A stretch of DNA of 64,000 nt from positions 434,001-498,000 of the forward strand of contig NZ_CP031946.1 of assembly GCF_003443535.1 (NCBI RefSeq). The letters run 5' to 3'. This DNA comes from Ruegeria sp. AD91A (GTDB lineage Bacteria; Pseudomonadota; Alphaproteobacteria; Rhodobacterales; Rhodobacteraceae). Numbering within the stretch: position 1 is the stretch's first letter; each line of letters begins with the position of its first letter. This document shows positions 1 to 64,000 of the stretch, piece by piece. The position numbers and the translations under genes are program-made. The notes beneath the pieces were generated by a model. The model was not told the origin of the DNA. It did not search any database and saw nothing but the letters and a program-made list of their open reading frames with translations.

Positions 1-1
1 G

Positions 2-637
2 TTGGTGCAGGAGGATATGAAAAAGCTGATCGCGTATTCCTCGGTCGCGCATATGGGCTTTGTGACCATGGGTATTTTCGCGGCGAACCAGCAGGGCATC
101 GATGGCGCGATCTTTCAGATGCTCAGTCACGGGTTCATTTCGGCCGCGCTCTTCCTGTGTGTCGGCGTGATCTATGACCGGATGCACACCCGCGACATCG
201 AGGCTTATGGCGGTCTGGTCATCCGGATGCCCGCATACGCGCTGGTCTTCATGCTGTTCACCATGGCCAATGTGGGACTGCCGGGTACATCCGGGTTCAT
301 CGGCGAGTTCCTGACCCTGATGGGCGCATTCCAGGTCAACACCTGGGTAGCGGCAGTGGCCGCGACCGGTGTGATCTTCTCGGCTGGGTATGCACTGTGG
401 CTGTACCGTCGCGTGGTCTTTGGCGATCTGATCAAGGAAAGCCTGAAGGCGATGACTGACATGAGCGCCCGAGAGCGGCTGATCTTCGCCCCGCTGATCG
501 TGATGACCATCCTGCTGGGTGTCTACCCGTCGCTGGTGACCGATGTGATCGGGCACTCCACAGCGGCGCTGATTTCGAACTATGACACGGCTCTGGCCGC
601 GGCCGAGGCTGCGACCCAGACAGCCGCTTCGCATTAA
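2..637 (+). CDS. nuoM: NADH-quinone oxidoreductase subunit M, C-terminal part (gene starts before the window)
   Basis: This is the last 211 residues of a Mrp-antiporter-like membrane subunit of respiratory complex I, which couples NADH:quinone electron transfer to proton pumping in the inner membrane. The opening stretch [18 protein letters not shown] is the conserved NuoM/NuoN helix-loop motif, and several hydrophobic helices follow ([17 protein letters not shown], the [13 protein letters not shown] loop). The reading frame is open to the left edge, so the first codon here is not a real start. nuoN begins 15 bases downstream, as in a nuo operon. Identification is firm; only the N-terminal half is missing. 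Confidence 0.95.
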
Positions 638-652
638 GGGAGCTTTGGAGAA

Positions 653-2095
653 ATGATCCAGGCTGATCTGACAATTATCCTGCCGGAAATCGTTCTGGCG
701 CTTTATGCGATGGCGGCGCTGCTGGGGGCTGTCTACACGACAAAGGACGGGTTGGCGCCTCTGCTTGTCTGGACCACGGCAGGTCTTATGGCCCTTCTGG
801 CAATCTGGATTGCAACTCAGGGTGAGGGTACAAACGTCGCCTTCAACGGCATGTTCGTCGATGACGGCTTTGCCCGTTTTGCCAAGGTGGCCATCCTGCT
901 GTCGGCGGGAGCCGTTCTGGTCATGAGCCAGGAATACATGGCACGCCGTGATCTGCTGCGATTTGAATACCCGTTGCTGGTGGCACTGGCCGCCGTGGGT
1001 ATGATGATGATGGTCAGCGCAGGCGATCTGATGTCCTTGTATATGGGCCTCGAGCTGCAATCGCTGTCTCTCTATGTCGTGGCGGCACTGCGTCGTGACA
1101 GTGCGAAATCGACCGAGGCAGGTCTGAAGTATTTCGTGCTGGGGGCGCTGAGCTCGGGTCTGCTGCTCTATGGTGCGTCGCTGGTCTATGGCTTCACCGG
1201 TACTACGTTGTTCTCGGGCATCATCCAGACAGTTCACCATGGCGATGTTTCGCTTGGTCTGCTGTTTGGCCTGATCTTCCTGATCTCGGGTCTGGCCTTC
1301 AAGGTCTCGGCCGTTCCGTTTCATATGTGGACACCGGACGTTTATGAAGGTTCGCCTACGCCGATCACGGCCTTCTTTGCCACGGCGCCCAAGGTTGCGG
1401 CGATGGCGTTGTTCGCGCGCCTGTTGCATGACGCGTTCGGCGGCATTGTCAAAGACTGGCAGCAAGTGATTGTCCTGCTATCTGTCCTGTCGATGTTGCT
1501 GGGTGCCGTGGCAGCTATTGGACAGCGCGATATCAAGCGTCTGATGGCGTTTTCGTCCATCGCCCATATGGGCTATGCGCTGATTGGTCTGGCCGCCGGT
1601 ACCGAGCTGGGTATCAAGGCGATGCTGATGTATCTTGCCATCTACGTGACCATGAATATCGGCACCTTCGCCTTCATTCTGATGATGGAACGTGACGGCA
1701 AACCCATCACCGATATCGACGCGCTGCGCCAGTATTCAAAACGTGATCCGGGCAAGGCACTGGCTGTTCTGATCCTGATGTTCAGCCTCGCAGGTGTGCC
1801 TCCGATGCTTGGTTTCTTCGCGAAGTTCGGTGTCTGGCAGGCCGGTGTCAGTGCTGGTTTAACCGGGCTTGTGATCGTCTCAGCCATCGCTTCGGTTATC
1901 GGTGCCTTCTATTACCTGCGGATCGTGTTCTACATGTATTTCGGGGCCGAGAACGAAGAGCCAATCGAAACCCGGTCGACCCCTGTTCTGTGGGTGGCAT
2001 TGATGGGGTCTGCAGCCCTGATGCTGATCGGTATCTTCTATCAGTTCGGCGTCGAGGGCGCGGCAGCAGCCGCGGCGGCCACGCTTGTCAACTGA
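653..2095 (+). CDS. nuoN: NADH-quinone oxidoreductase subunit N
   Basis: The 480-residue protein is a full-length complex I antiporter-like subunit with about 14 predicted membrane helices. The conserved motif around [20 protein letters not shown] (about residues 225-245) and the second motif [19 protein letters not shown] (about 292-310) are diagnostic of NuoN. It follows nuoM after 15 bases, with an upstream gggagctttggag ribosome-binding region, and is the last nuo gene: a strong hairpin terminator lies 25 bases past the stop. Length and motifs agree with the family and nothing looks altered. Confidence 0.96.
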
Positions 2096-2119
2096 ACGTT
2101 TTGCACAACCGGAAAGAGG

Positions 2120-2146
2120 GGCTCGGTCGCGCGACCGAGCCTTTTT
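2120..2146 (+). terminator. Rho-independent terminator of the nuo operon
   Basis: A perfect 11+11 base palindrome (ggctcggtcgc / gcgaccgagcc) is followed by tttttg. It sits after nuoN and ends only three bases before the birA start codon, so it separates the nuo operon from birA and leaves no room for a Shine-Dalgarno sequence in front of birA. Confidence 0.85.
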
Positions 2147-2149
2147 GAT

Positions 2150-2899
2150 ATGACCAAGTGGCCCCAAGGTTATGGCCTGCACGAAGTGCAGGAAGTCGAC
2201 AGTACGCTGAATGAAGCGGCGCGGATTGCTCCGAATGCCCGTGGCCCCGTCTGGATCATGGCGCATCATCAGACGGCAGCGCGTGGGCGGCGCGGACGAA
2301 ACTGGGCCAACCCGATGGGCAATCTGGCAGCGACCTTGCTGATGCGCCCTCAGGGCGCGCCGGATCAGGCGGCCTTGCGCAGTTTCGTGGCTGCGCTAGC
2401 CCTGTTTGACGCTTGCGTGGCTGTTACAGGGCGGGCAGCAGGTCTGTCTCTGAAATGGCCCAATGATGTCTTGCTCAATGGTGGCAAGCTCGCCGGTATT
2501 CTGCTGGAAAGCACGGGGCAGGGGCGTGGTGTAGCGCATTTGTCCATCGGCATCGGCGTGAATCTGGCAACTGCCCCTGACCCCGACGCTGTGGAACCCG
2601 GCGCGCTCCGCCCCGTTTCACTGTTGTCGGAAACCGGTGCGCATGTCTCGCCCGAGGACTTTTTGACTGAACTGGCCGCGGCCTACGCCAACTACGAAAC
2701 CCAATTCGTTACCTACGGGTTCGAGCCGATCCGCACTGCCTGGCTGACCCGGGCGGCCCGTTTGGGCGAGGTTATCACCGCTCGTACCGGAACGTCAGAA
2801 ACGGTTGGGACCTTCGAAACGGTGGACGCAAGCGGTAACCTTGTCTTAAACACCGCCAAGGGCCGCGTGAGCATTCCTGCGGCGGATGTCTTTTTCTGA
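2150..2899 (+). CDS. birA: Biotin--[acetyl-CoA-carboxylase] ligase
   Basis: The 249-residue protein activates biotin with ATP and attaches it to a lysine of the acetyl-CoA carboxylase carrier protein. The biotinyl-5'-AMP loop is ARGRRGRNW (about residues 44-52); the usual GRGRRG has its first Gly replaced by Ala. LKWPNDVLLNGGKLAGILLE (about 100-120) is the second signature. There is no N-terminal helix-turn-helix, so it is a ligase-only (group I) BirA that should not act as a repressor. The start abuts the nuo terminator and has no ribosome-binding site, so it is either leaderless or translated from a transcript that reads through. coaX follows 11 bases later. Confidence 0.92.
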   Translation: MTKWPQGYGLHEVQEVDSTLNEAARIAPNARGPVWIMAHHQTAARGRRGRNWANPMGNLAATLLMRPQGAPDQAALRSFVAALALFDACVAVTGRAAGLSLKWPNDVLLNGGKLAGILLESTGQGRGVAHLSIGIGVNLATAPDPDAVEPGALRPVSLLSETGAHVSPEDFLTELAAAYANYETQFVTYGFEPIRTAWLTRAARLGEVITARTGTSETVGTFETVDASGNLVLNTAKGRVSIPAADVFF

Positions 2900-2910
2900 G
2901 AGGGGCGCAG

Positions 2911-3690
2911 ATGCTTCTGGCCATCGATTGCGGCAATACCAATACCGTTTTCTCGATCTGGGACGGTGAGGAATTCCTGTGCACCCTGCGCACCTCGACC
3001 CACCACGCGCGCACTGCAGACGCGTATTTCACCTGGTACTCGACGCTGGTGAAGCATTACGGGATCGAAGCGGACATCACCGACGTGATCATCGCCTCGA
3101 CCGTGCCGCGTGTGGTGTTCAACCTGCGCATCTTCGCCGATCGTTTTTTTGGCTGCCGACCATTGGTCGTGGGTAAACCCGATTGCCTGTTGCCTGTTCC
3201 GCCTCGTGTGGATGAAGGGACAGTGCCCGGTCCGGATCGACTGGCCAATGCTGTTGGCGCTTTTGATCGTCATGGCGGCAATGTAGTTGTCGTGGACTTC
3301 GGTACTGCAACGAATTTCGACGTTGTCGCTGCCGATGGTGCCTATGTGGGTGGTATAATCGCCCCAGGTGTAAACCTGAGCCTTGAGGCCTTGCACCAGG
3401 GCGCGGCAGCACTGCCGCATATCGATATCACCCGACCGGACAAGGTGATCGGAACGAATACGGTTGGTTGTATCCAGTCGGGCGTGTATTGGGGATATTC
3501 CGGTCTGATCGAGGGACTGATCGCCCGGATTAAGGATGAGTACGGAATGCCGATGAAAGTCGTTGGAACCGGAGGGCTGGCCCCCTTGTTCGATCAGGCC
3601 GACGTGGGGTTCGACGCAATCGAAGATGATCTGACGATGCACGGGCTGACCGTGATCCATCGCTACAACAAGGATAATGGCTCCATATGA
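2911..3690 (+). CDS. coaX: Type III pantothenate kinase
   Basis: The 259-residue protein catalyses ATP-dependent phosphorylation of pantothenate, the first step of coenzyme A synthesis. It has the ASKHA-fold phosphate motif DCGNTNTVFSIWDG at the N terminus, the GPDRLANAVGAF motif, and the second phosphate loop VVVDFGTATNFDVV, all typical of CoaX. A gagaggggcgcag Shine-Dalgarno precedes the ATG. The stop overlaps the rnj start by four bases (ATGA), so the two are translationally coupled; birA-coaX-rnj is probably one transcript. Confidence 0.95.
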   Translation: MLLAIDCGNTNTVFSIWDGEEFLCTLRTSTHHARTADAYFTWYSTLVKHYGIEADITDVIIASTVPRVVFNLRIFADRFFGCRPLVVGKPDCLLPVPPRVDEGTVPGPDRLANAVGAFDRHGGNVVVVDFGTATNFDVVAADGAYVGGIIAPGVNLSLEALHQGAAALPHIDITRPDKVIGTNTVGCIQSGVYWGYSGLIEGLIARIKDEYGMPMKVVGTGGLAPLFDQADVGFDAIEDDLTMHGLTVIHRYNKDNGSI

Positions 3691-5354
3691 GCAGTGAAAG
3701 ATTGATCTACCTGCCGCTGGGTGGCGCAGGCGAAATTGGCATGAACGCCTATGTTTATGGCTATGGTGAACCGGGGAAGGAGCGCCTGATCCTTGTGGAT
3801 CTGGGGGTGACATTTCCTGATATGGATACAACGCCGGGCGTTGACCTTATCTATGCCGATATCTCATGGCTGAAAGAGCGTGCCGACCGGTTGGACGGTG
3901 TTTTCATCACGCACGCCCATGAAGACCATGTCGGCGCCGTGGCCCATTGTTATGAAGCCTTGGGTGCACCGGTCTATGCGCGGGCCTTCACGGCCAATAT
4001 TGCGCGACGCAAGATGGAAGAAAACGCGCACCCGACCGAGGCGGTTACGACCGTTTCCGCCTGGCCTGAACAGGTTTCCGTCGGGCCGTTCACGGTTGGC
4101 TTCCTTCCGGTTTCGCACTCGATTCCCGAAAGTGCCGCACTGGTCATCGATACACCCGCGGGGCGTGTTGTGCATTCGGGCGACTTCAAGCTCGATGCGG
4201 CCCCAGTCGTGGGCGAGGCTTTTGATCCTGACCTGTGGGCCGAGGTCGCCAAGCCCGGCGTCAAGGCGCTGGTCTGTGACAGTACGAATGTGTTTTCGAC
4301 CCATCCGGGACGTTCAGAATCCGAAGTTGGCCCCGAGATCGTCAAGCTGGTCGAAGGCGCGGAAGGCATGGTCGTGGCAACCACCTTTGCCTCAAACGTC
4401 GCGCGGGTCAAAACGCTGGCCGAAGCGGGTGCACAGGCCGGGCGTTCAGTCGTTCTGTTGGGTCGCGCAATGCGCCGGATGATCGAAGCCGCGACCGAAA
4501 CGGGTATTCTTGCGGATTTCCCAAAGGTGATCAGCGCCGAGGAAGCTCTGGATCTTCCGCGTCAGAACCTGATGCTGATCGTGACCGGCAGCCAGGGGGA
4601 ACGACGGGCCGCAAGCGCCCAACTGGCCCGTGGCAAGTACCGTGGTCTGGAACTGGCCGAGGGCGATCTGTTCCTGTTTTCCTCGAAGACCATTCCCGGG
4701 AACGAGCGGGGCGTGATCTTCATCATGAACCAGCTCAGCGAGAAGGGCGTGGATGTCGTCGACGACAGTTCAGGCCTCTATCATGTCTCAGGCCATGCCA
4801 ACCGGCCAGATCTTGAGAAAGTGCACGCACTGACCGACCCGCAAATTGTTATCCCGATGCATGGTGAGCACCGCCATTTGCGCGAGCACGTCAAGCTGGC
4901 AGAGCAGGGCGGTAGAACCGGAGTGCTGGCAGTGAATGGCACCATGCTGGACCTCTGCGGCAATGAACCGGTGGTCGTCGACTATGTCGAAACCGGTCGT
5001 ACATATCTGGACGGTACAGTGAAAATCGGTGCCCTTGATGGTGTGGTGCGGGATCGCATCCGTATGGCTCTGAACGGCCATGTTACGGTGACGGTTGTTC
5101 TGGACGAAGAAGACGAACCGCTGGGTGAGCCATGGTGCGATACCATGGGCCTGCCCGAAACCGGAACCTCGCGCGCTGCTTTGATCGAAGTGTTGGAAGA
5201 AGACTTGAACCAGTTCCTGATGCGGGCCGCTGCCAAGACCCTGCGCGACGACGACAAGCTGGAAGACGAAATGCGCCGCATCGTGCGGCAGACAGCCAAA
5301 GCCGAGATTGGCAAAAAGCCCGAAGTGACGGTGGTGATCAGCCGGATGCGGTGA
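3687..5354 (+). CDS. rnj: Ribonuclease J
   Basis: The 555-residue metallo-beta-lactamase/beta-CASP enzyme processes and degrades RNA with 5'-exonuclease and endonuclease activity. The metal site THAHEDHVGAVAH (residues about 73-85), the HSGDFKLD motif and the CDSTN motif are visible, followed by the beta-CASP segment and a HGEHRHLREH C-terminal motif near residue 390. Length is normal for RNase J. It is coupled to coaX by a four-base overlap. The next gene is convergent and ends about 10 bases away. Confidence 0.94.
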   Translation: MSSERLIYLPLGGAGEIGMNAYVYGYGEPGKERLILVDLGVTFPDMDTTPGVDLIYADISWLKERADRLDGVFITHAHEDHVGAVAHCYEALGAPVYARAFTANIARRKMEENAHPTEAVTTVSAWPEQVSVGPFTVGFLPVSHSIPESAALVIDTPAGRVVHSGDFKLDAAPVVGEAFDPDLWAEVAKPGVKALVCDSTNVFSTHPGRSESEVGPEIVKLVEGAEGMVVATTFASNVARVKTLAEAGAQAGRSVVLLGRAMRRMIEAATETGILADFPKVISAEEALDLPRQNLMLIVTGSQGERRAASAQLARGKYRGLELAEGDLFLFSSKTIPGNERGVIFIMNQLSEKGVDVVDDSSGLYHVSGHANRPDLEKVHALTDPQIVIPMHGEHRHLREHVKLAEQGGRTGVLAVNGTMLDLCGNEPVVVDYVETGRTYLDGTVKIGALDGVVRDRIRMALNGHVTVTVVLDEEDEPLGEPWCDTMGLPETGTSRAALIEVLEEDLNQFLMRAAAKTLRDDDKLEDEMRRIVRQTAKAEIGKKPEVTVVISRMR

Positions 5355-5364
5355 AACCGATCCG

Positions 5365-6066
5365 TCAGTCGTGGGTTGGCATCGGATAGCCCCTGAGACG
5401 CAGGAACAGGTTGGCTTCTTCGTTGTTTTTGTAGAATGGAACCGACGATGGCGGCTCGGGGGACGTAACCCGGGCCGCGATTTCAGCCAGAACAACCTCG
5501 GTGATAAACGGCAGATCCAGATCCCGTGCCCGATCCAGTGGCACCCATTGCAGGTGTGACAGTTCATCCGAGGCGTGACTGAAATCATCCACATCACCTT
5601 GCAGAGCTTCGGCGTCGACCAGAAAGAACCGCGCATCGAACCGGCGGGGACGACCCGGTGGAGTTACCGCGCGAAAGACGAACTGAAGTGCCGCCGCAGT
5701 TGGCAGGTAACCCAATGCGGCAAAGCTCTGCCAATCGGCAGTAACATGCCCGGGCCAGGCACCCGGCTGGCCGAGAACAAGGCCAGTTTCTTCCCAAAGC
5801 TCGCGTATGGCGGCAGCGGCGAGGGCGTGTTGAACCTGTGGCTTAGCCTGTTCGCCCAAACGTTCAAAACACAAATCCGGCAAGTCCGTTGCCAAGGGAA
5901 CATCCGCGTCAGCCGGATCAACCGCGCCACCGGGAAATACGAACTTATTCGGCATGAAGGCCGCCTTGGAGCCACGCTGACCCATAAGGATCGTTGGGTT
6001 TTCCCATCTGTCCCGCAGTACGATAACAGTCGCTGCGTCCCGGATGGCGGATTTGTCAGGTGTCAT
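5365..6066 (-). CDS. NUDIX hydrolase
   Basis: A roughly 233-residue protein hydrolyses a nucleoside diphosphate linked to some other group; the substrate is unknown. The glycine-rich FPGGAVD segment and the Nudix box ending RELWEETGL are intact. The start chosen gives MTPDKSAIRDAATVIVLRD, which fits the usual beginning of such proteins. An in-frame ATG at 6114 adds 16 residues and would overlap the upstream DUF983 gene by 23 bases; neither start has a strong Shine-Dalgarno. It lies downstream of the DUF983 gene in the same direction and is probably co-transcribed with it. Confidence 0.85.
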   Translation of the reverse strand: MTPDKSAIRDAATVIVLRDRWENPTILMGQRGSKAAFMPNKFVFPGGAVDPADADVPLATDLPDLCFERLGEQAKPQVQHALAAAAIRELWEETGLVLGQPGAWPGHVTADWQSFAALGYLPTAAALQFVFRAVTPPGRPRRFDARFFLVDAEALQGDVDDFSHASDELSHLQWVPLDRARDLDLPFITEVVLAEIAARVTSPEPPSSVPFYKNNEEANLFLRLRGYPMPTHD

Positions 6067-6091
6067 GTCCAAACTGATCAACTGGTTCGGT

Positions 6092-6490
6092 TCACGCGGA
6101 TTTTTCAAAGCCATGCATGTGACGCGCCCACTGATATGCCACCACGGCACCTTTCAGGCGCGGCAATAGGAACAGGGACAGGGCAACGCAAGCGATGGAG
6201 AAGCCAATGGCCATTGTCCACGGATCGGGCCGCCAATGAACATAGGACACGTGCAGAGCCGGCGCCAGCAAATGGCCCACCAGCAGGATTGTCAGGTAGG
6301 CAGGCCCGTCATCAGCGCGATGATGAAACAGTTCCTGCCCGCAGTTCGAGCAGGAATCATTGACCTTGAGATAGCTGTGCAGCAGCTTTCCTTCCCCACA
6401 GTTGGGGCATTTGCAGCGAAACCCTTTGATCAGGGCGGGCCATGTTTCACGCTCATCTTCGGTGGTCGTCTCGATCGTCTGATCCGTCAT
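6092..6490 (-). CDS. DUF983 family membrane protein
   Basis: The 132-residue protein has two zinc-ribbon CxxC pairs near the N terminus (CPNCGEGKL and CSNCGQEL), then the DDGPAYLTILLVGHLLAP motif and two hydrophobic segments. This combination defines the DUF983 family of small inner-membrane proteins common in alphaproteobacteria. Function is unknown; some members lie beside cytochrome oxidase assembly genes, which is not the case here. The neighbouring downstream gene is a NUDIX hydrolase. Confidence 0.88.
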   Translation of the reverse strand: MTDQTIETTTEDERETWPALIKGFRCKCPNCGEGKLLHSYLKVNDSCSNCGQELFHHRADDGPAYLTILLVGHLLAPALHVSYVHWRPDPWTMAIGFSIACVALSLFLLPRLKGAVVAYQWARHMHGFEKSA

Positions 6491-6710
6491 AATATAACTC
6501 GCGCATTAATCTTTGCCGGATAATGGGCCTGATCGTGCGGATTTAAAAGGGGGGTGCGTCGCTTTGCAACGCCTGCCCGGCACGTCGACTCGGGGTGATT
6601 CCGGACCTTTCAAAAAAACATACCGGGTTCAGCGACGGAAATCCCGGCACAGCCCGTTTGAATGGGTATGAGCGGCGGCACTCGGGCCGCGTCAACAAAA
6701 GGAAACGGAA

Positions 6711-7181
6711 ATGAAAAACGTTACATTCATCTCGGCCATTGTTATGTCAGCGGTTGCGATTACCGGTACTTCTGTTCTGGCCGCTGGCCCGGGTGGCCGT
6801 GAGCCGGTATCCTTTCAGGAACTGGACGCCAATGGCGATGGCCAGGTGACGCAACAGGAGATGGAGGCGCATCGCGCTGCGCGTTTCACAGAGGCAGACA
6901 CCAATGGTGATGGACAGCTGAACCAGGAAGAAATGCAGGCCGCTGCCCAAAAGAAAGCAAGCGATCGGGTTGCCAGGATGTTCGAAAACAACGACACGAA
7001 CAAAGATGGCTTCCTGAGTCAGGATGAGTTGCCGAAACCGCGCCGGGCTGACAAGATGTTTGATCGGATGGATGCGGACAACAGTGGCGGAATCTCGGAA
7101 CAGGAATTTGCCGATGCCAAAGACCGGATGGGACGGCACCAAAAGAAAAAGCATCACAAGTCGAACGCAAGCGATAACTGA
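6711..7181 (+). CDS. Secreted EF-hand calcium-binding protein
   Basis: The 156-residue protein begins with a signal peptide (about residues 1-25, cleavage after VLAA). Four EF-hand loops follow at about 39-50 (DANGDGQVTQQE), 63-74 (DTNGDGQLNQEE), 95-106 (DTNKDGFLSQDE) and 121-132 (DADNSGGISEQE), with a lysine/histidine-rich tail. Aspartates at loop positions 1, 3 and 5 and a Glu at 12 suggest real Ca2+ binding in the periplasm. An aaaggaaacgga ribosome-binding site precedes the ATG. It lies seven bases ahead of an ECF sigma-factor gene, so it may be a target or partner of that system. Confidence 0.9.
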   Translation: MKNVTFISAIVMSAVAITGTSVLAAGPGGREPVSFQELDANGDGQVTQQEMEAHRAARFTEADTNGDGQLNQEEMQAAAQKKASDRVARMFENNDTNKDGFLSQDELPKPRRADKMFDRMDADNSGGISEQEFADAKDRMGRHQKKKHHKSNASDN

Positions 7182-7187
7182 TGCAGG

Positions 7188-7805
7188 ATGGAGGACCTGA
7201 CCTCCCACCAACAAGACGCTCGCGGTGCGGATTGCGCCGCGAGCACACTCAGCGACGATGCGTTGCTGAGGCAATTTGCCGACGGCGAGGCGGGGGCTGC
7301 GCGGATCCTGACCGATCGTTTGGGACCACGCTGTTACTCGGTTGCATTGCGCATGTTGGGTAATCGGGCCGAGGCGGAAGACGTGACGCAGGATGCGATG
7401 ATGCGATTATGGCAGATGGCGCCGGATTGGGTGTCGGGTCAGGCCAAGGTTTCGACCTGGCTGTATCGGGTGACGTTGAACCTGTGTGTGGACATAAGGC
7501 GCAAGAAGACACCCGACAGGTTGTCGGACGTTCCCGAACCAGAAGACGGCAAAGCCAGCGTGGTTGAACGTATGCAGGATGAGGCGCGCAAGGATGCCTT
7601 GCAGTCGGCTTTGGCCGAGTTGCCCGAACGGCAGCGACAAGCGGTCGTGCTGCGCCATATTGAAGAGCTGCCCAACCCCGAAATTGCCGGGATCATGGGC
7701 ATTTCGGTAGAAGCAGTTGAAAGCCTGACCGCAAGAGGCAAGCGAAGCCTGACCGCAATTTTGGCCGGACGACGAGAAGAACTGGGGTATGAAAATGGCG
7801 GATGA
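7188..7805 (+). CDS. ECF-type RNA polymerase sigma factor
   Basis: The 205-residue protein has sigma-70 region 2 (GPRCYSVALRMLGNRAEAEDVTQDAMMRLW, starting near residue 43) and region 4 with a helix-turn-helix (LPERQRQAVVLRHIEELPN, then EIAGIMGISVEAVESLTARG), the architecture of extracytoplasmic-function sigma factors. The start chosen is the ATG at 7188 within ggatggagg. The next gene overlaps its end by 17 bases and encodes a one-pass membrane protein, fitting an anti-sigma factor. The whole set resembles the CnrH/CnrY/CnrX arrangement of metal-responsive ECF systems; the inducing signal is unknown. Confidence 0.88.
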   Translation: MEDLTSHQQDARGADCAASTLSDDALLRQFADGEAGAARILTDRLGPRCYSVALRMLGNRAEAEDVTQDAMMRLWQMAPDWVSGQAKVSTWLYRVTLNLCVDIRRKKTPDRLSDVPEPEDGKASVVERMQDEARKDALQSALAELPERQRQAVVLRHIEELPNPEIAGIMGISVEAVESLTARGKRSLTAILAGRREELGYENGG

Positions 7806-8148
7806 AGACCTGCAACTGGATCATTTGTTTGCACAGGCACAGCGGCAGCGACCGGTACTTCCGGACGATCTTGCTGTGCGAATCCAGACAGATGCTGAAA
7901 CTGTTCGCCTCAGTTGCCTTGCGCCTGCGCCGCGCCCGAAACCTTCGATATGGAACAGGTTGATAAGCAATGTAGGAGGATGGCAGGGCCTTGGCGGGCT
8001 TGTCGCCGCAAGTGCTGCGGGTGTCTGGATCGGGTTTTCCGCGCCAACCTTTCTGCCTGATCCGGCCAATCTGCTGACGTCGGAAGAGACACCCTTCCTG
8101 GTGGCGGACCTTGGATTTGACTCGAGTTTTCTGGAGAGCACGGAATGA
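7789..8148 (+). CDS. Probable anti-sigma factor (single-pass membrane protein)
   Basis: A 119-residue protein with a polar N-terminal half (about 1-65) and one membrane span near residues 70-90 (GGLVAASAAGVWIGFSA), then a short periplasmic tail. No family motif is recognised. It overlaps the sigma factor by 17 bases and the following sensor-like gene by four, which is the usual coupling of an anti-sigma factor with its sigma factor. An ATG at 7795 is an equally possible start. The function is inferred from position and topology only. Confidence 0.65.
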   Translation: MKMADEDLQLDHLFAQAQRQRPVLPDDLAVRIQTDAETVRLSCLAPAPRPKPSIWNRLISNVGGWQGLGGLVAASAAGVWIGFSAPTFLPDPANLLTSEETPFLVADLGFDSSFLESTE

Positions 8149-8618
8149 ATGCTGATCCCAAGCCCAAACGCAGGTGGATGCCTGTCTTCCTGGTCGTGTC
8201 ACTGGCGCTGAACCTGCTGATTGCGGGTGTCGCTGTTGGAACAGTGCTGCGCCTCAAGGGTGGGGACCATGCCAAAGCGCCGCCTGGCTTTGGTCCGGCT
8301 TTGTACCGCGCCCTGCCCAAGGACGATCGAAAGGCGATGCGAGCCGAATTGTCGGGCTTGTACAAAACAGGGTCCAAGGGTCGCACTCAGGATTTTGAAG
8401 TGCTGAGTCAGGCGTTGCGCGCAAAGCCCTTTGACCCGGTCGCAGTCCAGGTTCTGTTGAAACAGCAAGCGCAGGCCACCGCCAATTTGCAACAAGCCCT
8501 GCAAGCGCAATGGCTGGCGCGCGTGACGGCCATGAGTGACGATGAACGGCAGGCCTATGCAGACCGATTGCAGGAGGTTGTCCGACGGGGGCCGCACGGG
8601 CACAAGAAAAGAGATTGA
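8145..8618 (+). CDS. Periplasmic heavy-metal sensor-like protein (CnrX/Spy-like)
   Basis: The 157-residue protein has an N-terminal membrane anchor (VFLVVSLALNLLIAGVAVG, about residues 14-32) and then a helical periplasmic domain rich in charged residues with LPKDDRKAMRAEL and LQQALQAQWLARVTAMSDDER. This is the pattern of the metal_resist/Spy-like family of periplasmic sensors and chaperones. The C terminus is His/Lys rich. It overlaps the anti-sigma-like gene by four bases (ATGA) and should form a sensor-anti-sigma-sigma unit. No efflux genes lie nearby, so the ligand cannot be named. The following gene is convergent and ends five bases away. Confidence 0.75.
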   Translation: MNADPKPKRRWMPVFLVVSLALNLLIAGVAVGTVLRLKGGDHAKAPPGFGPALYRALPKDDRKAMRAELSGLYKTGSKGRTQDFEVLSQALRAKPFDPVAVQVLLKQQAQATANLQQALQAQWLARVTAMSDDERQAYADRLQEVVRRGPHGHKKRD

Positions 8619-8623
8619 ACAGA

Positions 8624-10024
8624 TCAGGCGGCGCTTTGCCTGATACTCACCTGATTACGTCCTGCTTTCTTCGCGGCATAAAGTGCTTTGTCTGCGGACT
8701 TTATCAGGTTTTCCACGTTCTCGGCTGCACAGTCTTGCCGGGTGAAACAGGGCTGAGACAACTTCAACCCGATACTGACCGTTACTTCAACTTGTGCCCC
8801 CTGATCGGGCAACAGGAACGGGGCCTGGCAGATGCTGTCACAAATGGTTTCGGCCAGGTTCAACGCCTGTTTGAGCGACACATCCGGCACACCGATCATG
8901 AACTCTTCACCCCCGATGCGAGCGACAAAGCCGCGGGACCCCAAGGCATTTTGCATACGTTCCGCCGCTTGCGTCAAAACGTAATCGCCGCTTGCATGGC
9001 CATGTCCATCATTGATTGCCTTGAAGTGATCCAGATCGGCCAGCATGATCGCAAAGCTGCGCCCCGTTCTGGCGGATTGGCGCGCGATCTGATCCAGTGC
9101 TCGCATGGCGTAGCGGCGATTGTGCAACCCGGTCAACGGGTCGATCCAGGATTCCGCGATGCCTCTTTTGAGAGAGACCCGCATTTGATCCAGCCGCGCT
9201 TTGCGGGCAATCTGGTTTTCCAGCCGCAGCAGAATCTCCTGAGTGCAGAACCCGCCGAGGCAGACGGCATCGGCCCCTCGGTCCAGAGCTTCCGAAGCCT
9301 GTCCGGCGTCTTCGTCTTTCAGCACCCCGATCAACACTGTATGCCGAGTAACAGCACGTGATCTCAGGTCGGCAAGGATATTTTGGCCGGACGGGTTCGA
9401 CCCCAGCTCAACCACGATCGCATCAGGAACAGCCCCGGACAATACACCCCGCAGGTTTGACTGAAGATGCCAGTTCAGATCAAATTGACGTTGATCATCC
9501 AGGGCCTTTTGCCAAAGCGCGCCGGTTCGGGCCGTGTGGGTCAGAATATCAACCCGCGCCGCTTTGGACGGTCTGATGATCGTTGGGGCTGGTTCTGCGA
9601 AGCCAATTGGTTGCGATCCGTTGCTGGCCTGCAGGTCCTGGGTGACTGCACGCGCACGCAATAGGCTGCGAATGCGCGCCAACAGCAAGGTGTCTTTGAA
9701 CGGGTGTGTCAACACATCGTCCAGTCCATCCTTAAGTGCCCGCAAACGGGCGTCCCGGTCATTTTGCGCGGCAAGCGCCACGACCGGGACGTCATCAAGG
9801 CCGGGCTCCTTCACAATCGCCCTCTTCACATCCGCAGCCGTTCCGTCCGGCAACGTCTGGGCCGTCAGAACCAGATCAGGTTGCGTACGGCGCACGAGTG
9901 CGGGCAACCCTTCAAGCTTTTCACCCTGCACTACGTGATACCAGGCCGCTGTCAGCTGTACCTTCAGCATAATGCGATTGGTTGATACCCCGTCGAGGAC
10001 AAGGATGGTTCCCTGCACAGACAT
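8624..10024 (-). CDS. PleD-like diguanylate cyclase with degenerate receiver domains
   Basis: The 466-residue protein has two receiver-like domains (about 1-125 and 150-275) and a C-terminal GGDEF domain (about 295-460) with active-site RIGGEEF, so it should make cyclic di-GMP. In receiver 1 the phospho-acceptor region reads PDLVLTAQTLPDG, where the Asp of the usual LLD motif is Ala, and receiver 2 has VVELGS with Glu in place of Asp. The residues before GGEEF (RGFVAR) lack the RxxD product-inhibition site. It is therefore likely active but not controlled by classical phosphorylation or by the I-site. It is a single gene convergent with the sensor-like gene. Confidence 0.88.
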   Translation of the reverse strand: MSVQGTILVLDGVSTNRIMLKVQLTAAWYHVVQGEKLEGLPALVRRTQPDLVLTAQTLPDGTAADVKRAIVKEPGLDDVPVVALAAQNDRDARLRALKDGLDDVLTHPFKDTLLLARIRSLLRARAVTQDLQASNGSQPIGFAEPAPTIIRPSKAARVDILTHTARTGALWQKALDDQRQFDLNWHLQSNLRGVLSGAVPDAIVVELGSNPSGQNILADLRSRAVTRHTVLIGVLKDEDAGQASEALDRGADAVCLGGFCTQEILLRLENQIARKARLDQMRVSLKRGIAESWIDPLTGLHNRRYAMRALDQIARQSARTGRSFAIMLADLDHFKAINDGHGHASGDYVLTQAAERMQNALGSRGFVARIGGEEFMIGVPDVSLKQALNLAETICDSICQAPFLLPDQGAQVEVTVSIGLKLSQPCFTRQDCAAENVENLIKSADKALYAAKKAGRNQVSIRQSAA

Positions 10025-10112
10025 AGTTGTTCACCGTTGATTGCATGCGTGAACAAAGTGTTTATGAGTCTGGTTAACAAACCCTTTCCAAGACCGAATC
10101 TGACCCAAGTTT

Positions 10113-10397
10113 ATGCCGATATCCTCCGATTCCGCCGAAACTCTTGCGTTGACTGCCCTGGCCTGGCTGGTCAGCAATGACGAGCTTTTGCCTGTTTTTC
10201 TGGGCTCCACAGGTGCATCGATCGAGGATGCACGCGATCGGGCAAGCGATCCCGAGTTTCTGGCGTCGGTTCTTGATTTTCTGGTGCTTGACGATTCGTG
10301 GGTCATGGCGTTTTGTGACGCCAATTCACTCGCCTATGATCTTCCCGCCCAGGCAAGGGCGGTATTGTCCGGCGGCGCTGAGGTACACTGGACATAA
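10113..10397 (+). CDS. DUF3572 family protein
   Basis: The 94-residue protein matches the DUF3572 pattern: ETLALTALAWLVSNDELLP, LGSTGAS, FLASVLDFLVLDDSWV and a cysteine in MAFCDANS. These are small alphaproteobacterial proteins of unknown function. It is divergent from the PleD-like gene, with about 90 bases between them. The HAD gene starts 26 bases downstream in the same direction and is probably co-transcribed. Confidence 0.82.
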   Translation: MPISSDSAETLALTALAWLVSNDELLPVFLGSTGASIEDARDRASDPEFLASVLDFLVLDDSWVMAFCDANSLAYDLPAQARAVLSGGAEVHWT

Positions 10398-10422
10398 CCA
10401 TATTTTTCCGCAGGAGCACCGG

Positions 10423-11115
10423 ATGCCGATAGATGCGATCATCTTTGACAAAGATGGCACGCTGTTTGATTTTGCAAATACGTGGGGAGGGTTCGGACGC
10501 TCCATGCTGTTGCGCCTGTCCAACGGGGACGAAGATCGCGCGACCGATCTTGGCCGTATCATAGGATATGATTTCGCCCAAGAGAAATATACCGAAGGCA
10601 GCATTGTCATCGCTGCTACGGTCGAAGAAATCGCAGGGGTTCTGATTGCCCATGTCGATGGCGTGACCTTGCAGGAGATCATCGATTTGATGAACTCCGA
10701 GGCCGCCACGGCCCCGCAGGTGCCCGCCGTTCCATTGGTTCCTTTCCTGGAAGGTCTGCAAAATGCCGGAATAAAGCTGGGCGTTGCGACGAATGACAGT
10801 GAACATCCCGCTTTGCAGCATCTCGAATCTGTCGGGATAAGGGGGCATTTCGATTTCGTCGCCGGGTATGACAGTGGTCACGGGTTCAAGCCGGGACCGG
10901 GCCAGTTGCTGGCGTTTGCCGCGCATATCGGGGTCGAGCCATCTCGTATCGCGATGGTCGGCGACAGCCTTCATGACTTGCAGGCCGGGCGTGCGGCGGG
11001 GATGACCACGATCGGTGTTTTGACTGGTTTGGCCGAGGCCGATGCATTGGCACCGATGGCGGATGTGATTTTGCCGGATATCGGACATATTCCCGAATGG
11101 TTGGCCAAAATTTGA
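10423..11115 (+). CDS. HAD-family phosphatase (phosphoglycolate phosphatase-like)
   Basis: The 230-residue protein is a haloacid-dehalogenase hydrolase. The nucleophile motif FDKDGTLFDF lies at residues about 7-16, the Thr/Asn motif VATNDS in the middle and the metal-binding VGDSLHDLQAG near residue 180, with a C1-type cap. The start at 10423 follows a caggag ribosome-binding site; an in-frame opening further upstream overlaps DUF3572 and is unlikely. Substrate is uncertain; phosphoglycolate phosphatase is the nearest named relative. Confidence 0.87.
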   Translation: MPIDAIIFDKDGTLFDFANTWGGFGRSMLLRLSNGDEDRATDLGRIIGYDFAQEKYTEGSIVIAATVEEIAGVLIAHVDGVTLQEIIDLMNSEAATAPQVPAVPLVPFLEGLQNAGIKLGVATNDSEHPALQHLESVGIRGHFDFVAGYDSGHGFKPGPGQLLAFAAHIGVEPSRIAMVGDSLHDLQAGRAAGMTTIGVLTGLAEADALAPMADVILPDIGHIPEWLAKI

Positions 11116-11233
11116 TTTTCAAATCCGGGATTCGGCAAAACGGAATGAAAAACCGACATATTCTGTCGCAGACGGAGCGGCCATAGGCGTCTCTTCGGGT
11201 CTTGCTTGACGAAAGCAAGAACAGGAGGCACCG

Positions 11234-12793
11234 ATGGCCGACACCAAGACACGCAAGCGCCGCGGAGGAGGGCGTGCAGGGGCGGCTGCGCGCAGGGGCA
11301 GTGCAGCGATTGACCAGATGCCCTGGGACCCGCCGGTCAGTATCGATCGACCCACAGAACCTTTGGATCAGGCCGGAATCGAAGCGATCCATGAAGGGGC
11401 GATGCGCATCCTCGAAGAGATCGGGATCGAGTTTTACAACGAAGAGGCAATAGGCATCCTGCGCGAAGCCGGTTGCACCATCGACGGCGACAATGTCCGT
11501 ATGGGCCGCGACTTTGTCATGGAGATGCTTGCCAAGGCTCCCAGCCAGTTTTCAATCACCCCTCGCAATCTGGATCGCAAGATCGAAATTGGCGGGAAGA
11601 ACATCCTGTTCGGCAACGTCTCTTCCCCGCCGAACTACTGGGACATGGAGATCGGGAAAAAAGTGCCGGGCAATCGCGAGATGTGCCGGAATCTTCTGAA
11701 GCTGACACAGTACTTCAACTGTATCCATTTCGCCGGCGGATACCCGGTCGAGCCGGTCGATATCCACGCCAGCGTCCGCCATCTGGACGTGCTGTACGAC
11801 AAGCTGACCCTGACTGACAAGGCGATGCACGCCTATTCGCTGGGCAAGGAACGTGTCGAAGATGTCATGGAAATGGTGCGCATTGCAGGCGGTTTGAGCC
11901 ACGAAGAGTTCGAAGCCGCGCCGCGCATGTACACCAATATCAACTCAACCTCGCCGCTGAAACACGATCACCCGATGATAGACGGATGCTTGCGCCTGGC
12001 GCGGCGGGGACAAGCGATTGTAGTCACACCCTTTACGCTGGCCGGGGCCATGGCACCTGTAACTATGGCAGGCGCAGTGGCGCAGTCCCTGGCCGAGGCG
12101 CTATGTGCTATTGCGCTGTTCCAATATGTGCGTCCAGGTATCCCTTGTGTGATCGGTACCTTCACGTCGAACGTGGATATGAAATCCGGTGCGCCCGCCT
12201 TTGGAACGCCGGAATACATGCGTTCGACCCAGATGACCGGCCAGATGGCGCGGTTCTATGGTTTGCCCATGCGGTCTTCGGGTGTTTGCGCGGCAAATGT
12301 GCCGGACGGGCAGTCGGTGTGGGAGACTTCGAATTCTCTTTGGGCAGCCGTGCAATCGGGCACCAATATGGTTTACCACGCAGCCGGTTGGCTTGAGGGC
12401 GGTCTGATCGCCAGCCCGGAAAAGTTCATCATGGACTGCGAAATCCTACAGCAAATTCAACGCTATATGAACCCCGAGTTGACCGCCACAGGGCCGGACG
12501 AGATTGCATTGGATGCGATCAGGTCGGTCGGTAATGACGGTCATTTCTTTGGTATTCAGCATACCCAGGATCGCTATACCACGGCGTTCTATCAACCCTT
12601 CCTGAGTGACTGGAAAAACTATGAAGGATGGGAGGCCGCTGGCGGTATCTGGACGGCAGAACGCGCGCATCACATGTTCAAGGAGATCATCTCAAGCTTT
12701 GAGCCCCCTCCGATGGATGAAGGTATTCGCGAGGAACTGGCCGCATTTGTCGAACGTCGCAAATCGGAAGGCGGCGCGCCCACTGATTTCTGA
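11234..12793 (+). CDS. Trimethylamine methyltransferase family protein (non-pyrrolysine MttB homologue)
   Basis: The 519-residue protein belongs to the MttB superfamily, whose archaeal members transfer a methyl group from trimethylamine to a corrinoid protein. It is read straight through with no in-frame amber codon, so it lacks pyrrolysine; such bacterial members act on quaternary amines such as glycine betaine or are uncharacterised. Features include HEGAMRILEEIGIEF near the N terminus, the central ITPRNLDRKIEIGG and the barrel segment GAMAPVTMAGAVAQSLAEAL. An acaggaggcaccg Shine-Dalgarno precedes the ATG. The N terminus is Arg/Gly-rich. No corrinoid protein gene is beside it. Confidence 0.88.
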   Translation: MADTKTRKRRGGGRAGAAARRGSAAIDQMPWDPPVSIDRPTEPLDQAGIEAIHEGAMRILEEIGIEFYNEEAIGILREAGCTIDGDNVRMGRDFVMEMLAKAPSQFSITPRNLDRKIEIGGKNILFGNVSSPPNYWDMEIGKKVPGNREMCRNLLKLTQYFNCIHFAGGYPVEPVDIHASVRHLDVLYDKLTLTDKAMHAYSLGKERVEDVMEMVRIAGGLSHEEFEAAPRMYTNINSTSPLKHDHPMIDGCLRLARRGQAIVVTPFTLAGAMAPVTMAGAVAQSLAEALCAIALFQYVRPGIPCVIGTFTSNVDMKSGAPAFGTPEYMRSTQMTGQMARFYGLPMRSSGVCAANVPDGQSVWETSNSLWAAVQSGTNMVYHAAGWLEGGLIASPEKFIMDCEILQQIQRYMNPELTATGPDEIALDAIRSVGNDGHFFGIQHTQDRYTTAFYQPFLSDWKNYEGWEAAGGIWTAERAHHMFKEIISSFEPPPMDEGIREELAAFVERRKSEGGAPTDF

Positions 12794-12911
12794 CCGGACA
12801 GGTGATATCGAACTGATACTCGGTTGCATTCGCTACAACTCAGGGTGGATTTTGGCTATTTGTTAAGGTTTTTCGGGCCACAGTGCAAAGAACACCAATC
12901 TGGGGCATTTC

Positions 12912-13499
12912 ATGCATGGTCTGATCAATCGGGCGATACAGTCCTTTGTCTGTGCGACCTACGGGCGATCCTGCTGGTTGCGCGTGACCGAAGCTGCAAG
13001 GCTGGAGTTTGTCGAGTTTGAAGCCATGCTCGTCTATGACGATGACATGACGTCCCAGGTAATGGAGGCGCTGAGTGCCGACCTTGATCGGCCGCAAGCC
13101 GAAGTTTTCGAGGACCTAGGGACGTATCTCGTGTCGCACCCGAATATGGAAGGATTGCGACGTCTTCTCAGGTTTGGCGGCGTCAGCTACGTGGAATTTC
13201 TTCATTCGCTCGACGATCTGGCGGATCGCGTGCGGCTGGCCGTGTCTGATTTGACCCTGCCAGCCGTGGAATTGAGAGAGCTGTCAGCCACGGAATTTCA
13301 GCTGAGTTGCTTCCGGGGCCTGCCGGGATATTCCAATGTCATGGTTGGGGTCCTGCGCGCAATGGCGGATGACTATGGTGCGCTGGTGATGCTGTCACAC
13401 GAGGGGCAGCAGCAAGGTAGTGACGTCATTTCCATCATGTTGGTTGAAAGCGCTTTTGCTGAGGGGCGGCATTTTGATCTGGGGGCTCGGAACGGATGA
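12912..13499 (+). CDS. H-NOX-like (heme NO-binding domain) protein lacking heme-ligand residues
   Basis: The 195-residue protein opens MHGLINRAIQSFV and keeps the H-NOX fold pattern, including FLHSLDDLADRV. In heme-binding H-NOX proteins this helix reads like FLxxLdxlHxxv with the proximal histidine; here that position is Ala. The YxSxR propionate motif is also gone (the aligned segment reads CFRGL). It may therefore sense something without heme or act as a structural partner. Its stop overlaps the next gene, a diguanylate cyclase, by four bases, the common H-NOX/DGC arrangement. Confidence 0.8.
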   Translation: MHGLINRAIQSFVCATYGRSCWLRVTEAARLEFVEFEAMLVYDDDMTSQVMEALSADLDRPQAEVFEDLGTYLVSHPNMEGLRRLLRFGGVSYVEFLHSLDDLADRVRLAVSDLTLPAVELRELSATEFQLSCFRGLPGYSNVMVGVLRAMADDYGALVMLSHEGQQQGSDVISIMLVESAFAEGRHFDLGARNG

Positions 13500-14488
13500 C
13501 AGATACCCAAGAACTGGCTGGTCTTCTGGAAACGCTTTGCCCGATGTTCCTGTTGGTGGACCAAAACGGGCATATTCAGCAAGCGGGTCCGACCTTGCAA
13601 AAGTTGCGACCTGAATTGCCGCTGGTGGGGCAGGGTTTTCTGGATGTGTTTGAACTGATCCGTCCCAGAACGATCACAACCGTTCCCGCCTTGATGTCAA
13701 TGGCGGGGGCGAAGTTGCACCTGAGGTTTCATGATGAACCCCGCACAACCCTCAAAGGGTTGGTCGCTCCTTTGCCGCATTCCGGCGGCGCGGTCATCAA
13801 TCTGTCATTTGGTATTTCAATATTGGATGCGGTGCGGGACTATGCGCTGACAAGTGCAGATTTCTCGGGCACGGATCTCGCGATTGAGCTGTTGTATCTG
13901 GTCGAAGCCAAATCCGCCGCGATGGAGGCATCCCGCTCTCTCAACCTTCGGCTACAGGGGGCGATGCTGGAAGCCGAAGAGCAGGCCTATACCGACACTT
14001 TGACCGGATTGAAGAACCGCAGAGCAATGGACCACTTGCTCGAGCATTTGGTTTCGGGAAATTCCACCTTCGCGTTAATGCATCTGGATTTGGACTTTTT
14101 CAAAGCCGTGAATGACAAGCTGGGTCATGCGGCTGGTGACTTCGTCTTAAAGGAGGCCGCCCGCATCATGCAGGAGGAGACACGAAACAATGATACTGTT
14201 GCCCGGGTTGGCGGGGATGAGTTTGTAATTGTTTTTAAAGACCTGACACGCGAAGATACCCTGTTCTCCATCGCAGGGCGTCTGATTTCAAGGTTGAACG
14301 AACCGATGTTGTTCCAGAATCAGCTCTGTACCATCTCGGTCAGTATTGGCACTGCCTTGTCCACGCAATTCAAAAGCCCCAACGCCGCCGACATTCTTCA
14401 CGCAGCGGACTTGGCCCTTTATCAGGCCAAACGCGATGGCCGGTCTTGCCATCGCCTGTATTCAACGTTGAGCAAGGCGCAAACCTGA
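13496..14488 (+). CDS. Diguanylate cyclase associated with the H-NOX-like protein
   Basis: The 330-residue protein has an N-terminal sensory region (about 1-140), a coiled-coil linker (AAMEASRSLNLRLQGAMLEAEEQ) and a C-terminal GGDEF domain with DTLTGLKNRRAM, the metal-binding LDLDFFKAVND and the active site RVGGDEF. An RNND sequence five residues before GGDEF is a product-inhibition RxxD site. It is coupled to the H-NOX-like gene by ATGA overlap and probably regulated by direct contact with that protein, controlling cyclic di-GMP. Confidence 0.9.
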   Translation: MTDTQELAGLLETLCPMFLLVDQNGHIQQAGPTLQKLRPELPLVGQGFLDVFELIRPRTITTVPALMSMAGAKLHLRFHDEPRTTLKGLVAPLPHSGGAVINLSFGISILDAVRDYALTSADFSGTDLAIELLYLVEAKSAAMEASRSLNLRLQGAMLEAEEQAYTDTLTGLKNRRAMDHLLEHLVSGNSTFALMHLDLDFFKAVNDKLGHAAGDFVLKEAARIMQEETRNNDTVARVGGDEFVIVFKDLTREDTLFSIAGRLISRLNEPMLFQNQLCTISVSIGTALSTQFKSPNAADILHAADLALYQAKRDGRSCHRLYSTLSKAQT

Positions 14489-14526
14489 ATTCGCCCAGAG
14501 AACAGGATGGGGATCGTATCGGGGCT

Positions 14527-15225
14527 TCAGGCAGATTCGAATGCCTCTGTCAGCTTTTTTGCGATCTGGGCCCGGATCGGAGGCGACTCTCCCACCACAG
14601 GCAGTAGGACGCCAGAGAACCCTGCACGATCCAGCTCTTGCGGTACATCTTCCTGAACATGTCCTCCGGTACAGGCAAAGAACGGAAGGCACAGCGCCTG
14701 ATCTCCGGTACCGTTTGCCGCGTCAGAAATGGATGGTGGCTCTTCGACGAAACCGACGCAAACAGATTTGAAAGCAACCAAACCTCTAAGCTGTTCTGCA
14801 AACTGCAACGCTACGGTCGATGGGTTCCGACTGCGACCGGAACCATGCGCCGCAATGACCAGATCTGTGGACTGAGCGGCCCAGTGTTTGTCAGACAATT
14901 CCGTTCGCAGGGCCTCTGCGGTCAGGGCCGGCAGTTCTGGGTCGATTCCCAGCGGGTCTAAAATCTGCGTCGGATGATTCCCAAGCCGTTTGGGTAACGC
15001 GCTGGTGACAAACCACCCTTTTGCCATGAAAAGTGGGTAGATGACCGGGTTCTCTGGCACGCGTTCCAGCTTTGCCTCCAACGCGCCCGGTGCAGCCAGA
15101 GTGGCCGAATGGACAACCACATTCTCTGCCAGCGCGTTGACCTTGGCGGCGAATGTCGCAAGTGCAGCTTCGGCCGGTTCCGGGTCTGATGGTTGGCCAT
15201 GAGCGACGATAATAGCATGTGACAT
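14527..15225 (-). CDS. CbiX/SirB-type sirohydrochlorin chelatase-like protein
   Basis: The 232-residue protein carries two CbiX-like halves: MSHAIIVAHGQPSDPEPAE at the N terminus and DLVIAAHGSGRSRNPSTVA in the second half, each with the HG motif that includes the metal-binding histidine. Members insert Co2+ or Fe2+ into sirohydrochlorin or are related proteins of unknown substrate. A gcaggagatccg ribosome-binding site precedes the ATG. No other cobalamin or siroheme gene is nearby, so the metal and pathway are not established. Confidence 0.8.
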   Translation of the reverse strand: MSHAIIVAHGQPSDPEPAEAALATFAAKVNALAENVVVHSATLAAPGALEAKLERVPENPVIYPLFMAKGWFVTSALPKRLGNHPTQILDPLGIDPELPALTAEALRTELSDKHWAAQSTDLVIAAHGSGRSRNPSTVALQFAEQLRGLVAFKSVCVGFVEEPPSISDAANGTGDQALCLPFFACTGGHVQEDVPQELDRAGFSGVLLPVVGESPPIRAQIAKKLTEAFESA

Positions 15226-15286
15226 TCGGATCTCCTGCTGTGTTGTGCGATAGGTGTTTCACGTCGACCTGAAGTCAACACCACAG

Positions 15287-16219
15287 TTAGCCCAGAAGTG
15301 TCAGCCATAGCCAGACAGTCAGAATAGACGAGGCTGTACCAATAAGTACGGCCGACGCTGCTACCCGTTTTGCGCGGCCGTACATATTGGCGAAGATATA
15401 GGCGTTGAAACCCGGAGCCATGGCGGCATTCAAAACGCCCGACCGAAACAGGTCCTGCGGCAGGCCCACGGATTTGCCGAACATCCACACCAGACTGGGG
15501 TGCAGCATCAACGAGATACAGCAAACAAATGCGATGGTGCGCAGGTCGCCTTCAGGCTTGTATTTGACCAGCACACCGCCCAAGGCAAACAACGCCCCGG
15601 GCAGGGCAGCGCGTGTGATCAACCCCAGTGCTTCGTCGACCACGGCAGGGATCGCCAGGCCAGACAGGTTGACCAGAAACCCAAGGGCGATACCAAGGAT
15701 CAGTGCGTTCTTGAACATTGCAGACAATACAGACCGTGCCATACGCATGCCTCCATGACCGCGATTTCGCACGACCTCCATCACCGTGATCCCAACGCCG
15801 TAACAAAACGGAGAATGGAAGGCGATGATCGCATAGTTGCCAGTCAGGTTCTCGGGCCCATATGCGCGTTCGGTAATCGGCAAGCCCAAGAGGACAGAGT
15901 TCGAGAACAGGCAACAAAACCCTATGGCGACGCAATCTTCCCAATCGCGACCGAAAATTATGCGCGCGCCGAACAGACCTGCGGTGAAACATAAAGCAGC
16001 GGCGGAATAGAAGCTGGCCAAAAGCCGGGGATCGAAACTGGCGCTGAGGTCCAGATGCGCGATGGCCAGGAACAAAAGGCATGGAATCGCAAAGCCTTGG
16101 GTGAACTTCATCAGCCCATCGACATGCGTTTCTTTGAAGTATCCTGTGCGGGTTGCAGTATACCCGGCTCCGATTACAAGGAAAACCGGAAGAATGACAT
16201 CGATCAGGCTTTGCAGCAT
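15287..16219 (-). CDS. AEC family transporter
   Basis: The 310-residue protein has about ten membrane helices in two similar halves, opening LIDVILPVFLVIGAGYTATRTGYF and ending with a helix followed by LGLTLLG-like residues, the pattern of auxin-efflux-carrier proteins. Members export or import organic acids; the substrate is not evident. It follows the PhnP-like gene on the same strand after 54 bases, and may be the last gene of the long minus-strand operon or separate. Confidence 0.87.
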   Translation of the reverse strand: MLQSLIDVILPVFLVIGAGYTATRTGYFKETHVDGLMKFTQGFAIPCLLFLAIAHLDLSASFDPRLLASFYSAAALCFTAGLFGARIIFGRDWEDCVAIGFCCLFSNSVLLGLPITERAYGPENLTGNYAIIAFHSPFCYGVGITVMEVVRNRGHGGMRMARSVLSAMFKNALILGIALGFLVNLSGLAIPAVVDEALGLITRAALPGALFALGGVLVKYKPEGDLRTIAFVCCISLMLHPSLVWMFGKSVGLPQDLFRSGVLNAAMAPGFNAYIFANMYGRAKRVAASAVLIGTASSILTVWLWLTLLG

Positions 16220-16273
16220 ATGACCCCCGTGCGACGGGCCTGCAGCGATATCATGCGGGGGGCGGGCAGCGGC

Positions 16274-17071
16274 CTACTGCGACTGATGGATCACCATCCC
16301 GTCGAAGGCGGGGGTGATGTGATCGGGGGTTTCGGCGTCGACGGTCGCATAGTCGAGGTCGATATGCATGTTGGTCAATACCGCGCGCTTCGGTTGCAAC
16401 TTTTCGATCCACCCGAGCGTCTTTTCCAGATGCGCATGCGTCGGATGAGGTGAGCGGCGCAGGGCGTCAATGACAAGGCAGTCCAGCCCTTTCATTTCGG
16501 GCCAGGCGTCGTCGTAAATCTCGGCAACATCCGGCAGATAGGCGAGTTGCCCAATGCGGAATCCAAGGGAATCGATCGAACCGTGATTCACCTTGAAAGG
16601 GCGAAACGGAATCGCGCCACCGGGACCGTCGATTTCAAATGGACCGTCGATAGACTTAAGCTCGAGGATCGGAGGATAGGGGGAGTCTTCCGGCTGAATG
16701 AACGCATATCCAAACCGCCCCAACAAAGCGTTCTGGGTGTCGCCATCCGCCCACACAGGAACACGGGTTTTCATGTTGAACACGATCATGCGCAAATCAT
16801 CGATTCCATGCACATGGTCTGCGTGGGAATGCGTATAGACGACCCCGTCCAATCGCCCTGTACCTGTTTCAAGCAACTGGCTGCGCATATCAGGCGTGGT
16901 GTCGATCAGAACCGAAGTTGTGCCATCTGGCCCGTCGCGTTCGACCAGCATCGAACAGCGGCGCCGGACATTTTTGGGGTTCGCAGGGTCACAATCACCC
17001 CACTGACCGCCCAATCGCGGCACGCCGCCAGAGGATCCGCAACCCAAAATTGTAAATCGCAATCCGGTCAT
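16274..17071 (-). CDS. MBL-fold metallo-hydrolase (PhnP-like phosphodiesterase)
   Basis: The 265-residue protein opens with FTILGCGSSGGVPRLGG and has the zinc motif THSHADHVHGIDDLR, characteristic of the PhnP/lipoyl-octanoyltransferase-associated subgroup of metallo-beta-lactamase hydrolases. It probably cleaves a cyclic phosphodiester; the physiological substrate outside phosphonate clusters is unknown. Its start overlaps the tatD stop by four bases, so it belongs to the tmk-holB-tatD operon. Confidence 0.87.
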   Translation of the reverse strand: MTGLRFTILGCGSSGGVPRLGGQWGDCDPANPKNVRRRCSMLVERDGPDGTTSVLIDTTPDMRSQLLETGTGRLDGVVYTHSHADHVHGIDDLRMIVFNMKTRVPVWADGDTQNALLGRFGYAFIQPEDSPYPPILELKSIDGPFEIDGPGGAIPFRPFKVNHGSIDSLGFRIGQLAYLPDVAEIYDDAWPEMKGLDCLVIDALRRSPHPTHAHLEKTLGWIEKLQPKRAVLTNMHIDLDYATVDAETPDHITPAFDGMVIHQSQ

Positions 17072-17874
17072 GCAGCGGCCTTGTACAGTGCTGCTTTGGT
17101 GAACAGCCGGTCGAAGTTTGCCTGCGTCTGGTCAGCAAAAGCGGCATAGTCCATGCCAAAGACTTCGGCCCCCTTACGCGCTGTGTGCGCGGTGTAGGCC
17201 GGTTCGTTGCGCTTGCCACGGTACGGCGGTGGAGCCAGATAGGGGGCGTCGGTTTCCACCAAAACGCGATCCACCGGGGCGCTTGCGAAAATGTCCCGTA
17301 ATTCCTGGCTCTTGGGGAAGGCGGCTATGCCGGACATGGACAGGTAAAAACCTAAATCCAAGGCGGCCTTGGCCAGTTCAGCTGAGGATGAGAAGCAGTG
17401 CATCACGCAGGAATACGGCGCGTTGCGATATTCTTCGGCCAGAATGCTGGCCATATCTTCATCAGCTGCGCGGGCGTGAATGATCAGAGGTAACCCGGTG
17501 CGCTGGGCTGCTTCGATATGGATGCGCAAGGACTGTTTCTGAACTTCCGCGCTATCGGCGGTATAGTGATAGTCCAAGCCGGTTTCACCGATACCGACTA
17601 ATTTTGGATGCTGTGCCAGGGCGACCAGATCTTCGACCGAGACCAATGGCTCGTCCGCGGCACTCATCGGGTGTGTGCCGGCGGCATAGAAGACCGGCGC
17701 GTGGGTTTCGGCAATCGCACGGACAGCGGGTTCGTTGCGCAGCTTGGTGCAAATCGTCACCATGCGGGTCACGCCAGCCTGGGCGGCACGCGTGATGATG
17801 TCGTCCAACTGGCCGTCGAAATCCGGGAAGTCCAGATGGCAATGGCTGTCAGTAATCTGGGGGGTGTCGCTCAT
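17068..17874 (-). CDS. TatD family metal-dependent DNase
   Basis: The 268-residue protein begins TDSHCHLDFPDFDGQLDDII with the HxH metal motif, has the GIGETGLDYHY motif, the IIHARAADED segment and LVETDAPYLAPPPYRGKRNEP at the C-terminal side, all signatures of the TatD/YcfH deoxyribonuclease family. It overlaps holB upstream and the PhnP-like gene downstream by four bases each. The holB-tatD pairing is common in bacteria. Confidence 0.93.
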   Translation of the reverse strand: MSDTPQITDSHCHLDFPDFDGQLDDIITRAAQAGVTRMVTICTKLRNEPAVRAIAETHAPVFYAAGTHPMSAADEPLVSVEDLVALAQHPKLVGIGETGLDYHYTADSAEVQKQSLRIHIEAAQRTGLPLIIHARAADEDMASILAEEYRNAPYSCVMHCFSSSAELAKAALDLGFYLSMSGIAAFPKSQELRDIFASAPVDRVLVETDAPYLAPPPYRGKRNEPAYTAHTARKGAEVFGMDYAAFADQTQANFDRLFTKAALYKAAA

Positions 17875-18992
17875 CTGTTCTGACCGGCGGTTTCCTGTAT
17901 CTTGAACACCGTATCTAGGACCAGAGCGGCAGGGTCAAGGTTGACAGCCTGACCATGTCGCGCCCGGGCTGTGATCGTCGCGGCGACCTCGGCCCAGCGA
18001 CGGGCTTGATCCGGCGATGCTGACAGACGCGCCAGTGTTTCACTCTCGTTGGGGGCGGCTTCAGGAACCGGTGGTGTGCCTGTTGCCCCGGTCAGGGCCA
18101 GCCGTGACAGAGCAACGTCGATCAATGTTAGCAAAAGTTCAAACCGGTCTGCCGCGCCGCGCTGCGCCGCCGCTTCGGCCAAAGCCAGCGCGCGCTGGCG
18201 GTCCATACGGGGCAGGGTGCCCAGTATGGCGATCAGTTCGGCATAGATGTCCAGACCACCCAGATTGATCAAACGCTCGGCGTCTCCGACTGAACCCGCC
18301 GCAAGCGCAGCAAGGTGTTCAGTCTGAGCGGGAATTTCGGTTTCCGTTTGTGAAAGGGCGGCTTGCATGTCTTGCGCGTTCAGCGGGCCGAGGCGCAGCG
18401 TGCGACAGCGCGAACGGATGGTTGGCAACAGGCGCGAGGGTTGGTGTGACACCAACAAAAGGGTGGTGCGCGCAGGCGGCTCTTCCAGCATTTTCAGCAA
18501 CGCGTTGGCAGCGCTGACGTTCATTTCGTCCGCTGAATCCACGATCACGACGCGGCGGCCGCCGTCAGCAGAGGACAGGCCAAAAAACTTCCCGAGCTTG
18601 CGGATGTCATCCACGACGATCTCACTGCGCAGCCGTCCCTGATCGTTCAGCGATCTGGCTATCGCTGCCAAACCCGGTTCTGCCCCGGCCTGAATGCGAT
18701 GGGCTACCGGGTGGTCAGGATCAATGTCGAGCGTCTCGGGCGGAGGCGGCGCGCCGAACAACCCGTCATCCTCTGCCGGAGGTGTAGCAAGCAGGAACCG
18801 CGCAATTCGCCAAGCCAGTGTCGCCTTGCCGACACCGCGTGGCCCTGTCAGCAGCCAACCGTGATGCAGACGGTCCGAAGTGTAGGCGGTCAGAAATGCC
18901 TGTTCAGCCGCGTCCTGGCCAAAAAGCCGAACGGTTTCGCGCGGATGTGGTGCACCCGGCACCTGATCCGGGGAAGGGATATCGTCGCTCAT
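17871..18992 (-). CDS. holB: DNA polymerase III subunit delta'
   Basis: The 373-residue clamp-loader subunit has the AAA+ Walker A region GWLLTGPRGVGKATLAWRIA (about residues 44-63), the DSADEMNVSAANALLKMLEEPP segment and the sensor motif SRLLPTIRSRCRTL. It helps load the sliding clamp at the replication fork. Only three bases separate it from the tmk stop, and it overlaps tatD by four. The Walker A lysine is kept, although delta' usually does not hydrolyse ATP. Confidence 0.92.
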   Translation of the reverse strand: MSDDIPSPDQVPGAPHPRETVRLFGQDAAEQAFLTAYTSDRLHHGWLLTGPRGVGKATLAWRIARFLLATPPAEDDGLFGAPPPPETLDIDPDHPVAHRIQAGAEPGLAAIARSLNDQGRLRSEIVVDDIRKLGKFFGLSSADGGRRVVIVDSADEMNVSAANALLKMLEEPPARTTLLLVSHQPSRLLPTIRSRCRTLRLGPLNAQDMQAALSQTETEIPAQTEHLAALAAGSVGDAERLINLGGLDIYAELIAILGTLPRMDRQRALALAEAAAQRGAADRFELLLTLIDVALSRLALTGATGTPPVPEAAPNESETLARLSASPDQARRWAEVAATITARARHGQAVNLDPAALVLDTVFKIQETAGQNR

Positions 18993-18995
18993 CGT

Positions 18996-19622
18996 CTACC
19001 GCAGTGCTGCCTGAACGATTTCTGTAACATCCTGCGCCACGCTGTCCATGTCCCTGTTGCCATCCACGATGTGAAACCTGTCCGGGAATTCATCGGCCAG
19101 CGCCAGAAAGCCGGCGCGCATCTTCTTTTGCAATTCCGGGCCAAAGTCCTCGAAACGTTCTTCGGTGCCTTGTCGCCCCTTGGCGCGTGCCAGGCCCGTT
19201 TCAGGGTCCATGTCGATCAGCAGCGTCATATCCGGTTCGCGCCCGATCATCATGCTGTGCAATTGATCCACGAGATTTCGCAGGTCGCCCCGGGACAAGC
19301 CCTGGTACATACGTGTGCTGTCTGCAAAGCGGTCGCAGATCACGACCTTCCCTGCTGCCAGCGCGGGTTCGATGGTACGCTCCAGATGGTCGCGACGGGC
19401 CGCGGTGAACAGCAGAATCTCGGTTTCGGCCGACCAGCGATCCGGGTCGCCTTCCAAAACCAGGCTGCGAATTTCCTCGGCCCCCGCAGAGCCGCCGGGT
19501 TCGCGCGTCAGTACCACCTCGTGACCCTGCGCACGCAGATGTTCCGCCAGCATCCGCGCCTGGGTTGACTTGCCTGAACCGTCAATGCCTTCGAAGGTCA
19601 GAAATAACCCCGCTTTCGTCAC
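18996..19622 (-). CDS. tmk: Thymidylate kinase
   Basis: The 208-residue enzyme phosphorylates dTMP to dTDP. It has the P-loop FEGIDGSGKSTQA, the dTMP-binding LTREPGGSAGAEEIR and the CDRFADSTRMYQG motif, and is of normal length. The start overlaps the carboxypeptidase gene stop by four bases, so it is translationally coupled to the upstream gene in a minus-strand operon. Confidence 0.95.
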   Translation of the reverse strand: MTKAGLFLTFEGIDGSGKSTQARMLAEHLRAQGHEVVLTREPGGSAGAEEIRSLVLEGDPDRWSAETEILLFTAARRDHLERTIEPALAAGKVVICDRFADSTRMYQGLSRGDLRNLVDQLHSMMIGREPDMTLLIDMDPETGLARAKGRQGTEERFEDFGPELQKKMRAGFLALADEFPDRFHIVDGNRDMDSVAQDVTEIVQAALR

Positions 19623-20785
19623 ATCGACTCCAGCGGGTTGTTGATCACGTCTTTCAATACGATACTGCCAACAGTCAGCATACGTACCAAAAAACCGCCG
19701 ATCGCAACATCTTCAGCTGCCACCAGCGGTCGCCGGATTTCCGGCAGACCTTCGGGTTTGATCACCAGTTCGGCGAGTTGCTGGCCTTTCTTGACGGGCG
19801 CATTGATCGGGCCCTCATAGACCACTTCGGCCTCGACATTCTGTGTGCCCAGAACCGGGAACAGCACGTTCAGATCACCATCGGGGACAAGCCCCACGGT
19901 CTTTTTCTCGCCCATCCATAGTTTGGCTTCGGCTATCGGCGTTTCCGCGTTGGCAACTGTCCTCTCGACAAAATTTCGAAACGACCAGTTAACCACGGCT
20001 TCAGCCTCCTCTGCCCGCTGGCCGGTGCTGTCGAGACCCGTCAGCACAAAGATCACCCGCCTGTCACCTTGTTTGGCGGACCCGACAAGGCCATAGCCCG
20101 CTTCTTGCGTGTGGCCGGTTTTCAGACCATCCGCACCGATATCAAGTCGCAGCAACGGGTTGCGGTTACGGGCATTGGACGGTGCGCGGCCATCGAACTC
20201 GAAAACCTCTTCGGCGAATAGAGGGTAGTATTCTGGAAAGTCGGAGATCAGGCGATCCGCAAGAACGGCCAGATCATGAACCGACATCATATGCCCAGCG
20301 GCGGGCCAACCGTTTGAATTTGCGAAGTTCGAATTGTTCATGCCCATTTGCTTGGCTCGCTGGGTCATGTATCGCGCAAACCCCGCCTCGGTGCCATCCG
20401 GGCTGAGCGCTTCGGCGATGACGACGCAGGCATCATTGCCCGACAAAACAATAATGCCGCGCAGCAGATCCTCGACACGAACGCGATCTTGCGTGTTCAG
20501 GAACATGGTCGATCCGCCATAGCTCATCGCGTGTTCTGAAACGGGCAGAGTTTCGTCCAGCGTCAAGCGTCCGTCCCGCAACGCTTCGAACGCGACGTAA
20601 AGCGTCATGAGCTTGGACATCGACGCGGGCGGCAACGGCTGGTCGGCCTCTTTCGACAGCAGTACGGTACCGGTGGTTTGGTCGATCACATATGCCGCAC
20701 GGGCAGATGTATCAAAAGCCTGGGCAGGTATCGCCAGAACGGCAAACCCGAAAGCCAGAACGGATGTTCGCATTGAGGATAGCAT
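19619..20785 (-). CDS. D-alanyl-D-alanine carboxypeptidase (PBP5/6 family)
   Basis: The 388-residue penicillin-binding protein trims peptidoglycan stem peptides in the periplasm. A signal peptide (about residues 1-23, ending AQA) is followed by the catalytic triad motifs SMSK (SxxK), SGN (in VLSGNDAC) and KTG (in DGLKTGHTQEAGYG). The C-terminal PBP5-type domain with a hydrophobic tail follows. It is 16 bases downstream of the SPOR lipoprotein gene and overlaps tmk by four, linking envelope and replication genes. Confidence 0.93.
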   Translation of the reverse strand: MLSSMRTSVLAFGFAVLAIPAQAFDTSARAAYVIDQTTGTVLLSKEADQPLPPASMSKLMTLYVAFEALRDGRLTLDETLPVSEHAMSYGGSTMFLNTQDRVRVEDLLRGIIVLSGNDACVVIAEALSPDGTEAGFARYMTQRAKQMGMNNSNFANSNGWPAAGHMMSVHDLAVLADRLISDFPEYYPLFAEEVFEFDGRAPSNARNRNPLLRLDIGADGLKTGHTQEAGYGLVGSAKQGDRRVIFVLTGLDSTGQRAEEAEAVVNWSFRNFVERTVANAETPIAEAKLWMGEKKTVGLVPDGDLNVLFPVLGTQNVEAEVVYEGPINAPVKKGQQLAELVIKPEGLPEIRRPLVAAEDVAIGGFLVRMLTVGSIVLKDVINNPLESM

Positions 20786-20801
20786 GTTACGACTCCCTGA
20801 A

Positions 20802-22100
20802 TTAGTCGGTTACCGTGAACGCGTCTTTGAAGCCAAGGTCTTTCACGTCCTTTTGAAAGGCTTTTCGCTCGGCCCGGGTTGCGGCGGGGCCAACCAACAC
20901 TCGCCAGACAGTACTATTTGCTGTTTTCAATTCCCGTACAACTGTGGGCATGCCGTTCCGACGCACTTTTTGGGCGGCTGACTTGGCGTTAGCCTCGACG
21001 CTGAAGGTTCCGATCTGAACAAACGGTTTGCTCAGAGGTGTCGCCGACGTTGTGGCGGCTGCGACAGGAGTGGCTTCTGACGCATCAATTGCGGCTGCGG
21101 CCCCCTCTACCGGATCCAGTGGCGTTTCGGTGATCGCGGCGGGGTCTTTCTTTTGCCACCATTTCCGTTTGGCAGGTGGCTCAGCTGGGGGCGTGACCGG
21201 TGCATCCGACAAAGAGGGTGACACCACGGCTTCGGCGGCTTCGGCGGCTACGTCTGCGCTGTCAGTCGCCGTATCAGCCGCGGCCACAGCAGTTCCCGCG
21301 GCAGCAGCTGCGGGGGCTTTCTTCTGCCACCATTTCCGCTTGGCTGGTTTTTCGGCAGGTGTGTCGACCTGATCGTCCGTAGAAGTGGGCGTCTCGGCGT
21401 CTTCGCTTGCGGTCTCGGCGTTTTCAGCCGTTTCATCCGATGCACTGTCAGTCCCCGCTGCAACCGCAGCCGTACCAGCCGCAGCAACGGCAGGTTCCTT
21501 CTTTTGCCACCATTTTCGTTTGGCCGGTTTTTCCGAGTCTGTAGAAGCTTGAGTGTCGGAAGCTCCATCAGCAGCCGCGGCGGTGGTTTCCGCTGCCGAT
21601 TCTTCTGCCTCCGGCGCATCCTCCGGCGATGGTTCTTCCAGCTTTTCCCGGCGCAGTGCGACGACGCTGACTTTTGTCGGCGCGCCCGCAAGCATTCCGA
21701 GCTCTTTCGCAGCAGCGGACGAGACCTGAAGCGCGGGTCCGGGCAGATCGCGCTCGCGCCGGAACAGGGCGCCAGTCACGGATTTGTTGTTAGAGGTGTT
21801 TCTGATCACGACACGCTCAGGTTGTGAAACGTCCGGGTGAGCAACCCAAACCCCGCCAAGGGACGGGCGGCCATCCCAAAGCCCTGCTTCGGTTGTCTGA
21901 AAAACCTCAGGGGCTTCGACATCACGCTTAGAGCTGGTGGTCACGTCGGGCAGGAGTTCTGTTTTCCCCGAATTTTCTTCCGGTTTCTCAGCCGATTCAG
22001 AAGTTGAAAAAGCCTCTTCGCATCCGGCCAGTATCGTCAAAGTCAACGCCAGATACGCCAGCCGTTTCGGCCCCGGGCGTGTCTCGATCGCTCGCTTCAT
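20802..22100 (-). CDS. SPOR-domain lipoprotein, RlpA-like, with three KRKWWQKK repeats
   Basis: The 432-residue protein has a lipoprotein signal with lipobox LAGC (Cys27). Residues about 90-150 look like a divergent RlpA double-psi barrel (ERVVIRNTSNNKSVTGALF, then VSSAAAKELGM), and the C-terminal about 355-432 is a SPOR domain that binds septal peptidoglycan lacking stem peptides. Between them an Ala/Glu/Thr-rich linker carries three copies of PAKRKWWQKK at about 192, 252 and 309, spaced about 60 residues. It is likely an envelope or division protein, the first gene of the operon with the carboxypeptidase and tmk. Confidence 0.85.
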   Translation of the reverse strand: MKRAIETRPGPKRLAYLALTLTILAGCEEAFSTSESAEKPEENSGKTELLPDVTTSSKRDVEAPEVFQTTEAGLWDGRPSLGGVWVAHPDVSQPERVVIRNTSNNKSVTGALFRRERDLPGPALQVSSAAAKELGMLAGAPTKVSVVALRREKLEEPSPEDAPEAEESAAETTAAAADGASDTQASTDSEKPAKRKWWQKKEPAVAAAGTAAVAAGTDSASDETAENAETASEDAETPTSTDDQVDTPAEKPAKRKWWQKKAPAAAAAGTAVAAADTATDSADVAAEAAEAVVSPSLSDAPVTPPAEPPAKRKWWQKKDPAAITETPLDPVEGAAAAIDASEATPVAAATTSATPLSKPFVQIGTFSVEANAKSAAQKVRRNGMPTVVRELKTANSTVWRVLVGPAATRAERKAFQKDVKDLGFKDAFTVTD

Positions 22101-22302
22101 CTGCTTATCCCTTGCCTGAAGGGGTTTCGTTTTCCGAACCCCGCTGCCGGTCTGCCGGTTCTGTATGCCAGCCTGTTACGGTCTTTCGAACGGATCATAA
22201 CGTGGCTGAAGTGTCATGGAAAGACCGCTGCACAGGCTTCGGCAAGATTTCCCGATTTCGGCTTGCCTCTGGTCGAACTTCGCCTTAGACCCTGCTGTCG
22301 AC

Positions 22303-22392
22303 GGGGAGGTGGCAGAGTGGTCGAATGCGGCGGTCTTGAAAACCGTTGAACGTGAGAGCGTTCCCAGGGTTCGAATCCCTGTCTCCCCGCCA
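22303..22392 (+). tRNA. tRNA-Ser (anticodon TGA)
   Basis: A 90-base class II tRNA. The acceptor stem is GGGGAGG paired with tctcccc (one G-T pair), followed by discriminator G and encoded CCA at 22390-22392. The anticodon loop is cttgaaa, giving anticodon TGA. There is a long variable arm and the T-arm carries ggttcgaatcc. An integrated element begins immediately after it, so its 3' end is the likely attachment site. Confidence 0.96.
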
Positions 22393-22439
22393 CTTATCAA
22401 CCACTAAGCTGATTGCAGCTAGGTCGAGCGGTCACCACC

Positions 22440-22460
22440 ATTTGCGTTTCATTTGCGTTT
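22440..22460 (+). repeat. Tandem 10-base repeat, candidate integrase arm-type sites
   Basis: The 10-mer atttgcgttt occurs at 22440-22449 and 22451-22460, one base apart, about 50 bases after the tRNA-Ser 3' end. Short direct repeats at this distance from an attachment core are typical of arm sites bound by tyrosine integrases. Binding is inferred from position only. Confidence 0.4.
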
Positions 22461-22473
22461 GGAGGTTCAAGGT

Positions 22474-23004
22474 ATGCCCGATAAGCCGAAAATGAACTTG
22501 CCTGAACTTGTCCATGGTGACTCTCAGGACTACGACACTATGGCAGCGTCATACCTGTTAGCTGCTGAATACCTTTGGAAAAAAGAAAAGGATGAACAAT
22601 TCCCTTTAGTCGCACCTGCGACACAGTTAGTTTGTATCGGTCTAGAATTGTTTTTGAAGGCGAGACTGCTGGAAAGTGGCCTGACACACGATGATCTTCG
22701 CAAGAATTATGGCCATAACATCTATAAAATGTGGATGCTGCCACAGTTTGAAGTCATGCGACGCAACGCACAGGCCATCGCTTTGGCTTGCGTTGAAGTT
22801 AAAAAGTCAGAGTTTTCCGATCCAAATGTTTACACATTGGACTGGACGATAAAATATCTAGATCGGTTGTATGGTGGATCGACAAATCAGGCGCTTCGCT
22901 ACCCGAAGGGTAAAACAGAAGTGCCTTATGTTCAGCCGTTATTGTGGGTGGTTTATGAATTGTTGAACAATCCGGATTGGCGTTCTTGGACATCTTCGAA
23001 CTAA
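22474..23004 (+). CDS. HEPN-like protein next to tRNA-Ser
   Basis: A 176-residue soluble protein. The segment TQLVCIGLELFLKARLLES followed by LRKNYGHNIYKMW resembles the two-helix core of HEPN domains, and RKNYGH fits the Rx4H motif of HEPN ribonucleases, though the residue after Arg is Lys rather than the usual polar Asn/Asp/His. HEPN RNases act in toxin-antitoxin and antiphage systems. The ATG at 22474 has ggagg eight bases upstream. No partner nucleotidyltransferase is adjacent. It is cargo at the tRNA-proximal end of the integrated element. The family call is tentative. Confidence 0.55.
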   Translation: MPDKPKMNLPELVHGDSQDYDTMAASYLLAAEYLWKKEKDEQFPLVAPATQLVCIGLELFLKARLLESGLTHDDLRKNYGHNIYKMWMLPQFEVMRRNAQAIALACVEVKKSEFSDPNVYTLDWTIKYLDRLYGGSTNQALRYPKGKTEVPYVQPLLWVVYELLNNPDWRSWTSSN

Positions 23005-23013
23005 ACCGAACAT

Positions 23014-23091
23014 TCACAACAACGCACCCTTTAATGCCTCAGCAGCTTTGCGGTCATCGTCGTCATCAATCGTGACGTACCCTTGTGTGCT
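23014..23091 (-). pseudogene. Remnant: last 25 codons of a second tyrosine integrase
   Basis: Read on the minus strand, this stretch encodes 25 residues and a TGA stop that match the C terminus of the integrase at 23437 with one change (Val to Ile), including the catalytic STQGY tyrosine. Many third codon positions differ, so it is a tail from a related but distinct integrase, not a recent duplicate. It stops exactly at the edge of the small membrane-protein gene. It records replacement or stacking of related elements at this tRNA. Confidence 0.8.
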
Positions 23092-23440
23092 ACATAATGA
23101 ACGTTTCATAGATCATTATCGACGCAATCATACTTCCAAAAATGGTAATACCTAGCCACCAGAAGAACGTGAACCACTGCTCTACACTGCGAATTGCAAT
23201 CGCCAGCCCAAACTTCTCACCTTGACGTGTCAGCAAGTATTTCAAGCCTTTATAGGTCCAAACAAAATAGCCTATTGTGACGCAAAAAAGCACTGTTCCT
23301 AAAAGAAGCCACATGATTGGAACAAAGATTGCTACCCAAAGCGGCCAATCCAAATAAGGCATGGTTTCCACGGCTTCAAGGTCATCTTTGATGCTGCCCC
23401 ACCAACGGCCAATTGCATACGTTATGTCGCGGATACTCAT
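23090..23440 (-). CDS. Small membrane protein downstream of the integrase
   Basis: A 116-residue protein with two to three hydrophobic spans (LWVAIFVPIMWLLLGTVLFCVTIGYFV and FFWWLGITIFGSMIASIMIYETF). No family is recognised. It starts within the integrase stop (ATGA overlap), so it is translationally coupled to it, and its stop falls at the junction with the foreign integrase tail. Role unknown; accessory proteins for defence or superinfection exclusion often look like this, but nothing here proves it. Confidence 0.65.
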   Translation of the reverse strand: MSIRDITYAIGRWWGSIKDDLEAVETMPYLDWPLWVAIFVPIMWLLLGTVLFCVTIGYFVWTYKGLKYLLTRQGEKFGLAIAIRSVEQWFTFFWWLGITIFGSMIASIMIYETFIM

Positions 23441-24573
23441 AGCAACGCACCCTTCAACGCTTCAGCAGCCTTGCGGTCGTCATCGTCATCAACCGTCACG
23501 TAACCTTGCGTACTTCGAATGTCGGCATGACCGGCCCGTGATCGGATCGTAAGGCTATCGACGCCAGCCTTGTGCAGTTGCGTGATGTTGAAATGCCGGG
23601 TGCCATGCAGGGGCAGGACATCGGCCCCAACACCAGCCGCGTCACGTATCCGTTGCGCCGTCTTGGTGACCATTTCAAGATCCAGCACTTCCCCCAGCGG
23701 TGACGCAAACACCAGATCATTGTCAGCCCAACCGGTACCAGCCCGAAGACGCCACGCGGCGACCCGCTTGCGTTGCGCACGTAACATGTCGGCGGTCGGG
23801 TCCAGCATTGAAACGCGACGGATGCCGGCGTCACTCTTAGGTTCCTTAAAGAACACTTTCCGACCGTTGGGCTGGGTGGCCGCTCGGGTGATGCTGACCG
23901 TCATGGTGTCAAAGTCCACATCCGACCAACGCAGGGCCAGCAACTCGCCACGACGCAGCCCCAGATGCGCACCGAGACGGATGATGTTTGCGATCTGACC
24001 ATAAACCGCCTGTGACGCGTCTGCGGCGTCCAGAATAGCCTGCAACTCACTCATGGTCGGGGCGCGTTTGGTCCGGTCCTTCAGGCCGCGCGGTGGCTCG
24101 ACTCCATCGACCGGGTTGTGCAGCACTTCCCGCTTGCGGACCATCGCCCGGTAGAATGCCCGAAGGACACTGCGATAATGGTTGAGTGTTCGGGGGCTGG
24201 GTGTCCGTCCGGTCGGTGTCTCACCTGCGGCCAGCTTTGCAAACGCCCGGTCCAGATCAGCGGGGGTGATATTCTTGTAACTACCATCACCCAGCAGGTT
24301 GCCCCATGCCGTCAACTTTTCACGGTGCCCGGTGGCCGTCTTGGCGCTGATATGTCCCAACGCCAGCCGATCATCGATCCAAGCCTGTGAGCGGGCCGAC
24401 AGGCTGTCTTTACCGGTCCCGTGCCGTGTCGTCTCTACATGGTGCTTGTGGGCTATTGCTTCCTGCTCACTGGTAAAGGTCCGACTGTCGCGCACGGTCT
24501 TACCGTTGCGGTCGCGCCCTGCGGACCATTGGACCGTCCAGCGGCCCGATGAGGGTTGATAGATACTCGCCAT
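23437..24573 (-). CDS. int: Tyrosine-type site-specific integrase
   Basis: The 378-residue recombinase has an N-terminal AP2-like DNA-binding part (IYQPSSGRWTVQWSAGRDRNGKTV), a core-binding SAM-like domain (about 60-160) and the catalytic domain with Arg in LGLRRGELLALRW, HGTRH, GHADIRS and Tyr in STQGYV. All the R-H-R-H-Y residues appear present. It probably integrates the element into the adjacent tRNA-Ser. It is transcribed toward the tRNA, directly downstream of the zinc-finger gene (one base gap) and coupled to a small membrane protein. Confidence 0.93.
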   Translation of the reverse strand: MASIYQPSSGRWTVQWSAGRDRNGKTVRDSRTFTSEQEAIAHKHHVETTRHGTGKDSLSARSQAWIDDRLALGHISAKTATGHREKLTAWGNLLGDGSYKNITPADLDRAFAKLAAGETPTGRTPSPRTLNHYRSVLRAFYRAMVRKREVLHNPVDGVEPPRGLKDRTKRAPTMSELQAILDAADASQAVYGQIANIIRLGAHLGLRRGELLALRWSDVDFDTMTVSITRAATQPNGRKVFFKEPKSDAGIRRVSMLDPTADMLRAQRKRVAAWRLRAGTGWADNDLVFASPLGEVLDLEMVTKTAQRIRDAAGVGADVLPLHGTRHFNITQLHKAGVDSLTIRSRAGHADIRSTQGYVTVDDDDDRKAAEALKGALL

Positions 24574-24574
24574 G

Positions 24575-24985
24575 TTATTTGCTCCTGTGTGCCGCTACCC
24601 GGCAATTGTTGCTGCAATACCGGGCCACGCGACCCTTCCCCGGCAGCATGAGGGTGCCGCACGTGCCGCAGATCGCCAGCGGACGCCGCTCTGACCATGC
24701 CAGTGTCAGTGCAATGGCAATGTGCGTATGTGATCCGCCCCAAAGCGTGACGGACCCGAAGCGACCGCCATCCGCATCCAGAGTGAAGACACAATGGTGC
24801 GCTGTGTCCTTGCTACTGGCGGCGACCGTGATGGCCTGTGCGATTGCTTGCGCCACGTCTGGGTCGATTCGTGTGTTCGGTTGGCGCTGTCCGTCGCTAC
24901 CTGGTAGCTGCCAAGCGGCATCCAGAAAGTCGGTCAACCAGTCCGGTGCGGTCCTTAATTCGGTCGGTGTCGCAAGTTTTTGCAT
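24575..24985 (-). CDS. CGNR-like zinc-finger protein
   Basis: About 136 residues from the ATG at 24985, which has gagagg upstream; an opening further upstream (25042) is less likely. The C terminus has CGTCGTLMLPGKGRVARYC followed by SNNCRVAAHR, the four-cysteine CGNR-type finger found in predicted transcriptional regulators. The N-terminal half carries no known motif. It abuts the integrase and is probably its co-transcribed regulator within the element. Confidence 0.75.
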   Translation of the reverse strand: MQKLATPTELRTAPDWLTDFLDAAWQLPGSDGQRQPNTRIDPDVAQAIAQAITVAASSKDTAHHCVFTLDADGGRFGSVTLWGGSHTHIAIALTLAWSERRPLAICGTCGTLMLPGKGRVARYCSNNCRVAAHRSK

Positions 24986-25059
24986 GGAACCTCTCAATTC
25001 AGTCAACGTGGTCAACTTAGAGGGATTGACAGGACATAACAAGACGAGTCGTTAATGTG

Positions 25060-25086
25060 CAGTAACGGCAAAGACCGTGTTTACTG
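25060..25086. promoter_or_regulatory. Inverted repeat in the divergent control region of the integrase and excisionase genes
   Basis: The arms cagtaa (25060-25065) and ttactg (25081-25086) form an inverted repeat between the minus-strand zinc-finger/integrase unit and the plus-strand excisionase-like gene. A ttgaca box lies at 25026-25031. It is a plausible operator for a switch between integration and excision; no regulator was matched to it. Confidence 0.4.
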
Positions 25087-25104
25087 TAACGAAGGGGTAA
25101 AGAT

Positions 25105-25311
25105 ATGGAAGAACCCAAAACTACATTGATGCGTCCACTGGCCGATCTGGCTGAACCGCTGGATGTCACCAAGGCGGCGATCTATGCCGCTGCGCACAAA
25201 GGCTACATCAAGTTTGTCCCGGTCGGGTCCAGCATGAAGATCAGCCAAGAGACCTACGAATACCACCTGAAGAACGGATACGGGCCGTCCGTGCCGTCGA
25301 TTGCAGCCTAA
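25105..25311 (+). CDS. Excisionase-like/AlpA-like small DNA-binding protein
   Basis: The 68-residue protein contains a winged-helix-like motif: DLAEPLDVTKAAIYAAAHKG followed by the wing residues FVPVGSSMKISQETYEYHL. Such small MerR/AlpA-type proteins act as recombination directionality factors or activators in integrative elements and phage satellites. A gaaggggtaaag ribosome-binding site lies upstream. It is divergent from int and is the first gene of a rightward unit leading to the DUF3987 ATPase. Confidence 0.65.
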   Translation: MEEPKTTLMRPLADLAEPLDVTKAAIYAAAHKGYIKFVPVGSSMKISQETYEYHLKNGYGPSVPSIAA

Positions 25312-25370
25312 CCAGTTTCATCGCGGTAATCCCGGCCTGCCAGTCACGGGCAACGGTTTGCGATGAAAAA

Positions 25371-25397
25371 ACCCCCCGGCTGTGCTGGCCGGGGGGC
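25371..25397 (-). terminator. Strong GC hairpin, terminator-like on the minus strand
   Basis: The arms ccccccggc (25372-25380) and gccgggggg (25388-25396) form a perfect nine-base-pair stem with a seven-base loop. On the minus strand it is followed by six T; on the plus strand no T run follows. It may stop antisense transcription into the excisionase region, or act as a structured leader for the next gene 38 bases downstream. Confidence 0.55.
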
Positions 25398-25434
25398 GAA
25401 TAAACCCTCTCACAACACGAAAGAGGAACGTGAC

Positions 25435-25716
25435 ATGAATCATAATAACGCAACGGGGTCGGAAATGAAAATTCGCTGGATACGACTGTTCACCTCAGGT
25501 CTGGGTATGCCGAACGACGGCCTGCCAGACTTTGGCGATTTTGTCGGCACTGTCGATGCCAATGACATCAAGAGTATTTTCCCCTGTCCCAAGAGTAATG
25601 AACACCTGTTCGTGCTGGTGGAAGGCCGGGAGGATAACGGAACCGTGGCCCGTGACATAGTTCTGAAGACCGACCTGTTTGCGATCTTTCCTGATCTGGC
25701 CGTCACGTTTCCATGA
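25435..25716 (+). CDS. Small protein of unknown function in the integrated element
   Basis: A 93-residue protein from the ATG at 25435, preceded by aaagaggaacgtgac. It contains IRWIRLFTSGLGMPNDGLPDFG and ends LFAIFPDLAVTFP; no family is recognised. Its stop overlaps the DUF3987 gene start by four bases (ATGA), so the two are coupled and probably work together. Confidence 0.6.
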   Translation: MNHNNATGSEMKIRWIRLFTSGLGMPNDGLPDFGDFVGTVDANDIKSIFPCPKSNEHLFVLVEGREDNGTVARDIVLKTDLFAIFPDLAVTFP

Positions 25717-27197
25717 TGATTGCAAATGGTGCGTATGCACCCGGCGCGAAGGTGGAAGGCGCAATGCTTCCACCCGGCGCCTATGAACCCGTCGATCTGT
25801 GGGGCCAATTCGATCCGCCCGGTCTGGACGTGTCGCTGTTACCGACCGCACTGCAAATGTGGGTAAAGGTCCAAGCGTACCGCATGGGTGCCGATCCGGC
25901 TGGTCTTGGCGTGGCCGCTCTGGTGGCCTGTGCTGCGGCAATACCGGACCAGATCACCATCAAGGTCAAACGGTACGAGGAATGGACCGAGTCGGCCCGT
26001 CTGTGGGCCGCTCTAGTGGGTTTACCGTCCACCGGCAAGTCACCGATCATCAGTGCAGCAACCCGACCGCTCAAGAAGCTGGACAACGATATGTTCCGCG
26101 CGTGGCGTCAGGAAGTCCAGCAATGGAACGATGCACCCAAGGACGAACGTGGACCGCCTGTGATGCAGCGCCGTCTGGTTTTACAGGATACCACGGTCGA
26201 AGCGGCCCAAGCCGTGCTGGAAGGAAGCCCGTGGGGCGTGATGATGCTTCAGGATGAGTTGTCGGGTTTCTTTGGCGCGATGGACAAATACGGGGGCAAG
26301 GGTGGCTCTGCGGATCGCGGGTTCTGGCTTCAGTCGTGGAATGGCGGCGTCTACAGCATCAACCGCGTCGGTCGCGGGTCCAACCAAGTGCCGAACCTGT
26401 CTGTCAGCCTGTTGGGTGGAATCCAGCCCGAACCGATCCGCAAGCTGGCCGCAGACGCGCAGGACGATGGTCTGTTGCAGCGTTTGTTCCCCATTGTGCT
26501 GAAACCCAAATCACCAGGTGTTGACGAACCGACGCAGGATGTGGACACGCACTATCGCCAATTGATCGGCTGGTTGCGGGGTCAGGGTTTGCCGCTGGGT
26601 ATGCCTGAAGCGGTTCTGCACTTCGATGACGGTGCGCAGCAAATCCGGCGTGAGTTGGAACAGAAGCACTACGACCTGCAATCGCTGGAAAGTGTCAGTC
26701 CGAAGCTGGCCGCACATGTGGGCAAGTATGACGCCATGTTTCCCCGGCTGTGCCTGACCTATCACATGATCGAAGCTGGCAGGATCGACCAACCGATCAC
26801 AGCGGACACAGCGCACCGTGTCAGCCGGTTGCTGCATGAATTCCTGTTTCGTCACGCTGCGGTCTTTTATTCGGGGGTGCTTGGTTTGTCGGATGAACAC
26901 GACCGTCTGAAGAATATAGCCGCTTTTATATTGGCTCACAGGCTGGACTGCATATCGAACCGTGACGTTCAACGTGGTGACCGTGCGATGCGTAAGATCG
27001 ACAATCGGGACATCCAGCCGTTGCTGGAACAGCTTCACACGCTTGGTTGGTTGGACAGCGCTGTGTTTACGAAAGTTGGTGTTCCACCGCTGTGGGTCGT
27101 CAACCCAACCGTTCACGTGATGTTTGCGGAACGTGGACAGCGCGAAGCGGAACGCCGCGAATTGGAAAAAACAACAATACAACAAGCACTTAGGTGA
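25713..27197 (+). CDS. DUF3987 family ATPase/primase-helicase-like protein
   Basis: The 494-residue protein resembles DUF3987 proteins of phages and mobile elements. A P-loop GLPSTGKS lies at residues 103-110 and an acidic MLQDELSGFFG Walker B-like strand near 190. VPNLSVSLLGGIQPEPIRKL and DGLLQRLFPIVL are family-typical. These proteins are found where a replicative helicase or primase would sit in satellites and integrative elements. The gene is coupled to the 93-residue protein and is directly followed by an iteron-like repeat cluster, supporting a replication role. Biochemical activity is inferred. Confidence 0.78.
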   Translation: MMIANGAYAPGAKVEGAMLPPGAYEPVDLWGQFDPPGLDVSLLPTALQMWVKVQAYRMGADPAGLGVAALVACAAAIPDQITIKVKRYEEWTESARLWAALVGLPSTGKSPIISAATRPLKKLDNDMFRAWRQEVQQWNDAPKDERGPPVMQRRLVLQDTTVEAAQAVLEGSPWGVMMLQDELSGFFGAMDKYGGKGGSADRGFWLQSWNGGVYSINRVGRGSNQVPNLSVSLLGGIQPEPIRKLAADAQDDGLLQRLFPIVLKPKSPGVDEPTQDVDTHYRQLIGWLRGQGLPLGMPEAVLHFDDGAQQIRRELEQKHYDLQSLESVSPKLAAHVGKYDAMFPRLCLTYHMIEAGRIDQPITADTAHRVSRLLHEFLFRHAAVFYSGVLGLSDEHDRLKNIAAFILAHRLDCISNRDVQRGDRAMRKIDNRDIQPLLEQLHTLGWLDSAVFTKVGVPPLWVVNPTVHVMFAERGQREAERRELEKTTIQQALR

Positions 27198-27332
27198 CGT
27201 GTGTCACCAGTGTCCCTTGCGTAGGTGTGTCACCAATGTCCCTTCTGTATGAGACGTAGAGTCAAAACACTCTCTCTTTATATAATGTGGTAGATATTTT
27301 CGCTACGTACGCGCAGAAGGGACACTGGTGAC
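27194..27332. repeat. Iteron-like direct and inverted repeats, candidate replication origin
   Basis: The 18-mer gtgtcaccagtgtccctt (27202-27219) recurs with one change at 27228-27245 (26-base spacing), and a 16-base exact inverse aagggacactggtgac lies at 27317-27332. The intervening 70 bases are AT-rich (tttatataatg). GGTGAC-N4-GTCACC at 27194-27209 adds a palindrome over the first copy. Repeats around an AT-rich stretch directly after a helicase-like gene suggest an origin or a regulator site. Confidence 0.5.
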
Positions 27333-27995
27333 AGTTTTCATGGGGGCTGGGGTCGCGGTAATTCTACCAACGATATAGTAAATCCCCAATAAACTGATCA
27401 TGTGTTCAGCAACACCAGCAGCACACAACACCAGCAATTAATCCTATAGGTCACGCTTGCCCAGCAACGCTACGTGTTAGATCACACGTTACATGCAGAG
27501 CGTATTGGGCCACACGTGTGAACGAGTGACTTGTTCCACATCCTGCTTGAAGGGCGAGGATGGTATCGTGCCCCGCGTCGATCAGTATGCATCCGGCTGT
27601 CACCAGCAGCGGTGCGCAGCCCTGCGGTCAGGTCGCCATGCTCTGGTGTGCCGTCGCAGGTTGGTAACCTTCCTGCGGTCCGGATTGGCTCGGGTTTCCA
27701 CGTGTCGGAACACGGCGATCTTCTTAAAAGGATTCGACTCTTCCTGCTTCCCTCATAACCCCACCGTATAGAACATATTCTATATGCCATATATGGTGTG
27801 ATTGGTGCCCGGATTGTACCGTATCGGGCGGGGGGCAAGCAGAGACTTGATCTTGGACCACCCCACCGCGACGGGGATCGAATCTTTAACGTTAACCGAG
27901 GTTCCGCCCTATAAAATGGCTGCTACATGCAACAGTTACAAACGTAACTAATTGTCCTAATATCGCTATCAAATCACGCCGATTTAGGGGGATTT
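27333..27995. other. Gene-poor stretch in the integrated element
   Basis: About 660 bases without a convincing gene. Minus-strand and plus-strand openings of 75-118 codons are present, but their translations are Arg/Cys/Pro-rich and lack a ribosome-binding site. A palindrome ccatatatgg lies near 27788-27797 in AT-rich DNA. It may contain promoters for the gene at 27996 or an RNA. Confidence 0.4.
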
Positions 27996-28490
27996 ATGGC
28001 CAAAAGACGCAAACAACGCTCTGATAGCGAAGATCAGCTTAAACGAGACGCAAGAGCGCCCGACCTGTCCGCAGCGACCGCACCGCGCGACGTCCCCGGC
28101 GCTGATCTGTTGGGTGACAGGGGCCGCGCTTACTATGACCAATTTTACCGGACCCGGCATGAATGGGCGATTGCTGATCTGGCGCTGATCGTGATCGCAT
28201 CGCAAGCCTTAGAGCGCATCTGGTATCTTCAGGTAGAACTGAACATGCAGCCTACGATGTACCACCATCCTCAGTCTGGAATGCCTCGTGCCAATCCCGG
28301 CTATGCTCTTTTGGGTGAATTGCGACGCACGGTGCAATCGGCGCTCAGAGACGCCGGGGTTCGACAGCGCGACGGACACACCGATTCCGACGCGAATAAC
28401 CCCAAGCCCGCGCAATACCAAACAACCACCGCCACCACCGCCGGCACCGGCAGCTTTGATGATTGGATGGGTGACCATGGACTTCATTAA
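27996..28490 (+). CDS. Phage terminase small subunit-like protein (P27-type)
   Basis: A 164-residue protein. The helical core YYDQFYRTRHEWAIADLALI, then ASQALERIWYLQVEL, followed by SGMPRANPGYALLGELRRT and SALRDAGV follows the layout of P27-type terminase small subunits (helical DNA-binding region, then NP and a terminal helix). The last 35 residues are low-complexity Thr/Asn/Pro. It has an aggggga ribosome-binding site. No large terminase, portal or capsid gene follows, as in satellites that redirect a helper phage's packaging. The family call is by eye. Confidence 0.5.
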   Translation: MAKRRKQRSDSEDQLKRDARAPDLSAATAPRDVPGADLLGDRGRAYYDQFYRTRHEWAIADLALIVIASQALERIWYLQVELNMQPTMYHHPQSGMPRANPGYALLGELRRTVQSALRDAGVRQRDGHTDSDANNPKPAQYQTTTATTAGTGSFDDWMGDHGLH

Positions 28491-28923
28491 CGCAGCCGAC
28501 GTCCAGCGGGTGACCGGGGGTTTACCTGCCGAGATTCCGACCGGCCACGACCGGCGTCTGGCGCTGTTTCTTTGGGTGATCGACAGTTGCCGGAACGGTG
28601 GACTTGCGTACCAGATCGAAGACGCACTTCTCTGGAACAACTTTCCTTTTCCGTGGATGAACGAAGCGGCCCGCGATCTTGCGACCTTCAACGGCAGGTG
28701 CCTGCAACTCGGGTGGCCGACTGCGTTGGCTGGACTGAAGCACAAGGCCGCCCATCCCGGAGATTGGCTGTATCAGGGCGGTGAAAACAATGGCCAAAAG
28801 TCAATGGGGGTGGCAACCTGGCTATGTCCAGCAGCAGCCAACACCAGCCGCACCAAAGCGCCATGTCACGCTGTACAGCGATTGAGTGGATTTTTGGTCG
28901 ACGTACGAAAAAGCAAAACTTAA
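28477..28923 (+). CDS. Protein of unknown function coupled to the terminase-like gene
   Basis: A 148-residue protein from the ATG at 28477, overlapping the preceding gene by 14 bases. It contains RRLALFLWVIDSCRNGGLA and NEAARDLATFNGRCLQLGWP and a tail rich in basic residues. No family is recognised. Overlap with the terminase-like gene suggests a linked role in the element. A longer opening starting at 28288 only reads the preceding gene in another frame. Confidence 0.5.
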   Translation: MDFINAADVQRVTGGLPAEIPTGHDRRLALFLWVIDSCRNGGLAYQIEDALLWNNFPFPWMNEAARDLATFNGRCLQLGWPTALAGLKHKAAHPGDWLYQGGENNGQKSMGVATWLCPAAANTSRTKAPCHAVQRLSGFLVDVRKSKT

Positions 28924-29064
28924 GAGTAGAAAGACGCGACTTGTCAGAGCGGATTCTAGAATACGGCGTTACGGATAAGCCATTCTAAACCTAGTTGAGC
29001 CTGACCAACTTGAAACCTAACAACTCAATCGGACTACTTCACTTTATGACGGACACAAGGCTTT

Positions 29065-29313
29065 GTGAATCGCGACCGAATGAAAATGGAACGCCTGATG
29101 GAGGGTCACAGCAACCGATACACCGCCGAGAAGTATTACGCAGCTCTGCACACTTTGACCAAGATCAACCGCTTCGATCTGTACAACGGCCGACTGGCTG
29201 GCCTAACAGTCCGGAAGACGTCATCAAACATATCGAATAAATTCGAAGGGGACTACTCAATTGAAACGGGGTATTTACCCGAATGGATAAATGCACTTTC
29301 GAGAAAAGGCTGA
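29065..29313 (+). CDS. Possible small gene, 82 codons
   Basis: The opening encodes 82 residues (MNRDRMKMERLMEGHSNRY..., ending NALSRKG) with a helix-rich, charged composition. There is no clear ribosome-binding site and no recognised family. The surrounding 28924-29427 stretch holds nothing else that looks coding, and a competing frame overlaps it. It could be a real small gene or the remnant of a larger one. Confidence 0.3.
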   Translation: MNRDRMKMERLMEGHSNRYTAEKYYAALHTLTKINRFDLYNGRLAGLTVRKTSSNISNKFEGDYSIETGYLPEWINALSRKG

Positions 29314-29427
29314 TAAGAGCGATGGCGCCGGACACAGTGTACCATCAAGTTATTGGACAAGGCGTATCCACGTTAGTGTTTCTTGTTTCGCGCGGATACA
29401 CACTTGGAGTGTCTGCTATCTCACTTG

Positions 29428-30747
29428 TTAGCAGTTCAATATGTCGTCTTGCGTAAGATCACCAATTGTAACGCCATTTAGGGCCAAAGTGCCTGCGGCC
29501 CCAAAATCAAACAAGACGCCATCCTGCGTATCTGATGCAACATTTATTGCTTCGTCAAAACTGTTTATCCCGACACCGCACAAGTCCAAAACATCACTAC
29601 CGGTATCTCCAGCCTCGAAATCAGTTATGACATCGTCCCCTATGGAGCCGATAAAAATAAACGTGTCGGCACCTTCTCCCCCTGAATACACGTCGTCTCC
29701 AGAGTCTACTGCCTTTTTACTGTTGCCTTTTCCGTCAGAAGCGCCGCGACCACCATTTCCCCAGAAATCTGGTCCACGGCCATTGGGGTTTTCTCCAGCA
29801 TTTCCGACAGATTTGTCGTTTCCAGGGTTTCCACCTGAGCCTCCAATTGGGAACATTGGACCGTCGATTATAACATCATCACCTTCTCCAGCTTCAACGT
29901 TATCGTTTCCGCCGCCAGCGTTTATTGTGTCGTCTCCTTGATAGGCCAAAAAGAAGTTATCGTTGTCATTGCCCAGTATGACGTCTTCTAACTCTGAACC
30001 GTTTACCCAATCAATATTTGTCAGGTTGTCAGTGAATCCCCAGTTATCAATTACTATCCCATCCTGAAGGTTTACAAAAACGCCTTGCGTTGGTGGCCCA
30101 AAGTCATCTCCGCCACCGTCAAAATAATCGACGATGGTCAATTCGCCGCTTGCGGCACCAATAATGACGTCATTTCCGGAGCCGGGAGATACAAAGCCGC
30201 CCGTTGTTGTTTGAATGATGACATCGTCTCCGCCACGAGCAAAAACATACCCTTCGTCCATCCAGACAACGTCTGCAAAACTTGTTAAATGACCACTATC
30301 AATGCTTCCAGTGAAGCTGTCTATTGATCCATATTCGTCAATCGCCGTGCGACCTTGCACAACAACGCCGCCAAAATTCTGCTCAACGCTTGAAACGTTT
30401 ACAAAAACTCCGCCAATGGCCGAAGTCTCATAATAGTAAACTCCGTCTATTAGAACATCGTCGCCCGGACCACCGTTCAAAAAGCCAAATTCAGCGGTAA
30501 GCGTATCATTTCCTTCTTCACCAAATAGAAAGTCCAAAACATTGTTGGCTACATCTCCTGCGCCACCGTCCAGAAAGTCGTCTCCACTACCTCCTGCAAT
30601 AAAATCTGTGCCATCGCCTCCTTCAATAATGTCGTTTCCATCCTGCCCACTGATTGTGTCATTGCCGGCCAAACCTAGAATATGGTCGCCTTGTGCCGTA
30701 CCAATTAGGTTGTCGTCACCTGGTGTTCCTACAATTGGGTTTAGCAT
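29428..30747 (-). CDS. RTX-type calcium-binding protein
   Basis: The 439-residue acidic protein has no N-terminal signal peptide and contains hemolysin-type nonapeptides GGxGxDxUx at the N terminus (GGDGTDFIAGGSGDDFLDGG) and again near 275-300 (GNDNVEAGEGDD) and 355-365 (YSGGEGADTFIF). Such proteins bind Ca2+ and leave by type I secretion through a C-terminal signal; the C-terminal 60 residues fit that role. gtggagaggaaag precedes the ATG. Composition is AT-richer than the backbone, in keeping with transfer. No type I secretion genes are near. Confidence 0.85.
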   Translation of the reverse strand: MLNPIVGTPGDDNLIGTAQGDHILGLAGNDTISGQDGNDIIEGGDGTDFIAGGSGDDFLDGGAGDVANNVLDFLFGEEGNDTLTAEFGFLNGGPGDDVLIDGVYYYETSAIGGVFVNVSSVEQNFGGVVVQGRTAIDEYGSIDSFTGSIDSGHLTSFADVVWMDEGYVFARGGDDVIIQTTTGGFVSPGSGNDVIIGAASGELTIVDYFDGGGDDFGPPTQGVFVNLQDGIVIDNWGFTDNLTNIDWVNGSELEDVILGNDNDNFFLAYQGDDTINAGGGNDNVEAGEGDDVIIDGPMFPIGGSGGNPGNDKSVGNAGENPNGRGPDFWGNGGRGASDGKGNSKKAVDSGDDVYSGGEGADTFIFIGSIGDDVITDFEAGDTGSDVLDLCGVGINSFDEAINVASDTQDGVLFDFGAAGTLALNGVTIGDLTQDDILNC

Positions 30748-30918
30748 CTTTCCTCTCCACTAAAGTAATTGCGGCCGGAGCAATAAGGACTATTAACCGG
30801 CCAATAAGAAGTTTTTATTGCTTTGCAAAATTCGCAGTAAGCCAACCTTAACACGATAAAGCGTTTAGCCAAAATGACAGGGAGCAGTTTTATACTCCCG
30901 AAACTTGACTAGGCCAAT

Positions 30919-31536
30919 TTAACAATATCCAGCCCGTACTATCCTCGCCCTAGCTCCCGGCGTCTCTAAATGACGATAGCGCCCACCTGAATACCGGCGG
31001 CAATCCAGGGCATGACCTGCGGCGATTGAAGCTGCACCGATGTCTACGCCATCCACAAAGCATACTCCAACCCAGCGGTCGTATGTGCGTTCCCCACTCA
31101 GTTTGCAGGTGACGATCTTGCCGCGCAGGTGATCCGCCATCCACCGCTTTGCTGCGATCCCAGCGCTTGTACTCAGTTCCGGCCCGTCTACACCGTTCAG
31201 TCTCACTGGAACGCCCTGAACAACGATAGTGTCTACGTCCCGAATTCGAGCGGGGCCTTCCACCGTGCGCTGGTTGGTTGGGTTCGAGCCGAAGCTGGTA
31301 AGAAACAGCGCGACAGCTGTTAGAGCCGCCATCCAGAGAATTACAGACTGTCTTGGAGACAAGGAAAGCGGCAACTTAAGACGCGATCTGCGACGAAGTG
31401 GAACGACATTGCCTCTGAATCGGCGGGCATGGAAATAGTGCCGTGCTGAACCGATGAGTGACATTGTCAGAAAGAAACCAATCAAAGCCACAAGCGTCAA
31501 AATTGGGTTGTCTACGAAGTGCAAATTTTTTCTCAA
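30919..31536 (-). CDS. Membrane-anchored thermonuclease (SNase-like) family protein
   Basis: The 205-residue protein has two hydrophobic N-terminal spans (about 12-30 and 63-82) and a C-terminal staphylococcal-nuclease-like domain: RDVDTIVVQGVPVRLNGVDG, then LSGERTYDRWVGVCFVDG and ALDCRRYSGGRY. The catalytic Arg/Asp residues of RLNGVD and GERTYDR are present. It would act on nucleic acid outside the cytoplasm. It is downstream of nothing on its strand and is probably cargo. Confidence 0.75.
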   Translation of the reverse strand: MRKNLHFVDNPILTLVALIGFFLTMSLIGSARHYFHARRFRGNVVPLRRRSRLKLPLSLSPRQSVILWMAALTAVALFLTSFGSNPTNQRTVEGPARIRDVDTIVVQGVPVRLNGVDGPELSTSAGIAAKRWMADHLRGKIVTCKLSGERTYDRWVGVCFVDGVDIGAASIAAGHALDCRRYSGGRYRHLETPGARARIVRAGYC

Positions 31537-31708
31537 ACTCTTGACTAGTCAGTAAACGGCGTCGCCAGGCGAGTTACATCTCAATGTCCGAATGCATTTG
31601 AGAGTTTGCGCCATAAATAAATAACTTTCAGCTAGTTATGGCGGGAATTCAAAAGCAAACACCTCGATCCGTTCCTAAATCGACCATGAAGGAATGGAGA
31701 AGTAGGAC

Positions 31709-32071
31709 ATGAAAATCAAGAAGACACTTCCAGCTTTTGGCGTATGCGGGGTTTTGTTTACGTCTGCCTGCGCACAGCAGCCTGGGGCAATAACTCCCGT
31801 TTCAATGGGTGACACTTATAGTGAAGTTTCCTGTTCACGCGCTGCAAATCTTTACAAGCAGGAATCGGCAAAAGTTCCGACTTTGGTTGCAGCCCAGAAA
31901 CAAGCCGTAACAGGGGATGCACTTGGGGTGTTCCTGATTGGCGTTCCAGTGTCCAGCCTTTCTGGCGCAGACTTGGAAGGTGAAATTGCTGCTACAAAGG
32001 GCAAACTAGTGGCTCTCGCTGGCCGTCTCGAAGCCTGCGGTACTTCTCCTGCCGCAGTGGCGTGGGGTTAG
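31709..32071 (+). CDS. Putative lipoprotein of unknown function
   Basis: A 120-residue protein with a signal peptide and lipobox-like FTSAC (Cys21), then a charged helical region and a C-terminal LVALAGRLEACG. It starts after gaagtaggac. It may be a small envelope lipoprotein; no family is recognised. A GC-rich hairpin followed by aatttt lies 40 bases past the stop and is a likely terminator. Confidence 0.6.
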   Translation: MKIKKTLPAFGVCGVLFTSACAQQPGAITPVSMGDTYSEVSCSRAANLYKQESAKVPTLVAAQKQAVTGDALGVFLIGVPVSSLSGADLEGEIAATKGKLVALAGRLEACGTSPAAVAWG

Positions 32072-32112
32072 CCATTACCAGTAGTTCGTTAAGTGCCAAA
32101 CTTGGACTAAAT

Positions 32113-32156
32113 CCTGCGGTAGCTATCATCCCAGAATTGGGTGGCGCGGGAATTTT
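32113..32156 (+). terminator. Hairpin with T-run after the lipoprotein gene (copy 1 of a hairpin family)
   Basis: Arms cctgcggtagc (32113-32123) and ggtggcgcggg (32140-32150) pair at most positions with two mismatches, and aatttt follows. The loop carries tcatcccagaa, shared with the hairpin at 32896. It is probably the terminator of the lipoprotein gene. Confidence 0.55.
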
Positions 32157-32255
32157 GCGAACCAACATAATTTTAAACTTAACTCACCGAATTATGACCT
32201 ATTCGTCCATCGACGGTGAAGGGAAACGACTCAAACTGAACAAGGGGTGGAAGTA

Positions 32256-32600
32256 TTGAAACCTAAAGCACATAGATTTACCCGCAAGCCGTTTGCGTGG
32301 ACTGTTGAGGTGGAAGGGATCGGCGCAGTACCGGTTTTTCACAAGCGTCACCGAACTGGGATGCACTATCACCACATCGCCAAAGATGCGGCTCGCTTCG
32401 CTGCGCAGATGGATGCGCTGGAGGCCACTGGCAGCATGATCCTGCAATTGGATGAGTCCGACGACGATCTGAAATGTCTTGGTTACGTTGGCGGGTCCAG
32501 CACTACCGCAGCCCGCGCAACCGTATTTACTGTGGGTAACGTTCAGATCGACCGTGATGCGTTGGCTGTGAGATTTGATGTGGTCGGTTTAGCGGGCTGA
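32256..32600 (+). CDS. Small protein of unknown function
   Basis: About 114 residues from a TTG at 32256 (a GTG at 32247 is possible; aaggggtgg lies just upstream). It contains KPFAWTVEVEGIGAVPVFHKRHR and FAAQMDALEATGSMIL. No family is recognised. It is followed after 23 bases by a smaller gene in the same direction, so the two may be co-transcribed. Confidence 0.5.
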   Translation: MKPKAHRFTRKPFAWTVEVEGIGAVPVFHKRHRTGMHYHHIAKDAARFAAQMDALEATGSMILQLDESDDDLKCLGYVGGSSTTAARATVFTVGNVQIDRDALAVRFDVVGLAG

Positions 32601-32623
32601 TAGGCCAAAGGGATTACTAAAGA

Positions 32624-32803
32624 ATGAACAAGGATATTCAAGTCGGTGATTTGGTGCGAAACGTCAAATACTTCGGACGGGGTGTTCCGTATGCCATCCA
32701 GTGTGTCGAACGTTTAGATGGGCGACATGCCTGGGTCCGCCGGTTCAATACAAACGGGATGCTGGCGAAAGTTCTTTTGGAAAACTTGGAACTGGTTGAG
32801 TGA
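32624..32803 (+). CDS. Small protein, 59 codons
   Basis: Starting at ATG 32624 this opening encodes MNKDIQVGDLVRNVKYFGRG and continues to a TGA at 32801-32803, giving 59 residues in a beta-strand-rich pattern (QVGDLVRNVKYF, then YAIQCVERLDGRHAWVRRF). This looks like a small SH3/KOW-like fold. An agaatg context without strong Shine-Dalgarno precedes it. It lies directly downstream of the 114-residue gene and is too short for most gene finders. Confidence 0.5.
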   Translation: MNKDIQVGDLVRNVKYFGRGVPYAIQCVERLDGRHAWVRRFNTNGMLAKVLLENLELVE

Positions 32804-32895
32804 AGAGCGTGTTTTGGTGTGTTTGATCCACCTTACGGAACGTCACATAACAATCACGTCCCTTTAGTCTGGGCAGTCCCATGGTCAGACTAAAT

Positions 32896-32935
32896 CCCCG
32901 CGTTGCCTGTCATCCCAGAACTTGGCAACGCGGGG
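32896..32935. terminator. Perfect 12-base-pair hairpin (copy 2 of a hairpin family)
   Basis: Arms ccccgcgttgcc (32896-32907) and ggcaacgcgggg (32924-32935) match perfectly across a 16-base loop. The loop shares tcatcccagaa with the hairpin at 32113. No T-run follows (gtactattg), so it may be a structured repeat or bidirectional terminator, not a simple Rho-independent one. Confidence 0.55.
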
Positions 32936-32990
32936 TACTATTGATCCAACGTGCAATCCACGCCGTAAGTAGTTTACCCCTAACTGTCTG

Positions 32991-33035
32991 CCTGCGTTGT
33001 TCACTTGGTTTCCCTCCGAACAACGCGGGTTCTTT
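32991..33035 (+). terminator. Hairpin with T-run (copy 3 of a hairpin family)
   Basis: Arms cctgcgttgttc (32991-33002) and gaacaacgcggg (33018-33029) pair fully with one G-T pair across a 15-base loop and are followed by ttctttt. The stem shares gcgttg/caacgc with the hairpin at 32896, but the inner pairs gcc/ggc there are ttc/gaa here, a compensatory change. Confidence 0.6.
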
Positions 33036-33213
33036 TGGGGGATGAGGGGGTAACGAGTGACCGCCCCGCCATAGTGTGGGGCGTGTTTCTTGGTTAGACA
33101 TGACGCGAAACTCTATCGTATTGTGACAAAACCTTTTTGCGGCACGGGCTTCGCTATGGATAACACTGTTCTTTATTTCTTAGTTGGCATCTTTGTCGTC
33201 GGATCTACTGACA

Positions 33214-33327
33214 ATGGGTTACTATTCCAGGGGCAGTGGTGCGTTAATCTCCATCGTAATCGTGGTCGGGGTGATAGGTGCAATAATAGCGTACCTAAGT
33301 GGCTATTTCGGTGAACTCCCAAAGTAG
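33214..33327 (+). CDS. Possible very small membrane protein, 37 codons
   Basis: An ATG at 33214 opens a 37-codon frame encoding MGYYSRGSGALISIVIVVG and continuing through a hydrophobic stretch to a short polar tail ELPK. The previous frame (33157 onward) is also hydrophobic (MDNTVLYFLVGIFVVG), so one longer two-span protein broken by a frameshift is an alternative. Ribosome-binding is weak. Evidence is only the hydrophobic pattern. Confidence 0.3.
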   Translation: MGYYSRGSGALISIVIVVGVIGAIIAYLSGYFGELPK

Positions 33328-33579
33328 GCGCGACCATCGTATTGAGAGGCAATGGATGATGTGACTGATCGAATTTGGTCCAAGACGACGATTATGTTGG
33401 CAAGAAAAGAACCAGCTTCGCAGTTCCTGTGAGTGAGTTTTGCGAAGCTGGCTAATCCTTACGGCACTGGCATGGTGGCCGCAGGAGGGGTTCGCAAAGG
33501 ATTATGCAACTTGTATTTACTACGAAATGACCAACACCGATAAGCGGGCATAAGAATAGGGTACTATCCAAAAGTATAG

Positions 33580-33774
33580 CTAACTGTGACCGATTGGCCC
33601 GCGTAGTTCCGGTTCGGTCGGTAACGCGTGATCAGGCGGTTCCACGCCGTGCTTTTCCAGCCACTCCAACACTTCTCCCCATTGGGTTTGAATGCTTGGT
33701 GTGCTGCGGTACTCACGCAGCTGTTCAAGCCGACATTTCAGGTCATAAGGAATCGTGCGTGGCCACCTTTTCAT
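33580..33774 (-). CDS. Possible small protein, 64 codons
   Basis: From the ATG at 33774 the frame encodes MKRWPRTIPYDLKCRLEQLR and ends HALPTEPELRGPIGHS, 64 residues with a plausible helix and no membrane span. A longer frame upstream reads through debris. Function unknown; it sits at the left edge of the gene-debris stretch. Confidence 0.4.
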   Translation of the reverse strand: MKRWPRTIPYDLKCRLEQLREYRSTPSIQTQWGEVLEWLEKHGVEPPDHALPTEPELRGPIGHS

Positions 33775-34240
33775 GTCACTAGTTCTTCTTTTGTTCTGAT
33801 TGCTGTCAAGTAATCTGCCAATCCGTCCTTGAGGGAATTTGCGAAACGTACGGGATGGGCTTCGATCACGTGGGGTCGTCAGGACGGCGCATAAGCACCA
33901 ACCGTGGTAAGACGCCCGCGAGAACGTGCGGGAAAAGCTGACCAAAGCGGCTCTTGAAGGTCGTCTGGGCGACGTGCCGAAATCGGTGCGCAAGTGAGCA
34001 AGGTGGGCGGCATGACTTTCGATGACCTGCTGGGAAAGTTGGAAGTGCTGTCCGACCCTGACCACTACGAACGGGTGTAGAAGGTTCTGCGCAAGAACCA
34101 CCTGCGCGTCTCGCAAAACACAGAAAATTCAACGCATTCAGCGGCGTGCTCCGATGCTCGGACATTCGGTTGATTGAAGCGGTCGTTGGACTACAGAACC
34201 CGGTACGACCGCTCTGAGCCCAAGGTGGACATTCCAGACT
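33775..34240. other. Gene debris, no intact gene
   Basis: About 470 bases hold only short coding-like pieces on the plus strand: a 27-codon piece reading ARENVREKLTKAALEGRLGD (ends at 34000) and a 19-codon piece MTFDDLLGKLEVLSDPDHYE (from about 34013). Both end in stops and look like remains of one or more lost genes. The source family is not recognised. Confidence 0.4.
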
Positions 34241-35962
34241 TCAAGCGTCGGGTACTCCCGCGCGCCGTAACCCTTCCAGAAATCCGTGATGCCGCGAATG
34301 AGTTGCGGGCGGCATGCTGTCAATGACACGCTTTATCGTCAGTCCAGGATAACTGCGCATCAACGCTGCAACTGCCTCGTCGGCCTCTTCACGACGGTCA
34401 GCATTGGCACAAAAGCTGGCTAAGTCACGATAAGCCCACGTGACGCCAGGTCCGGCTGTCAGTCCAAGCTTTACGAGCCGGATCGCGTTTTCAAACTCTC
34501 CGATCTGTCCGTATGCGTAGCCACGCCCAAAGTGAATATTGAAGAGAAACGGGTCACGCGGGCTCAACTCTTCCGCCCTGTCAAACGCTGCAAGACCAGT
34601 TTTTACTTCCTCACGATAGACGTGGTTCCAACCCAGTCGCATCCAGCCCCATGCCGAATTTGGGTCGAGCTCAAGCGCATGCTCCAACAACTGACCAGAC
34701 CGTTCATGATCAAGTCCCGTCATTCCCAATGCCGCTGCAATAGCAACAAGAGACGTTGCGTGATCCCCCGCCAAAAGCAGCGCGGCCTCTGCATCCTCCT
34801 GCGCCTTCCGCCGGGAGACAAGAGGCGTTTCGCTCCACATGTAGGTTGCCTGCTGGGCATAGGCCCAGGCCCTCAATGCTTGCGAACGGAAATCTCCCAG
34901 ATCCAACGCCATGGCCGAACTCAGCAGCTCGATTGCGCGTTCGTTCTCTTCGCGCCGATGTGCCCAGAAATGAGGAAATGCACTCATGTAAAGTTGATGG
35001 GCTTTACGGTCCATAGGTGATACAGCACGAGCGGCAGCAATCTCGGAGGCTCGAATGGAAGGTGAAACAGCCCCTACAACGTGCGAAGCGATTCGGTCCT
35101 GCAAGTCGAAGAGGTCTTCCAGATCATCGTCATAGCGTTGTGACCAGAGGTTGGCGCCGGTTATGGCAGATGCTAACTGGACCGATAACCGTACACGCTT
35201 TCCAGACCGCCGTATCGCGCCGGTGACTACGTATCTAGCGCCAAGTTCGCGCCCAACCGCACGCACGTCTACAACCCGCCCCTTGAAGCTGAAGGCAGAT
35301 TGCCGCGCGATAACAGAGATTTCGCCCACTCTGGACAAGGCATTAGTAATTTCATCTACGACCCCGTCAGCAAAGAACTCATCTTCGCTGCCGATCTCGT
35401 CAAATGGCATTACTACAACTACTGGCAGAATTTCTATCGAAGAAACCAACTGTACGATTGAACCTTGGCCCAGCACCCACGCTTCGATCGGCTCAGGCAG
35501 GTTCTTCACGCGCAGCTCACCAGTGGGTTTTAGCGTTATGTCGAGGCGGTTTTTAACCTGATCCCGTGCCGTCCGTGATAGGCAAAGCCCGCCCACTGGC
35601 GAAATGGTCTCGAGCCGCGCTGCAACGTTGACGGCATCGCCGAGAATGTCGTCGTCCACGGCAACGACATCGCCCACATGAATACCCATCCTAAAGCACA
35701 ACCGCTCGTCTTCGGGACGCTCCGCGTCACGATCTGCCATGGCATCTTGTATTGCAAGGCTTGCGCGAACGGCTTCGACTGGCGAACTGAACTCCGCCAG
35801 AAAACCGTCGCCCATCGTCTTTACGACCCGCCCCCCTGCATTCTCAATCAATGGATCGACGACGTCGGCCCAGACAGCGCTCATCCGGGAAACAACGCCT
35901 TCCTCGTCTATCGCCATCAGGCGCGAATAGGCCGCGAGGTCCGCGGCAACTATGGTCGTCAA
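34241..35962 (-). CDS. Class III adenylate/guanylate cyclase with TPR repeats (paralogue 1)
   Basis: The 573-residue protein has an N-terminal class III cyclase homology domain (about 1-165) with metal aspartates in VAADLAAYSRLM and KTMGDGFLAEF and the NVAARLE motif. A middle region (about 175-300) with VVMPFDEIGSEDEFFADGVVDEI follows, and a C-terminal TPR-like solenoid (about 330-560). It probably makes cyclic AMP. The start is read as TTG at 35960-35962; no ATG is close and the upstream gggag is distant, so the N terminus is uncertain. It is a paralogue of the gene at 56081. Confidence 0.85.
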   Translation of the reverse strand: MTTIVAADLAAYSRLMAIDEEGVVSRMSAVWADVVDPLIENAGGRVVKTMGDGFLAEFSSPVEAVRASLAIQDAMADRDAERPEDERLCFRMGIHVGDVVAVDDDILGDAVNVAARLETISPVGGLCLSRTARDQVKNRLDITLKPTGELRVKNLPEPIEAWVLGQGSIVQLVSSIEILPVVVVMPFDEIGSEDEFFADGVVDEITNALSRVGEISVIARQSAFSFKGRVVDVRAVGRELGARYVVTGAIRRSGKRVRLSVQLASAITGANLWSQRYDDDLEDLFDLQDRIASHVVGAVSPSIRASEIAAARAVSPMDRKAHQLYMSAFPHFWAHRREENERAIELLSSAMALDLGDFRSQALRAWAYAQQATYMWSETPLVSRRKAQEDAEAALLLAGDHATSLVAIAAALGMTGLDHERSGQLLEHALELDPNSAWGWMRLGWNHVYREEVKTGLAAFDRAEELSPRDPFLFNIHFGRGYAYGQIGEFENAIRLVKLGLTAGPGVTWAYRDLASFCANADRREEADEAVAALMRSYPGLTIKRVIDSMPPATHSRHHGFLEGLRRAGVPDA

Positions 35963-36164
35963 TCGCCTGATTGTGTGTTCTCCCGGATTTTCGAAAGCAG
36001 TCTGCTGGGCTGCGGCTTTGAACGCAATGCCTAGACTATTGGCTATGTCCGCTTCGTCCGCATTGCGGTCATTGATGCGCTACGCAGCGAAAGACTGCTT
36101 TGATCCCAAATTGACCAATGCTGCACGATGTATGAGTGATCAATGTAGGTGAGAAAGCGGACAA

Positions 36165-36638
36165 TTAGAGTGCTTCTTCAGCCTCGCGCCCCCGTAACTC
36201 CAATGCAGCTTCATCGGACTGAAGCCACGCCACGCAGCATTCGCCGACCTTATCGATACCAAGCCGTGACCGACCCATCAGGGCGCACTCCCAGACAGTT
36301 GCCACACGCCAGCCCAGATTTGTCAGCGTTTCCCGCTGCACTTCGTCACGCTCCCTGTTGCGATCGATCTTCTGTCGCCAGAACTCCTTTCGTGACTTTG
36401 GCATGCTGAAGAGATGGCAGTCATGGCCATGCCAGAAGCAACCGTGCACAAAAATCACCGCCCGGTATCTCGGGAATACTAGGTCGGGCTTTCCGGGCAG
36501 GTCCTTGCGGTGAAGGCGAAACCGAAACCCCTGTCGGTGCAGGAGTGACCGAAGCTTCAGTTCCGGTTTTGTATCCTTGCTACCGATGCTAGCCATAATC
36601 CGGCTACGGACAGCGGTCGTCACACGATCTGCGCACAT
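36165..36638 (-). CDS. vsr: Very short patch repair endonuclease
   Basis: The 157-residue protein nicks DNA 5' of T in T:G mismatches that arise from 5-methylcytosine deamination. It opens RSRIMASIGSKDTKPELKLR and has the active-site GKPDLVFPRYRAVIFVHGCF followed by WHGHDC. Vsr genes normally sit beside a cytosine methyltransferase, but the neighbours here are a cyclase and a decarboxylase. It may protect a methyltransferase encoded elsewhere or be left over from a lost restriction system. Confidence 0.92.
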   Translation of the reverse strand: MCADRVTTAVRSRIMASIGSKDTKPELKLRSLLHRQGFRFRLHRKDLPGKPDLVFPRYRAVIFVHGCFWHGHDCHLFSMPKSRKEFWRQKIDRNRERDEVQRETLTNLGWRVATVWECALMGRSRLGIDKVGECCVAWLQSDEAALELRGREAEEAL

Positions 36639-36677
36639 GAGTTTTCCCCTCAGCCCAAAATTGCGGGCGCCTTGCGA

Positions 36678-38075
36678 CTAGGAGAGATCCAGAAGCAAGT
36701 CAGCGAGACCGTCGATGACGTTTTCATCCGTCCGGCCATTGGTGACGCAGGCCCGCAAGACGGGCTTGCCCTCATAAACGGCCTTGGAAATCCAGTATCG
36801 ACCGTCTTCGTGAATGGCATCCACATACCGCTGGACGGCATCATGCCCTTCAGGCGGCACCATGCAGCTTACGCCCATTGCCGAGCTGTTGGCGTGTATC
36901 CAGCCACCCTCCTTCAACCGGTTCGTCAACCGGTCGGTCAGGTCGATGGAGCGCTCCACATGGTCGCCATAGCCGCCCCAGCCTGCGGCTCCGAGCGCGA
37001 GAAACAGGCGCAGGCCCACAAACCGCCGGGACCATTGGGTGGAGTTCAGGTAGAAGTCCCTGCTCGCATCGCTCTCGGGCATGTAGCTCGCGGTCACACG
37101 GAAGACCTGGGCGGGAATGTCCGGACGGCTGGTCAGGAACATGCCAGCCCCCATGGTCGTGGCAAACCACTTGTGCGCGTCAATCGTTATGGAGTGCGCA
37201 CGTTCAATTCCTTCCAATGCACTACGGCGGTCGTTACTGGCAATCAGCGCCCCGCCCCAAGCCGCATCCACATGAAACCACATGCCGTATCTCTCGGCGA
37301 GATCGGCCGACGGGTTCAACGGGTCAACCATCCCGGCATTGGTCGTACCGGCAGTGGCGACGACCAGAACCGGAACACACCCAGCCTCAAGGTCAGCCGC
37401 AATCGAAGCTTCCAGGGCCGCGACGCTCATCTGGCCCTTGCCGTCGGTGGCGATAAGGCGTACTGCGCTGCGCCCGATCCCGGCGGAGTGGGCCATCTTT
37501 AGCCACGCGAGATGGCTCTCTTTCGAGACATAGACAGTCGGCTGGCCATTAAACACACCGACCCCTTCATCGCTGTATTCCGGGCATTTGGCCTGAAGCG
37601 CACAAAGGACAGCCGCCGAGTTGGCCTCGGCCCCGCCGCTGGTGAAGTGGCCGCCTGATCCCGCTGGAAGCCCCGCACGGCGGGCCACTTCGTTGATGAC
37701 GTGCTGTTCGATCTCAACGGCGGCCGGAGCATGCGAATAAACGCAAATCTGGTGGTTGAAGGCCGAGGCAATGCGGTCCGCACATTCCGACGCAAAAGTT
37801 GGGGCCGGATTGAACAGGCCAAGATAACCGGGATGGGTCATCTGAACACCGCCGGTGTCCAGCTCATCCATCACCCAATCCATTAGGGGTTCCAGGTCTT
37901 CGGCCTCGTCAAACCGCTTTCGCCCGAGCTCGCTCAGCCATTCCGTAGATGGTTCATCGGCATTTGCCTTGCGGCTTGAAAAGTTCCGGCGAACAATGTC
38001 CAGCTTTGCCGTCAGGGCATTCTCAGCGGCAACCAGCTCGTCAAAACCGGGGAACAGGGCATCACGTCCGCGCAT
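36678..38075 (-). CDS. Pyridoxal-phosphate-dependent aspartate/aromatic amino acid decarboxylase family
   Basis: The 465-residue group II decarboxylase has the PLP Lys in TIDAHKWFATTMGAGMFL and the conserved Asp in FHVDAAWGGALI, plus the N-terminal HPGYLGLFNPAP and the GGAEANSAAV segment. It should remove CO2 from an aromatic or acidic amino acid to give an amine; the substrate cannot be told. A gtaggagagtgag Shine-Dalgarno precedes the ATG. Length is normal. No transporter is adjacent. Confidence 0.88.
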   Translation of the reverse strand: MRGRDALFPGFDELVAAENALTAKLDIVRRNFSSRKANADEPSTEWLSELGRKRFDEAEDLEPLMDWVMDELDTGGVQMTHPGYLGLFNPAPTFASECADRIASAFNHQICVYSHAPAAVEIEQHVINEVARRAGLPAGSGGHFTSGGAEANSAAVLCALQAKCPEYSDEGVGVFNGQPTVYVSKESHLAWLKMAHSAGIGRSAVRLIATDGKGQMSVAALEASIAADLEAGCVPVLVVATAGTTNAGMVDPLNPSADLAERYGMWFHVDAAWGGALIASNDRRSALEGIERAHSITIDAHKWFATTMGAGMFLTSRPDIPAQVFRVTASYMPESDASRDFYLNSTQWSRRFVGLRLFLALGAAGWGGYGDHVERSIDLTDRLTNRLKEGGWIHANSSAMGVSCMVPPEGHDAVQRYVDAIHEDGRYWISKAVYEGKPVLRACVTNGRTDENVIDGLADLLLDLS

Positions 38076-38413
38076 CTCACTCTCCTACTTGAATTCCTGC
38101 ACCTGTAACTACACGAGCGCGGCACTGTTTCGACCCGAAACATGCGCTTTGCGAGCGAGGCCGAAATAAGCGGCACGCCAAAGCCCGACCGAGGCTTGTC
38201 CTGCACAGGGCGAACCGCGTTTGATACAACCACTAAAGAGCCATTGCAGACGGAACCGACAGATTAGGCCATCAGAATAAGTGAAGGTTCCATCGAACAT
38301 TCCGGAGAAAACATCGCGGGGTTTCGAAAGCGCAAGAAACGTTGATCCATCCAACTTGTTTGACACTGTGAGTTAGCACTAAAGTTCGCTAAATGAGACG
38401 CTAGGAGAACCGG
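38076..38413. other. Intergenic control region between divergent genes
   Basis: About 340 bases between the decarboxylase and the alpha/beta hydrolase. ttgaca at about 38360 and an inverted repeat ttagc-N10-gctaa (38373-38392) just before the hydrolase ATG suggest a promoter with an operator. No gene-like opening of note is seen. Confidence 0.35.
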
Positions 38414-39184
38414 ATGGTTGAAACAGCATCGGAACGACCTGACCAAACTGTGGGTAATTGCCCCGTAATTCTATGCATTGGAGGCTTTGGCGACAACGCA
38501 AGCATGTTCGAAGGTCTGGCTGACACCCATATTGCTGAAAACTATCGATTGCTGCCCTTCAATCTCCCGGGATTTGGAGCGCCACCGCTATCAGGTAGAA
38601 CCACCCTCAGTGCTCTTGCCCAGTTTGTTGCAGATCGGGCGAACGAGTGTGAGGCTGAAATCATCTTGGCACATTCGGTTGCTTCGATCATCGCATCGCT
38701 CGCTGCCGGGAAACCCGGATGCTCCCTCACGACAATCCTTTCATTGGAGGAGAATATAACGGCGGACGACGCGTATTTCTCAGGGACAGCAGCCGACTAT
38801 GATGACCCAGCTTCATTTCGAAGAGCATTTCTCGACCGGCTGGACGAAATGTCCACGACAGCACCGATCATACATCGATATCGACAGGCTGTATCGGAAG
38901 CTAATCCGGTGGCACTATGGCAGCTTGGTGCAGATGCGAGACGTTTCTCCGCGAAATATGAGCCCGGAATGGTTTTGCAAAACGCTGCAATGGTGACCTA
39001 TCTCTACAATCCCGAAAACTGCCCGAAAACCACTATCGAATGGCTTAGTGAAAACCCGATGGATCGGATCGTTCTCGATAACGCCACCCATTGGGCGAGT
39101 GTCGATCAGCCCGAATTGCTCGCTGACAAAATATTACTGGCGTTGAGTTTCACCGAAAAGCGGTCACTCAACGCGCGTACATGA
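38414..39184 (+). CDS. Alpha/beta hydrolase
   Basis: The 256-residue protein has an alpha/beta-hydrolase fold: the oxyanion-type ILCIGGFGDNASMFEGL, the nucleophile strand IILAHSVASIIAS (AHSVA in place of the usual GHSxG), and a C-terminal His in VLDNATHWASVDQPE. Both Gly of the nucleophile elbow are Ala, which is unusual but tolerated in some members. It starts after taggagaaccgg and ends 10 bases before the left end of IS copy 1, apparently intact. Confidence 0.7.
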   Translation: MVETASERPDQTVGNCPVILCIGGFGDNASMFEGLADTHIAENYRLLPFNLPGFGAPPLSGRTTLSALAQFVADRANECEAEIILAHSVASIIASLAAGKPGCSLTTILSLEENITADDAYFSGTAADYDDPASFRRAFLDRLDEMSTTAPIIHRYRQAVSEANPVALWQLGADARRFSAKYEPGMVLQNAAMVTYLYNPENCPKTTIEWLSENPMDRIVLDNATHWASVDQPELLADKILLALSFTEKRSLNART

Positions 39185-39194
39185 ATGTCTGTTC

Positions 39195-40012
39195 GGTCTT
39201 GTCAGAAGAACTTTGCTTGAGCGGGGCAGGGCGGGTGCATAGCATTTAGGAATGACCAAACCTGCCACCTTCAAGTACTTCAAAACCAGTCCTGAGATCA
39301 TCCGCTTGGCGGTGATGCTGTATATTCGGTTTCCACTCTCGCTTCGGAATGTCGAAGATCTGCTGCATGAGCGAGGCATCGACGTGAGCCACGAAACTGT
39401 CCGATATTGGTGGAACAGGTTTGGCCCAATGTTTGCTGCCGAGATCAGACGAAAGCGTGTTCAGCAACTCCGAGCCTTTTCAAAATGGAAGTGGCACGTG
39501 GACGAGGTCTTTGTGAAGGTGAATGGCAAACGCCACTATCTCTGGCGTGCGGTCGATCACGAAGGTGAAGTGCTGGAAGCGATTGTTACCAAACGCCGAA
39601 ACAAAGCTGCAGCGTTGAAATTTCTTAAGAAATTAGTGAAACGCCACGGCCAAGCTGAAGAAGTAGTCACAGATCGCGTCGCATCCTACAAGGCTGCGCT
39701 CAGAGATTTGGGCGCTCTGGAAAAACAGCAGACGGGCAGGTGGCTTAACAACCGGGTTGAGAATTCGCACCTGCCGTTTCGACGACGCGAACGCGCTATG
39801 CAACGTTTCAGGCGCATGCGAAGTTTACAGAAATTCGCTTCCGTCCATTCCTCCGTATACAACCACTTCAACCAGGAAAGATCGCTAGCCAGCCGAGACA
39901 CCTTCAAGCTGACCCGCGCCGCCGCACTTAGCGAGTGGCGTCAACTTTGTTCCGGATAGGTTCACGGTTTCTGCGGCAAACTGAGACTGGTTCGAATTCG
40001 TCTGACAGCACC
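39195..40012 (+). mobile_element. IS6-family insertion sequence, copy 1 (complete, 818 bases)
   Basis: The ends are ggtcttgtcagaag (left) and its imperfect inverse ctgacagcacc (right), enclosing one transposase gene. No eight-base target duplication is visible. Its right end abuts the internal part of a second, divergent IS6 transposase, which marks an IS-mediated deletion. It lies in the same orientation as the copies at 47510 and 58991. Confidence 0.85.
39252..39959 (+). CDS. IS6-family transposase (IS copy 1)
   Basis: The 235-residue DDE transposase has FKYFKTSPEIIRLAVMLYIR and an N-terminal zinc/HTH region, then the catalytic residues in WHVDEVFVKVNG, VVTDRVASYK and NNRVENSHLPFRRRE. It catalyses replicative transposition that forms cointegrates. 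It is full length and appears intact, unlike the frameshifted copy at 59048, to which it is most similar. Confidence 0.95.
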   Translation: MTKPATFKYFKTSPEIIRLAVMLYIRFPLSLRNVEDLLHERGIDVSHETVRYWWNRFGPMFAAEIRRKRVQQLRAFSKWKWHVDEVFVKVNGKRHYLWRAVDHEGEVLEAIVTKRRNKAAALKFLKKLVKRHGQAEEVVTDRVASYKAALRDLGALEKQQTGRWLNNRVENSHLPFRRRERAMQRFRRMRSLQKFASVHSSVYNHFNQERSLASRDTFKLTRAAALSEWRQLCSG

Positions 40013-40402
40013 GTGCTGGAAAGTTATGTGACCAAGCGCCGTGACCGCAAAGCTGCGTTGAAATTCCTCAGAAAATCAATGAAACGCGACGGTCAACCTG
40101 AATCCATCGTGACAGACAAACTGCGGTCTTATGGCGCGGCGATGAGAGTTGTCGGGAACGGTAGTCGGCAAGAGACCGGCCGCTGGCTGAACAATCGGGC
40201 CGAGAATTCCCATCTGCCATTTCGACGACGAGAACGTGCGATGCTCCGCTTCAGGCAAATGCGATGTTTGCAGAAGTTCGCCGCAGTTCATTCTTCCGTC
40301 CACAACCATTTCAATCAGGAGCGATCTCTCACCAGCCGAGACACCTTCAAGCTGACACGCACCGCCGCTCTTGCCGAGTGGCGCGAACTTGGTGCGGCTT
40401 AA
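40013..40402 (+). pseudogene. IS6-family transposase, N-terminal half missing (IS copy 2)
   Basis: The frame reads VLESYVTKRRDRKAALKFLR to the end and keeps the second catalytic Asp (VTDKLRSYG) and the Glu region (NNRAENSHLPFRRRE), but lacks the DNA-binding part and first catalytic Asp. It cannot work as a transposase. Confidence 0.9.
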
Positions 40403-40455
40403 AGGGCAGTTCTATTGGCCTAGCTGAGACTGGTTCGAATTTGTCTGACAGCGCC
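40013..40455 (+). mobile_element. IS6-family insertion sequence, copy 2, left part deleted
   Basis: Only the right half remains, beginning in the middle of a transposase and ending with an IS6 right end (ctgacagcgcc). It is more like the copy at 47510 than like copy 1. Copy 1 joins it exactly at the break, as expected for adjacent deletion by an IS6 element. Confidence 0.85.
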
Positions 40456-40464
40456 CCTGACATG

Positions 40465-41127
40465 CTAACGCAATGCCCGTCGGCTCTTGAGCGGTTCCTT
40501 GGCCACTGCAGCGCGTTGCAGAAAGAGCAGCTCGCCCAACATCTCGCGGACCGCTGCTTTTGAAGGGGTAGGTTCCAGAAAGTCAAACAGACGCAACAAG
40601 TTTGCCGGGTGTTTTAAGACCAATGCTGCCAAACGCTCTTTCGCGGTATCGACTTCATAGGCTGCAATCATTTGCGCCGCGGCTTGCGTTGGGGTTAGCA
40701 GAGCATAATCTTGTGGCCGCATGGATGTTTCTCGCAGCGCGTCAAACGGCGATGCACCAAGCGCCCGGAATTTCGGCATATGAATGCGTATGTCAGCAGC
40801 GCAGTTCTCAATCACCGAACCGGATCGCTGAAAATATTCGAAAGGGGCGTGTTTTTTCAATGCGCGCCTTCGCATCGGGGCGGACAACATATCAAGATCT
40901 GCACGATCGTAGTGCAAATCGTCAAAGACGGAGATCAACCGCAGTCCCGCGTCGGCTACCATCAAGTAGGGATCGGCGTTCAGTACCGCGACCATGTCGG
41001 CAGAGTTTGCATGCTGCTTTGCGGCATCATAACGTACAGCCGCGTAAGTCTTCCGATCAAAAAGACGTTTAAGTTGATCTATCATAAAGTCGAATCCTTC
41101 ATTCGCTTCGACGCGACGATCCTTCAC
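40465..41127 (-). CDS. Protein of unknown function, 220 codons
   Basis: A 220-residue soluble, helix-rich protein (FDDLHYDRADLDMLSAPMRRR, then KERLAALVLKHPANLLRLFD) with no membrane span and no recognised family. An internal ATG at about 41085 (MIDQLKRLF) is an alternative start. It ends 10 bases from the IS copy 2 right end. It is accessory cargo. Confidence 0.6.
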   Translation of the reverse strand: MKDRRVEANEGFDFMIDQLKRLFDRKTYAAVRYDAAKQHANSADMVAVLNADPYLMVADAGLRLISVFDDLHYDRADLDMLSAPMRRRALKKHAPFEYFQRSGSVIENCAADIRIHMPKFRALGASPFDALRETSMRPQDYALLTPTQAAAQMIAAYEVDTAKERLAALVLKHPANLLRLFDFLEPTPSKAAVREMLGELLFLQRAAVAKEPLKSRRALR

Positions 41128-41210
41128 TAGTCGTCGCAGGCAAACAGATAGGCTTTACGAGGTGCAAAAAAAACCTAACTGCTGAGTAGGAATGCTCAGG
41201 TAAAGCTATC

Positions 41211-41444
41211 ATGCTTCAAGACAAGAAATCAGAAACCGATGCCGAGCGGCGAAAGGCGCTGCTGCGGCGCTTGTTATCTGACCTGAGCCGGTCCAATCCC
41301 GAACTCTACTATCAGTCGACGAGCCAGATTTCTCGGTTGCTGAAGGATCATATTTCTGATGGCAAATCGCTAAACGGAGAAGAACGCAAACTTATGGAAC
41401 CGCTCACCTGCCGCGACATCGAAGTCCTCCTTAGTCTACATTAG
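41211..41444 (+). CDS. Small protein of unknown function
   Basis: A 77-residue, charged helical protein (RRKALLRRLLSDLSRSNPEL, then LMEPLTCRDIEVLLSLH). It is divergent from the 220-residue gene with about 80 bases between them. Upstream aggtaaagctatc is a weak ribosome-binding site. No family is recognised. Confidence 0.5.
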   Translation: MLQDKKSETDAERRKALLRRLLSDLSRSNPELYYQSTSQISRLLKDHISDGKSLNGEERKLMEPLTCRDIEVLLSLH

Positions 41445-41876
41445 CGACAGAAGTCCCAGTCTTTCATTTTGACGCGCAAATAATCACAAACGCGGAAAAA
41501 CAGTCGTTCGCTCATCTTACAGTATCAGTCAAGTTGAGCGCGAAACCTCCTTGCGGCGACGCAGCGCGGCGCACCCTATCTCAATTTCGAGAGGCGACAT
41601 TGCGACTTCTGCGATGATCTTGTCCCTTTAGTTACTTGGCTTGACTGGCCGACATTAACCTGTCTGAATTGGTTGTATGCAAGAATCGTAACTGCCGCCG
41701 GCTTCGAGCCCAAAGCGGTCGGTAGAACCCGTAGTCCATCCACGAGATTTTGCCCTTTGGAGCGCACGTCAGGTGATTTCCTCTTTTGCGCAGCACGTCG
41801 CCTGACATGGTAATCATTTATTGTTTGGTCGAACAGGCGCATGCTACTCGTAAGAAAGTCGGGGGAGGAAACTATC
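41445..41876. other. Intergenic stretch before the amidohydrolase
   Basis: About 430 bases with no convincing gene. The minus strand has an opening that reads into the amidohydrolase antisense and is rejected. The final gggggaggaaactatc is the ribosome-binding site for the next gene. No terminator is obvious. Confidence 0.35.
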
Positions 41877-43331
41877 ATGGCCAATTCAAAATCAGGTTTT
41901 CTGGTCGCTCTTGCAGCCAGCGTTTCGCTAACAGCATTGGAGGCCGCTGCGCAGTCGGACATTTCCAGTGCATATGCGCCCGGCGAATTGCCTGCGATGA
42001 TTTTCGACGCAGAGCGGCCTGAGAAAACGCTTATTACAAACATCAACATCTTCGATGGCGTTAACGATGGCTTGAAAGCAGGAAGCGTGCTTATCGAAGG
42101 CAGCCTAATCAGTGAGATTTCAGAGGGAACCATCGATGCACCGGATGCTGTTGTAATCGATGGCGGTGGCCGCACTCTCATGCCGGGTATGATAGATGGC
42201 CATGCTCATGTCATGATCAACGATGATTTCGGGCCAGTAGAGCGCGACCTCGACATTACTGACATCAGCTACAACGCGGTCATCGTTTCTGAACGTTTTG
42301 TCAGAGATGGGTTCACTACCGTGAGGGACATGGGAGGTCCTGCTTTTGGCTTGGCCAGAGCAATCAATTTAGGTCGCGTAGTCGGCCCGCGCTTGTATCC
42401 ATCTGGCGCTTTTATCTCGCAGACTTCTGGCCATGGTGATTTCCGTGACCGCGCTGATGCAGGTTTTTCGATTAAGGATGCCGGCGACCTGTCGAATTTT
42501 GAACGCATGGGTATTGGTAATGTCGTAGACGGAGTTCCCGAGGCTCTGAAGGCCACGCGCTTGAACCTGCGTAACGGCGCCACACAGATCAAGATCATGG
42601 GCGGCGGCGGGGGCTCATCGCGCTTTGACCCAATCGACACGACGCAATTTACCGAAAATGAAATCTGCGCAATTACCGGCGCGGCGGCGGATTGGGGAAC
42701 ATACGTCGCGGCACATACCTTCACTGACCGCGCCGTTAACCGACTTCTTGATTGCGGCGTCAAAACTTTTGAACACGGGTTCTTCATTTCCGAAGAGACC
42801 ATGCAGCGTATCGCAGCGGAAGGCGGGTATATGGTTCCGCAAATGTGGGGTATATCGCCTGACCTTGCACGCAACCCTCTTATGCCAGCAGACAAAATCC
42901 CGATGGTGGAAGAACTCGGCAAACAGTACGCTGATTTTGGGCGCAACCTTCTCAAGAACGGCGTCAAAGTCGTCTTTGCCTCTGACTACGTCGGCAAGTT
43001 CGCCGATGCAGAACGAGCGCGACGCTATGAAATCTGGTGGCGAACACAGACATTTGACAGCAATTTTGAAGTGTTGAAACAGTTGACTTCGACCGCTGGG
43101 GAAATGATCGCCATGTCAGGACCAAGGAACCCATATCAGGATGGCAAGCTAGGTGTGATCGAGGCTGGAGCATACGCTGATCTTATCCTGGTGGATGGAA
43201 ATCCGCTTGAGGACATCACCGTAATTGGCGGTACTGATCAGTGGTTCGACGCACCAGAGGAATGGGAACCAATCGACACGATTGATTTCGTCATGCTCAA
43301 TGGGGCGGTGTATGTGAACGAACTGGATTAG
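41877..43331 (+). CDS. Periplasmic amidohydrolase family protein
   Basis: The 484-residue metal-dependent hydrolase has a signal peptide (about 1-24, ending AAAQ) and motifs of the amidohydrolase superfamily: MIDGHAHVMIND (metal HxH), the carboxylated Lys in QIKIMGGGGGSS, HTFTDRAVNRLL, FEHGFFI and the metal Asp in FASDYVGKFAD. It should hydrolyse an amide or related bond outside the cytoplasm (prolidase/imidazolonepropionase-like group). The start at 41877 has a strong gggggagga Shine-Dalgarno. It may work with the following sulfatase. Confidence 0.87.
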   Translation: MANSKSGFLVALAASVSLTALEAAAQSDISSAYAPGELPAMIFDAERPEKTLITNINIFDGVNDGLKAGSVLIEGSLISEISEGTIDAPDAVVIDGGGRTLMPGMIDGHAHVMINDDFGPVERDLDITDISYNAVIVSERFVRDGFTTVRDMGGPAFGLARAINLGRVVGPRLYPSGAFISQTSGHGDFRDRADAGFSIKDAGDLSNFERMGIGNVVDGVPEALKATRLNLRNGATQIKIMGGGGGSSRFDPIDTTQFTENEICAITGAAADWGTYVAAHTFTDRAVNRLLDCGVKTFEHGFFISEETMQRIAAEGGYMVPQMWGISPDLARNPLMPADKIPMVEELGKQYADFGRNLLKNGVKVVFASDYVGKFADAERARRYEIWWRTQTFDSNFEVLKQLTSTAGEMIAMSGPRNPYQDGKLGVIEAGAYADLILVDGNPLEDITVIGGTDQWFDAPEEWEPIDTIDFVMLNGAVYVNELD

Positions 43332-43753
43332 AGTGCCCGCCGACTGACCAATTTTGTGGCGGTACACAGCCTGCTTTCACTTCGATTGCATATAGCTGTT
43401 TTGTCCGCAACTGAGACACTCGTTATGACTGCAGCGAACCTCCGGTGCTGGTGAAAGCGGTCATTGAGAGCCAAAGTTCGAACTTCCAGCGATGAAGGAC
43501 TGCTTTCCGCTACATAGCAGGCAGTCACCAAAATTCGGTGAATGGCTGCAGCGAGCCCAAAGCGACAGTTGCTGCAGCGCGAACCAAGGCCTGCTATACG
43601 CAGAGAGTGAACTTTGCACCGTAAGTAGCGCAGCTCGATCAAGATGGAAGCGGGTTTGTCTTCCTGTACGCTCCTCTTGCCTATCGTCCGGGTTGCCCTG
43701 AATCCCGAAAGTGATGATAGTCTTGACAGTTAGATTTCCAACAAGGAGCTAAA
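43332..43753. other. Intergenic stretch before the sulfatase
   Basis: About 420 bases with no gene. It contains a gtccgcaactgag segment and tgcagcga-type words that also appear in the 55710-56080 stretch, which look like dispersed noncoding repeats. caacaaggagct directly before the sulfatase ATG is its ribosome-binding site. Confidence 0.4.
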
Positions 43754-45478
43754 ATGGGACGGGTTTCCTCATTCCTGACGGTCTTTTCAGTAGTTTGCAT
43801 CGGGTTTACAGGTGCAATGGCAGACGAGATCGTTCACGATGCCGAGTATTATGTTCTGCATGCGCAGAATGGCGAAGCATGGGGAGCGGAAGATGTTGAT
43901 CTTCGGGCGAAGCTTGCTGAACTGCGCGAAAAGCACGGCACACCACCCAACCTGATCCACATCATGTGGGATGACACTGCTTATGGTGATCTCGGCATTC
44001 CGGCGATTCAGGCCGTGCGTGGTCTGGACACACCCAACATCAACGCCCTTGCCGAAGAAGGCATGATGTTCACCCACATGTATACCGAGGTTGGTTGCAC
44101 TCCCAGCCGCGCGGCAGCGGCCACCGGCCGGCTCGCGGTGCGTTCGGGCATGTACAACATCGGAATGCTGCAAGAGAGCCATGGCCTAGCCGACGAAGAG
44201 GTCACGCTGGGCGAAGTGCTGGGCAATGCAGGCTATGCCACCGCCTTCTACGGCAAATGGCACCTTGGTGACATCGAGGAAAGCTATCCTCACAATCAGG
44301 GCTACGACGAAGCGCTGTTCACCGGTTACAACCAGATCCTGTCGCTGAATACTCGCGAGGCCGAGCAGGGCAATGCCTCAATCGGCCTTTTTGAGGACAT
44401 GCTTGTCGAAAACCCCTACAAGCTCGACGATACGTTCATCACCAAGGATTGGGTGATGGTGGCCGAGGGCACCGCAGGCGGTGAGACACTGCAATGGGGC
44501 GACAATACACTCGAAACCTACGAGATGATTGACGCCGAGGGCCTCAAACGCATGTTTGCGTTTATGGAGCGCAACGTCGAAGCCGGCAAGCCATTCTATG
44601 TGGCAAACTGGCCAATGATGTCTAGCTTTCTGCCGATCCGTCCGAAATGCACGCGCGCACGCTCATTGCTACAGAACGGGTTGCAATGCACGGTTGACCC
44701 GTTGATCGCTGACATCCGCGCCAAGCTCGAGGAACTGGGTGTCTCTGAAAACACCCTGATCGTGGCCATGGCCGACAACGGCCCGATGTCGCACAACCCG
44801 CCTCCAGGCACCGGATTTGCCGAAACCATCTTCCGCGGTGGCAAGGGTGACTTCCTCGAAGGCGGCGTGCGTGTACCGGCCTTTGCAGTCTGGCCCAGCG
44901 TGATCGAACCAGGGTCGCTGCCCAGCGACATGATCCACATCACCGACCTGTTCACCACCTTTGCCAGTCTTGGCGGTGCAATGGCCCATATCCCGACTGA
45001 CCGCGTGATCGACGGCATTGACCAGACCGCGCTGCTTCTGAACGGGGATACCAACGGGCGGCGTGATTACTCCTTTACCTATGCCGGACCCGCATTGGGT
45101 GCGGTTGTAAAAGGCGACTACAAGCGCCACATGATCTCGCCCGATCCGGTGGGCGAAGCCAGCGGTATTCCGGCGGCGTTTTACTTCCTGCCATCTGACC
45201 CACGCGAGGTGCAGCCGATGCTGACCAACCTGATCCACCTCAAGCGGCCCTTCAACCGGATGGTGCTGCGCCATAACCTGTGGAAGCAGAAGTATCCGGA
45301 TCGCCCCGAAAAGCACGGCATCCCGTGGACTGGAATTGCCAATGCTTCCGAGGCGCTGAAGCGTGAGCAGGACCCTCAGATCGTTTTGAAAGATCTGCCC
45401 TTCGACCCGCTGGAATACATCGAACATTTGGACGAACTTCCGTTTGATCGGAGCATGGATCCAAGCATCGGTCAGTAA
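43754..45478 (+). CDS. Arylsulfatase family protein
   Basis: The 574-residue periplasmic sulfatase has a signal peptide (about 1-23, MADE cleavage region), metal aspartates in IMWDDTAYGDLG, and the maturation motif CTPSR at Cys115, which is oxidised to formylglycine by a separate enzyme; no such enzyme is in the window. Further motifs are FYGKWHLGD and ADNGPMSHNPPPG. In the segment at 44634-44695 the read frame gives KCTRARSLLQNGLQ, while the +1 frame gives EMHARTLIATERVAMHG, which looks more like the family; a pair of compensating indels is likely. Confidence 0.88.
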   Translation: MGRVSSFLTVFSVVCIGFTGAMADEIVHDAEYYVLHAQNGEAWGAEDVDLRAKLAELREKHGTPPNLIHIMWDDTAYGDLGIPAIQAVRGLDTPNINALAEEGMMFTHMYTEVGCTPSRAAAATGRLAVRSGMYNIGMLQESHGLADEEVTLGEVLGNAGYATAFYGKWHLGDIEESYPHNQGYDEALFTGYNQILSLNTREAEQGNASIGLFEDMLVENPYKLDDTFITKDWVMVAEGTAGGETLQWGDNTLETYEMIDAEGLKRMFAFMERNVEAGKPFYVANWPMMSSFLPIRPKCTRARSLLQNGLQCTVDPLIADIRAKLEELGVSENTLIVAMADNGPMSHNPPPGTGFAETIFRGGKGDFLEGGVRVPAFAVWPSVIEPGSLPSDMIHITDLFTTFASLGGAMAHIPTDRVIDGIDQTALLLNGDTNGRRDYSFTYAGPALGAVVKGDYKRHMISPDPVGEASGIPAAFYFLPSDPREVQPMLTNLIHLKRPFNRMVLRHNLWKQKYPDRPEKHGIPWTGIANASEALKREQDPQIVLKDLPFDPLEYIEHLDELPFDRSMDPSIGQ

Positions 45479-45485
45479 GACCTTA

Positions 45486-45515
45486 CCCCCGCCAAAACAC
45501 CTGGCGGGGGAGTTT
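45486..45515 (+). terminator. Terminator after the sulfatase gene
   Basis: Arms cccccgcca (45486-45494) and tggcggggg (45502-45510) pair perfectly across a seven-base loop and are followed by agttt. The T-run is short, so it is likely a moderate terminator. Confidence 0.65.
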
Positions 45516-45528
45516 CCATGGTGTTTTT

Positions 45529-45814
45529 ATGAACCGTCGACAGTTTCTACAGTCCAGTGCCGCCGGGCTGGCAGCATCCACCGCATTTGCTACAGCTGGT
45601 TCTAGCGCATCAAACGATCCGCTTGAGATCGACGTCTCCAGCTACTTGTTGGACCGGACCGCCGCCCTCTTTGACGGGCGCATTCAGATCAAGGGGGCAC
45701 AGTATCTGCCGTTCTCGCGAAATCGCCGAAGCAGTAGTACCGGGTTCAGATTTACCATTTTCTAAAGTCAGTTTGATAGACTGGTGGCAGCCCAAACCAG
45801 TCATTCATCGCTGA
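45529..45814 (+). pseudogene. Broken Tat-exported protein, 4,5-dihydroxyphthalate-decarboxylase-like
   Basis: The start MNRRQFLQSSAAGLAASTA is a twin-arginine signal peptide. It continues LDRTAALFDGRIQIKGAQYL, which resembles the beginning of 4,5-dihydroxyphthalate decarboxylase or substrate-binding-like proteins. At about 45720 the frame shifts, and the continuation EIAEAVVPGSDLPFSKVSLI lies in another frame. The gene then ends early. Only about the first quarter of such a protein remains, so it is a pseudogene. Confidence 0.65.
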
Positions 45815-45878
45815 TCATAAACACTCCAAGTTGCGGATATAGCGATCCTAGTCAGGAGCAGCAATTGAATGATTAAAT

Positions 45879-46913
45879 TCAGATTTTCATGACTATTCGG
45901 CCATCAATCGAGTTGGAACGCATTCGATCAAAAATGGAGTTTATGTTCTCAAGTGGCTCGGTTGTGTATTCCACTGAAATTTTTCCTTCACCTGCAAATT
46001 GCAAGCATTCAGCGAGGTCTTGCCGCGTTCCAACGATGGAGCCGCGTATCGTTTTTCGCGAAAGAACCGTATCGAAGATATCCAAGTCAAATGTTCCCGG
46101 AGGCAGACCTACGAGAGACATCGTTCCCCGACGCCCCAACATCCCGATACCTTGCGAAAACGCTTTAGGTGAAACAGCGGTTATCAAGGCGCCCTCTGCA
46201 CCACCGCAAAGTTTTTGAACTTCAGCAGCGGGGTCTATCTCGGCTGCATTGATTGTTGCGTCTGCCCCGAGCTTTTCCGCCAACGCAAGTTTGTCAGGCG
46301 CGATGTCCACCGCGATGACATGCAAACCCATTGCCTTGGCATATTGAACAGCCAGGTGCCCTAATCCACCAATGCCCGAAATAACAACTGTATCACCCGG
46401 CTTGGTGTCCGTCTCCTTCAGACCTTTGTACACGGTCACCCCGGCGCAAAGTATTGGAGCAGCTGGTTCAAACTCCAGGGTGTTTGGCAAATGGCCTACG
46501 TAATTTGGATCGGCCAGGACATATTCGGCGTAACCACCGTTTACACTGTAGCCAGTATTTTGTTGCTCTGTGCAAAGCGTTTCCCAGCTCGTCAGGCAGT
46601 GTTTGCAGTGACCGCACGCAGAGTGAAGCCAAGGAACACCAACGCGATCCCCCTCTTTGACGGTTGTTACACCTGCTCCTACCTCAGCTACGTATCCCAC
46701 ACCTTCATGACCTGGGATAAAGGGTGGTTCGGGTTTAACAGGCCAGTCCCCTTCAGCGGCATGGAGGTCAGTATGGCATACGCCGCTCGCTTCGATTTTT
46801 ACCAAGACCTGACCCGGACCAACTTTCGGAACTGGAACTTCGTCTATCGTCAGCGGCGCACCTAAACTCCGCACAACCGCCGCTTTCATTGTCTTGGTCA
46901 TAGCCATCTCCAT
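45879..46913 (-). CDS. Zinc-dependent alcohol dehydrogenase (AdhP-like)
   Basis: The 344-residue medium-chain dehydrogenase oxidises alcohols with NAD+. The catalytic zinc site GVCHTDLHAAEGDWP, the structural zinc Cys cluster SACGHCKHCLTSWETLC and the dinucleotide-binding GIGGLGHLAVQYAKAMG are all intact. An internal start MTKTMKAAVV is possible. It is a single gene on this strand, convergent with the broken Tat protein. Confidence 0.92.
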   Translation of the reverse strand: MEMAMTKTMKAAVVRSLGAPLTIDEVPVPKVGPGQVLVKIEASGVCHTDLHAAEGDWPVKPEPPFIPGHEGVGYVAEVGAGVTTVKEGDRVGVPWLHSACGHCKHCLTSWETLCTEQQNTGYSVNGGYAEYVLADPNYVGHLPNTLEFEPAAPILCAGVTVYKGLKETDTKPGDTVVISGIGGLGHLAVQYAKAMGLHVIAVDIAPDKLALAEKLGADATINAAEIDPAAEVQKLCGGAEGALITAVSPKAFSQGIGMLGRRGTMSLVGLPPGTFDLDIFDTVLSRKTIRGSIVGTRQDLAECLQFAGEGKISVEYTTEPLENINSIFDRMRSNSIDGRIVMKI

Positions 46914-47020
46914 CTAAGCATTAGTTTAGAAAATCAAAAATTCCCGAAACAGAGTTCCATCTACTGAAACGTATTATCTGGACCCCAAACGAGGTGACTT
47001 GGAGCCCAGACGATCTATGA

Positions 47021-47509
47021 TCAACTGCGGAGCTTTTCTCCGCATTCTTTGGCCATAGACATAGCGTTGTATGTGCCCTTCAGATCGACTTCGAATGGCT
47101 CCCTGTCTTCAGGGGTTACAACCATAGTATACTTTTTGGCGAGGTCTTCGATGAAATTGGGATTGTCTGCAAGCACGTACCCGCCTTCATAGCCGTCGGT
47201 AATCCGTTTTGTTTTCGTCTTGGCTTCACCAGTGTACAGATCACCATCCAGGTTCAGCTTCAGATCAAGCTTCCGGTTGTTCTTCAAGTCTGTCTCAGCC
47301 TTGATGAAAACGCCGACATACATCATTGAGTTATCGGCCTCGGAAACCCCCATTTGCACAACAACACCGTCTGCGCCCACACGTTCAATCAGGCATGTAT
47401 TGTCGGTGTTGTCCGCGAACACTTTCCAGCCCTCCACTTCGCCGTACAGGTCATAGTCGTCCGCAAGTACAGCAGTGGACATCGCCAAACATGCAGCAAC
47501 AGTTGTGAT
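47021..47509 (-). pseudogene. Periplasmic protein of unknown function, 5' end cut off by IS copy 3
   Basis: The frame reads AITTVAACLAMSTAVLADDY, the end of a signal peptide, then GWKVFADNTDNTCLIERVGA and a C-terminal half ending MAKECGEKLRS. The signal-peptide N terminus is replaced by the left end of the IS at 47510, and the open frame continues into IS sequence read backwards. No normal start remains, so expression is doubtful. The family is not recognised. Confidence 0.7.
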
Positions 47510-48327
47510 GGCATTGTCAGAGCAAATCGGCTTGAGGCGGGCAGGGCGGTCACCTAGCGTTGTCGGATGACAAAACCCAACCCTTTTCGCTACTTCAAAA
47601 CCAGCCCTGAGATCATCCGCCTGGCGGTAATGATGTACGTTCGATTTCCTCTGTCTCTTCGCAACGTTGAAGATCTCCTGCATGAGCGCGGCATCGAAAT
47701 CAGCCATGAAACGGTTCGGTTCTGGTGGAATAGATTTGGTCCAATGTTCGCAGCAGAGATCCGTAGAAACAGGATCAGTCGGATGCGATCTTATTCGAAC
47801 TGGCGTTGGCATCTGGACGAGGTTTTCGTGAAGATCAACGGCGAGACGCACTACTTGTGGCGGGCTGTGGACCACGAAGGCGAGATACTGGAAAGCTATG
47901 TTACTAAGCGCCGGGACCGCAAAGCTGCGTTGAAATTCCTCAGGAAATCAATGAAGCGCTATGGCCAACCTGAAGTAATCGTTACGGACAAACTCCGATC
48001 CTACGGCGCTGCGATGAAGGACATAGGTAACGTAACCAAACAGGAAACTGGCCGCTGGCTGAACAATCGTGCCGAGAATTCTCACCTGCCGTTTCGACGA
48101 CGGGAAAAGGCAATGTTGCGCTTCCGACAGATGCGATGTTTGCAGAAATTCGCAACTGTCCATTCTTCGGTCCACAACCACTTCAATCAGGAACGCCACC
48201 TTTACTCACGAGACAATTTCAAACTTAACCGAAGCGCCGCTCTCTCCGAGTGGCGTCAGCTTTGTTCCGCCTAAGTTCACGGTTTCGGCGGCAAACTGAG
48301 ACTGGTTCGAATTCGTCTGACAGCACC
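47510..48327 (+). mobile_element. IS6-family insertion sequence, copy 3 (complete, 818 bases)
   Basis: The left end is ggcattgtcagagc and the right end ctgacagcacc. It joins a truncated minus-strand gene on the left to a truncated permease gene on the right, with no target duplication, indicating that DNA between them was deleted. Confidence 0.85.
47567..48274 (+). CDS. IS6-family transposase (IS copy 3)
   Basis: The 235-residue DDE transposase is intact, with WHLDEVFVKINGE, VTDKLRSYGAAM and NNRAENSHLPFRRREK catalytic regions. It belongs to a subgroup distinct from copies 1 and 4 and is closest to the truncated copy 2. It is a likely source of local rearrangements. Confidence 0.94.
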   Translation: MTKPNPFRYFKTSPEIIRLAVMMYVRFPLSLRNVEDLLHERGIEISHETVRFWWNRFGPMFAAEIRRNRISRMRSYSNWRWHLDEVFVKINGETHYLWRAVDHEGEILESYVTKRRDRKAALKFLRKSMKRYGQPEVIVTDKLRSYGAAMKDIGNVTKQETGRWLNNRAENSHLPFRRREKAMLRFRQMRCLQKFATVHSSVHNHFNQERHLYSRDNFKLNRSAALSEWRQLCSA

Positions 48328-48328
48328 T

Positions 48329-48538
48329 TATGCCGCGCTTCCGCTCACGCGTGGTTTGATTGACAACGGAATGTCCGAAGGCGCGGCGATGGCCTTCTTA
48401 GTCTCGGGCGGCGTCGTTAGCATCTGGGGCGCGATGGCCATCGCGCCAGTTCTGAAACTGAAGCCGTTCATGCTCTATTTGTTGCTTGCGGTTCTGGGAT
48501 CGCTCGGGGCCGGATACGCCTTTGGCTGGATCGGTTGA
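48329..48538 (+). pseudogene. Permease (ArsP/DUF318-like), C-terminal fragment
   Basis: Directly after IS copy 3 the frame reads ALPLTRGLIDNGMSEGAAMAF and then two hydrophobic helices (VSGGVVSIWGAMAIAP and LYLLLAVLGSLGAGYAFGW), ending in a normal stop. This matches the last part of predicted permeases. The N-terminal portion is missing because of the IS. Confidence 0.7.
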
Positions 48539-48586
48539 CAACCAAAACTAACCGGAAGCAGACATTCAACGAACGGCAGATTTGTC

Positions 48587-48683
48587 CCGCAGTTTGCTTG
48601 CTCGAAAGTGGCGCAGCGAACGGTGATGTTTCCCGAACCAGCCACTCCTGGATCGCGCGGCGAAGGGGTCAGGAGAGCCCAAT
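48587..48683. repeat. 97-base direct repeat, left copy
   Basis: The block is identical base for base to 53885-53981. The two copies lie in the same orientation and bracket 5.2 kb carrying the HupE-like, 603-residue, GntH-like and TetR genes. It is noncoding and probably either a dispersed genomic repeat or the site of an ancestral recombination. Confidence 0.85.
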
Positions 48684-48760
48684 CTGTCTTATGCTGCGGA
48701 ACAGCCGAATGTCCGCTTTTCTCCCAGGCACCCATCATGGCACGCGCCATCGCAATGATC

Positions 48761-50053
48761 TTAAGCCAGCGTGGAATAAACCTCGGCAACTCGCTGAAAG
48801 GTCCAATAGCAGGCGATAGCCGCACATCCACCGGCTAAGCCCACTCGTAGGGACATCCACAAACTGGAGTTCATGCGCCGACACATTATTAAGGCAGGCC
48901 AGAGCGCAAGAATAATGGCGACCTGGCCAAGCTCGACGCCAAGATTGAATGCAAGCAGGCTTTGCCAGATGTTTGGGGATGTAACCTGCAAAATCTTGTG
49001 CAACACAAAGCTAAACCCAAGCCCGTGCAAGAGGCCAATCAGTGTCGTCAGAAGCACCATCGTGACCTCAGAGCGCGCGCTGTCCTTAAAACTCATAAAC
49101 GCTGCGACGGCTGCAAATATGATAGAAAGCGCGATTCCGGTTTCGACGGCAGGAACAAACCACGCGCCAGATGGTACAAACCCGAAAAACCCCAGCGACA
49201 GCGTTACGCTATGCCCAACGGTAAAACCGGTTGCACGCAGCAATAGCGCCCTGAGTGTCTGCGCTCCAATGACCAAACACACAACAAAAAGAACATGATC
49301 CAACCCTTCGAGGATATGCCGTATGCCTTCCCAGACAAAACTCAGGAATCCTCCGTATCCTTCTTGCTGGATCTCCACAGGGTCGGACATCAGACCCCGA
49401 GACCGGAAAATCTGCGGTGTGTCAGACGCGTAATCGAGAATGAGGTTCGCCGTTTGGTCCTGATCCGGCAAGCCGGGGTCCAGCACGTTGGCAATGCTGT
49501 ACGATTGGACCGGGCCGTCAGTGTCGTAGTACAGAACAAGATCAACAATCGTGTCACCGACATAAAGCGGTGGCGTTAAGGCCGTTTCGGTGTCTACTGC
49601 CTGTTGAGCCTCGGCCAAAGTTGCAAATCCGGGCTCATTTCCAACGCGATGCAAGCGAACGGCCTCAACTGTTCCTCTTAAGCGGTGGTTGTCGACCAGC
49701 AGATGCAATCCACCTTCGGCGAATTGCCCCAAACCGTTCGGGTCGCTCATGATAGCCTGCAAGTCGACAAAATGGACCAACTGACCGTTACTCATTGCGT
49801 TGGTCGTGAAAGGCGCAGCATCTGGCAGAGCGTCATCGTCCAGCTCACCGACTTTATCTGCAACCAGATAGGGCATGGGTGTACGCATGTAGACACGCAA
49901 ACCCTCCTCACTATGCTCTACGTGCGAAATTCGAACGTTGAGATTCAGCAAAAAATGCGCCGAGGCAGATAGCGTCAGTGACAAGAACAAGCTGACAAAC
50001 AGAGCGACGAAAGCAAAGTTCTTTTTTCTGAAACACTTATGCATTTGGATCAC
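48761..50053 (-). CDS. HupE/UreJ family membrane protein
   Basis: The 430-residue protein has a signal peptide (ending SASAHF), a periplasmic N-terminal half (about 30-235) and a C-terminal HupE/UreJ domain with about six helices and the motif GIRHILEGLDHVLFVVCLV. HupE/UreJ proteins are linked to nickel uptake, but this fused form is uncharacterised. Its start overlaps the end of the 603-residue gene by 17 bases, so the two are co-transcribed. Confidence 0.85.
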   Translation of the reverse strand: MIQMHKCFRKKNFAFVALFVSLFLSLTLSASAHFLLNLNVRISHVEHSEEGLRVYMRTPMPYLVADKVGELDDDALPDAAPFTTNAMSNGQLVHFVDLQAIMSDPNGLGQFAEGGLHLLVDNHRLRGTVEAVRLHRVGNEPGFATLAEAQQAVDTETALTPPLYVGDTIVDLVLYYDTDGPVQSYSIANVLDPGLPDQDQTANLILDYASDTPQIFRSRGLMSDPVEIQQEGYGGFLSFVWEGIRHILEGLDHVLFVVCLVIGAQTLRALLLRATGFTVGHSVTLSLGFFGFVPSGAWFVPAVETGIALSIIFAAVAAFMSFKDSARSEVTMVLLTTLIGLLHGLGFSFVLHKILQVTSPNIWQSLLAFNLGVELGQVAIILALWPALIMCRRMNSSLWMSLRVGLAGGCAAIACYWTFQRVAEVYSTLA

Positions 50054-51848
50054 GAGCCTCGATCACAGTTAACCCATCCAGCTTCCATAATCCGGACTCC
50101 GGTATGATCTCGGCCAGCGCCCGGAACGTAACGGCGCGTATGTGAGCGTGCCCCCAATGACCGCCTTCAGCTTTCACCGTCCATTTTGCCAGAGCTCTAA
50201 ATCCACCCGGTTTGAGGGTCCGATCAACACGCTCTAATTTCAGGTCGCTGATATCGGTAATTGTAGCAAGACTGCCTCCTGGCGTACGGATCGCGAGGCC
50301 ACGTTCTACCTCGGTTGCGATGTCGCCCAGAGACGCTGCCGTTACAATGTGTGCCAGCTCTGACTTTCTTGCTATCGGCGAAGTTTCCAGGGTCACCGTG
50401 TTCAAGTTTTCGACCATCGAGCGCAGTATATCTTCCGCAACCTGCTGCTCCGGGGGCTCAAGCTTTTTCCAAGGTAAATCCGGCAAATATCCCGAGCATA
50501 CGACGGTTGCCGAAGCAGCGGCAATCATGGTTACGCAACTGGCGCGCTTTGCAACTTTACCCCTGCACATCAGGAAGAAACCAAGTGAGACGGCACTGAA
50601 AACTCCGAAGATCAAAGCGATTGCCGGGTTCTGCCGTGTCTGCTGCTCAACTGGAATCTGAGTGACAGATGCTTTTTCGTATTGGAGTAAGTGGTTCTGC
50701 CAGTGAAACTGAGGGTCCGCCGGTGTCACAGCTCCAAAGAATGGCCCGGCGATATCGTTTGAAATGGTCGCAACGCGGGAAATTTCTTCGTCAAACATAT
50801 CCCATGTGACTGTCACCTGATCGGGAAGTTCTGCCGATGAGAAAGACAGGATAGCTCCGATAAACGCATTGTTCACGGACACTTGCCTTCCAGGCTCGAC
50901 AACCTGAAAACCCTGCGATGTCAGCTCCAGGAGTTTTGCTGTAGCGTTCGACGGTTGCACTAATTTGCCATCAATTGACACCGGGTTACGAGAAGCCAGG
51001 AAGGACGCCGCCTGGTGTACGATCAAGGCGCTACGCTGTGGCGAAAGTGTTTGACCGACTTCGATAGTTTCACCAATCCAAGGTGCCAGTGCACGCAAGC
51101 GGATCAGCGTCTCATGCCGAACTTCACGAGGTTCGATGTAAAGAAAGGTGGATGTACCGTCCTGAGCTTTTCGATTCAGGCTTTCAGCAGAAAAGCGGCT
51201 ATCCCACGGATCAGGCCAGTGAATCTTTAACTCTGCTGGCTTTGACAAGAAGCTGAAATCCGTGACCGGAACCTCGCGGTCAAAAACCTGCATCCCGATA
51301 GTCACCAGTGGTTCGCCATCCCGCGATGGAGGCACTATAGTCAGCTCCTTGGGAACAGAGTTTTGAAACGGAAAGAACACTTCGACGAACAGAATACGCG
51401 GATCTTTTGGCGGGCTGGGAACAATTTGACCCGAGAATGGATCGCGTTGACCTGCAAGCGGCGAGGCCCGGTCGATGCGCGTTCGGTATTCTAACTTTCT
51501 GATTTCAGCGTGCAGGGCCTGTTTGTCCCTTCCAACAATCGATAGCGCCCGACTTTCGGCTTGGGCAAAACCTTGATTGGACTCTTGTTCAGTTTCCGGC
51601 TCACCCCCGACGAAATCTGATGACCATCCTATTGGCAAATTATCCGCAAACAACGGAATATCCTCGACATAAATCTCAAGGTCGACGTAAACCCCATCAT
51701 CTTTGACATGAAGGACAGCAATATTGGGGGCGACTTCTGATCCGTTAGTCAGAACGACATCCGCCGAAACGGCCTGTGCACCTGAGGCCATCAGGCTCAG
51801 CATCAGTAATAGTCGGTACAGATACTGCCAAATCGGAATTTTGTTCAC
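50037..51848 (-). CDS. Large membrane-anchored protein paired with the HupE-like gene
   Basis: A 603-residue protein with a signal peptide (ending AQAVSA), a large periplasmic region (about 30-400), two adjacent hydrophobic helices (ALIFGVFSAVSLGFFLM and SCVTMIAAASATVVCSGYL) and a C-terminal domain of about 150 residues ending LTVIEARDPNA. No family is recognised. It precedes and overlaps the HupE-like gene and starts nine bases after the GntH-like stop, so the three form one unit. A two-part envelope complex is inferred. Confidence 0.7.
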   Translation of the reverse strand: MNKIPIWQYLYRLLLMLSLMASGAQAVSADVVLTNGSEVAPNIAVLHVKDDGVYVDLEIYVEDIPLFADNLPIGWSSDFVGGEPETEQESNQGFAQAESRALSIVGRDKQALHAEIRKLEYRTRIDRASPLAGQRDPFSGQIVPSPPKDPRILFVEVFFPFQNSVPKELTIVPPSRDGEPLVTIGMQVFDREVPVTDFSFLSKPAELKIHWPDPWDSRFSAESLNRKAQDGTSTFLYIEPREVRHETLIRLRALAPWIGETIEVGQTLSPQRSALIVHQAASFLASRNPVSIDGKLVQPSNATAKLLELTSQGFQVVEPGRQVSVNNAFIGAILSFSSAELPDQVTVTWDMFDEEISRVATISNDIAGPFFGAVTPADPQFHWQNHLLQYEKASVTQIPVEQQTRQNPAIALIFGVFSAVSLGFFLMCRGKVAKRASCVTMIAAASATVVCSGYLPDLPWKKLEPPEQQVAEDILRSMVENLNTVTLETSPIARKSELAHIVTAASLGDIATEVERGLAIRTPGGSLATITDISDLKLERVDRTLKPGGFRALAKWTVKAEGGHWGHAHIRAVTFRALAEIIPESGLWKLDGLTVIEARDPNA

Positions 51849-51857
51849 CCCTGAACG

Positions 51858-53051
51858 TTAATTATCCGGCATCGGCGGTGGCGTGTAACCCTCCCATTTA
51901 CCCGCGTTGACTTTGTCGGACGGTTCTTTTTCTTTTGAACGCGGGGCATTGATATACTCATCGCTTACCGCAGGCGGCAACACATAGTCATCGACGCTCG
52001 CTTCCCGAACAACGATCTGATCCTTGGTTACGTTTATCACCTGTAGATCTCGTGCCAGTGTCAGGGGCCCATCGTAAGTCGAACGGACACCTTCCAGGAT
52101 TGCCTGATAGTTTTCTGGCGAAAGAACCGAGTGATACCCCAGCGCCATGCGCGGCTCGACGGCGGACATCACTTTGCCAAAGGCTGCGGGTTCGGTGTGA
52201 ATGCGCGTGGCAACATAGGTGGCCTGTTTCATATCCCAGCCAAAATACGGGGCCAGCGCCGCAGGTGGCAGAAAAGCCTCGTGAGACGCTATGTCCGCCC
52301 CTTTGGCATATTCGACATACCATTTGTTTGGGTAAGTATCGCCACCAAAGACGTACTTCAGCCCATTCCATTCCAGTGAGTAGCTCACGGAACCATCAAG
52401 GCTGTGGATCGCAGGCCAGGACCGGATCGTGACATCGTTCTCCTGATAGACAATTTCGTTTTCCTGCATGTAGTCGAATTCGGTGACATCAAGCTTTGCT
52501 CCATCGTCCGGCAGCGCGCCCGTTCGCGTGGCCAAGTCCCAGGCGTAAGCTTTGGACATGCCATCAACATAGGCTTTGGTGCCCAGTTCATCTTCTGATC
52601 CGGACGGGCCGAAGATGCGGAGCGGTGTATATCTGCCCGAAAGCCAACCTCCGACGTGGAGGCCCATGAAGTCTCCAACGTGATCAACATGCAAATGGCT
52701 AAAGAAGACCTTGTCGATCTTTGCGAAGTCCGGTCGCAGCGAGAACAGGTTTCCCGTTGCGCCCGTTCCTATGTCAAACAGAAAGACGTCCCCATTCCCA
52801 AGTTCCACATAAAACGAAATAGAAACGGCCGCTTTGGTTTGGTTTGGCATCCCCGTACCCAATGCCGTGATACGCATCTCATCCGCGCCAAGGATTTCAG
52901 TGTTGGGAAAGTATGACGCGGGATAAACACCGTTTTCAATTGCAGAAGCAGTTCGACCAGTCGGCAGCGCGTTTTGCGCTAAAGCGGTGCCAGCCAACGA
53001 CAAACCCAAAGCCAATAGTGCGCCAGTCGTGGAATTCATAATGCTTTTCAT
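51858..53051 (-). CDS. Periplasmic MBL-fold metallo-hydrolase (GntH-like)
   Basis: The 397-residue protein has a signal peptide (about 1-24, TALAQ) and the metal site FFSHLHVDHVGDFMG, with MRITALGTGMPNQTKAAVS at the N-terminal side and GGDTYPNKWYVEYAKGAD later. It resembles the GntH-type metallo-hydrolases named from a guanitoxin cluster; the true substrate is unknown. The ATG at 53051 has aaaggggggatc upstream, so this start is preferred over one 63 bases further upstream. It is divergent from tetR. Confidence 0.85.
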   Translation of the reverse strand: MKSIMNSTTGALLALGLSLAGTALAQNALPTGRTASAIENGVYPASYFPNTEILGADEMRITALGTGMPNQTKAAVSISFYVELGNGDVFLFDIGTGATGNLFSLRPDFAKIDKVFFSHLHVDHVGDFMGLHVGGWLSGRYTPLRIFGPSGSEDELGTKAYVDGMSKAYAWDLATRTGALPDDGAKLDVTEFDYMQENEIVYQENDVTIRSWPAIHSLDGSVSYSLEWNGLKYVFGGDTYPNKWYVEYAKGADIASHEAFLPPAALAPYFGWDMKQATYVATRIHTEPAAFGKVMSAVEPRMALGYHSVLSPENYQAILEGVRSTYDGPLTLARDLQVINVTKDQIVVREASVDDYVLPPAVSDEYINAPRSKEKEPSDKVNAGKWEGYTPPPMPDN

Positions 53052-53110
53052 TGATCCCCCCTTTTCTGCATGGCGTTTCGGAGAGCACGTTGTCGTGAAC
53101 TCCCAGTTAA

Positions 53111-53150
53111 CCATAGACTTCTCTACGGTACGACCATAGACTGCTCTATG
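53111..53150. promoter_or_regulatory. Two tandem operator-like sites between GntH-like and TetR genes
   Basis: The 17-mers at 53111-53127 (ccatagacttctctacg) and 53134-53150 (ccatagactgctctatg) lie 23 bases apart. Each is an inverted repeat of the catag-N6-ctatg form; the second is perfect. They sit in the divergent promoter region and are good candidates for the binding site of the adjacent TetR regulator, controlling both directions. Confidence 0.6.
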
Positions 53151-53175
53151 TCAAACAAAGAATGCTGTAATCTGA

Positions 53176-53745
53176 ATGTCAGAAACTGTCACCCGAGCCT
53201 CACTCAAAAACGCCACGACCAAAGAAGACTGGATATTGCTGGCCTACAAAGTCCTGAACGAGGGCGGCGTTTCCGCGATAAAGGTCGTGCCAATGGCAAA
53301 GCGGCTGAACCTGACAAGCGGTAGCTTTTACTGGCATTTCAAGAACGTCCGTGAGCTTTTGGATGAGGTTCTCAGATATTGGGAGCAGGAACTGACTGAC
53401 AACGTGATTACAAAGGCCAAAAAATTTGGCGGCCCCCCTGAAGACCGTATCCTTCTTCTTATGAAAAAGGTCATTGAAGAGGACGCCGCCTTGCCGGATC
53501 ACGCTGTTTCAGTCTGGGCGAATACCGATGAGAAGGTGAAAGAATCGTATCAAAGAACCATCGGCAAACGGTTCCAATTTGCTGCCTGGATGTTTGAACA
53601 GGCCGGTTTTTCGAAGGAAGAAGCTAAAGCGCGTGGAAGACTAATGGTCACTTCGCTAATGGGAGACTCTTCGACTGGTCTGAAAACGCAAGGCGATTGG
53701 GAAAAAGTTATAGAACGGGAACACGCAATTCTTATTGGAAAATAG
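53176..53745 (+). CDS. TetR/AcrR family transcriptional regulator
   Basis: The 189-residue protein has an N-terminal TetR helix-turn-helix (ILLAYKVLNEGGVSAIKVVP, then MAKRLNLTSGSFYWHFKN) and a helical ligand-binding domain (about 60-180). The start is the ATG at 53176, with no strong Shine-Dalgarno. It is divergent from the GntH-like gene and probably represses the GntH/603/HupE unit through the tandem sites upstream. Confidence 0.9.
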   Translation: MSETVTRASLKNATTKEDWILLAYKVLNEGGVSAIKVVPMAKRLNLTSGSFYWHFKNVRELLDEVLRYWEQELTDNVITKAKKFGGPPEDRILLLMKKVIEEDAALPDHAVSVWANTDEKVKESYQRTIGKRFQFAAWMFEQAGFSKEEAKARGRLMVTSLMGDSSTGLKTQGDWEKVIEREHAILIGK

Positions 53746-54146
53746 AAGAAAAAATCACGTATCGCCCGGAATTGGATGTTTGCTGGAAACGGACCACAAG
53801 TTTTCCTAAATGCACCGTAGAAAGGTCGCACCCAAAATATGTGGAAGCCGACGTTCGACCTGAGGCCCTCAAGGTTTGCTTTGTCCGCAGTTTGCTTGCT
53901 CGAAAGTGGCGCAGCGAACGGTGATGTTTCCCGAACCAGCCACTCCTGGATCGCGCGGCGAAGGGGTCAGGAGAGCCCAATTTGACTGATGCCGCATCGT
54001 TTACAAATGTCGGGTTTTACAAGGAGACCGTTTGGCGCACAGGGGTTGGCAACGGGTTGTAGTGCGCGGTAGTGCCGCCTTCTATCCACGTCGTAGTTGA
54101 TTTGCTACGTTCAACTGGGATTGTTTGAATGCGTGGCGGAATTCAT
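53746..54146. other. Noncoding stretch containing the right 97-base repeat
   Basis: About 400 bases without a gene. The 97-base repeat is at 53885-53981. The remainder shows no strong hairpin or coding frame. The last 20 bases contain the ribosome-binding region of the GMC oxidoreductase gene. Confidence 0.45.
53885..53981. repeat. 97-base direct repeat, right copy
   Basis: Identical to 48587-53981's left partner at 48587-48683 and in the same orientation; recombination between the two would delete or release the 5.2 kb between them. Confidence 0.85.
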
Positions 54147-55709
54147 ATGGTGGCCTTTGATTTTGTGATTTGTGGCGCGGGCACCGCAGGGTGCATTCTG
54201 GCCAACAGACTTTCCTCCGATCCCGCCAACAGAGTTCTCTTGCTTGAGGCTGGGCAAGAAATGAAAGGTCCGCTCCTGGAAGCGTATGGCGCGTCCGTGG
54301 ATCAGTGGGACACACCGCTGGATTGGGCGTTTCGTTCAGAACCCCAAGAACATTTCGACAACAGGCGCATCTTGCTAAATCGAGGCAAGGGTCTTGGCGG
54401 ATCAAGCGGCATAAATTGGGGTATGTATGTGCGCGGCAATCGCGGCGACTACGACCATTGGGCTCAACTCGGAAATACAGGTTGGTCCTATGACGACGTG
54501 CTGCCGTTCATGAAAAGATCGGAGGCCAGCAGCATTTTCGACGATGACTTTCATGGCATAGACGGTGACATTTCCATTGAGATGCCGCGCAATATGCACC
54601 CGCTTCAAGAGATGTGCTTTGAAGCCTACGAAGATGTCGGTGTTCCACGCAACCCAGACTACAACGGCAAAACGCAGGAAGGATGTTTCTTCTACCAGTT
54701 CACAACTAAAAACGGGCGGCGCATCAGCGCAGCCGATGGTTTTTTGGACCCGGTCACGGATCGTCCCAACCTAATGGTTGTCACTGGGGCCTTGCTGACA
54801 GGCGTGACGTTTGAAAGCAATCGCGCCACAGGCGTGACTTACTCGAAAGGGCGCGAGGCCACGGTTGTGTCGGCGGGCGAAGTCATTCTTTCGATGGGAA
54901 CAATTGGCACACCGCAATTGTTGATGCTGTCGGGCGTCGGTCCCGCGAAGCATCTGGAAGAGCATGGCATTCAATGCCTGAGCGATCTTGAGGGCGTCGG
55001 CCAAAATTTGCTGGATCATTTCGGCGGGCCGCGAGTATTGTTCACGTTACGCGAACCAGAGAAATTTGGCTTTCCTATCCCAAACGAGGCGGCGAGTTTG
55101 CGCGAGTTTGAGGCTACGGGGACGGGCCCGCTCGCCACGACAGGCGTTGATGCCGGAGCCTTTGTTAAGTTGCGAGACAGCGACGAATATCCAAGCGCGC
55201 AGTCTGTCTGTTTTGTCTCGAACACCCATATGGATCGAGCGATGGGAACGCCGCCCAGTGTTCGGTTTGGTGGTTACATTTGCAGGACTCTCTCGAAAGG
55301 TAGCGTTCGGCTCGCGTCGGCCAGCCCATTTGATCGCCCTTTGGTCGATCCCAACTATTTTTCAGACCCACTCGATGTCGACACCCATGTCGAGTTCATC
55401 CGATTCAACCAACGATTAGCCGAGCATCCGGTTTTCGAGAGCGTTAGGGATGCGGTTGCCGGACCCGGATCAGATCGGGATGCCATCATCGCCGCAACAC
55501 GTGCTGAAGCCAGCACCACCTGGCACCAAACTTCAACCTGCCGAATGGGCATCGATCAGACTGCAGTTGTAGGCCCAGACTTGAAGGTGCGCGGAATCGA
55601 AAATCTACGCGTGGTTGATGCATCCGTATTCCCAACAATGCCAAGCGGAAACACCAACGCACCCACGATGATGGTCGCCGAAAAGGGTGCGTCGCTCATA
55701 ATGAGCTGA
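54147..55709 (+). CDS. GMC family oxidoreductase (choline dehydrogenase-like)
   Basis: The 520-residue flavoenzyme has the FAD-binding FDFVICGAGTAGCILANRLS at the N terminus, RGKGLGGSSGINWGMYVRGN (GMC signature 1) and the catalytic HQTSTCRMG region at the C terminus, with a final FPTMPSGNTNAPTMMVAEKG. It should oxidise an alcohol to an aldehyde. The ATG at 54147 is preferred, with ggcgga upstream; an ATG at 54129 adds six residues. It is a single gene in its direction. Confidence 0.9.
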   Translation: MVAFDFVICGAGTAGCILANRLSSDPANRVLLLEAGQEMKGPLLEAYGASVDQWDTPLDWAFRSEPQEHFDNRRILLNRGKGLGGSSGINWGMYVRGNRGDYDHWAQLGNTGWSYDDVLPFMKRSEASSIFDDDFHGIDGDISIEMPRNMHPLQEMCFEAYEDVGVPRNPDYNGKTQEGCFFYQFTTKNGRRISAADGFLDPVTDRPNLMVVTGALLTGVTFESNRATGVTYSKGREATVVSAGEVILSMGTIGTPQLLMLSGVGPAKHLEEHGIQCLSDLEGVGQNLLDHFGGPRVLFTLREPEKFGFPIPNEAASLREFEATGTGPLATTGVDAGAFVKLRDSDEYPSAQSVCFVSNTHMDRAMGTPPSVRFGGYICRTLSKGSVRLASASPFDRPLVDPNYFSDPLDVDTHVEFIRFNQRLAEHPVFESVRDAVAGPGSDRDAIIAATRAEASTTWHQTSTCRMGIDQTAVVGPDLKVRGIENLRVVDASVFPTMPSGNTNAPTMMVAEKGASLIMS

Positions 55710-56080
55710 CGAAAACTAAGTCGCAACGAAGCCACTTGAGACGTTCACGACCAAAAGCAGACGTCTGACTGTTTGAGGTGCACGGCAGCTTCGTCCGCAG
55801 ATTATGAGTTCGACCATATGCCGTTTTTGCACACGCGGCGAATGGCAGGAATGCGGGCTGCTACCGCAGCATCTTGACCCGTTGGCCAACGGCAGCTTAG
55901 GGCCGCAGCATTCCGCTTACACGAGTTGAAGAAAACAGCTGTATTGAGCCCCGAGCATGCCTTCAAAGCGATGCGATATTTGCTGGCTTAGAAGTTACGC
56001 TTCAACGGTGCTGAGATTGTGGCGTCCGCTTGTCGCCTGAGACATAGCCTTGAGCTTAACCCTGGGTTAATCTGAGGTTC
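55710..56080. other. Noncoding stretch with gene remnant
   Basis: About 370 bases without a full gene. It contains a cttcgtccgcagattatgag word reminiscent of other intergenic repeats here. A short plus-strand frame ends LSPEHAFKAMRYLLA at about 55990, perhaps the 3' remnant of a lost gene. Confidence 0.35.
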
Positions 56081-57817
56081 ATGGAAAACAGCAAACCGAA
56101 GCGGCGACTTGCCGCCATTTTTGCCGCTGACGTCGTTGGCTTTTCGAACATGATGGGCGAAGACGAAGCAGGTACGCTTGCTCATCTGAAAGATTGCGAG
56201 AGAAAGCTGATCCAACCCACCGTCGCCAATTATCTCGGAAGCATCGTCAAGAAGATGGGAGATGGATATCTCGTTGAATTTCCGAGCGTTGTTTCAGCCG
56301 TGCAATGCGCGATTGAATGGCAGGACCAAATGGAAGGCCCGCTGGTGTTTCGCATAGGCATCAACTTGGGTGACGTAATTGTCGAGGATGATGACTTGTT
56401 TGGTGAAGGGATCAACGTCGCTGCCCGCCTGGAGGCACTTGCGGAACCGGGTGGAATTTGTCTTTCCGAGGATGCATGGCGTCAATCGAAAGGAAAAGTT
56501 GAGGCACAGTTTGAGGATCTTGGTGCCAAGCACCTAAAAAATATAGCTGAACCGGTGCGTGTGTATCGCCTGACATCCGGTGTACGCTCTTTCCCCGATG
56601 AACTGCAAATGGCAGCACGACGCAACGATTCAAATTCGACCTGGAAGCCTCCCACCGTTCTCCTTTCACCGTTTCGACACCAGGGTGCCAGCATTGACGC
56701 AGAAAGCCTGGCCTCAGGGCTGACTGAAACCCTGGGCTCGGCGCTTGCCCATTTTGAGGAGTTCGAACTCATAGATCCCAGTAGTGCGAAGCAGGCCATC
56801 GCAAACTCCGGAGCTCTCGAAGCCGGTCGTCGGCTTGGAGCCGAATTCGCGCTAGAAGGCATGGTACAGGTTGCGGTTCAAAAGGCACGCATAAGTGTGC
56901 AGCTTGTGAAAGTCTCCAATGGTCAACGGGTTTGGTCCGACACACTCGACCGCAGCCTTGATGATGTCTTTGAGCTTCAGGATGACATCACCGCGTTGGT
57001 CGCATCCACAATGAGCGATGCGGTCGGTGAGGAGCAGGCGAAGGCGATTGCCGAGAAACCGGATTCCGAGCTCTCGCTTCATGAGCAGGTTGTGCGCGGT
57101 CTTCAGCTCCTTCACCGGGTCAATCCCAAAGACAACGAAGTCGCCAGAGGCCACTTCGAGAACGTATTGCAATCAGATCCCAAGGGGCTTTGGCCCAAGC
57201 TCTGCCTTTGCTGGACATATGCCATAGAACTGGCCGGCGGCTGGCCGTCAACGCGAGCAGATGCACTCGAGTTCACCCTCAACGAAATGATCGATCTAAT
57301 GCGCCGCTATCCGCGTTCTGCTCACATTCACCGGCTTATGAGCCGCCTGCGCTATTTCGAAAGCGATTACGCAAAAGGCGTGGCCCATGCCGAACGGGCC
57401 TACGAGTTAAACCCATATCATAGCGACATGATGATCGCACTTGGCCTTGCGCGATTGTGGAATGGTGAGCCGGAACAGGCCTTGGTCCATCTTGAACGTG
57501 CATTTGCAACAAATCAGTATGCGCCTGATGTCTTCAAAAATTACTTATCGCTTGCCTATTTCCTACACGATCGCAGTGACGACGCACTCAAGATCCTGGC
57601 AAGCAGCGAGGGCGGGCAGACAATCACAAGACTTTACCGGATACTCAACTTGGTAGGATCCGATCAGGTTGAGGAAGCAAAGACAGAGGCACAGTCGTTG
57701 CTTGGCGAATACCCAGACTTTCGCCTCGACCGCACACAACTAATAAATTCGTTTCGGCGTGGTGAGGATCGCACGCGTGTCGTTGAAGCCTTGCGGACGG
57801 CAGGCCTGCCGGGATGA
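56081..57817 (+). CDS. Class III adenylate/guanylate cyclase with TPR repeats (paralogue 2)
   Basis: The 578-residue protein has a class III cyclase domain (about 8-170) with IFAADVVGFSNMMGEDEAGT, KKMGDGYLVEFPS and NVAARLEALAEPGG, both metal aspartates present. A middle region (about 195-310) carries LEGMVQVAVQKARISVQLVK, and the C terminus (about 340-560) is a TPR-like solenoid. It probably makes cyclic AMP with regulation by the C-terminal part. It has the same layout as the gene at 34241 but a low-identity sequence. It stands alone. Confidence 0.88.
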   Translation: MENSKPKRRLAAIFAADVVGFSNMMGEDEAGTLAHLKDCERKLIQPTVANYLGSIVKKMGDGYLVEFPSVVSAVQCAIEWQDQMEGPLVFRIGINLGDVIVEDDDLFGEGINVAARLEALAEPGGICLSEDAWRQSKGKVEAQFEDLGAKHLKNIAEPVRVYRLTSGVRSFPDELQMAARRNDSNSTWKPPTVLLSPFRHQGASIDAESLASGLTETLGSALAHFEEFELIDPSSAKQAIANSGALEAGRRLGAEFALEGMVQVAVQKARISVQLVKVSNGQRVWSDTLDRSLDDVFELQDDITALVASTMSDAVGEEQAKAIAEKPDSELSLHEQVVRGLQLLHRVNPKDNEVARGHFENVLQSDPKGLWPKLCLCWTYAIELAGGWPSTRADALEFTLNEMIDLMRRYPRSAHIHRLMSRLRYFESDYAKGVAHAERAYELNPYHSDMMIALGLARLWNGEPEQALVHLERAFATNQYAPDVFKNYLSLAYFLHDRSDDALKILASSEGGQTITRLYRILNLVGSDQVEEAKTEAQSLLGEYPDFRLDRTQLINSFRRGEDRTRVVEALRTAGLPG

Positions 57818-58035
57818 GCCATTGGGGCCAGGGCCGAAACCATCCTCAGACAATGAAAGGAGATCAAACACCAAACAATCCAGAAACGCCGCTTGCTGCA
57901 TCAAAACAACGCGGCATAGATTGAAACTACAGCGAGCTTGATCCTCCAAAACCAATCAAACGCTCGTGTTCCAATCATTCGATGACGGACAGGGGAGGAG
58001 TGCTCTTCGAAATTGAGGCGGAACCCCTTCCGTGA

Positions 58036-58791
58036 TCAGCGATAGAATTCTGGTGCTTTTTTCAGTTCAGGCCATTGCTCTGGACAATGTCCATAAATCA
58101 CGAAGGCATCCCGCTGGGATGCCAGACGCATGAGTCGGTCCGCGCTTGCAATCGCGGCCTGCTCATCCCAGGACCCCGCAAACTTCTCGTCGATCTCCGC
58201 GGACCGGGAGATTGCATCGCTCGTCAGCAAGAATGCACCCGATGGAAGATCAACCATCATGGCGATCTGACCAGGTGCGTGTCCGGGGGCTGCCAGCACT
58301 GTAAGACCAGGTCCGATTTCAACATCGCCTTCAACCTCAAAATAATTCCGGTTGGGCCATTCCAAGGGTTGGACATCGCCCCAATAAAGCGGTCGCCTCA
58401 AGGCCCGTTCTGCGGCTGATATCAGGATTGGTGAGGCTGGAAAATCACCCAAGCCACCAACATGGTCGATATGAGTGTGCGTACAAATCTGCAATGTGAC
58501 GTCTGCAGGCTTGATCCCCAATTTGGCAAGCTGTGCTTCCGGTAAATTATCGGGCCCGCAGATCAAAACCTCACCAAACTCGAACAACCGGTCTTCTTTC
58601 ACTGCCGCGTCAGTGTCGGTTGCATATTTTGCGGGAAGGCCTGTATCGATCAGGATCAGCTCACCGGCTTCTGTGCGGATCACAAACCCGCAGATACCTA
58701 TGATCCTGCCATTGGAGTGGACCTTGAAGAGTCCGTAATTCAAAACGGCCAGTTCAGTTGGGCGGCCTTTGACAAATCCCTCTGCTTGCAC
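58036..58791 (-). CDS. MBL-fold metallo-hydrolase, N-acyl homoserine lactonase-like
   Basis: The 251-residue protein has the zinc site CTHTHIDHVGGLGDF, a further His in AAPGHAPGQIAMMV, LTSDAISRSAEID and a C-terminal VIYGHCPEQWPEL. This resembles AHL lactonases that open the homoserine lactone ring of quorum signals, though other lactones are possible. There is no signal peptide. It is a single gene on the minus strand. Confidence 0.82.
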   Translation of the reverse strand: MQAEGFVKGRPTELAVLNYGLFKVHSNGRIIGICGFVIRTEAGELILIDTGLPAKYATDTDAAVKEDRLFEFGEVLICGPDNLPEAQLAKLGIKPADVTLQICTHTHIDHVGGLGDFPASPILISAAERALRRPLYWGDVQPLEWPNRNYFEVEGDVEIGPGLTVLAAPGHAPGQIAMMVDLPSGAFLLTSDAISRSAEIDEKFAGSWDEQAAIASADRLMRLASQRDAFVIYGHCPEQWPELKKAPEFYR

Positions 58792-58859
58792 GCACTCTCT
58801 CCCTATCTGGTCACAAGGGTTTATTGTTGGGGATGAAAGTCAAGATACATACGCTTTTT

Positions 58860-58990
58860 TAGTACTTGCTTGATACTACAGAAACGACCCCTGAAGCGTT
58901 CATTGGGTTTTCTTTGTCTGAATCGCCGCGTTTGGGCACCTTCTTGGATGCGCTGGATTCCGATCTTCCGCTGGACTGGAACCAGAAGAG
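58860..58990 (+). pseudogene. Coding-like fragment cut by IS copy 4
   Basis: A plus-strand frame reads LDTTETTPEAFIGFSLSESP and continues to LPLDWNQK, then meets the IS left end. It looks like the remains of a protein interrupted by the IS. The source is not recognised and the other side of the IS does not continue it. Confidence 0.35.
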
Positions 58991-59809
58991 GGTCTTGTCA
59001 GAAGAACTTTGCTTGAGCGGGGCAGGGGTGTTGCGTAGCTTTTGCCCATGACCAATCCTGCCTCTTTCAAGTATTTCAAAACCAGCCCTGAGATCATTCG
59101 CCTTGCAGTGATGCTGTACATTCGTTTCCCGCTCTCGCTTCGGAATGTCGAAGATCTGTTGCACGAGAGAGGCATCGACGTGAGCCACGAAACTGTCCGA
59201 TATTGGTGGAACAGGTTTGGCCCAATGTTTGCTGCTGAGATCCGAAGAAAGCGTGTTCAGAAATTGAGAGCATATTCCAAATGGAAGTGGCACGTGGACG
59301 AGGTTTTCGTGAAGGTGAATGGCAAGAGACACTACCTCTGGCGGGCCGTCGATCACGAAGGCGAGGTACTGGAAGCCGTTGTCACCAAACGCCGAAACAA
59401 AAATTGCAGCGCTGAAATTCCTCAAGAAATTGATGAAGCGCCATGGCTGTGCGGAAGAGATTGTGACGGACCGCTTCGCATCGTATCGGGCCGCTCTCAG
59501 AGAGCTTGGTGCTACCGAAAAACACCAGACGGGCAGGTGGCTCAATAACCGCGTCGAGAATTCGCACCTCCCGTTTCGACGACGCGAACGCGCCATGCAA
59601 CGTTTCAGGCGAATGCGAAGTTTGCAGAAATTCGCATCCGTCCATTCCTCCGTCTACAACCACTTCAACCAGGAAAGATCGCTCGCCAGCCGAGACACCT
59701 TCAAACTGACACGCACCGCCGCTCTCGCCGAGTGGCGTCAACTTTGTTCCGGATAGGGTCACGGTTTCCACGGCAAACTGAGACTGGTTCGAATTAGTCT
59801 GACAGCACC
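58991..59809 (+). mobile_element. IS6-family insertion sequence, copy 4 (complete ends, frameshifted transposase)
   Basis: The ends ggtcttgtcagaag (left) and ctgacagcacc (right) match copy 1, with an 819-base length, one base longer. No target duplication is seen. It lies in the same orientation as copy 1, 19.8 kb away, enclosing most of the accessory genes. Confidence 0.85.
59048..59756 (+). pseudogene. IS6-family transposase with frameshift (IS copy 4)
   Basis: The first part (FKYFKTSPEIIRLAVMLYIR to VTKRRNK) is as in copy 1. At about 59399-59403 one extra A in an A-run (caaaaatt versus caaagct) shifts the frame; the rest (AALKFLKKLMKRHGCAEEIV to the end) is in the next frame. It is inactive unless slippage on the A-run restores the frame. 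The start is the ATG at 59048. Confidence 0.88.
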
Positions 59810-59969
59810 TTCTATTGGTATCTCCCGATGATCAATCATGTACTCAGCATTTTCGGCACGATCATTGATCAATACAAGCATACACAGGCTTCTATCGAAA
59901 TCGGTGGTTTCATACATAGCACTGGTTCAGGCATTAACCTGAAGGGGGATACGGCGGTCGCCGCTTTCT

Positions 59970-60908
59970 TTAGTCCAGCACGGATTTCGGAAAATAGAAC
60001 GACACGGTCCAGTTCGGCATATCTACGATCTCACTGATCCGCAGGTCTCCGCAGACTGAACACAGCATATAGGATTCAAGCGCGGACATGCCTGTTGTCA
60101 ATGATATCCAATCAACCATGCCTGAGACTGCATCGCGGGCAGCTTGCATCAAATCCTCGCCGATACCGGTTGTCGCCTTGTACCCGGCGTTATCGAAATG
60201 GCGGGTGACGGGGCCGTCGGTCTCGAACCTCGGGAAGGGTAGGTTTTCACCTTTGATCAAGTCGACCTTGATGGCTACGTCCATTGGACTTTCGATGGCG
60301 GTGCCGCAAATCTCGCCATCCCCCTGCGCGGCATGGGTATCTCCCAACGACAACATCCCGCCTGCAACCTCAACTGGCAGGTAGAGTGTTGTGCCCACGC
60401 AATTGTCGCGGATATCCAGATTGCCCCCAACGCGGCGCGGGGGCACAACAGAATGAAGCCCCGGTTCCGCCAGCGCCAGCCCGATTGTGCCCACAAACGG
60501 CTTGAGCGGCACCTTGCCGCCGGGGCCGAACAGGGCAGCGGTCATCGCGACGGGATCATATTTCCAGATGTGCAAGGCGGCATCCGGGAACTGGTCTGTC
60601 AATAGGCCGAAGCCGGGGATGTTGGCGGTCCAGCCCCAGCCAGAGGGTTTGAAGTCCAGAAACGAGACGGCGACGGTATCACCGGGCTCGGCTCCTTTGA
60701 TGTGGATCGGTCCGGTGACCGGGTTAACCGCGTCAAAAGACAAAGCACCCAAATCGGCAAGGGTCGAGGACGGGTTCAGCTGCCCGCCCGAGCTGTCGAT
60801 GGTCTCGACCTCGACGGTCTCACCGGGATCGACACTCAGCACAGGTTCGATGGAGTTGTCCCAGCCAAAATGGTGACTGTGTTTGTGAATGGTGTGGTTG
60901 CAGCCCAT
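59970..60908 (-). CDS. fmdA: Acetamidase/formamidase family protein
   Basis: The 312-residue enzyme hydrolyses formamide or acetamide to ammonia and the acid. The motifs include KHSHHFGWDNSIEPVLSVDP at the N terminus, GPIHIKGAEPGDTVAVSFLD and GDTHAAQGDGEICGTAIESP, all typical of the FmdA/AmdA family. It starts three bases after livM and is the last gene of the operon with the amino-acid/amide-type ABC importer, suggesting that the imported substrate is a short amide or related compound. Symbol given for the family. Confidence 0.88.
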   Translation of the reverse strand: MGCNHTIHKHSHHFGWDNSIEPVLSVDPGETVEVETIDSSGGQLNPSSTLADLGALSFDAVNPVTGPIHIKGAEPGDTVAVSFLDFKPSGWGWTANIPGFGLLTDQFPDAALHIWKYDPVAMTAALFGPGGKVPLKPFVGTIGLALAEPGLHSVVPPRRVGGNLDIRDNCVGTTLYLPVEVAGGMLSLGDTHAAQGDGEICGTAIESPMDVAIKVDLIKGENLPFPRFETDGPVTRHFDNAGYKATTGIGEDLMQAARDAVSGMVDWISLTTGMSALESYMLCSVCGDLRISEIVDMPNWTVSFYFPKSVLD

Positions 60909-60911
60909 GCT

Positions 60912-61940
60912 TCACTCCTGTTTCTTCAGTACGAGGTCCTCGATTTCGTTGTTACCCATGATCCCACCGGGGCGCAGTGCCATTGTCAGCACAATTACAA
61001 CTCCAAGGGTGATACCCGACAGGCCCAGCACCTCGGGCAGGTCAACGCCCAGCAGGACCGGGCCGGTTTCCAACCAGCGTACGCATTCCAGACCGAAGGA
61101 TATCAGAAATGTGCCCAGTACCGCCCCTGTGACCGTCCGCATCCCCCCAAGGATAAGCATGGCGAGGGTCAGGAAGACATGGTTGAAATAGAAAGGTCGC
61201 GCGCTGATCGTGCCGAGGAAAAACGCATAGGCAATCCCGGCCACCGCCAAAAGTACCGCCGACAGAACCCAGGCAATCAGACGCAGCCTGCGGATGTTCA
61301 CGCCCATTGCCGCCGCTCCGACTTCATCATCAGCGCAGGCACGCAGCTGGATGCCCCAGCGACTTTCCCGGAACAGGCGCACAACAAACACCACGATTAC
61401 TGACAGTATCACGATGGAAGTCAGCGAAAACACCTGTGGAATACCGAAGAACGCCTGATTTCCCTTGAAAATATCTGTGCGGTACAAAAAGACCGAATGC
61501 ACGATGACCAGAACGGCGAGGGAAAAGATGGTCACACCCGATCCTGTCAGCCGTACCACGAACAACCCCACGATCAGGGCCAGCACCGCCGTGATCACGA
61601 TAGCCAGAACAGCCGAGCTCACCGGATCCAGCGAAAAGGCGTTCAGCCCCCAGGGCGCATCGGGCAGGGAAATGGCTTTGACCGTCACAGGCGTCACACA
61701 GATTGCGGCAACATAGGCACCGATGCCCATGAACGCGCTGTGGCTGAGGTTGGTCAGACGCGCGTTGCCCATGAATACTTGCATCGCCAGTACAACCAGC
61801 AGGTTCACAAAAGCGCTGTAAACCAACCGCAACTGATAACGCGAACCGAAATAGGTCACGATCAGGCCAATGACAATCAACGCAGCGGCCAGGATCGCAG
61901 CTCCGACAAGTCCGCGTTTCTGACTGGGATTCAGGATCAT
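60912..61940 (-). CDS. livM: Branched-chain amino acid-type ABC transporter permease (LivM)
   Basis: The 342-residue membrane protein has nine or so helices and the motif NLSHSAFMGIGAYVAAICVT plus the EAA-type loop ADDEVGAAAMGVNIRRLRL. It starts at ATG 61940, overlapping the livH stop by four bases (ATGA); an opening further upstream reads antisense of livH and is not used. It forms the membrane channel with LivH for import of a polar substrate. Confidence 0.9.
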   Translation of the reverse strand: MILNPSQKRGLVGAAILAAALIVIGLIVTYFGSRYQLRLVYSAFVNLLVVLAMQVFMGNARLTNLSHSAFMGIGAYVAAICVTPVTVKAISLPDAPWGLNAFSLDPVSSAVLAIVITAVLALIVGLFVVRLTGSGVTIFSLAVLVIVHSVFLYRTDIFKGNQAFFGIPQVFSLTSIVILSVIVVFVVRLFRESRWGIQLRACADDEVGAAAMGVNIRRLRLIAWVLSAVLLAVAGIAYAFFLGTISARPFYFNHVFLTLAMLILGGMRTVTGAVLGTFLISFGLECVRWLETGPVLLGVDLPEVLGLSGITLGVVIVLTMALRPGGIMGNNEIEDLVLKKQE

Positions 61941-62833
61941 ATCTTGTCCCCTTTCTCGGTGGGGGGGGACAGTATGCCGTTGGGTCTCCAAACAAGAACC
62001 AGGGCAATTATGCCAAAGACGAAGGCATCTTTCATGCCGCCATATTCCTGAGGCAATAGTACCAGCATGGCCACCTCGATCGCGCCAAGAAGAAAGCCGC
62101 CGAGCACCGCGCCTGGTAGGCTGCCAAAGCCGCCAACCACACAAGCCACAAAAGCCTTGAGCACCGGATTGAATCCCAGATGCGGATCGACCGACCCTCG
62201 TCGCGCCATGATAAAGATACATGCCAGCCCAGCCAGAAGACCCGATACCATGAAAGCCACGGCAAATACCCGGTTCGATCTGACGCCGACCATGCGGACC
62301 ATCTCAAAATCCAGCGAGGCGGCGCGCATTGCCAGACCCAACGTTGTGCGTTTGAGAAACAGCATCAGGCCGATAATCACCAATACCGTCGTCACTGCTT
62401 CGAACACCTGAAGCGAGGACACCTGCACGCCCATCAGTTGCACCGGCCAATCCAGAAAATAAAGTGAGGTGACGGCCACGGGCCGGGGCGACACCACCAA
62501 AAGAAACACGTTTTGCAGGATGATAGAAACGCCGAAAGCCGTCAGCAAACCCGTCGTTGGGTCCGCATAGCGGACGGGCCTGAACGCTACCCGTTCCAAC
62601 ACCAGCGACATTAGGACCGCCGCGGCAATCGCCCCGCCGATGACGATGAACGGGTTGTTAAGCGCCAGCGCGGCAAAGGCCACCATTGTATAGCCGCCAA
62701 CCGCTATCACCTCACCGTGGGCGAAATTTACCAATCCCATGATCGAAAAGACAATTGCCAGACCCAAAGCGATCAGCGCGTATTCCGCCCCGAAGGCCAA
62801 GGCGTTCATAACCTGCTGGGTCACATATTCCAT
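61937..62833 (-). CDS. livH: Branched-chain amino acid-type ABC transporter permease (LivH)
   Basis: The 298-residue membrane protein has IALGLAIVFSIMGLVNFAHG near the N terminus, the EAA-type MRAASLDFEMVRMVGVRSNR and GFGSLPGAVLGGFLLGAIEV, typical of LivH permeases. It begins two bases after the livF stop and overlaps livM by four. It is the second permease of the importer. Confidence 0.92.
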   Translation of the reverse strand: MEYVTQQVMNALAFGAEYALIALGLAIVFSIMGLVNFAHGEVIAVGGYTMVAFAALALNNPFIVIGGAIAAAVLMSLVLERVAFRPVRYADPTTGLLTAFGVSIILQNVFLLVVSPRPVAVTSLYFLDWPVQLMGVQVSSLQVFEAVTTVLVIIGLMLFLKRTTLGLAMRAASLDFEMVRMVGVRSNRVFAVAFMVSGLLAGLACIFIMARRGSVDPHLGFNPVLKAFVACVVGGFGSLPGAVLGGFLLGAIEVAMLVLLPQEYGGMKDAFVFGIIALVLVWRPNGILSPPTEKGDKI

Positions 62834-62834
62834 A

Positions 62835-63539
62835 TCAGGCGATCCCCGTGAGTTCTGTCATTAGCGCGCTGCTTTGGCCCAGTGTCTCTTTAGTACCTTC
62901 CGCCACGATTCGCCCGTTGTTCAGAAGATAGGCGTAATCTGACAGGCGTAGCGCCTGTGTTGCGTTCTGTTCCACCAGCAGGATTGTCATGCCTTCGGCC
63001 TTCAGCTGATCGATCATCTGGAAGATCTGGCTGACGATTTTCGGGGCCAGCCCGAGGCTGGGTTCGTCCAGTAGCAGGATCTTGGGGCGGGTCATCAGCG
63101 CACGGGAGATGGCCAGCATCTGCTGTTCACCGCCGGACAAAGTGCCAGCCAACTGGTCGCGGCGTTCACCCAAGATCGGAAAGGTTTCAAGCCAGCGGGT
63201 TATATCGGCCTCCTTGCCATCGCGGTCCGGGCGGGTCGCGCCGCCGAGAACCAGATTTTCCGCGACACTCAGGTTCGAGAAAATCCGCCGCCCCTCGGGG
63301 GCCACGGACATGCCTGCCTGTACCCGGGATTCCACCGGCAGGGCCGATATGTCGGCCCCATGGAACGCAATCCGTCCCGACGATCGGGCCACGCCCATCA
63401 GCGCCGAAATGGTCGAGGTCTTGCCCGCCCCGTTCGGGCCCAGCAAGGACACGCAGCGCCCTTTGTCCACGGCAAAAGAGATGCCGTGCACGGCCTCTAT
63501 CGGGCCGTGGGTTACTATCAGGTTTTCTACTTTCAGCAT
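62835..63539 (-). CDS. livF: Branched-chain amino acid-type ABC transporter ATP-binding protein (LivF)
   Basis: The 234-residue ATPase has Walker A LLGPNGAGKTSTISA, the signature LSGGEQQMLAISRAL and Walker B KILLLDEPSLGLAPK, as in LivF. The ATG at 63539 gives the usual MLKVENLIV start; a TTG at 63590 overlapping the binding-protein stop is possible but less likely. A LivG-type ATPase is not seen in the window, so it may lie elsewhere or this system may use one ATPase. Confidence 0.92.
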   Translation of the reverse strand: MLKVENLIVTHGPIEAVHGISFAVDKGRCVSLLGPNGAGKTSTISALMGVARSSGRIAFHGADISALPVESRVQAGMSVAPEGRRIFSNLSVAENLVLGGATRPDRDGKEADITRWLETFPILGERRDQLAGTLSGGEQQMLAISRALMTRPKILLLDEPSLGLAPKIVSQIFQMIDQLKAEGMTILLVEQNATQALRLSDYAYLLNNGRIVAEGTKETLGQSSALMTELTGIA

Positions 63540-63580
63540 CGGTTCAGGGCCGGGCGCGGGACACGCACCCGGCTGAGTAC

Positions 63581-64000
63581 TCAGTTCCAATCCCGCGGTG
63601 TGTTTTCCGGGATTTCATTCGAGATCAGAACCCGCTTGCCATCCTTGAAGCCGATCACCGGGATCGTGCGTTGGGCGTAAGTCTTGGTATCCTTGAACGA
63701 AATGCTGTCTACCGTCATAACCGGGATGGAATCGGCATTGCGGATCGTTTCAGCAATGACCGCAGGGTCGGAGCTGCCCGAGGTTTCGACCGCCCAGGCA
63801 ACGGCTTTCACCGTATCAGCACCGGTAGCCGGGAACAGGCCGGGCACGTCGTGGCCAAGTTCCTTGCAATCAGCCATAAACTTCACCACCGCGCTTTCGT
63901 CGTGGCTGGGGGCCAGTGTCGCGAAGAACACCTTGTCCAGAATGGACGGATCATCTGCAGCAACTGCATCCAAAGACGGGTCATCAAACCCATCGGAGCC
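63581..64000 (-). CDS. ABC transporter substrate-binding protein, C-terminal part (starts beyond the window)
   Basis: The frame is open to the right edge and encodes the last 139 residues of a periplasmic binding protein (KVFFATLAPSHDESAVVKFM, then GLFPATGADTVKAVAWAVET), ending FKDGKRVLISNEIPENTPRDWN-like residues before the stop. This matches the C terminus of Leu/Ile/Val- or amide-binding proteins of the type I fold. It precedes livF in the operon. The N-terminal part and signal peptide are outside the window. Confidence 0.85.
   Translation of the reverse strand, partial: GSDGFDDPSLDAVAADDPSILDKVFFATLAPSHDESAVVKFMADCKELGHDVPGLFPATGADTVKAVAWAVETSGSSDPAVIAETIRNADSIPVMTVDSISFKDTKTYAQRTIPVIGFKDGKRVLISNEIPENTPRDWN

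Follow-up and report, generated by a model that had tools for sequence, protein, structure and literature searches.

A candidate phage satellite with a terminase small subunit gene at tRNA-Ser(UGA) of Ruegeria sp. AD91A

Introduction

The described satellites closest to the locus studied here are the phage-inducible chromosomal minimalist islands (PICMI) of Vibrionaceae. According to excerpts of PMC10803314, an integrase gene (int), alpA and a DUF3987/DUF5906 primase gene are mandatory in PICMI, and DUF3987 is a primase marker of the satellite model. The same excerpts describe a gene that overlaps or adjoins int and, for many subfamilies, a single gene located between alpA and prim; they give integration at fis as the PICMI hallmark and PICMI115 as lacking a terS homologue. 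PICMI are also characterised by excision that depends on a helper and by packaging as a concatemer. In section 10 of that paper, complete PICMI are confined to Vibrio and incomplete PICMI-like variants are assigned to other bacteria. A second group for comparison is formed by the PICIs. In the excerpts available of PMC10690885, SaPIs redirect packaging with their own terminase small subunit (TerS), and cf-PICIs encode portal, connectors and the large terminase subunit (TerL). Among the papers searched, none joined satellite, Rhodobacteraceae and terminase small subunit, and the one that treats phage satellites and roseobacters describes a different element. VEIMEs and tycheposons are likewise marine integrase elements that target tRNA genes, and the likeness of our locus to them is one of description only.

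The locus lies in a stretch of 64,000 nucleotides, hereafter the window (G000:C1:434001-498000), of a 4.4-Mb genome in two contigs. We propose that it is probably a phage satellite with tRNA-Ser(UGA) as its integration site, a reading drawn from sequence comparison.

Gene content and comparison with described satellites

The features of the element are collected in Table 1. As the initial annotation had stated, a tyrosine integrase sits beside tRNA-Ser; it contains the R, HxxR and Y motifs, which have a catalytic role in these enzymes. In phage records it had four matches of 27–30% identity, and no relative was confirmed in viral contigs. The zinc-finger-like gene next to it encodes a C-terminal match to phrog_16925 (2.3e-5), a phrog of no known function. 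On the other side, a diverged copy of the integrase 3' end adjoins the gene for the hydrophobic protein, which suggests that a second related element was once present at the same tRNA. PADLOC gave no match for 10 proteins, five from the element and five from further right, and the tRNA was the sole match in an Rfam scan of 20000–40000.

Table 1. Features of the element at tRNA-Ser(UGA), in window coordinates
Feature	Position	Strand	Remarks
tRNA-Ser(UGA)	22303..22392	+	integration target; left junction at tRNA 3' end
183-aa cargo gene	22453..23004	+	no family above cut-off, no PADLOC match, no solved relative
Diverged integrase 3'-end copy (81%), 25 codons and stop	23007..23091	-	85 nt, adjoins 116-aa gene
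116-aa hydrophobic protein	23090..23440	-	start overlaps integrase stop (ATGA)
Tyrosine integrase	23437..24573	-	PF00589 1.8e-16, phrog_1 7.3e-59
155-aa zinc-finger-like gene	24575..25042	-	ends one nucleotide before integrase start
Excisionase/AlpA-like protein, 68 aa	25105..25311	+	TIGR01764 'excise', weak call
Small gene between AlpA-like gene and DUF3987	25363..25716	+	no family match
DUF3987 replication ATPase, 494 aa	25713..27197	+	PF13148 9.5e-53
Repeat cluster	27199..27333	.	17-bp unit, possible origin
Terminase small subunit (TerS)	27996..28490	+	homologues, fold, phage neighbours
gpX	28477..28923	+	start inside terS, 14-nt overlap
Second gpX-like frame, first half missing	29065..29313	+	DNA match beside TerS in G039

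The gene first annotated as divergent and excisionase-like is indeed divergent, but its identity is a weak call, with both TIGR01764 (E=2.5e-4; 21.3 bits, cut-off 28.8) and HTH_17 (PF12728, E=0.062) below their cut-offs. The small gene that follows may truly start at an in-frame ATG at 25435. The assignment of the next gene to the DUF3987 ATPases proved correct, as its product matches PF13148 and carries the Walker A motif GLPSTGKS; no primase domain was recognised in it. DUF3987 occurs in 12 of 196 relatives (own genome counted), and a search of viral and genome contigs with the protein as a single sequence returned no confirmed relative.

The stretch from the DUF3987 gene to terS measures 0.8 kb and contains the repeat cluster. 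Three copies of its 17-bp unit are perfect, two of them direct (27202 and 27228) and one inverted (27317). With at most 3 mismatches allowed, the unit had four matches in the window, and 0 of 100 shuffles gave as many. The cluster described before as iteron-like is therefore a real repeat, although not a classical iteron array, and it may be the replication origin.

Scans of nine element proteins revealed no TerL, portal, capsid or tail family, in agreement with the earlier statement that such genes are missing, and no Rep, Par, Mob or relaxase family.

The order of int, adjoining gene, AlpA-like gene, small gene and DUF3987 is that of PICMI, and the small size and the absence of recognised structural genes are further points of likeness. 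The mandatory integrase (PF00589, 1.8e-16) and DUF3987/DUF5906 primase (PF13148, 9.5e-53) are both present, and DUF3987 does occur in described satellites, as had been supposed, being the primase marker of the PICMI model in the excerpts of PMC10803314. In contrast to PICMI, however, integration is at tRNA-Ser(UGA) rather than next to fis, a packaging-redirection gene, terS, is carried where none was identified in PICMI115, and the AlpA call is weak.

The gene order had been likened to that of PICIs. This stands insofar as integrase and TerS occur without structural genes, but the nearest described order is that of PICMI and not of classical PICIs. By description, the locus shares with PICIs and SaPIs an integrase, a divergent regulator side, a replication gene and TerS. 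DUF3987 stands here in place of the PICI replication genes, and the locus differs further in that gpX is not identified as an Rpp or interference protein and in that one of the two attachment sites, the right one, is undetectable. The cf-PICIs resemble our element's kin in one respect, as three relatives (loci L087, L092 and L130) carry a major head protein, whereas the own capsid, portal, connectors and TerL of cf-PICIs (PMC10690885, in the excerpts available) have no recognised counterpart among the nine element proteins scanned. Taken together, the element appears to combine a PICMI-like core with PICI-like packaging, and we file it as neither.

Identity of the terminase small subunit

The protein encoded at 27996, initially annotated as terminase-small-subunit-like, gave no convincing match when scanned alone against families. 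The protein database yielded one relative, and a two-row profile found four more (P0002–P0006). Genome searches detected it in 3 of 54 genomes of the genus, 4 of 394 of the family and, when the wider alignment A3 was used, 9 of 390 of the order (own genome counted in each), several of the nine being weak matches. Weak matches among the family genomes were those in G097 (8.2e-5) and G367 (4.9e-4), of which the former was left out of the further argument. One relative (L086) scored above the Terminase_4 cut-off (1.3e-7), and three matched phrog_5601, a terminase small subunit (L089, 4.3e-9; L093, 2.7e-5; L087, 2.5e-3); the phrog scan gave no match for L092 and L088. An 11-row TerS profile matched two PDB chains named terminase small subunit (2e-4 and 3e-4), and the six closest rows alone returned only those two chains, at 0.15 and 0.17.

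A first AlphaFold model built from 2 sequences was poor (pLDDT 52.9) and was set aside. The model from 11 sequences had a mean pLDDT of 74.3, with 60 of 164 residues at 90 or above. Its best PDB match was HK97 TerS (probability 0.99, E=0.32; TM 0.71 by target length and 0.47 by query), and none of the 43 PDB matches reached E 0.001. In a viral fold library, every one of the eight best matches bore the name TerS, and two scored below E 0.001.

Using the TerS profile, we found five ORFs in viral contigs at E<0.01. In four of these, a TerL-like ORF starts at most 22 nt from the end of the TerS frame, and the fifth contig ends 683 bases past TerS. The relatives, the HK97/P27-kind sequence and fold, and the phage context with terS beside terL confirm that 27996 encodes a real TerS, and the possibility of a chance ORF was rejected. 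No match was obtained when TerS was compared with 50,697 phage and 72,556 plasmid records or its relatives with the phage records, and alignment A2 gave no confirmed relative in viral and genome contigs.

Integration site and ends

Alignment to 29 relatives (29 fetched loci; 53 in the genus search) stops at 22392–22402, at most 10 nt from the tRNA 3' end. In G011 the site is uninterrupted: the tRNA is followed by 295 bp and then by backbone, and the same backbone is found here at window coordinate 102204. An empty tRNA site in a related genome, looked for as a check on the initial annotation, is thereby established.

The right end gave a different result. A search for a second copy of the tRNA 3' end (24 bases, at most 3 mismatches) found only two other places genome-wide, both of which match the whole tRNA (84 and 77%). 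No tRNA 3'-end copy of 10 bp or more was present near 29.4 kb; the best local matches there looked like background as judged without a shuffle control, and an attR at that place was rejected. The initial annotation had not found the right attachment site by eye, and no attR was detectable here either, but its limits of 22303..28923 are too narrow, because the second gpX-like frame has a DNA match beside TerS in G039, which extends the element to at least 29313.

In 18 of the 29 relatives inspected, the first 47 nt past the tRNA share 80% identity or more with a consensus. This consensus is found here at 70084 (42/47), directly after the right end of an IS6-family element (70081), so that 47.7 kb separates the tRNA from its old flank. 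IS action has probably removed attR. Given the distance of the flank and the position of the IS6-family element, this copy may be stranded, and with no right attachment site detectable it may no longer excise precisely.

Related elements with defined ends

Relatives of TerS are found in repeat-bounded elements without a recognised TerL. L092 (G014) is bounded by tRNA-Thr and, 13.3 kb from it, by a 49-bp repeat of its 3' end. The interval encodes an integrase, a Toprim primase, TerS, a weakly gpX-like product and a major head protein; none of the ORFs scanned matched TerL. Its integrase (17209–18450, phrog_1 1.6e-20) is on the strand opposite to a 486-aa plus-strand ORF, which was rejected as a gene. 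L087 has a 20-bp repeat (0/200 shuffles gave 16 bp or more) and carries int, a primase/helicase, TerS and a major head protein. L130 has a 16-bp repeat (1/200 shuffles) and carries int, a DUF5906 primase, an HTH_17 gene, a TerS-profile match, a major head protein and a Shedu defence gene. These three elements span about 13–14 kb each, and neither TerL nor portal was seen among their scanned proteins. No repeat of at least 16 bp was present in the regions compared of L086 and L093.

A gpX-like gene follows TerS in L093 and, weakly, in L092. In the protein database, gpX retrieved itself only.

Two further loci, L137 and L138, are elements of about 8 kb with int, Toprim primase and DUF3987, bounded by 15-bp repeats at tRNA-Ser(CGA) and tRNA-Ser(GGA), respectively. 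AlpA was detected in L137 only (PF05930, 6.3e-19), the candidate in L138 having no match, and their genomes had no TerS match. By their gene content, these would be PICMI-like cores outside Vibrio.

Alternative origins

Because ordinary phages also carry DUF3987 upstream of terS–terL, the main rival is a prophage remnant, i.e. a temperate phage of which only the left arm (int, regulator, DUF3987, terS) is retained, TerL and all the structural genes having been lost, perhaps by IS-mediated deletion. DUF3987 relatives were found at 72 viral loci, many from contigs of 25–56 kb, with TerL in the fetched stretch at 25 of them, and four viral contigs show the order DUF3987, TerS, TerL on one strand; IS6-family copies do lie to the right of the element. 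However, DUF3987 and TerS are 3.4–7.2 kb apart in the four phages as compared with 0.8 kb here, and gpX overlaps terS where TerL would stand, an arrangement echoed by the gpX-like genes after TerS in L093 and L092. L092 also provides a TerS element that is bounded by repeats and in which none of the scanned ORFs matched TerL. We further built a tree of 20 TerS rows, including the protein-database entries and the four phage TerS beside TerL. The window TerS groups with L086, L087, L092, L093 and P0002–P0006 and apart from the four phage TerS, at a support of 92/92, which is below the program's star level (95/80), and the tree has two long end branches. Taken over the full set of rows, the satellite label shows no clustering (3 changes, 194/500 shuffles as low), L130 being placed elsewhere. 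The tree leans to satellite TerS, and on balance a prophage remnant is unlikely.

Considerably less probable is a phage-independent integrative replicating element or plasmid-derived island in which TerS is a passenger. In its favour, the closest plasmid relative of the DUF3987 protein (48%) is encoded by a Sulfitobacter plasmid of 21.5 kb, together with RepA, ParA, MobC and a relaxase. However, none of the Rep, Par, Mob and relaxase families appeared in the nine element proteins scanned, and the TerS relatives belong to elements that carry an integrase and, in some cases, a capsid gene. To our knowledge, TerS has no use outside packaging, which also speaks against a passenger.

The variable island at this locus measures about 80 kb and contains several copies of the IS6-family element, and a piece of a second integrase lies beside the first, which might point to a chance assemblage of unrelated fragments. 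This is very improbable, as the genes follow the order of a known satellite type, phages too carry DUF3987 together with TerS, and none of the IS ends found falls within 22.4–29.3 kb.

Proposed cycle and implications

The phage-satellite interpretation of the initial annotation is supported by the TerS identity of 27996, the empty site in G011 and the PICMI marker DUF3987. Because no capsid, tail or packaging-motor gene was recognised beside the integrase, replication protein and TerS, the spread of the element most likely relies on an infecting phage whose packaging machinery it diverts. We infer a cycle in which an infecting helper phage would switch on the AlpA-like gene, whose product would act with the integrase, and perhaps with the zinc-finger protein encoded next to it, to excise the element. 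The DUF3987 protein would then drive replication, for which the repeats at 27.2 kb may serve as origin; a primase would come from host or helper, as none was recognised in the element. Finally, the element's TerS, possibly with gpX, would turn the TerL and procapsids of the helper towards satellite DNA.

A resident prophage as helper was rejected on the two TerL families searched: PF03354 is absent from the genome, and PF03237 occurs once, in a gene transfer agent cluster. That cluster (L143, G000:C1 about 674–689 kb) contains TerL, capsid and GTA_TIM (3.7e-149). PF03354 is present in two of the nine genomes with TerS-profile matches, on contigs other than that of the TerS locus.

More tentatively, and with somewhat less than even confidence in the reading as a whole, we suggest that this bacterial family has a satellite lineage in which a PICMI-like core for excision and replication is joined to a PICI-like module of terS and the overlapping gpX. 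Within it, gpX would be a new partner of TerS and would steer packaging by the helper, and part of the lineage (L087, L092 and L130) would have added only the major capsid protein, a state between minimal and full capsid-forming satellites. If the element works in this way, a further bacterial group has its own satellites, in which the minimal PICMI core and TerS packaging redirection, so far kept apart, are combined. Helper range, packaging specificity and the role of gpX could be tested in the repeat-bounded relatives, which occur in this genus and family.

Surrounding island

IS6-family copies split the island of about 80 kb. Three are in the window (39195–40012, PF13610 4.5e-41; 47514–48327; 58991–59809) and further copies lie beyond it (69264–70081 and 89925–90630), all in one orientation. 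Between the element and the first copy (29428–39184) are RTX-repeat, cyclase-TPR, Vsr endonuclease, PLP decarboxylase and alpha/beta hydrolase genes. Further right, the gene pair 48761–51848 (58 and 40% identity) recurs near the TerS element in G340 (L086), where a sulfatase related (33%) to the product of the window gene 43754–45478 is also found; PADLOC matched none of these window genes. A relative of the DUF3987 protein (34%) is carried by a 10.7-kb linear Rhodovastum plasmid record (L134; NZ_OW485609.1, RHOAph) together with a protease/capsid fusion and ParA, and this is perhaps a satellite or a small phage-plasmid.
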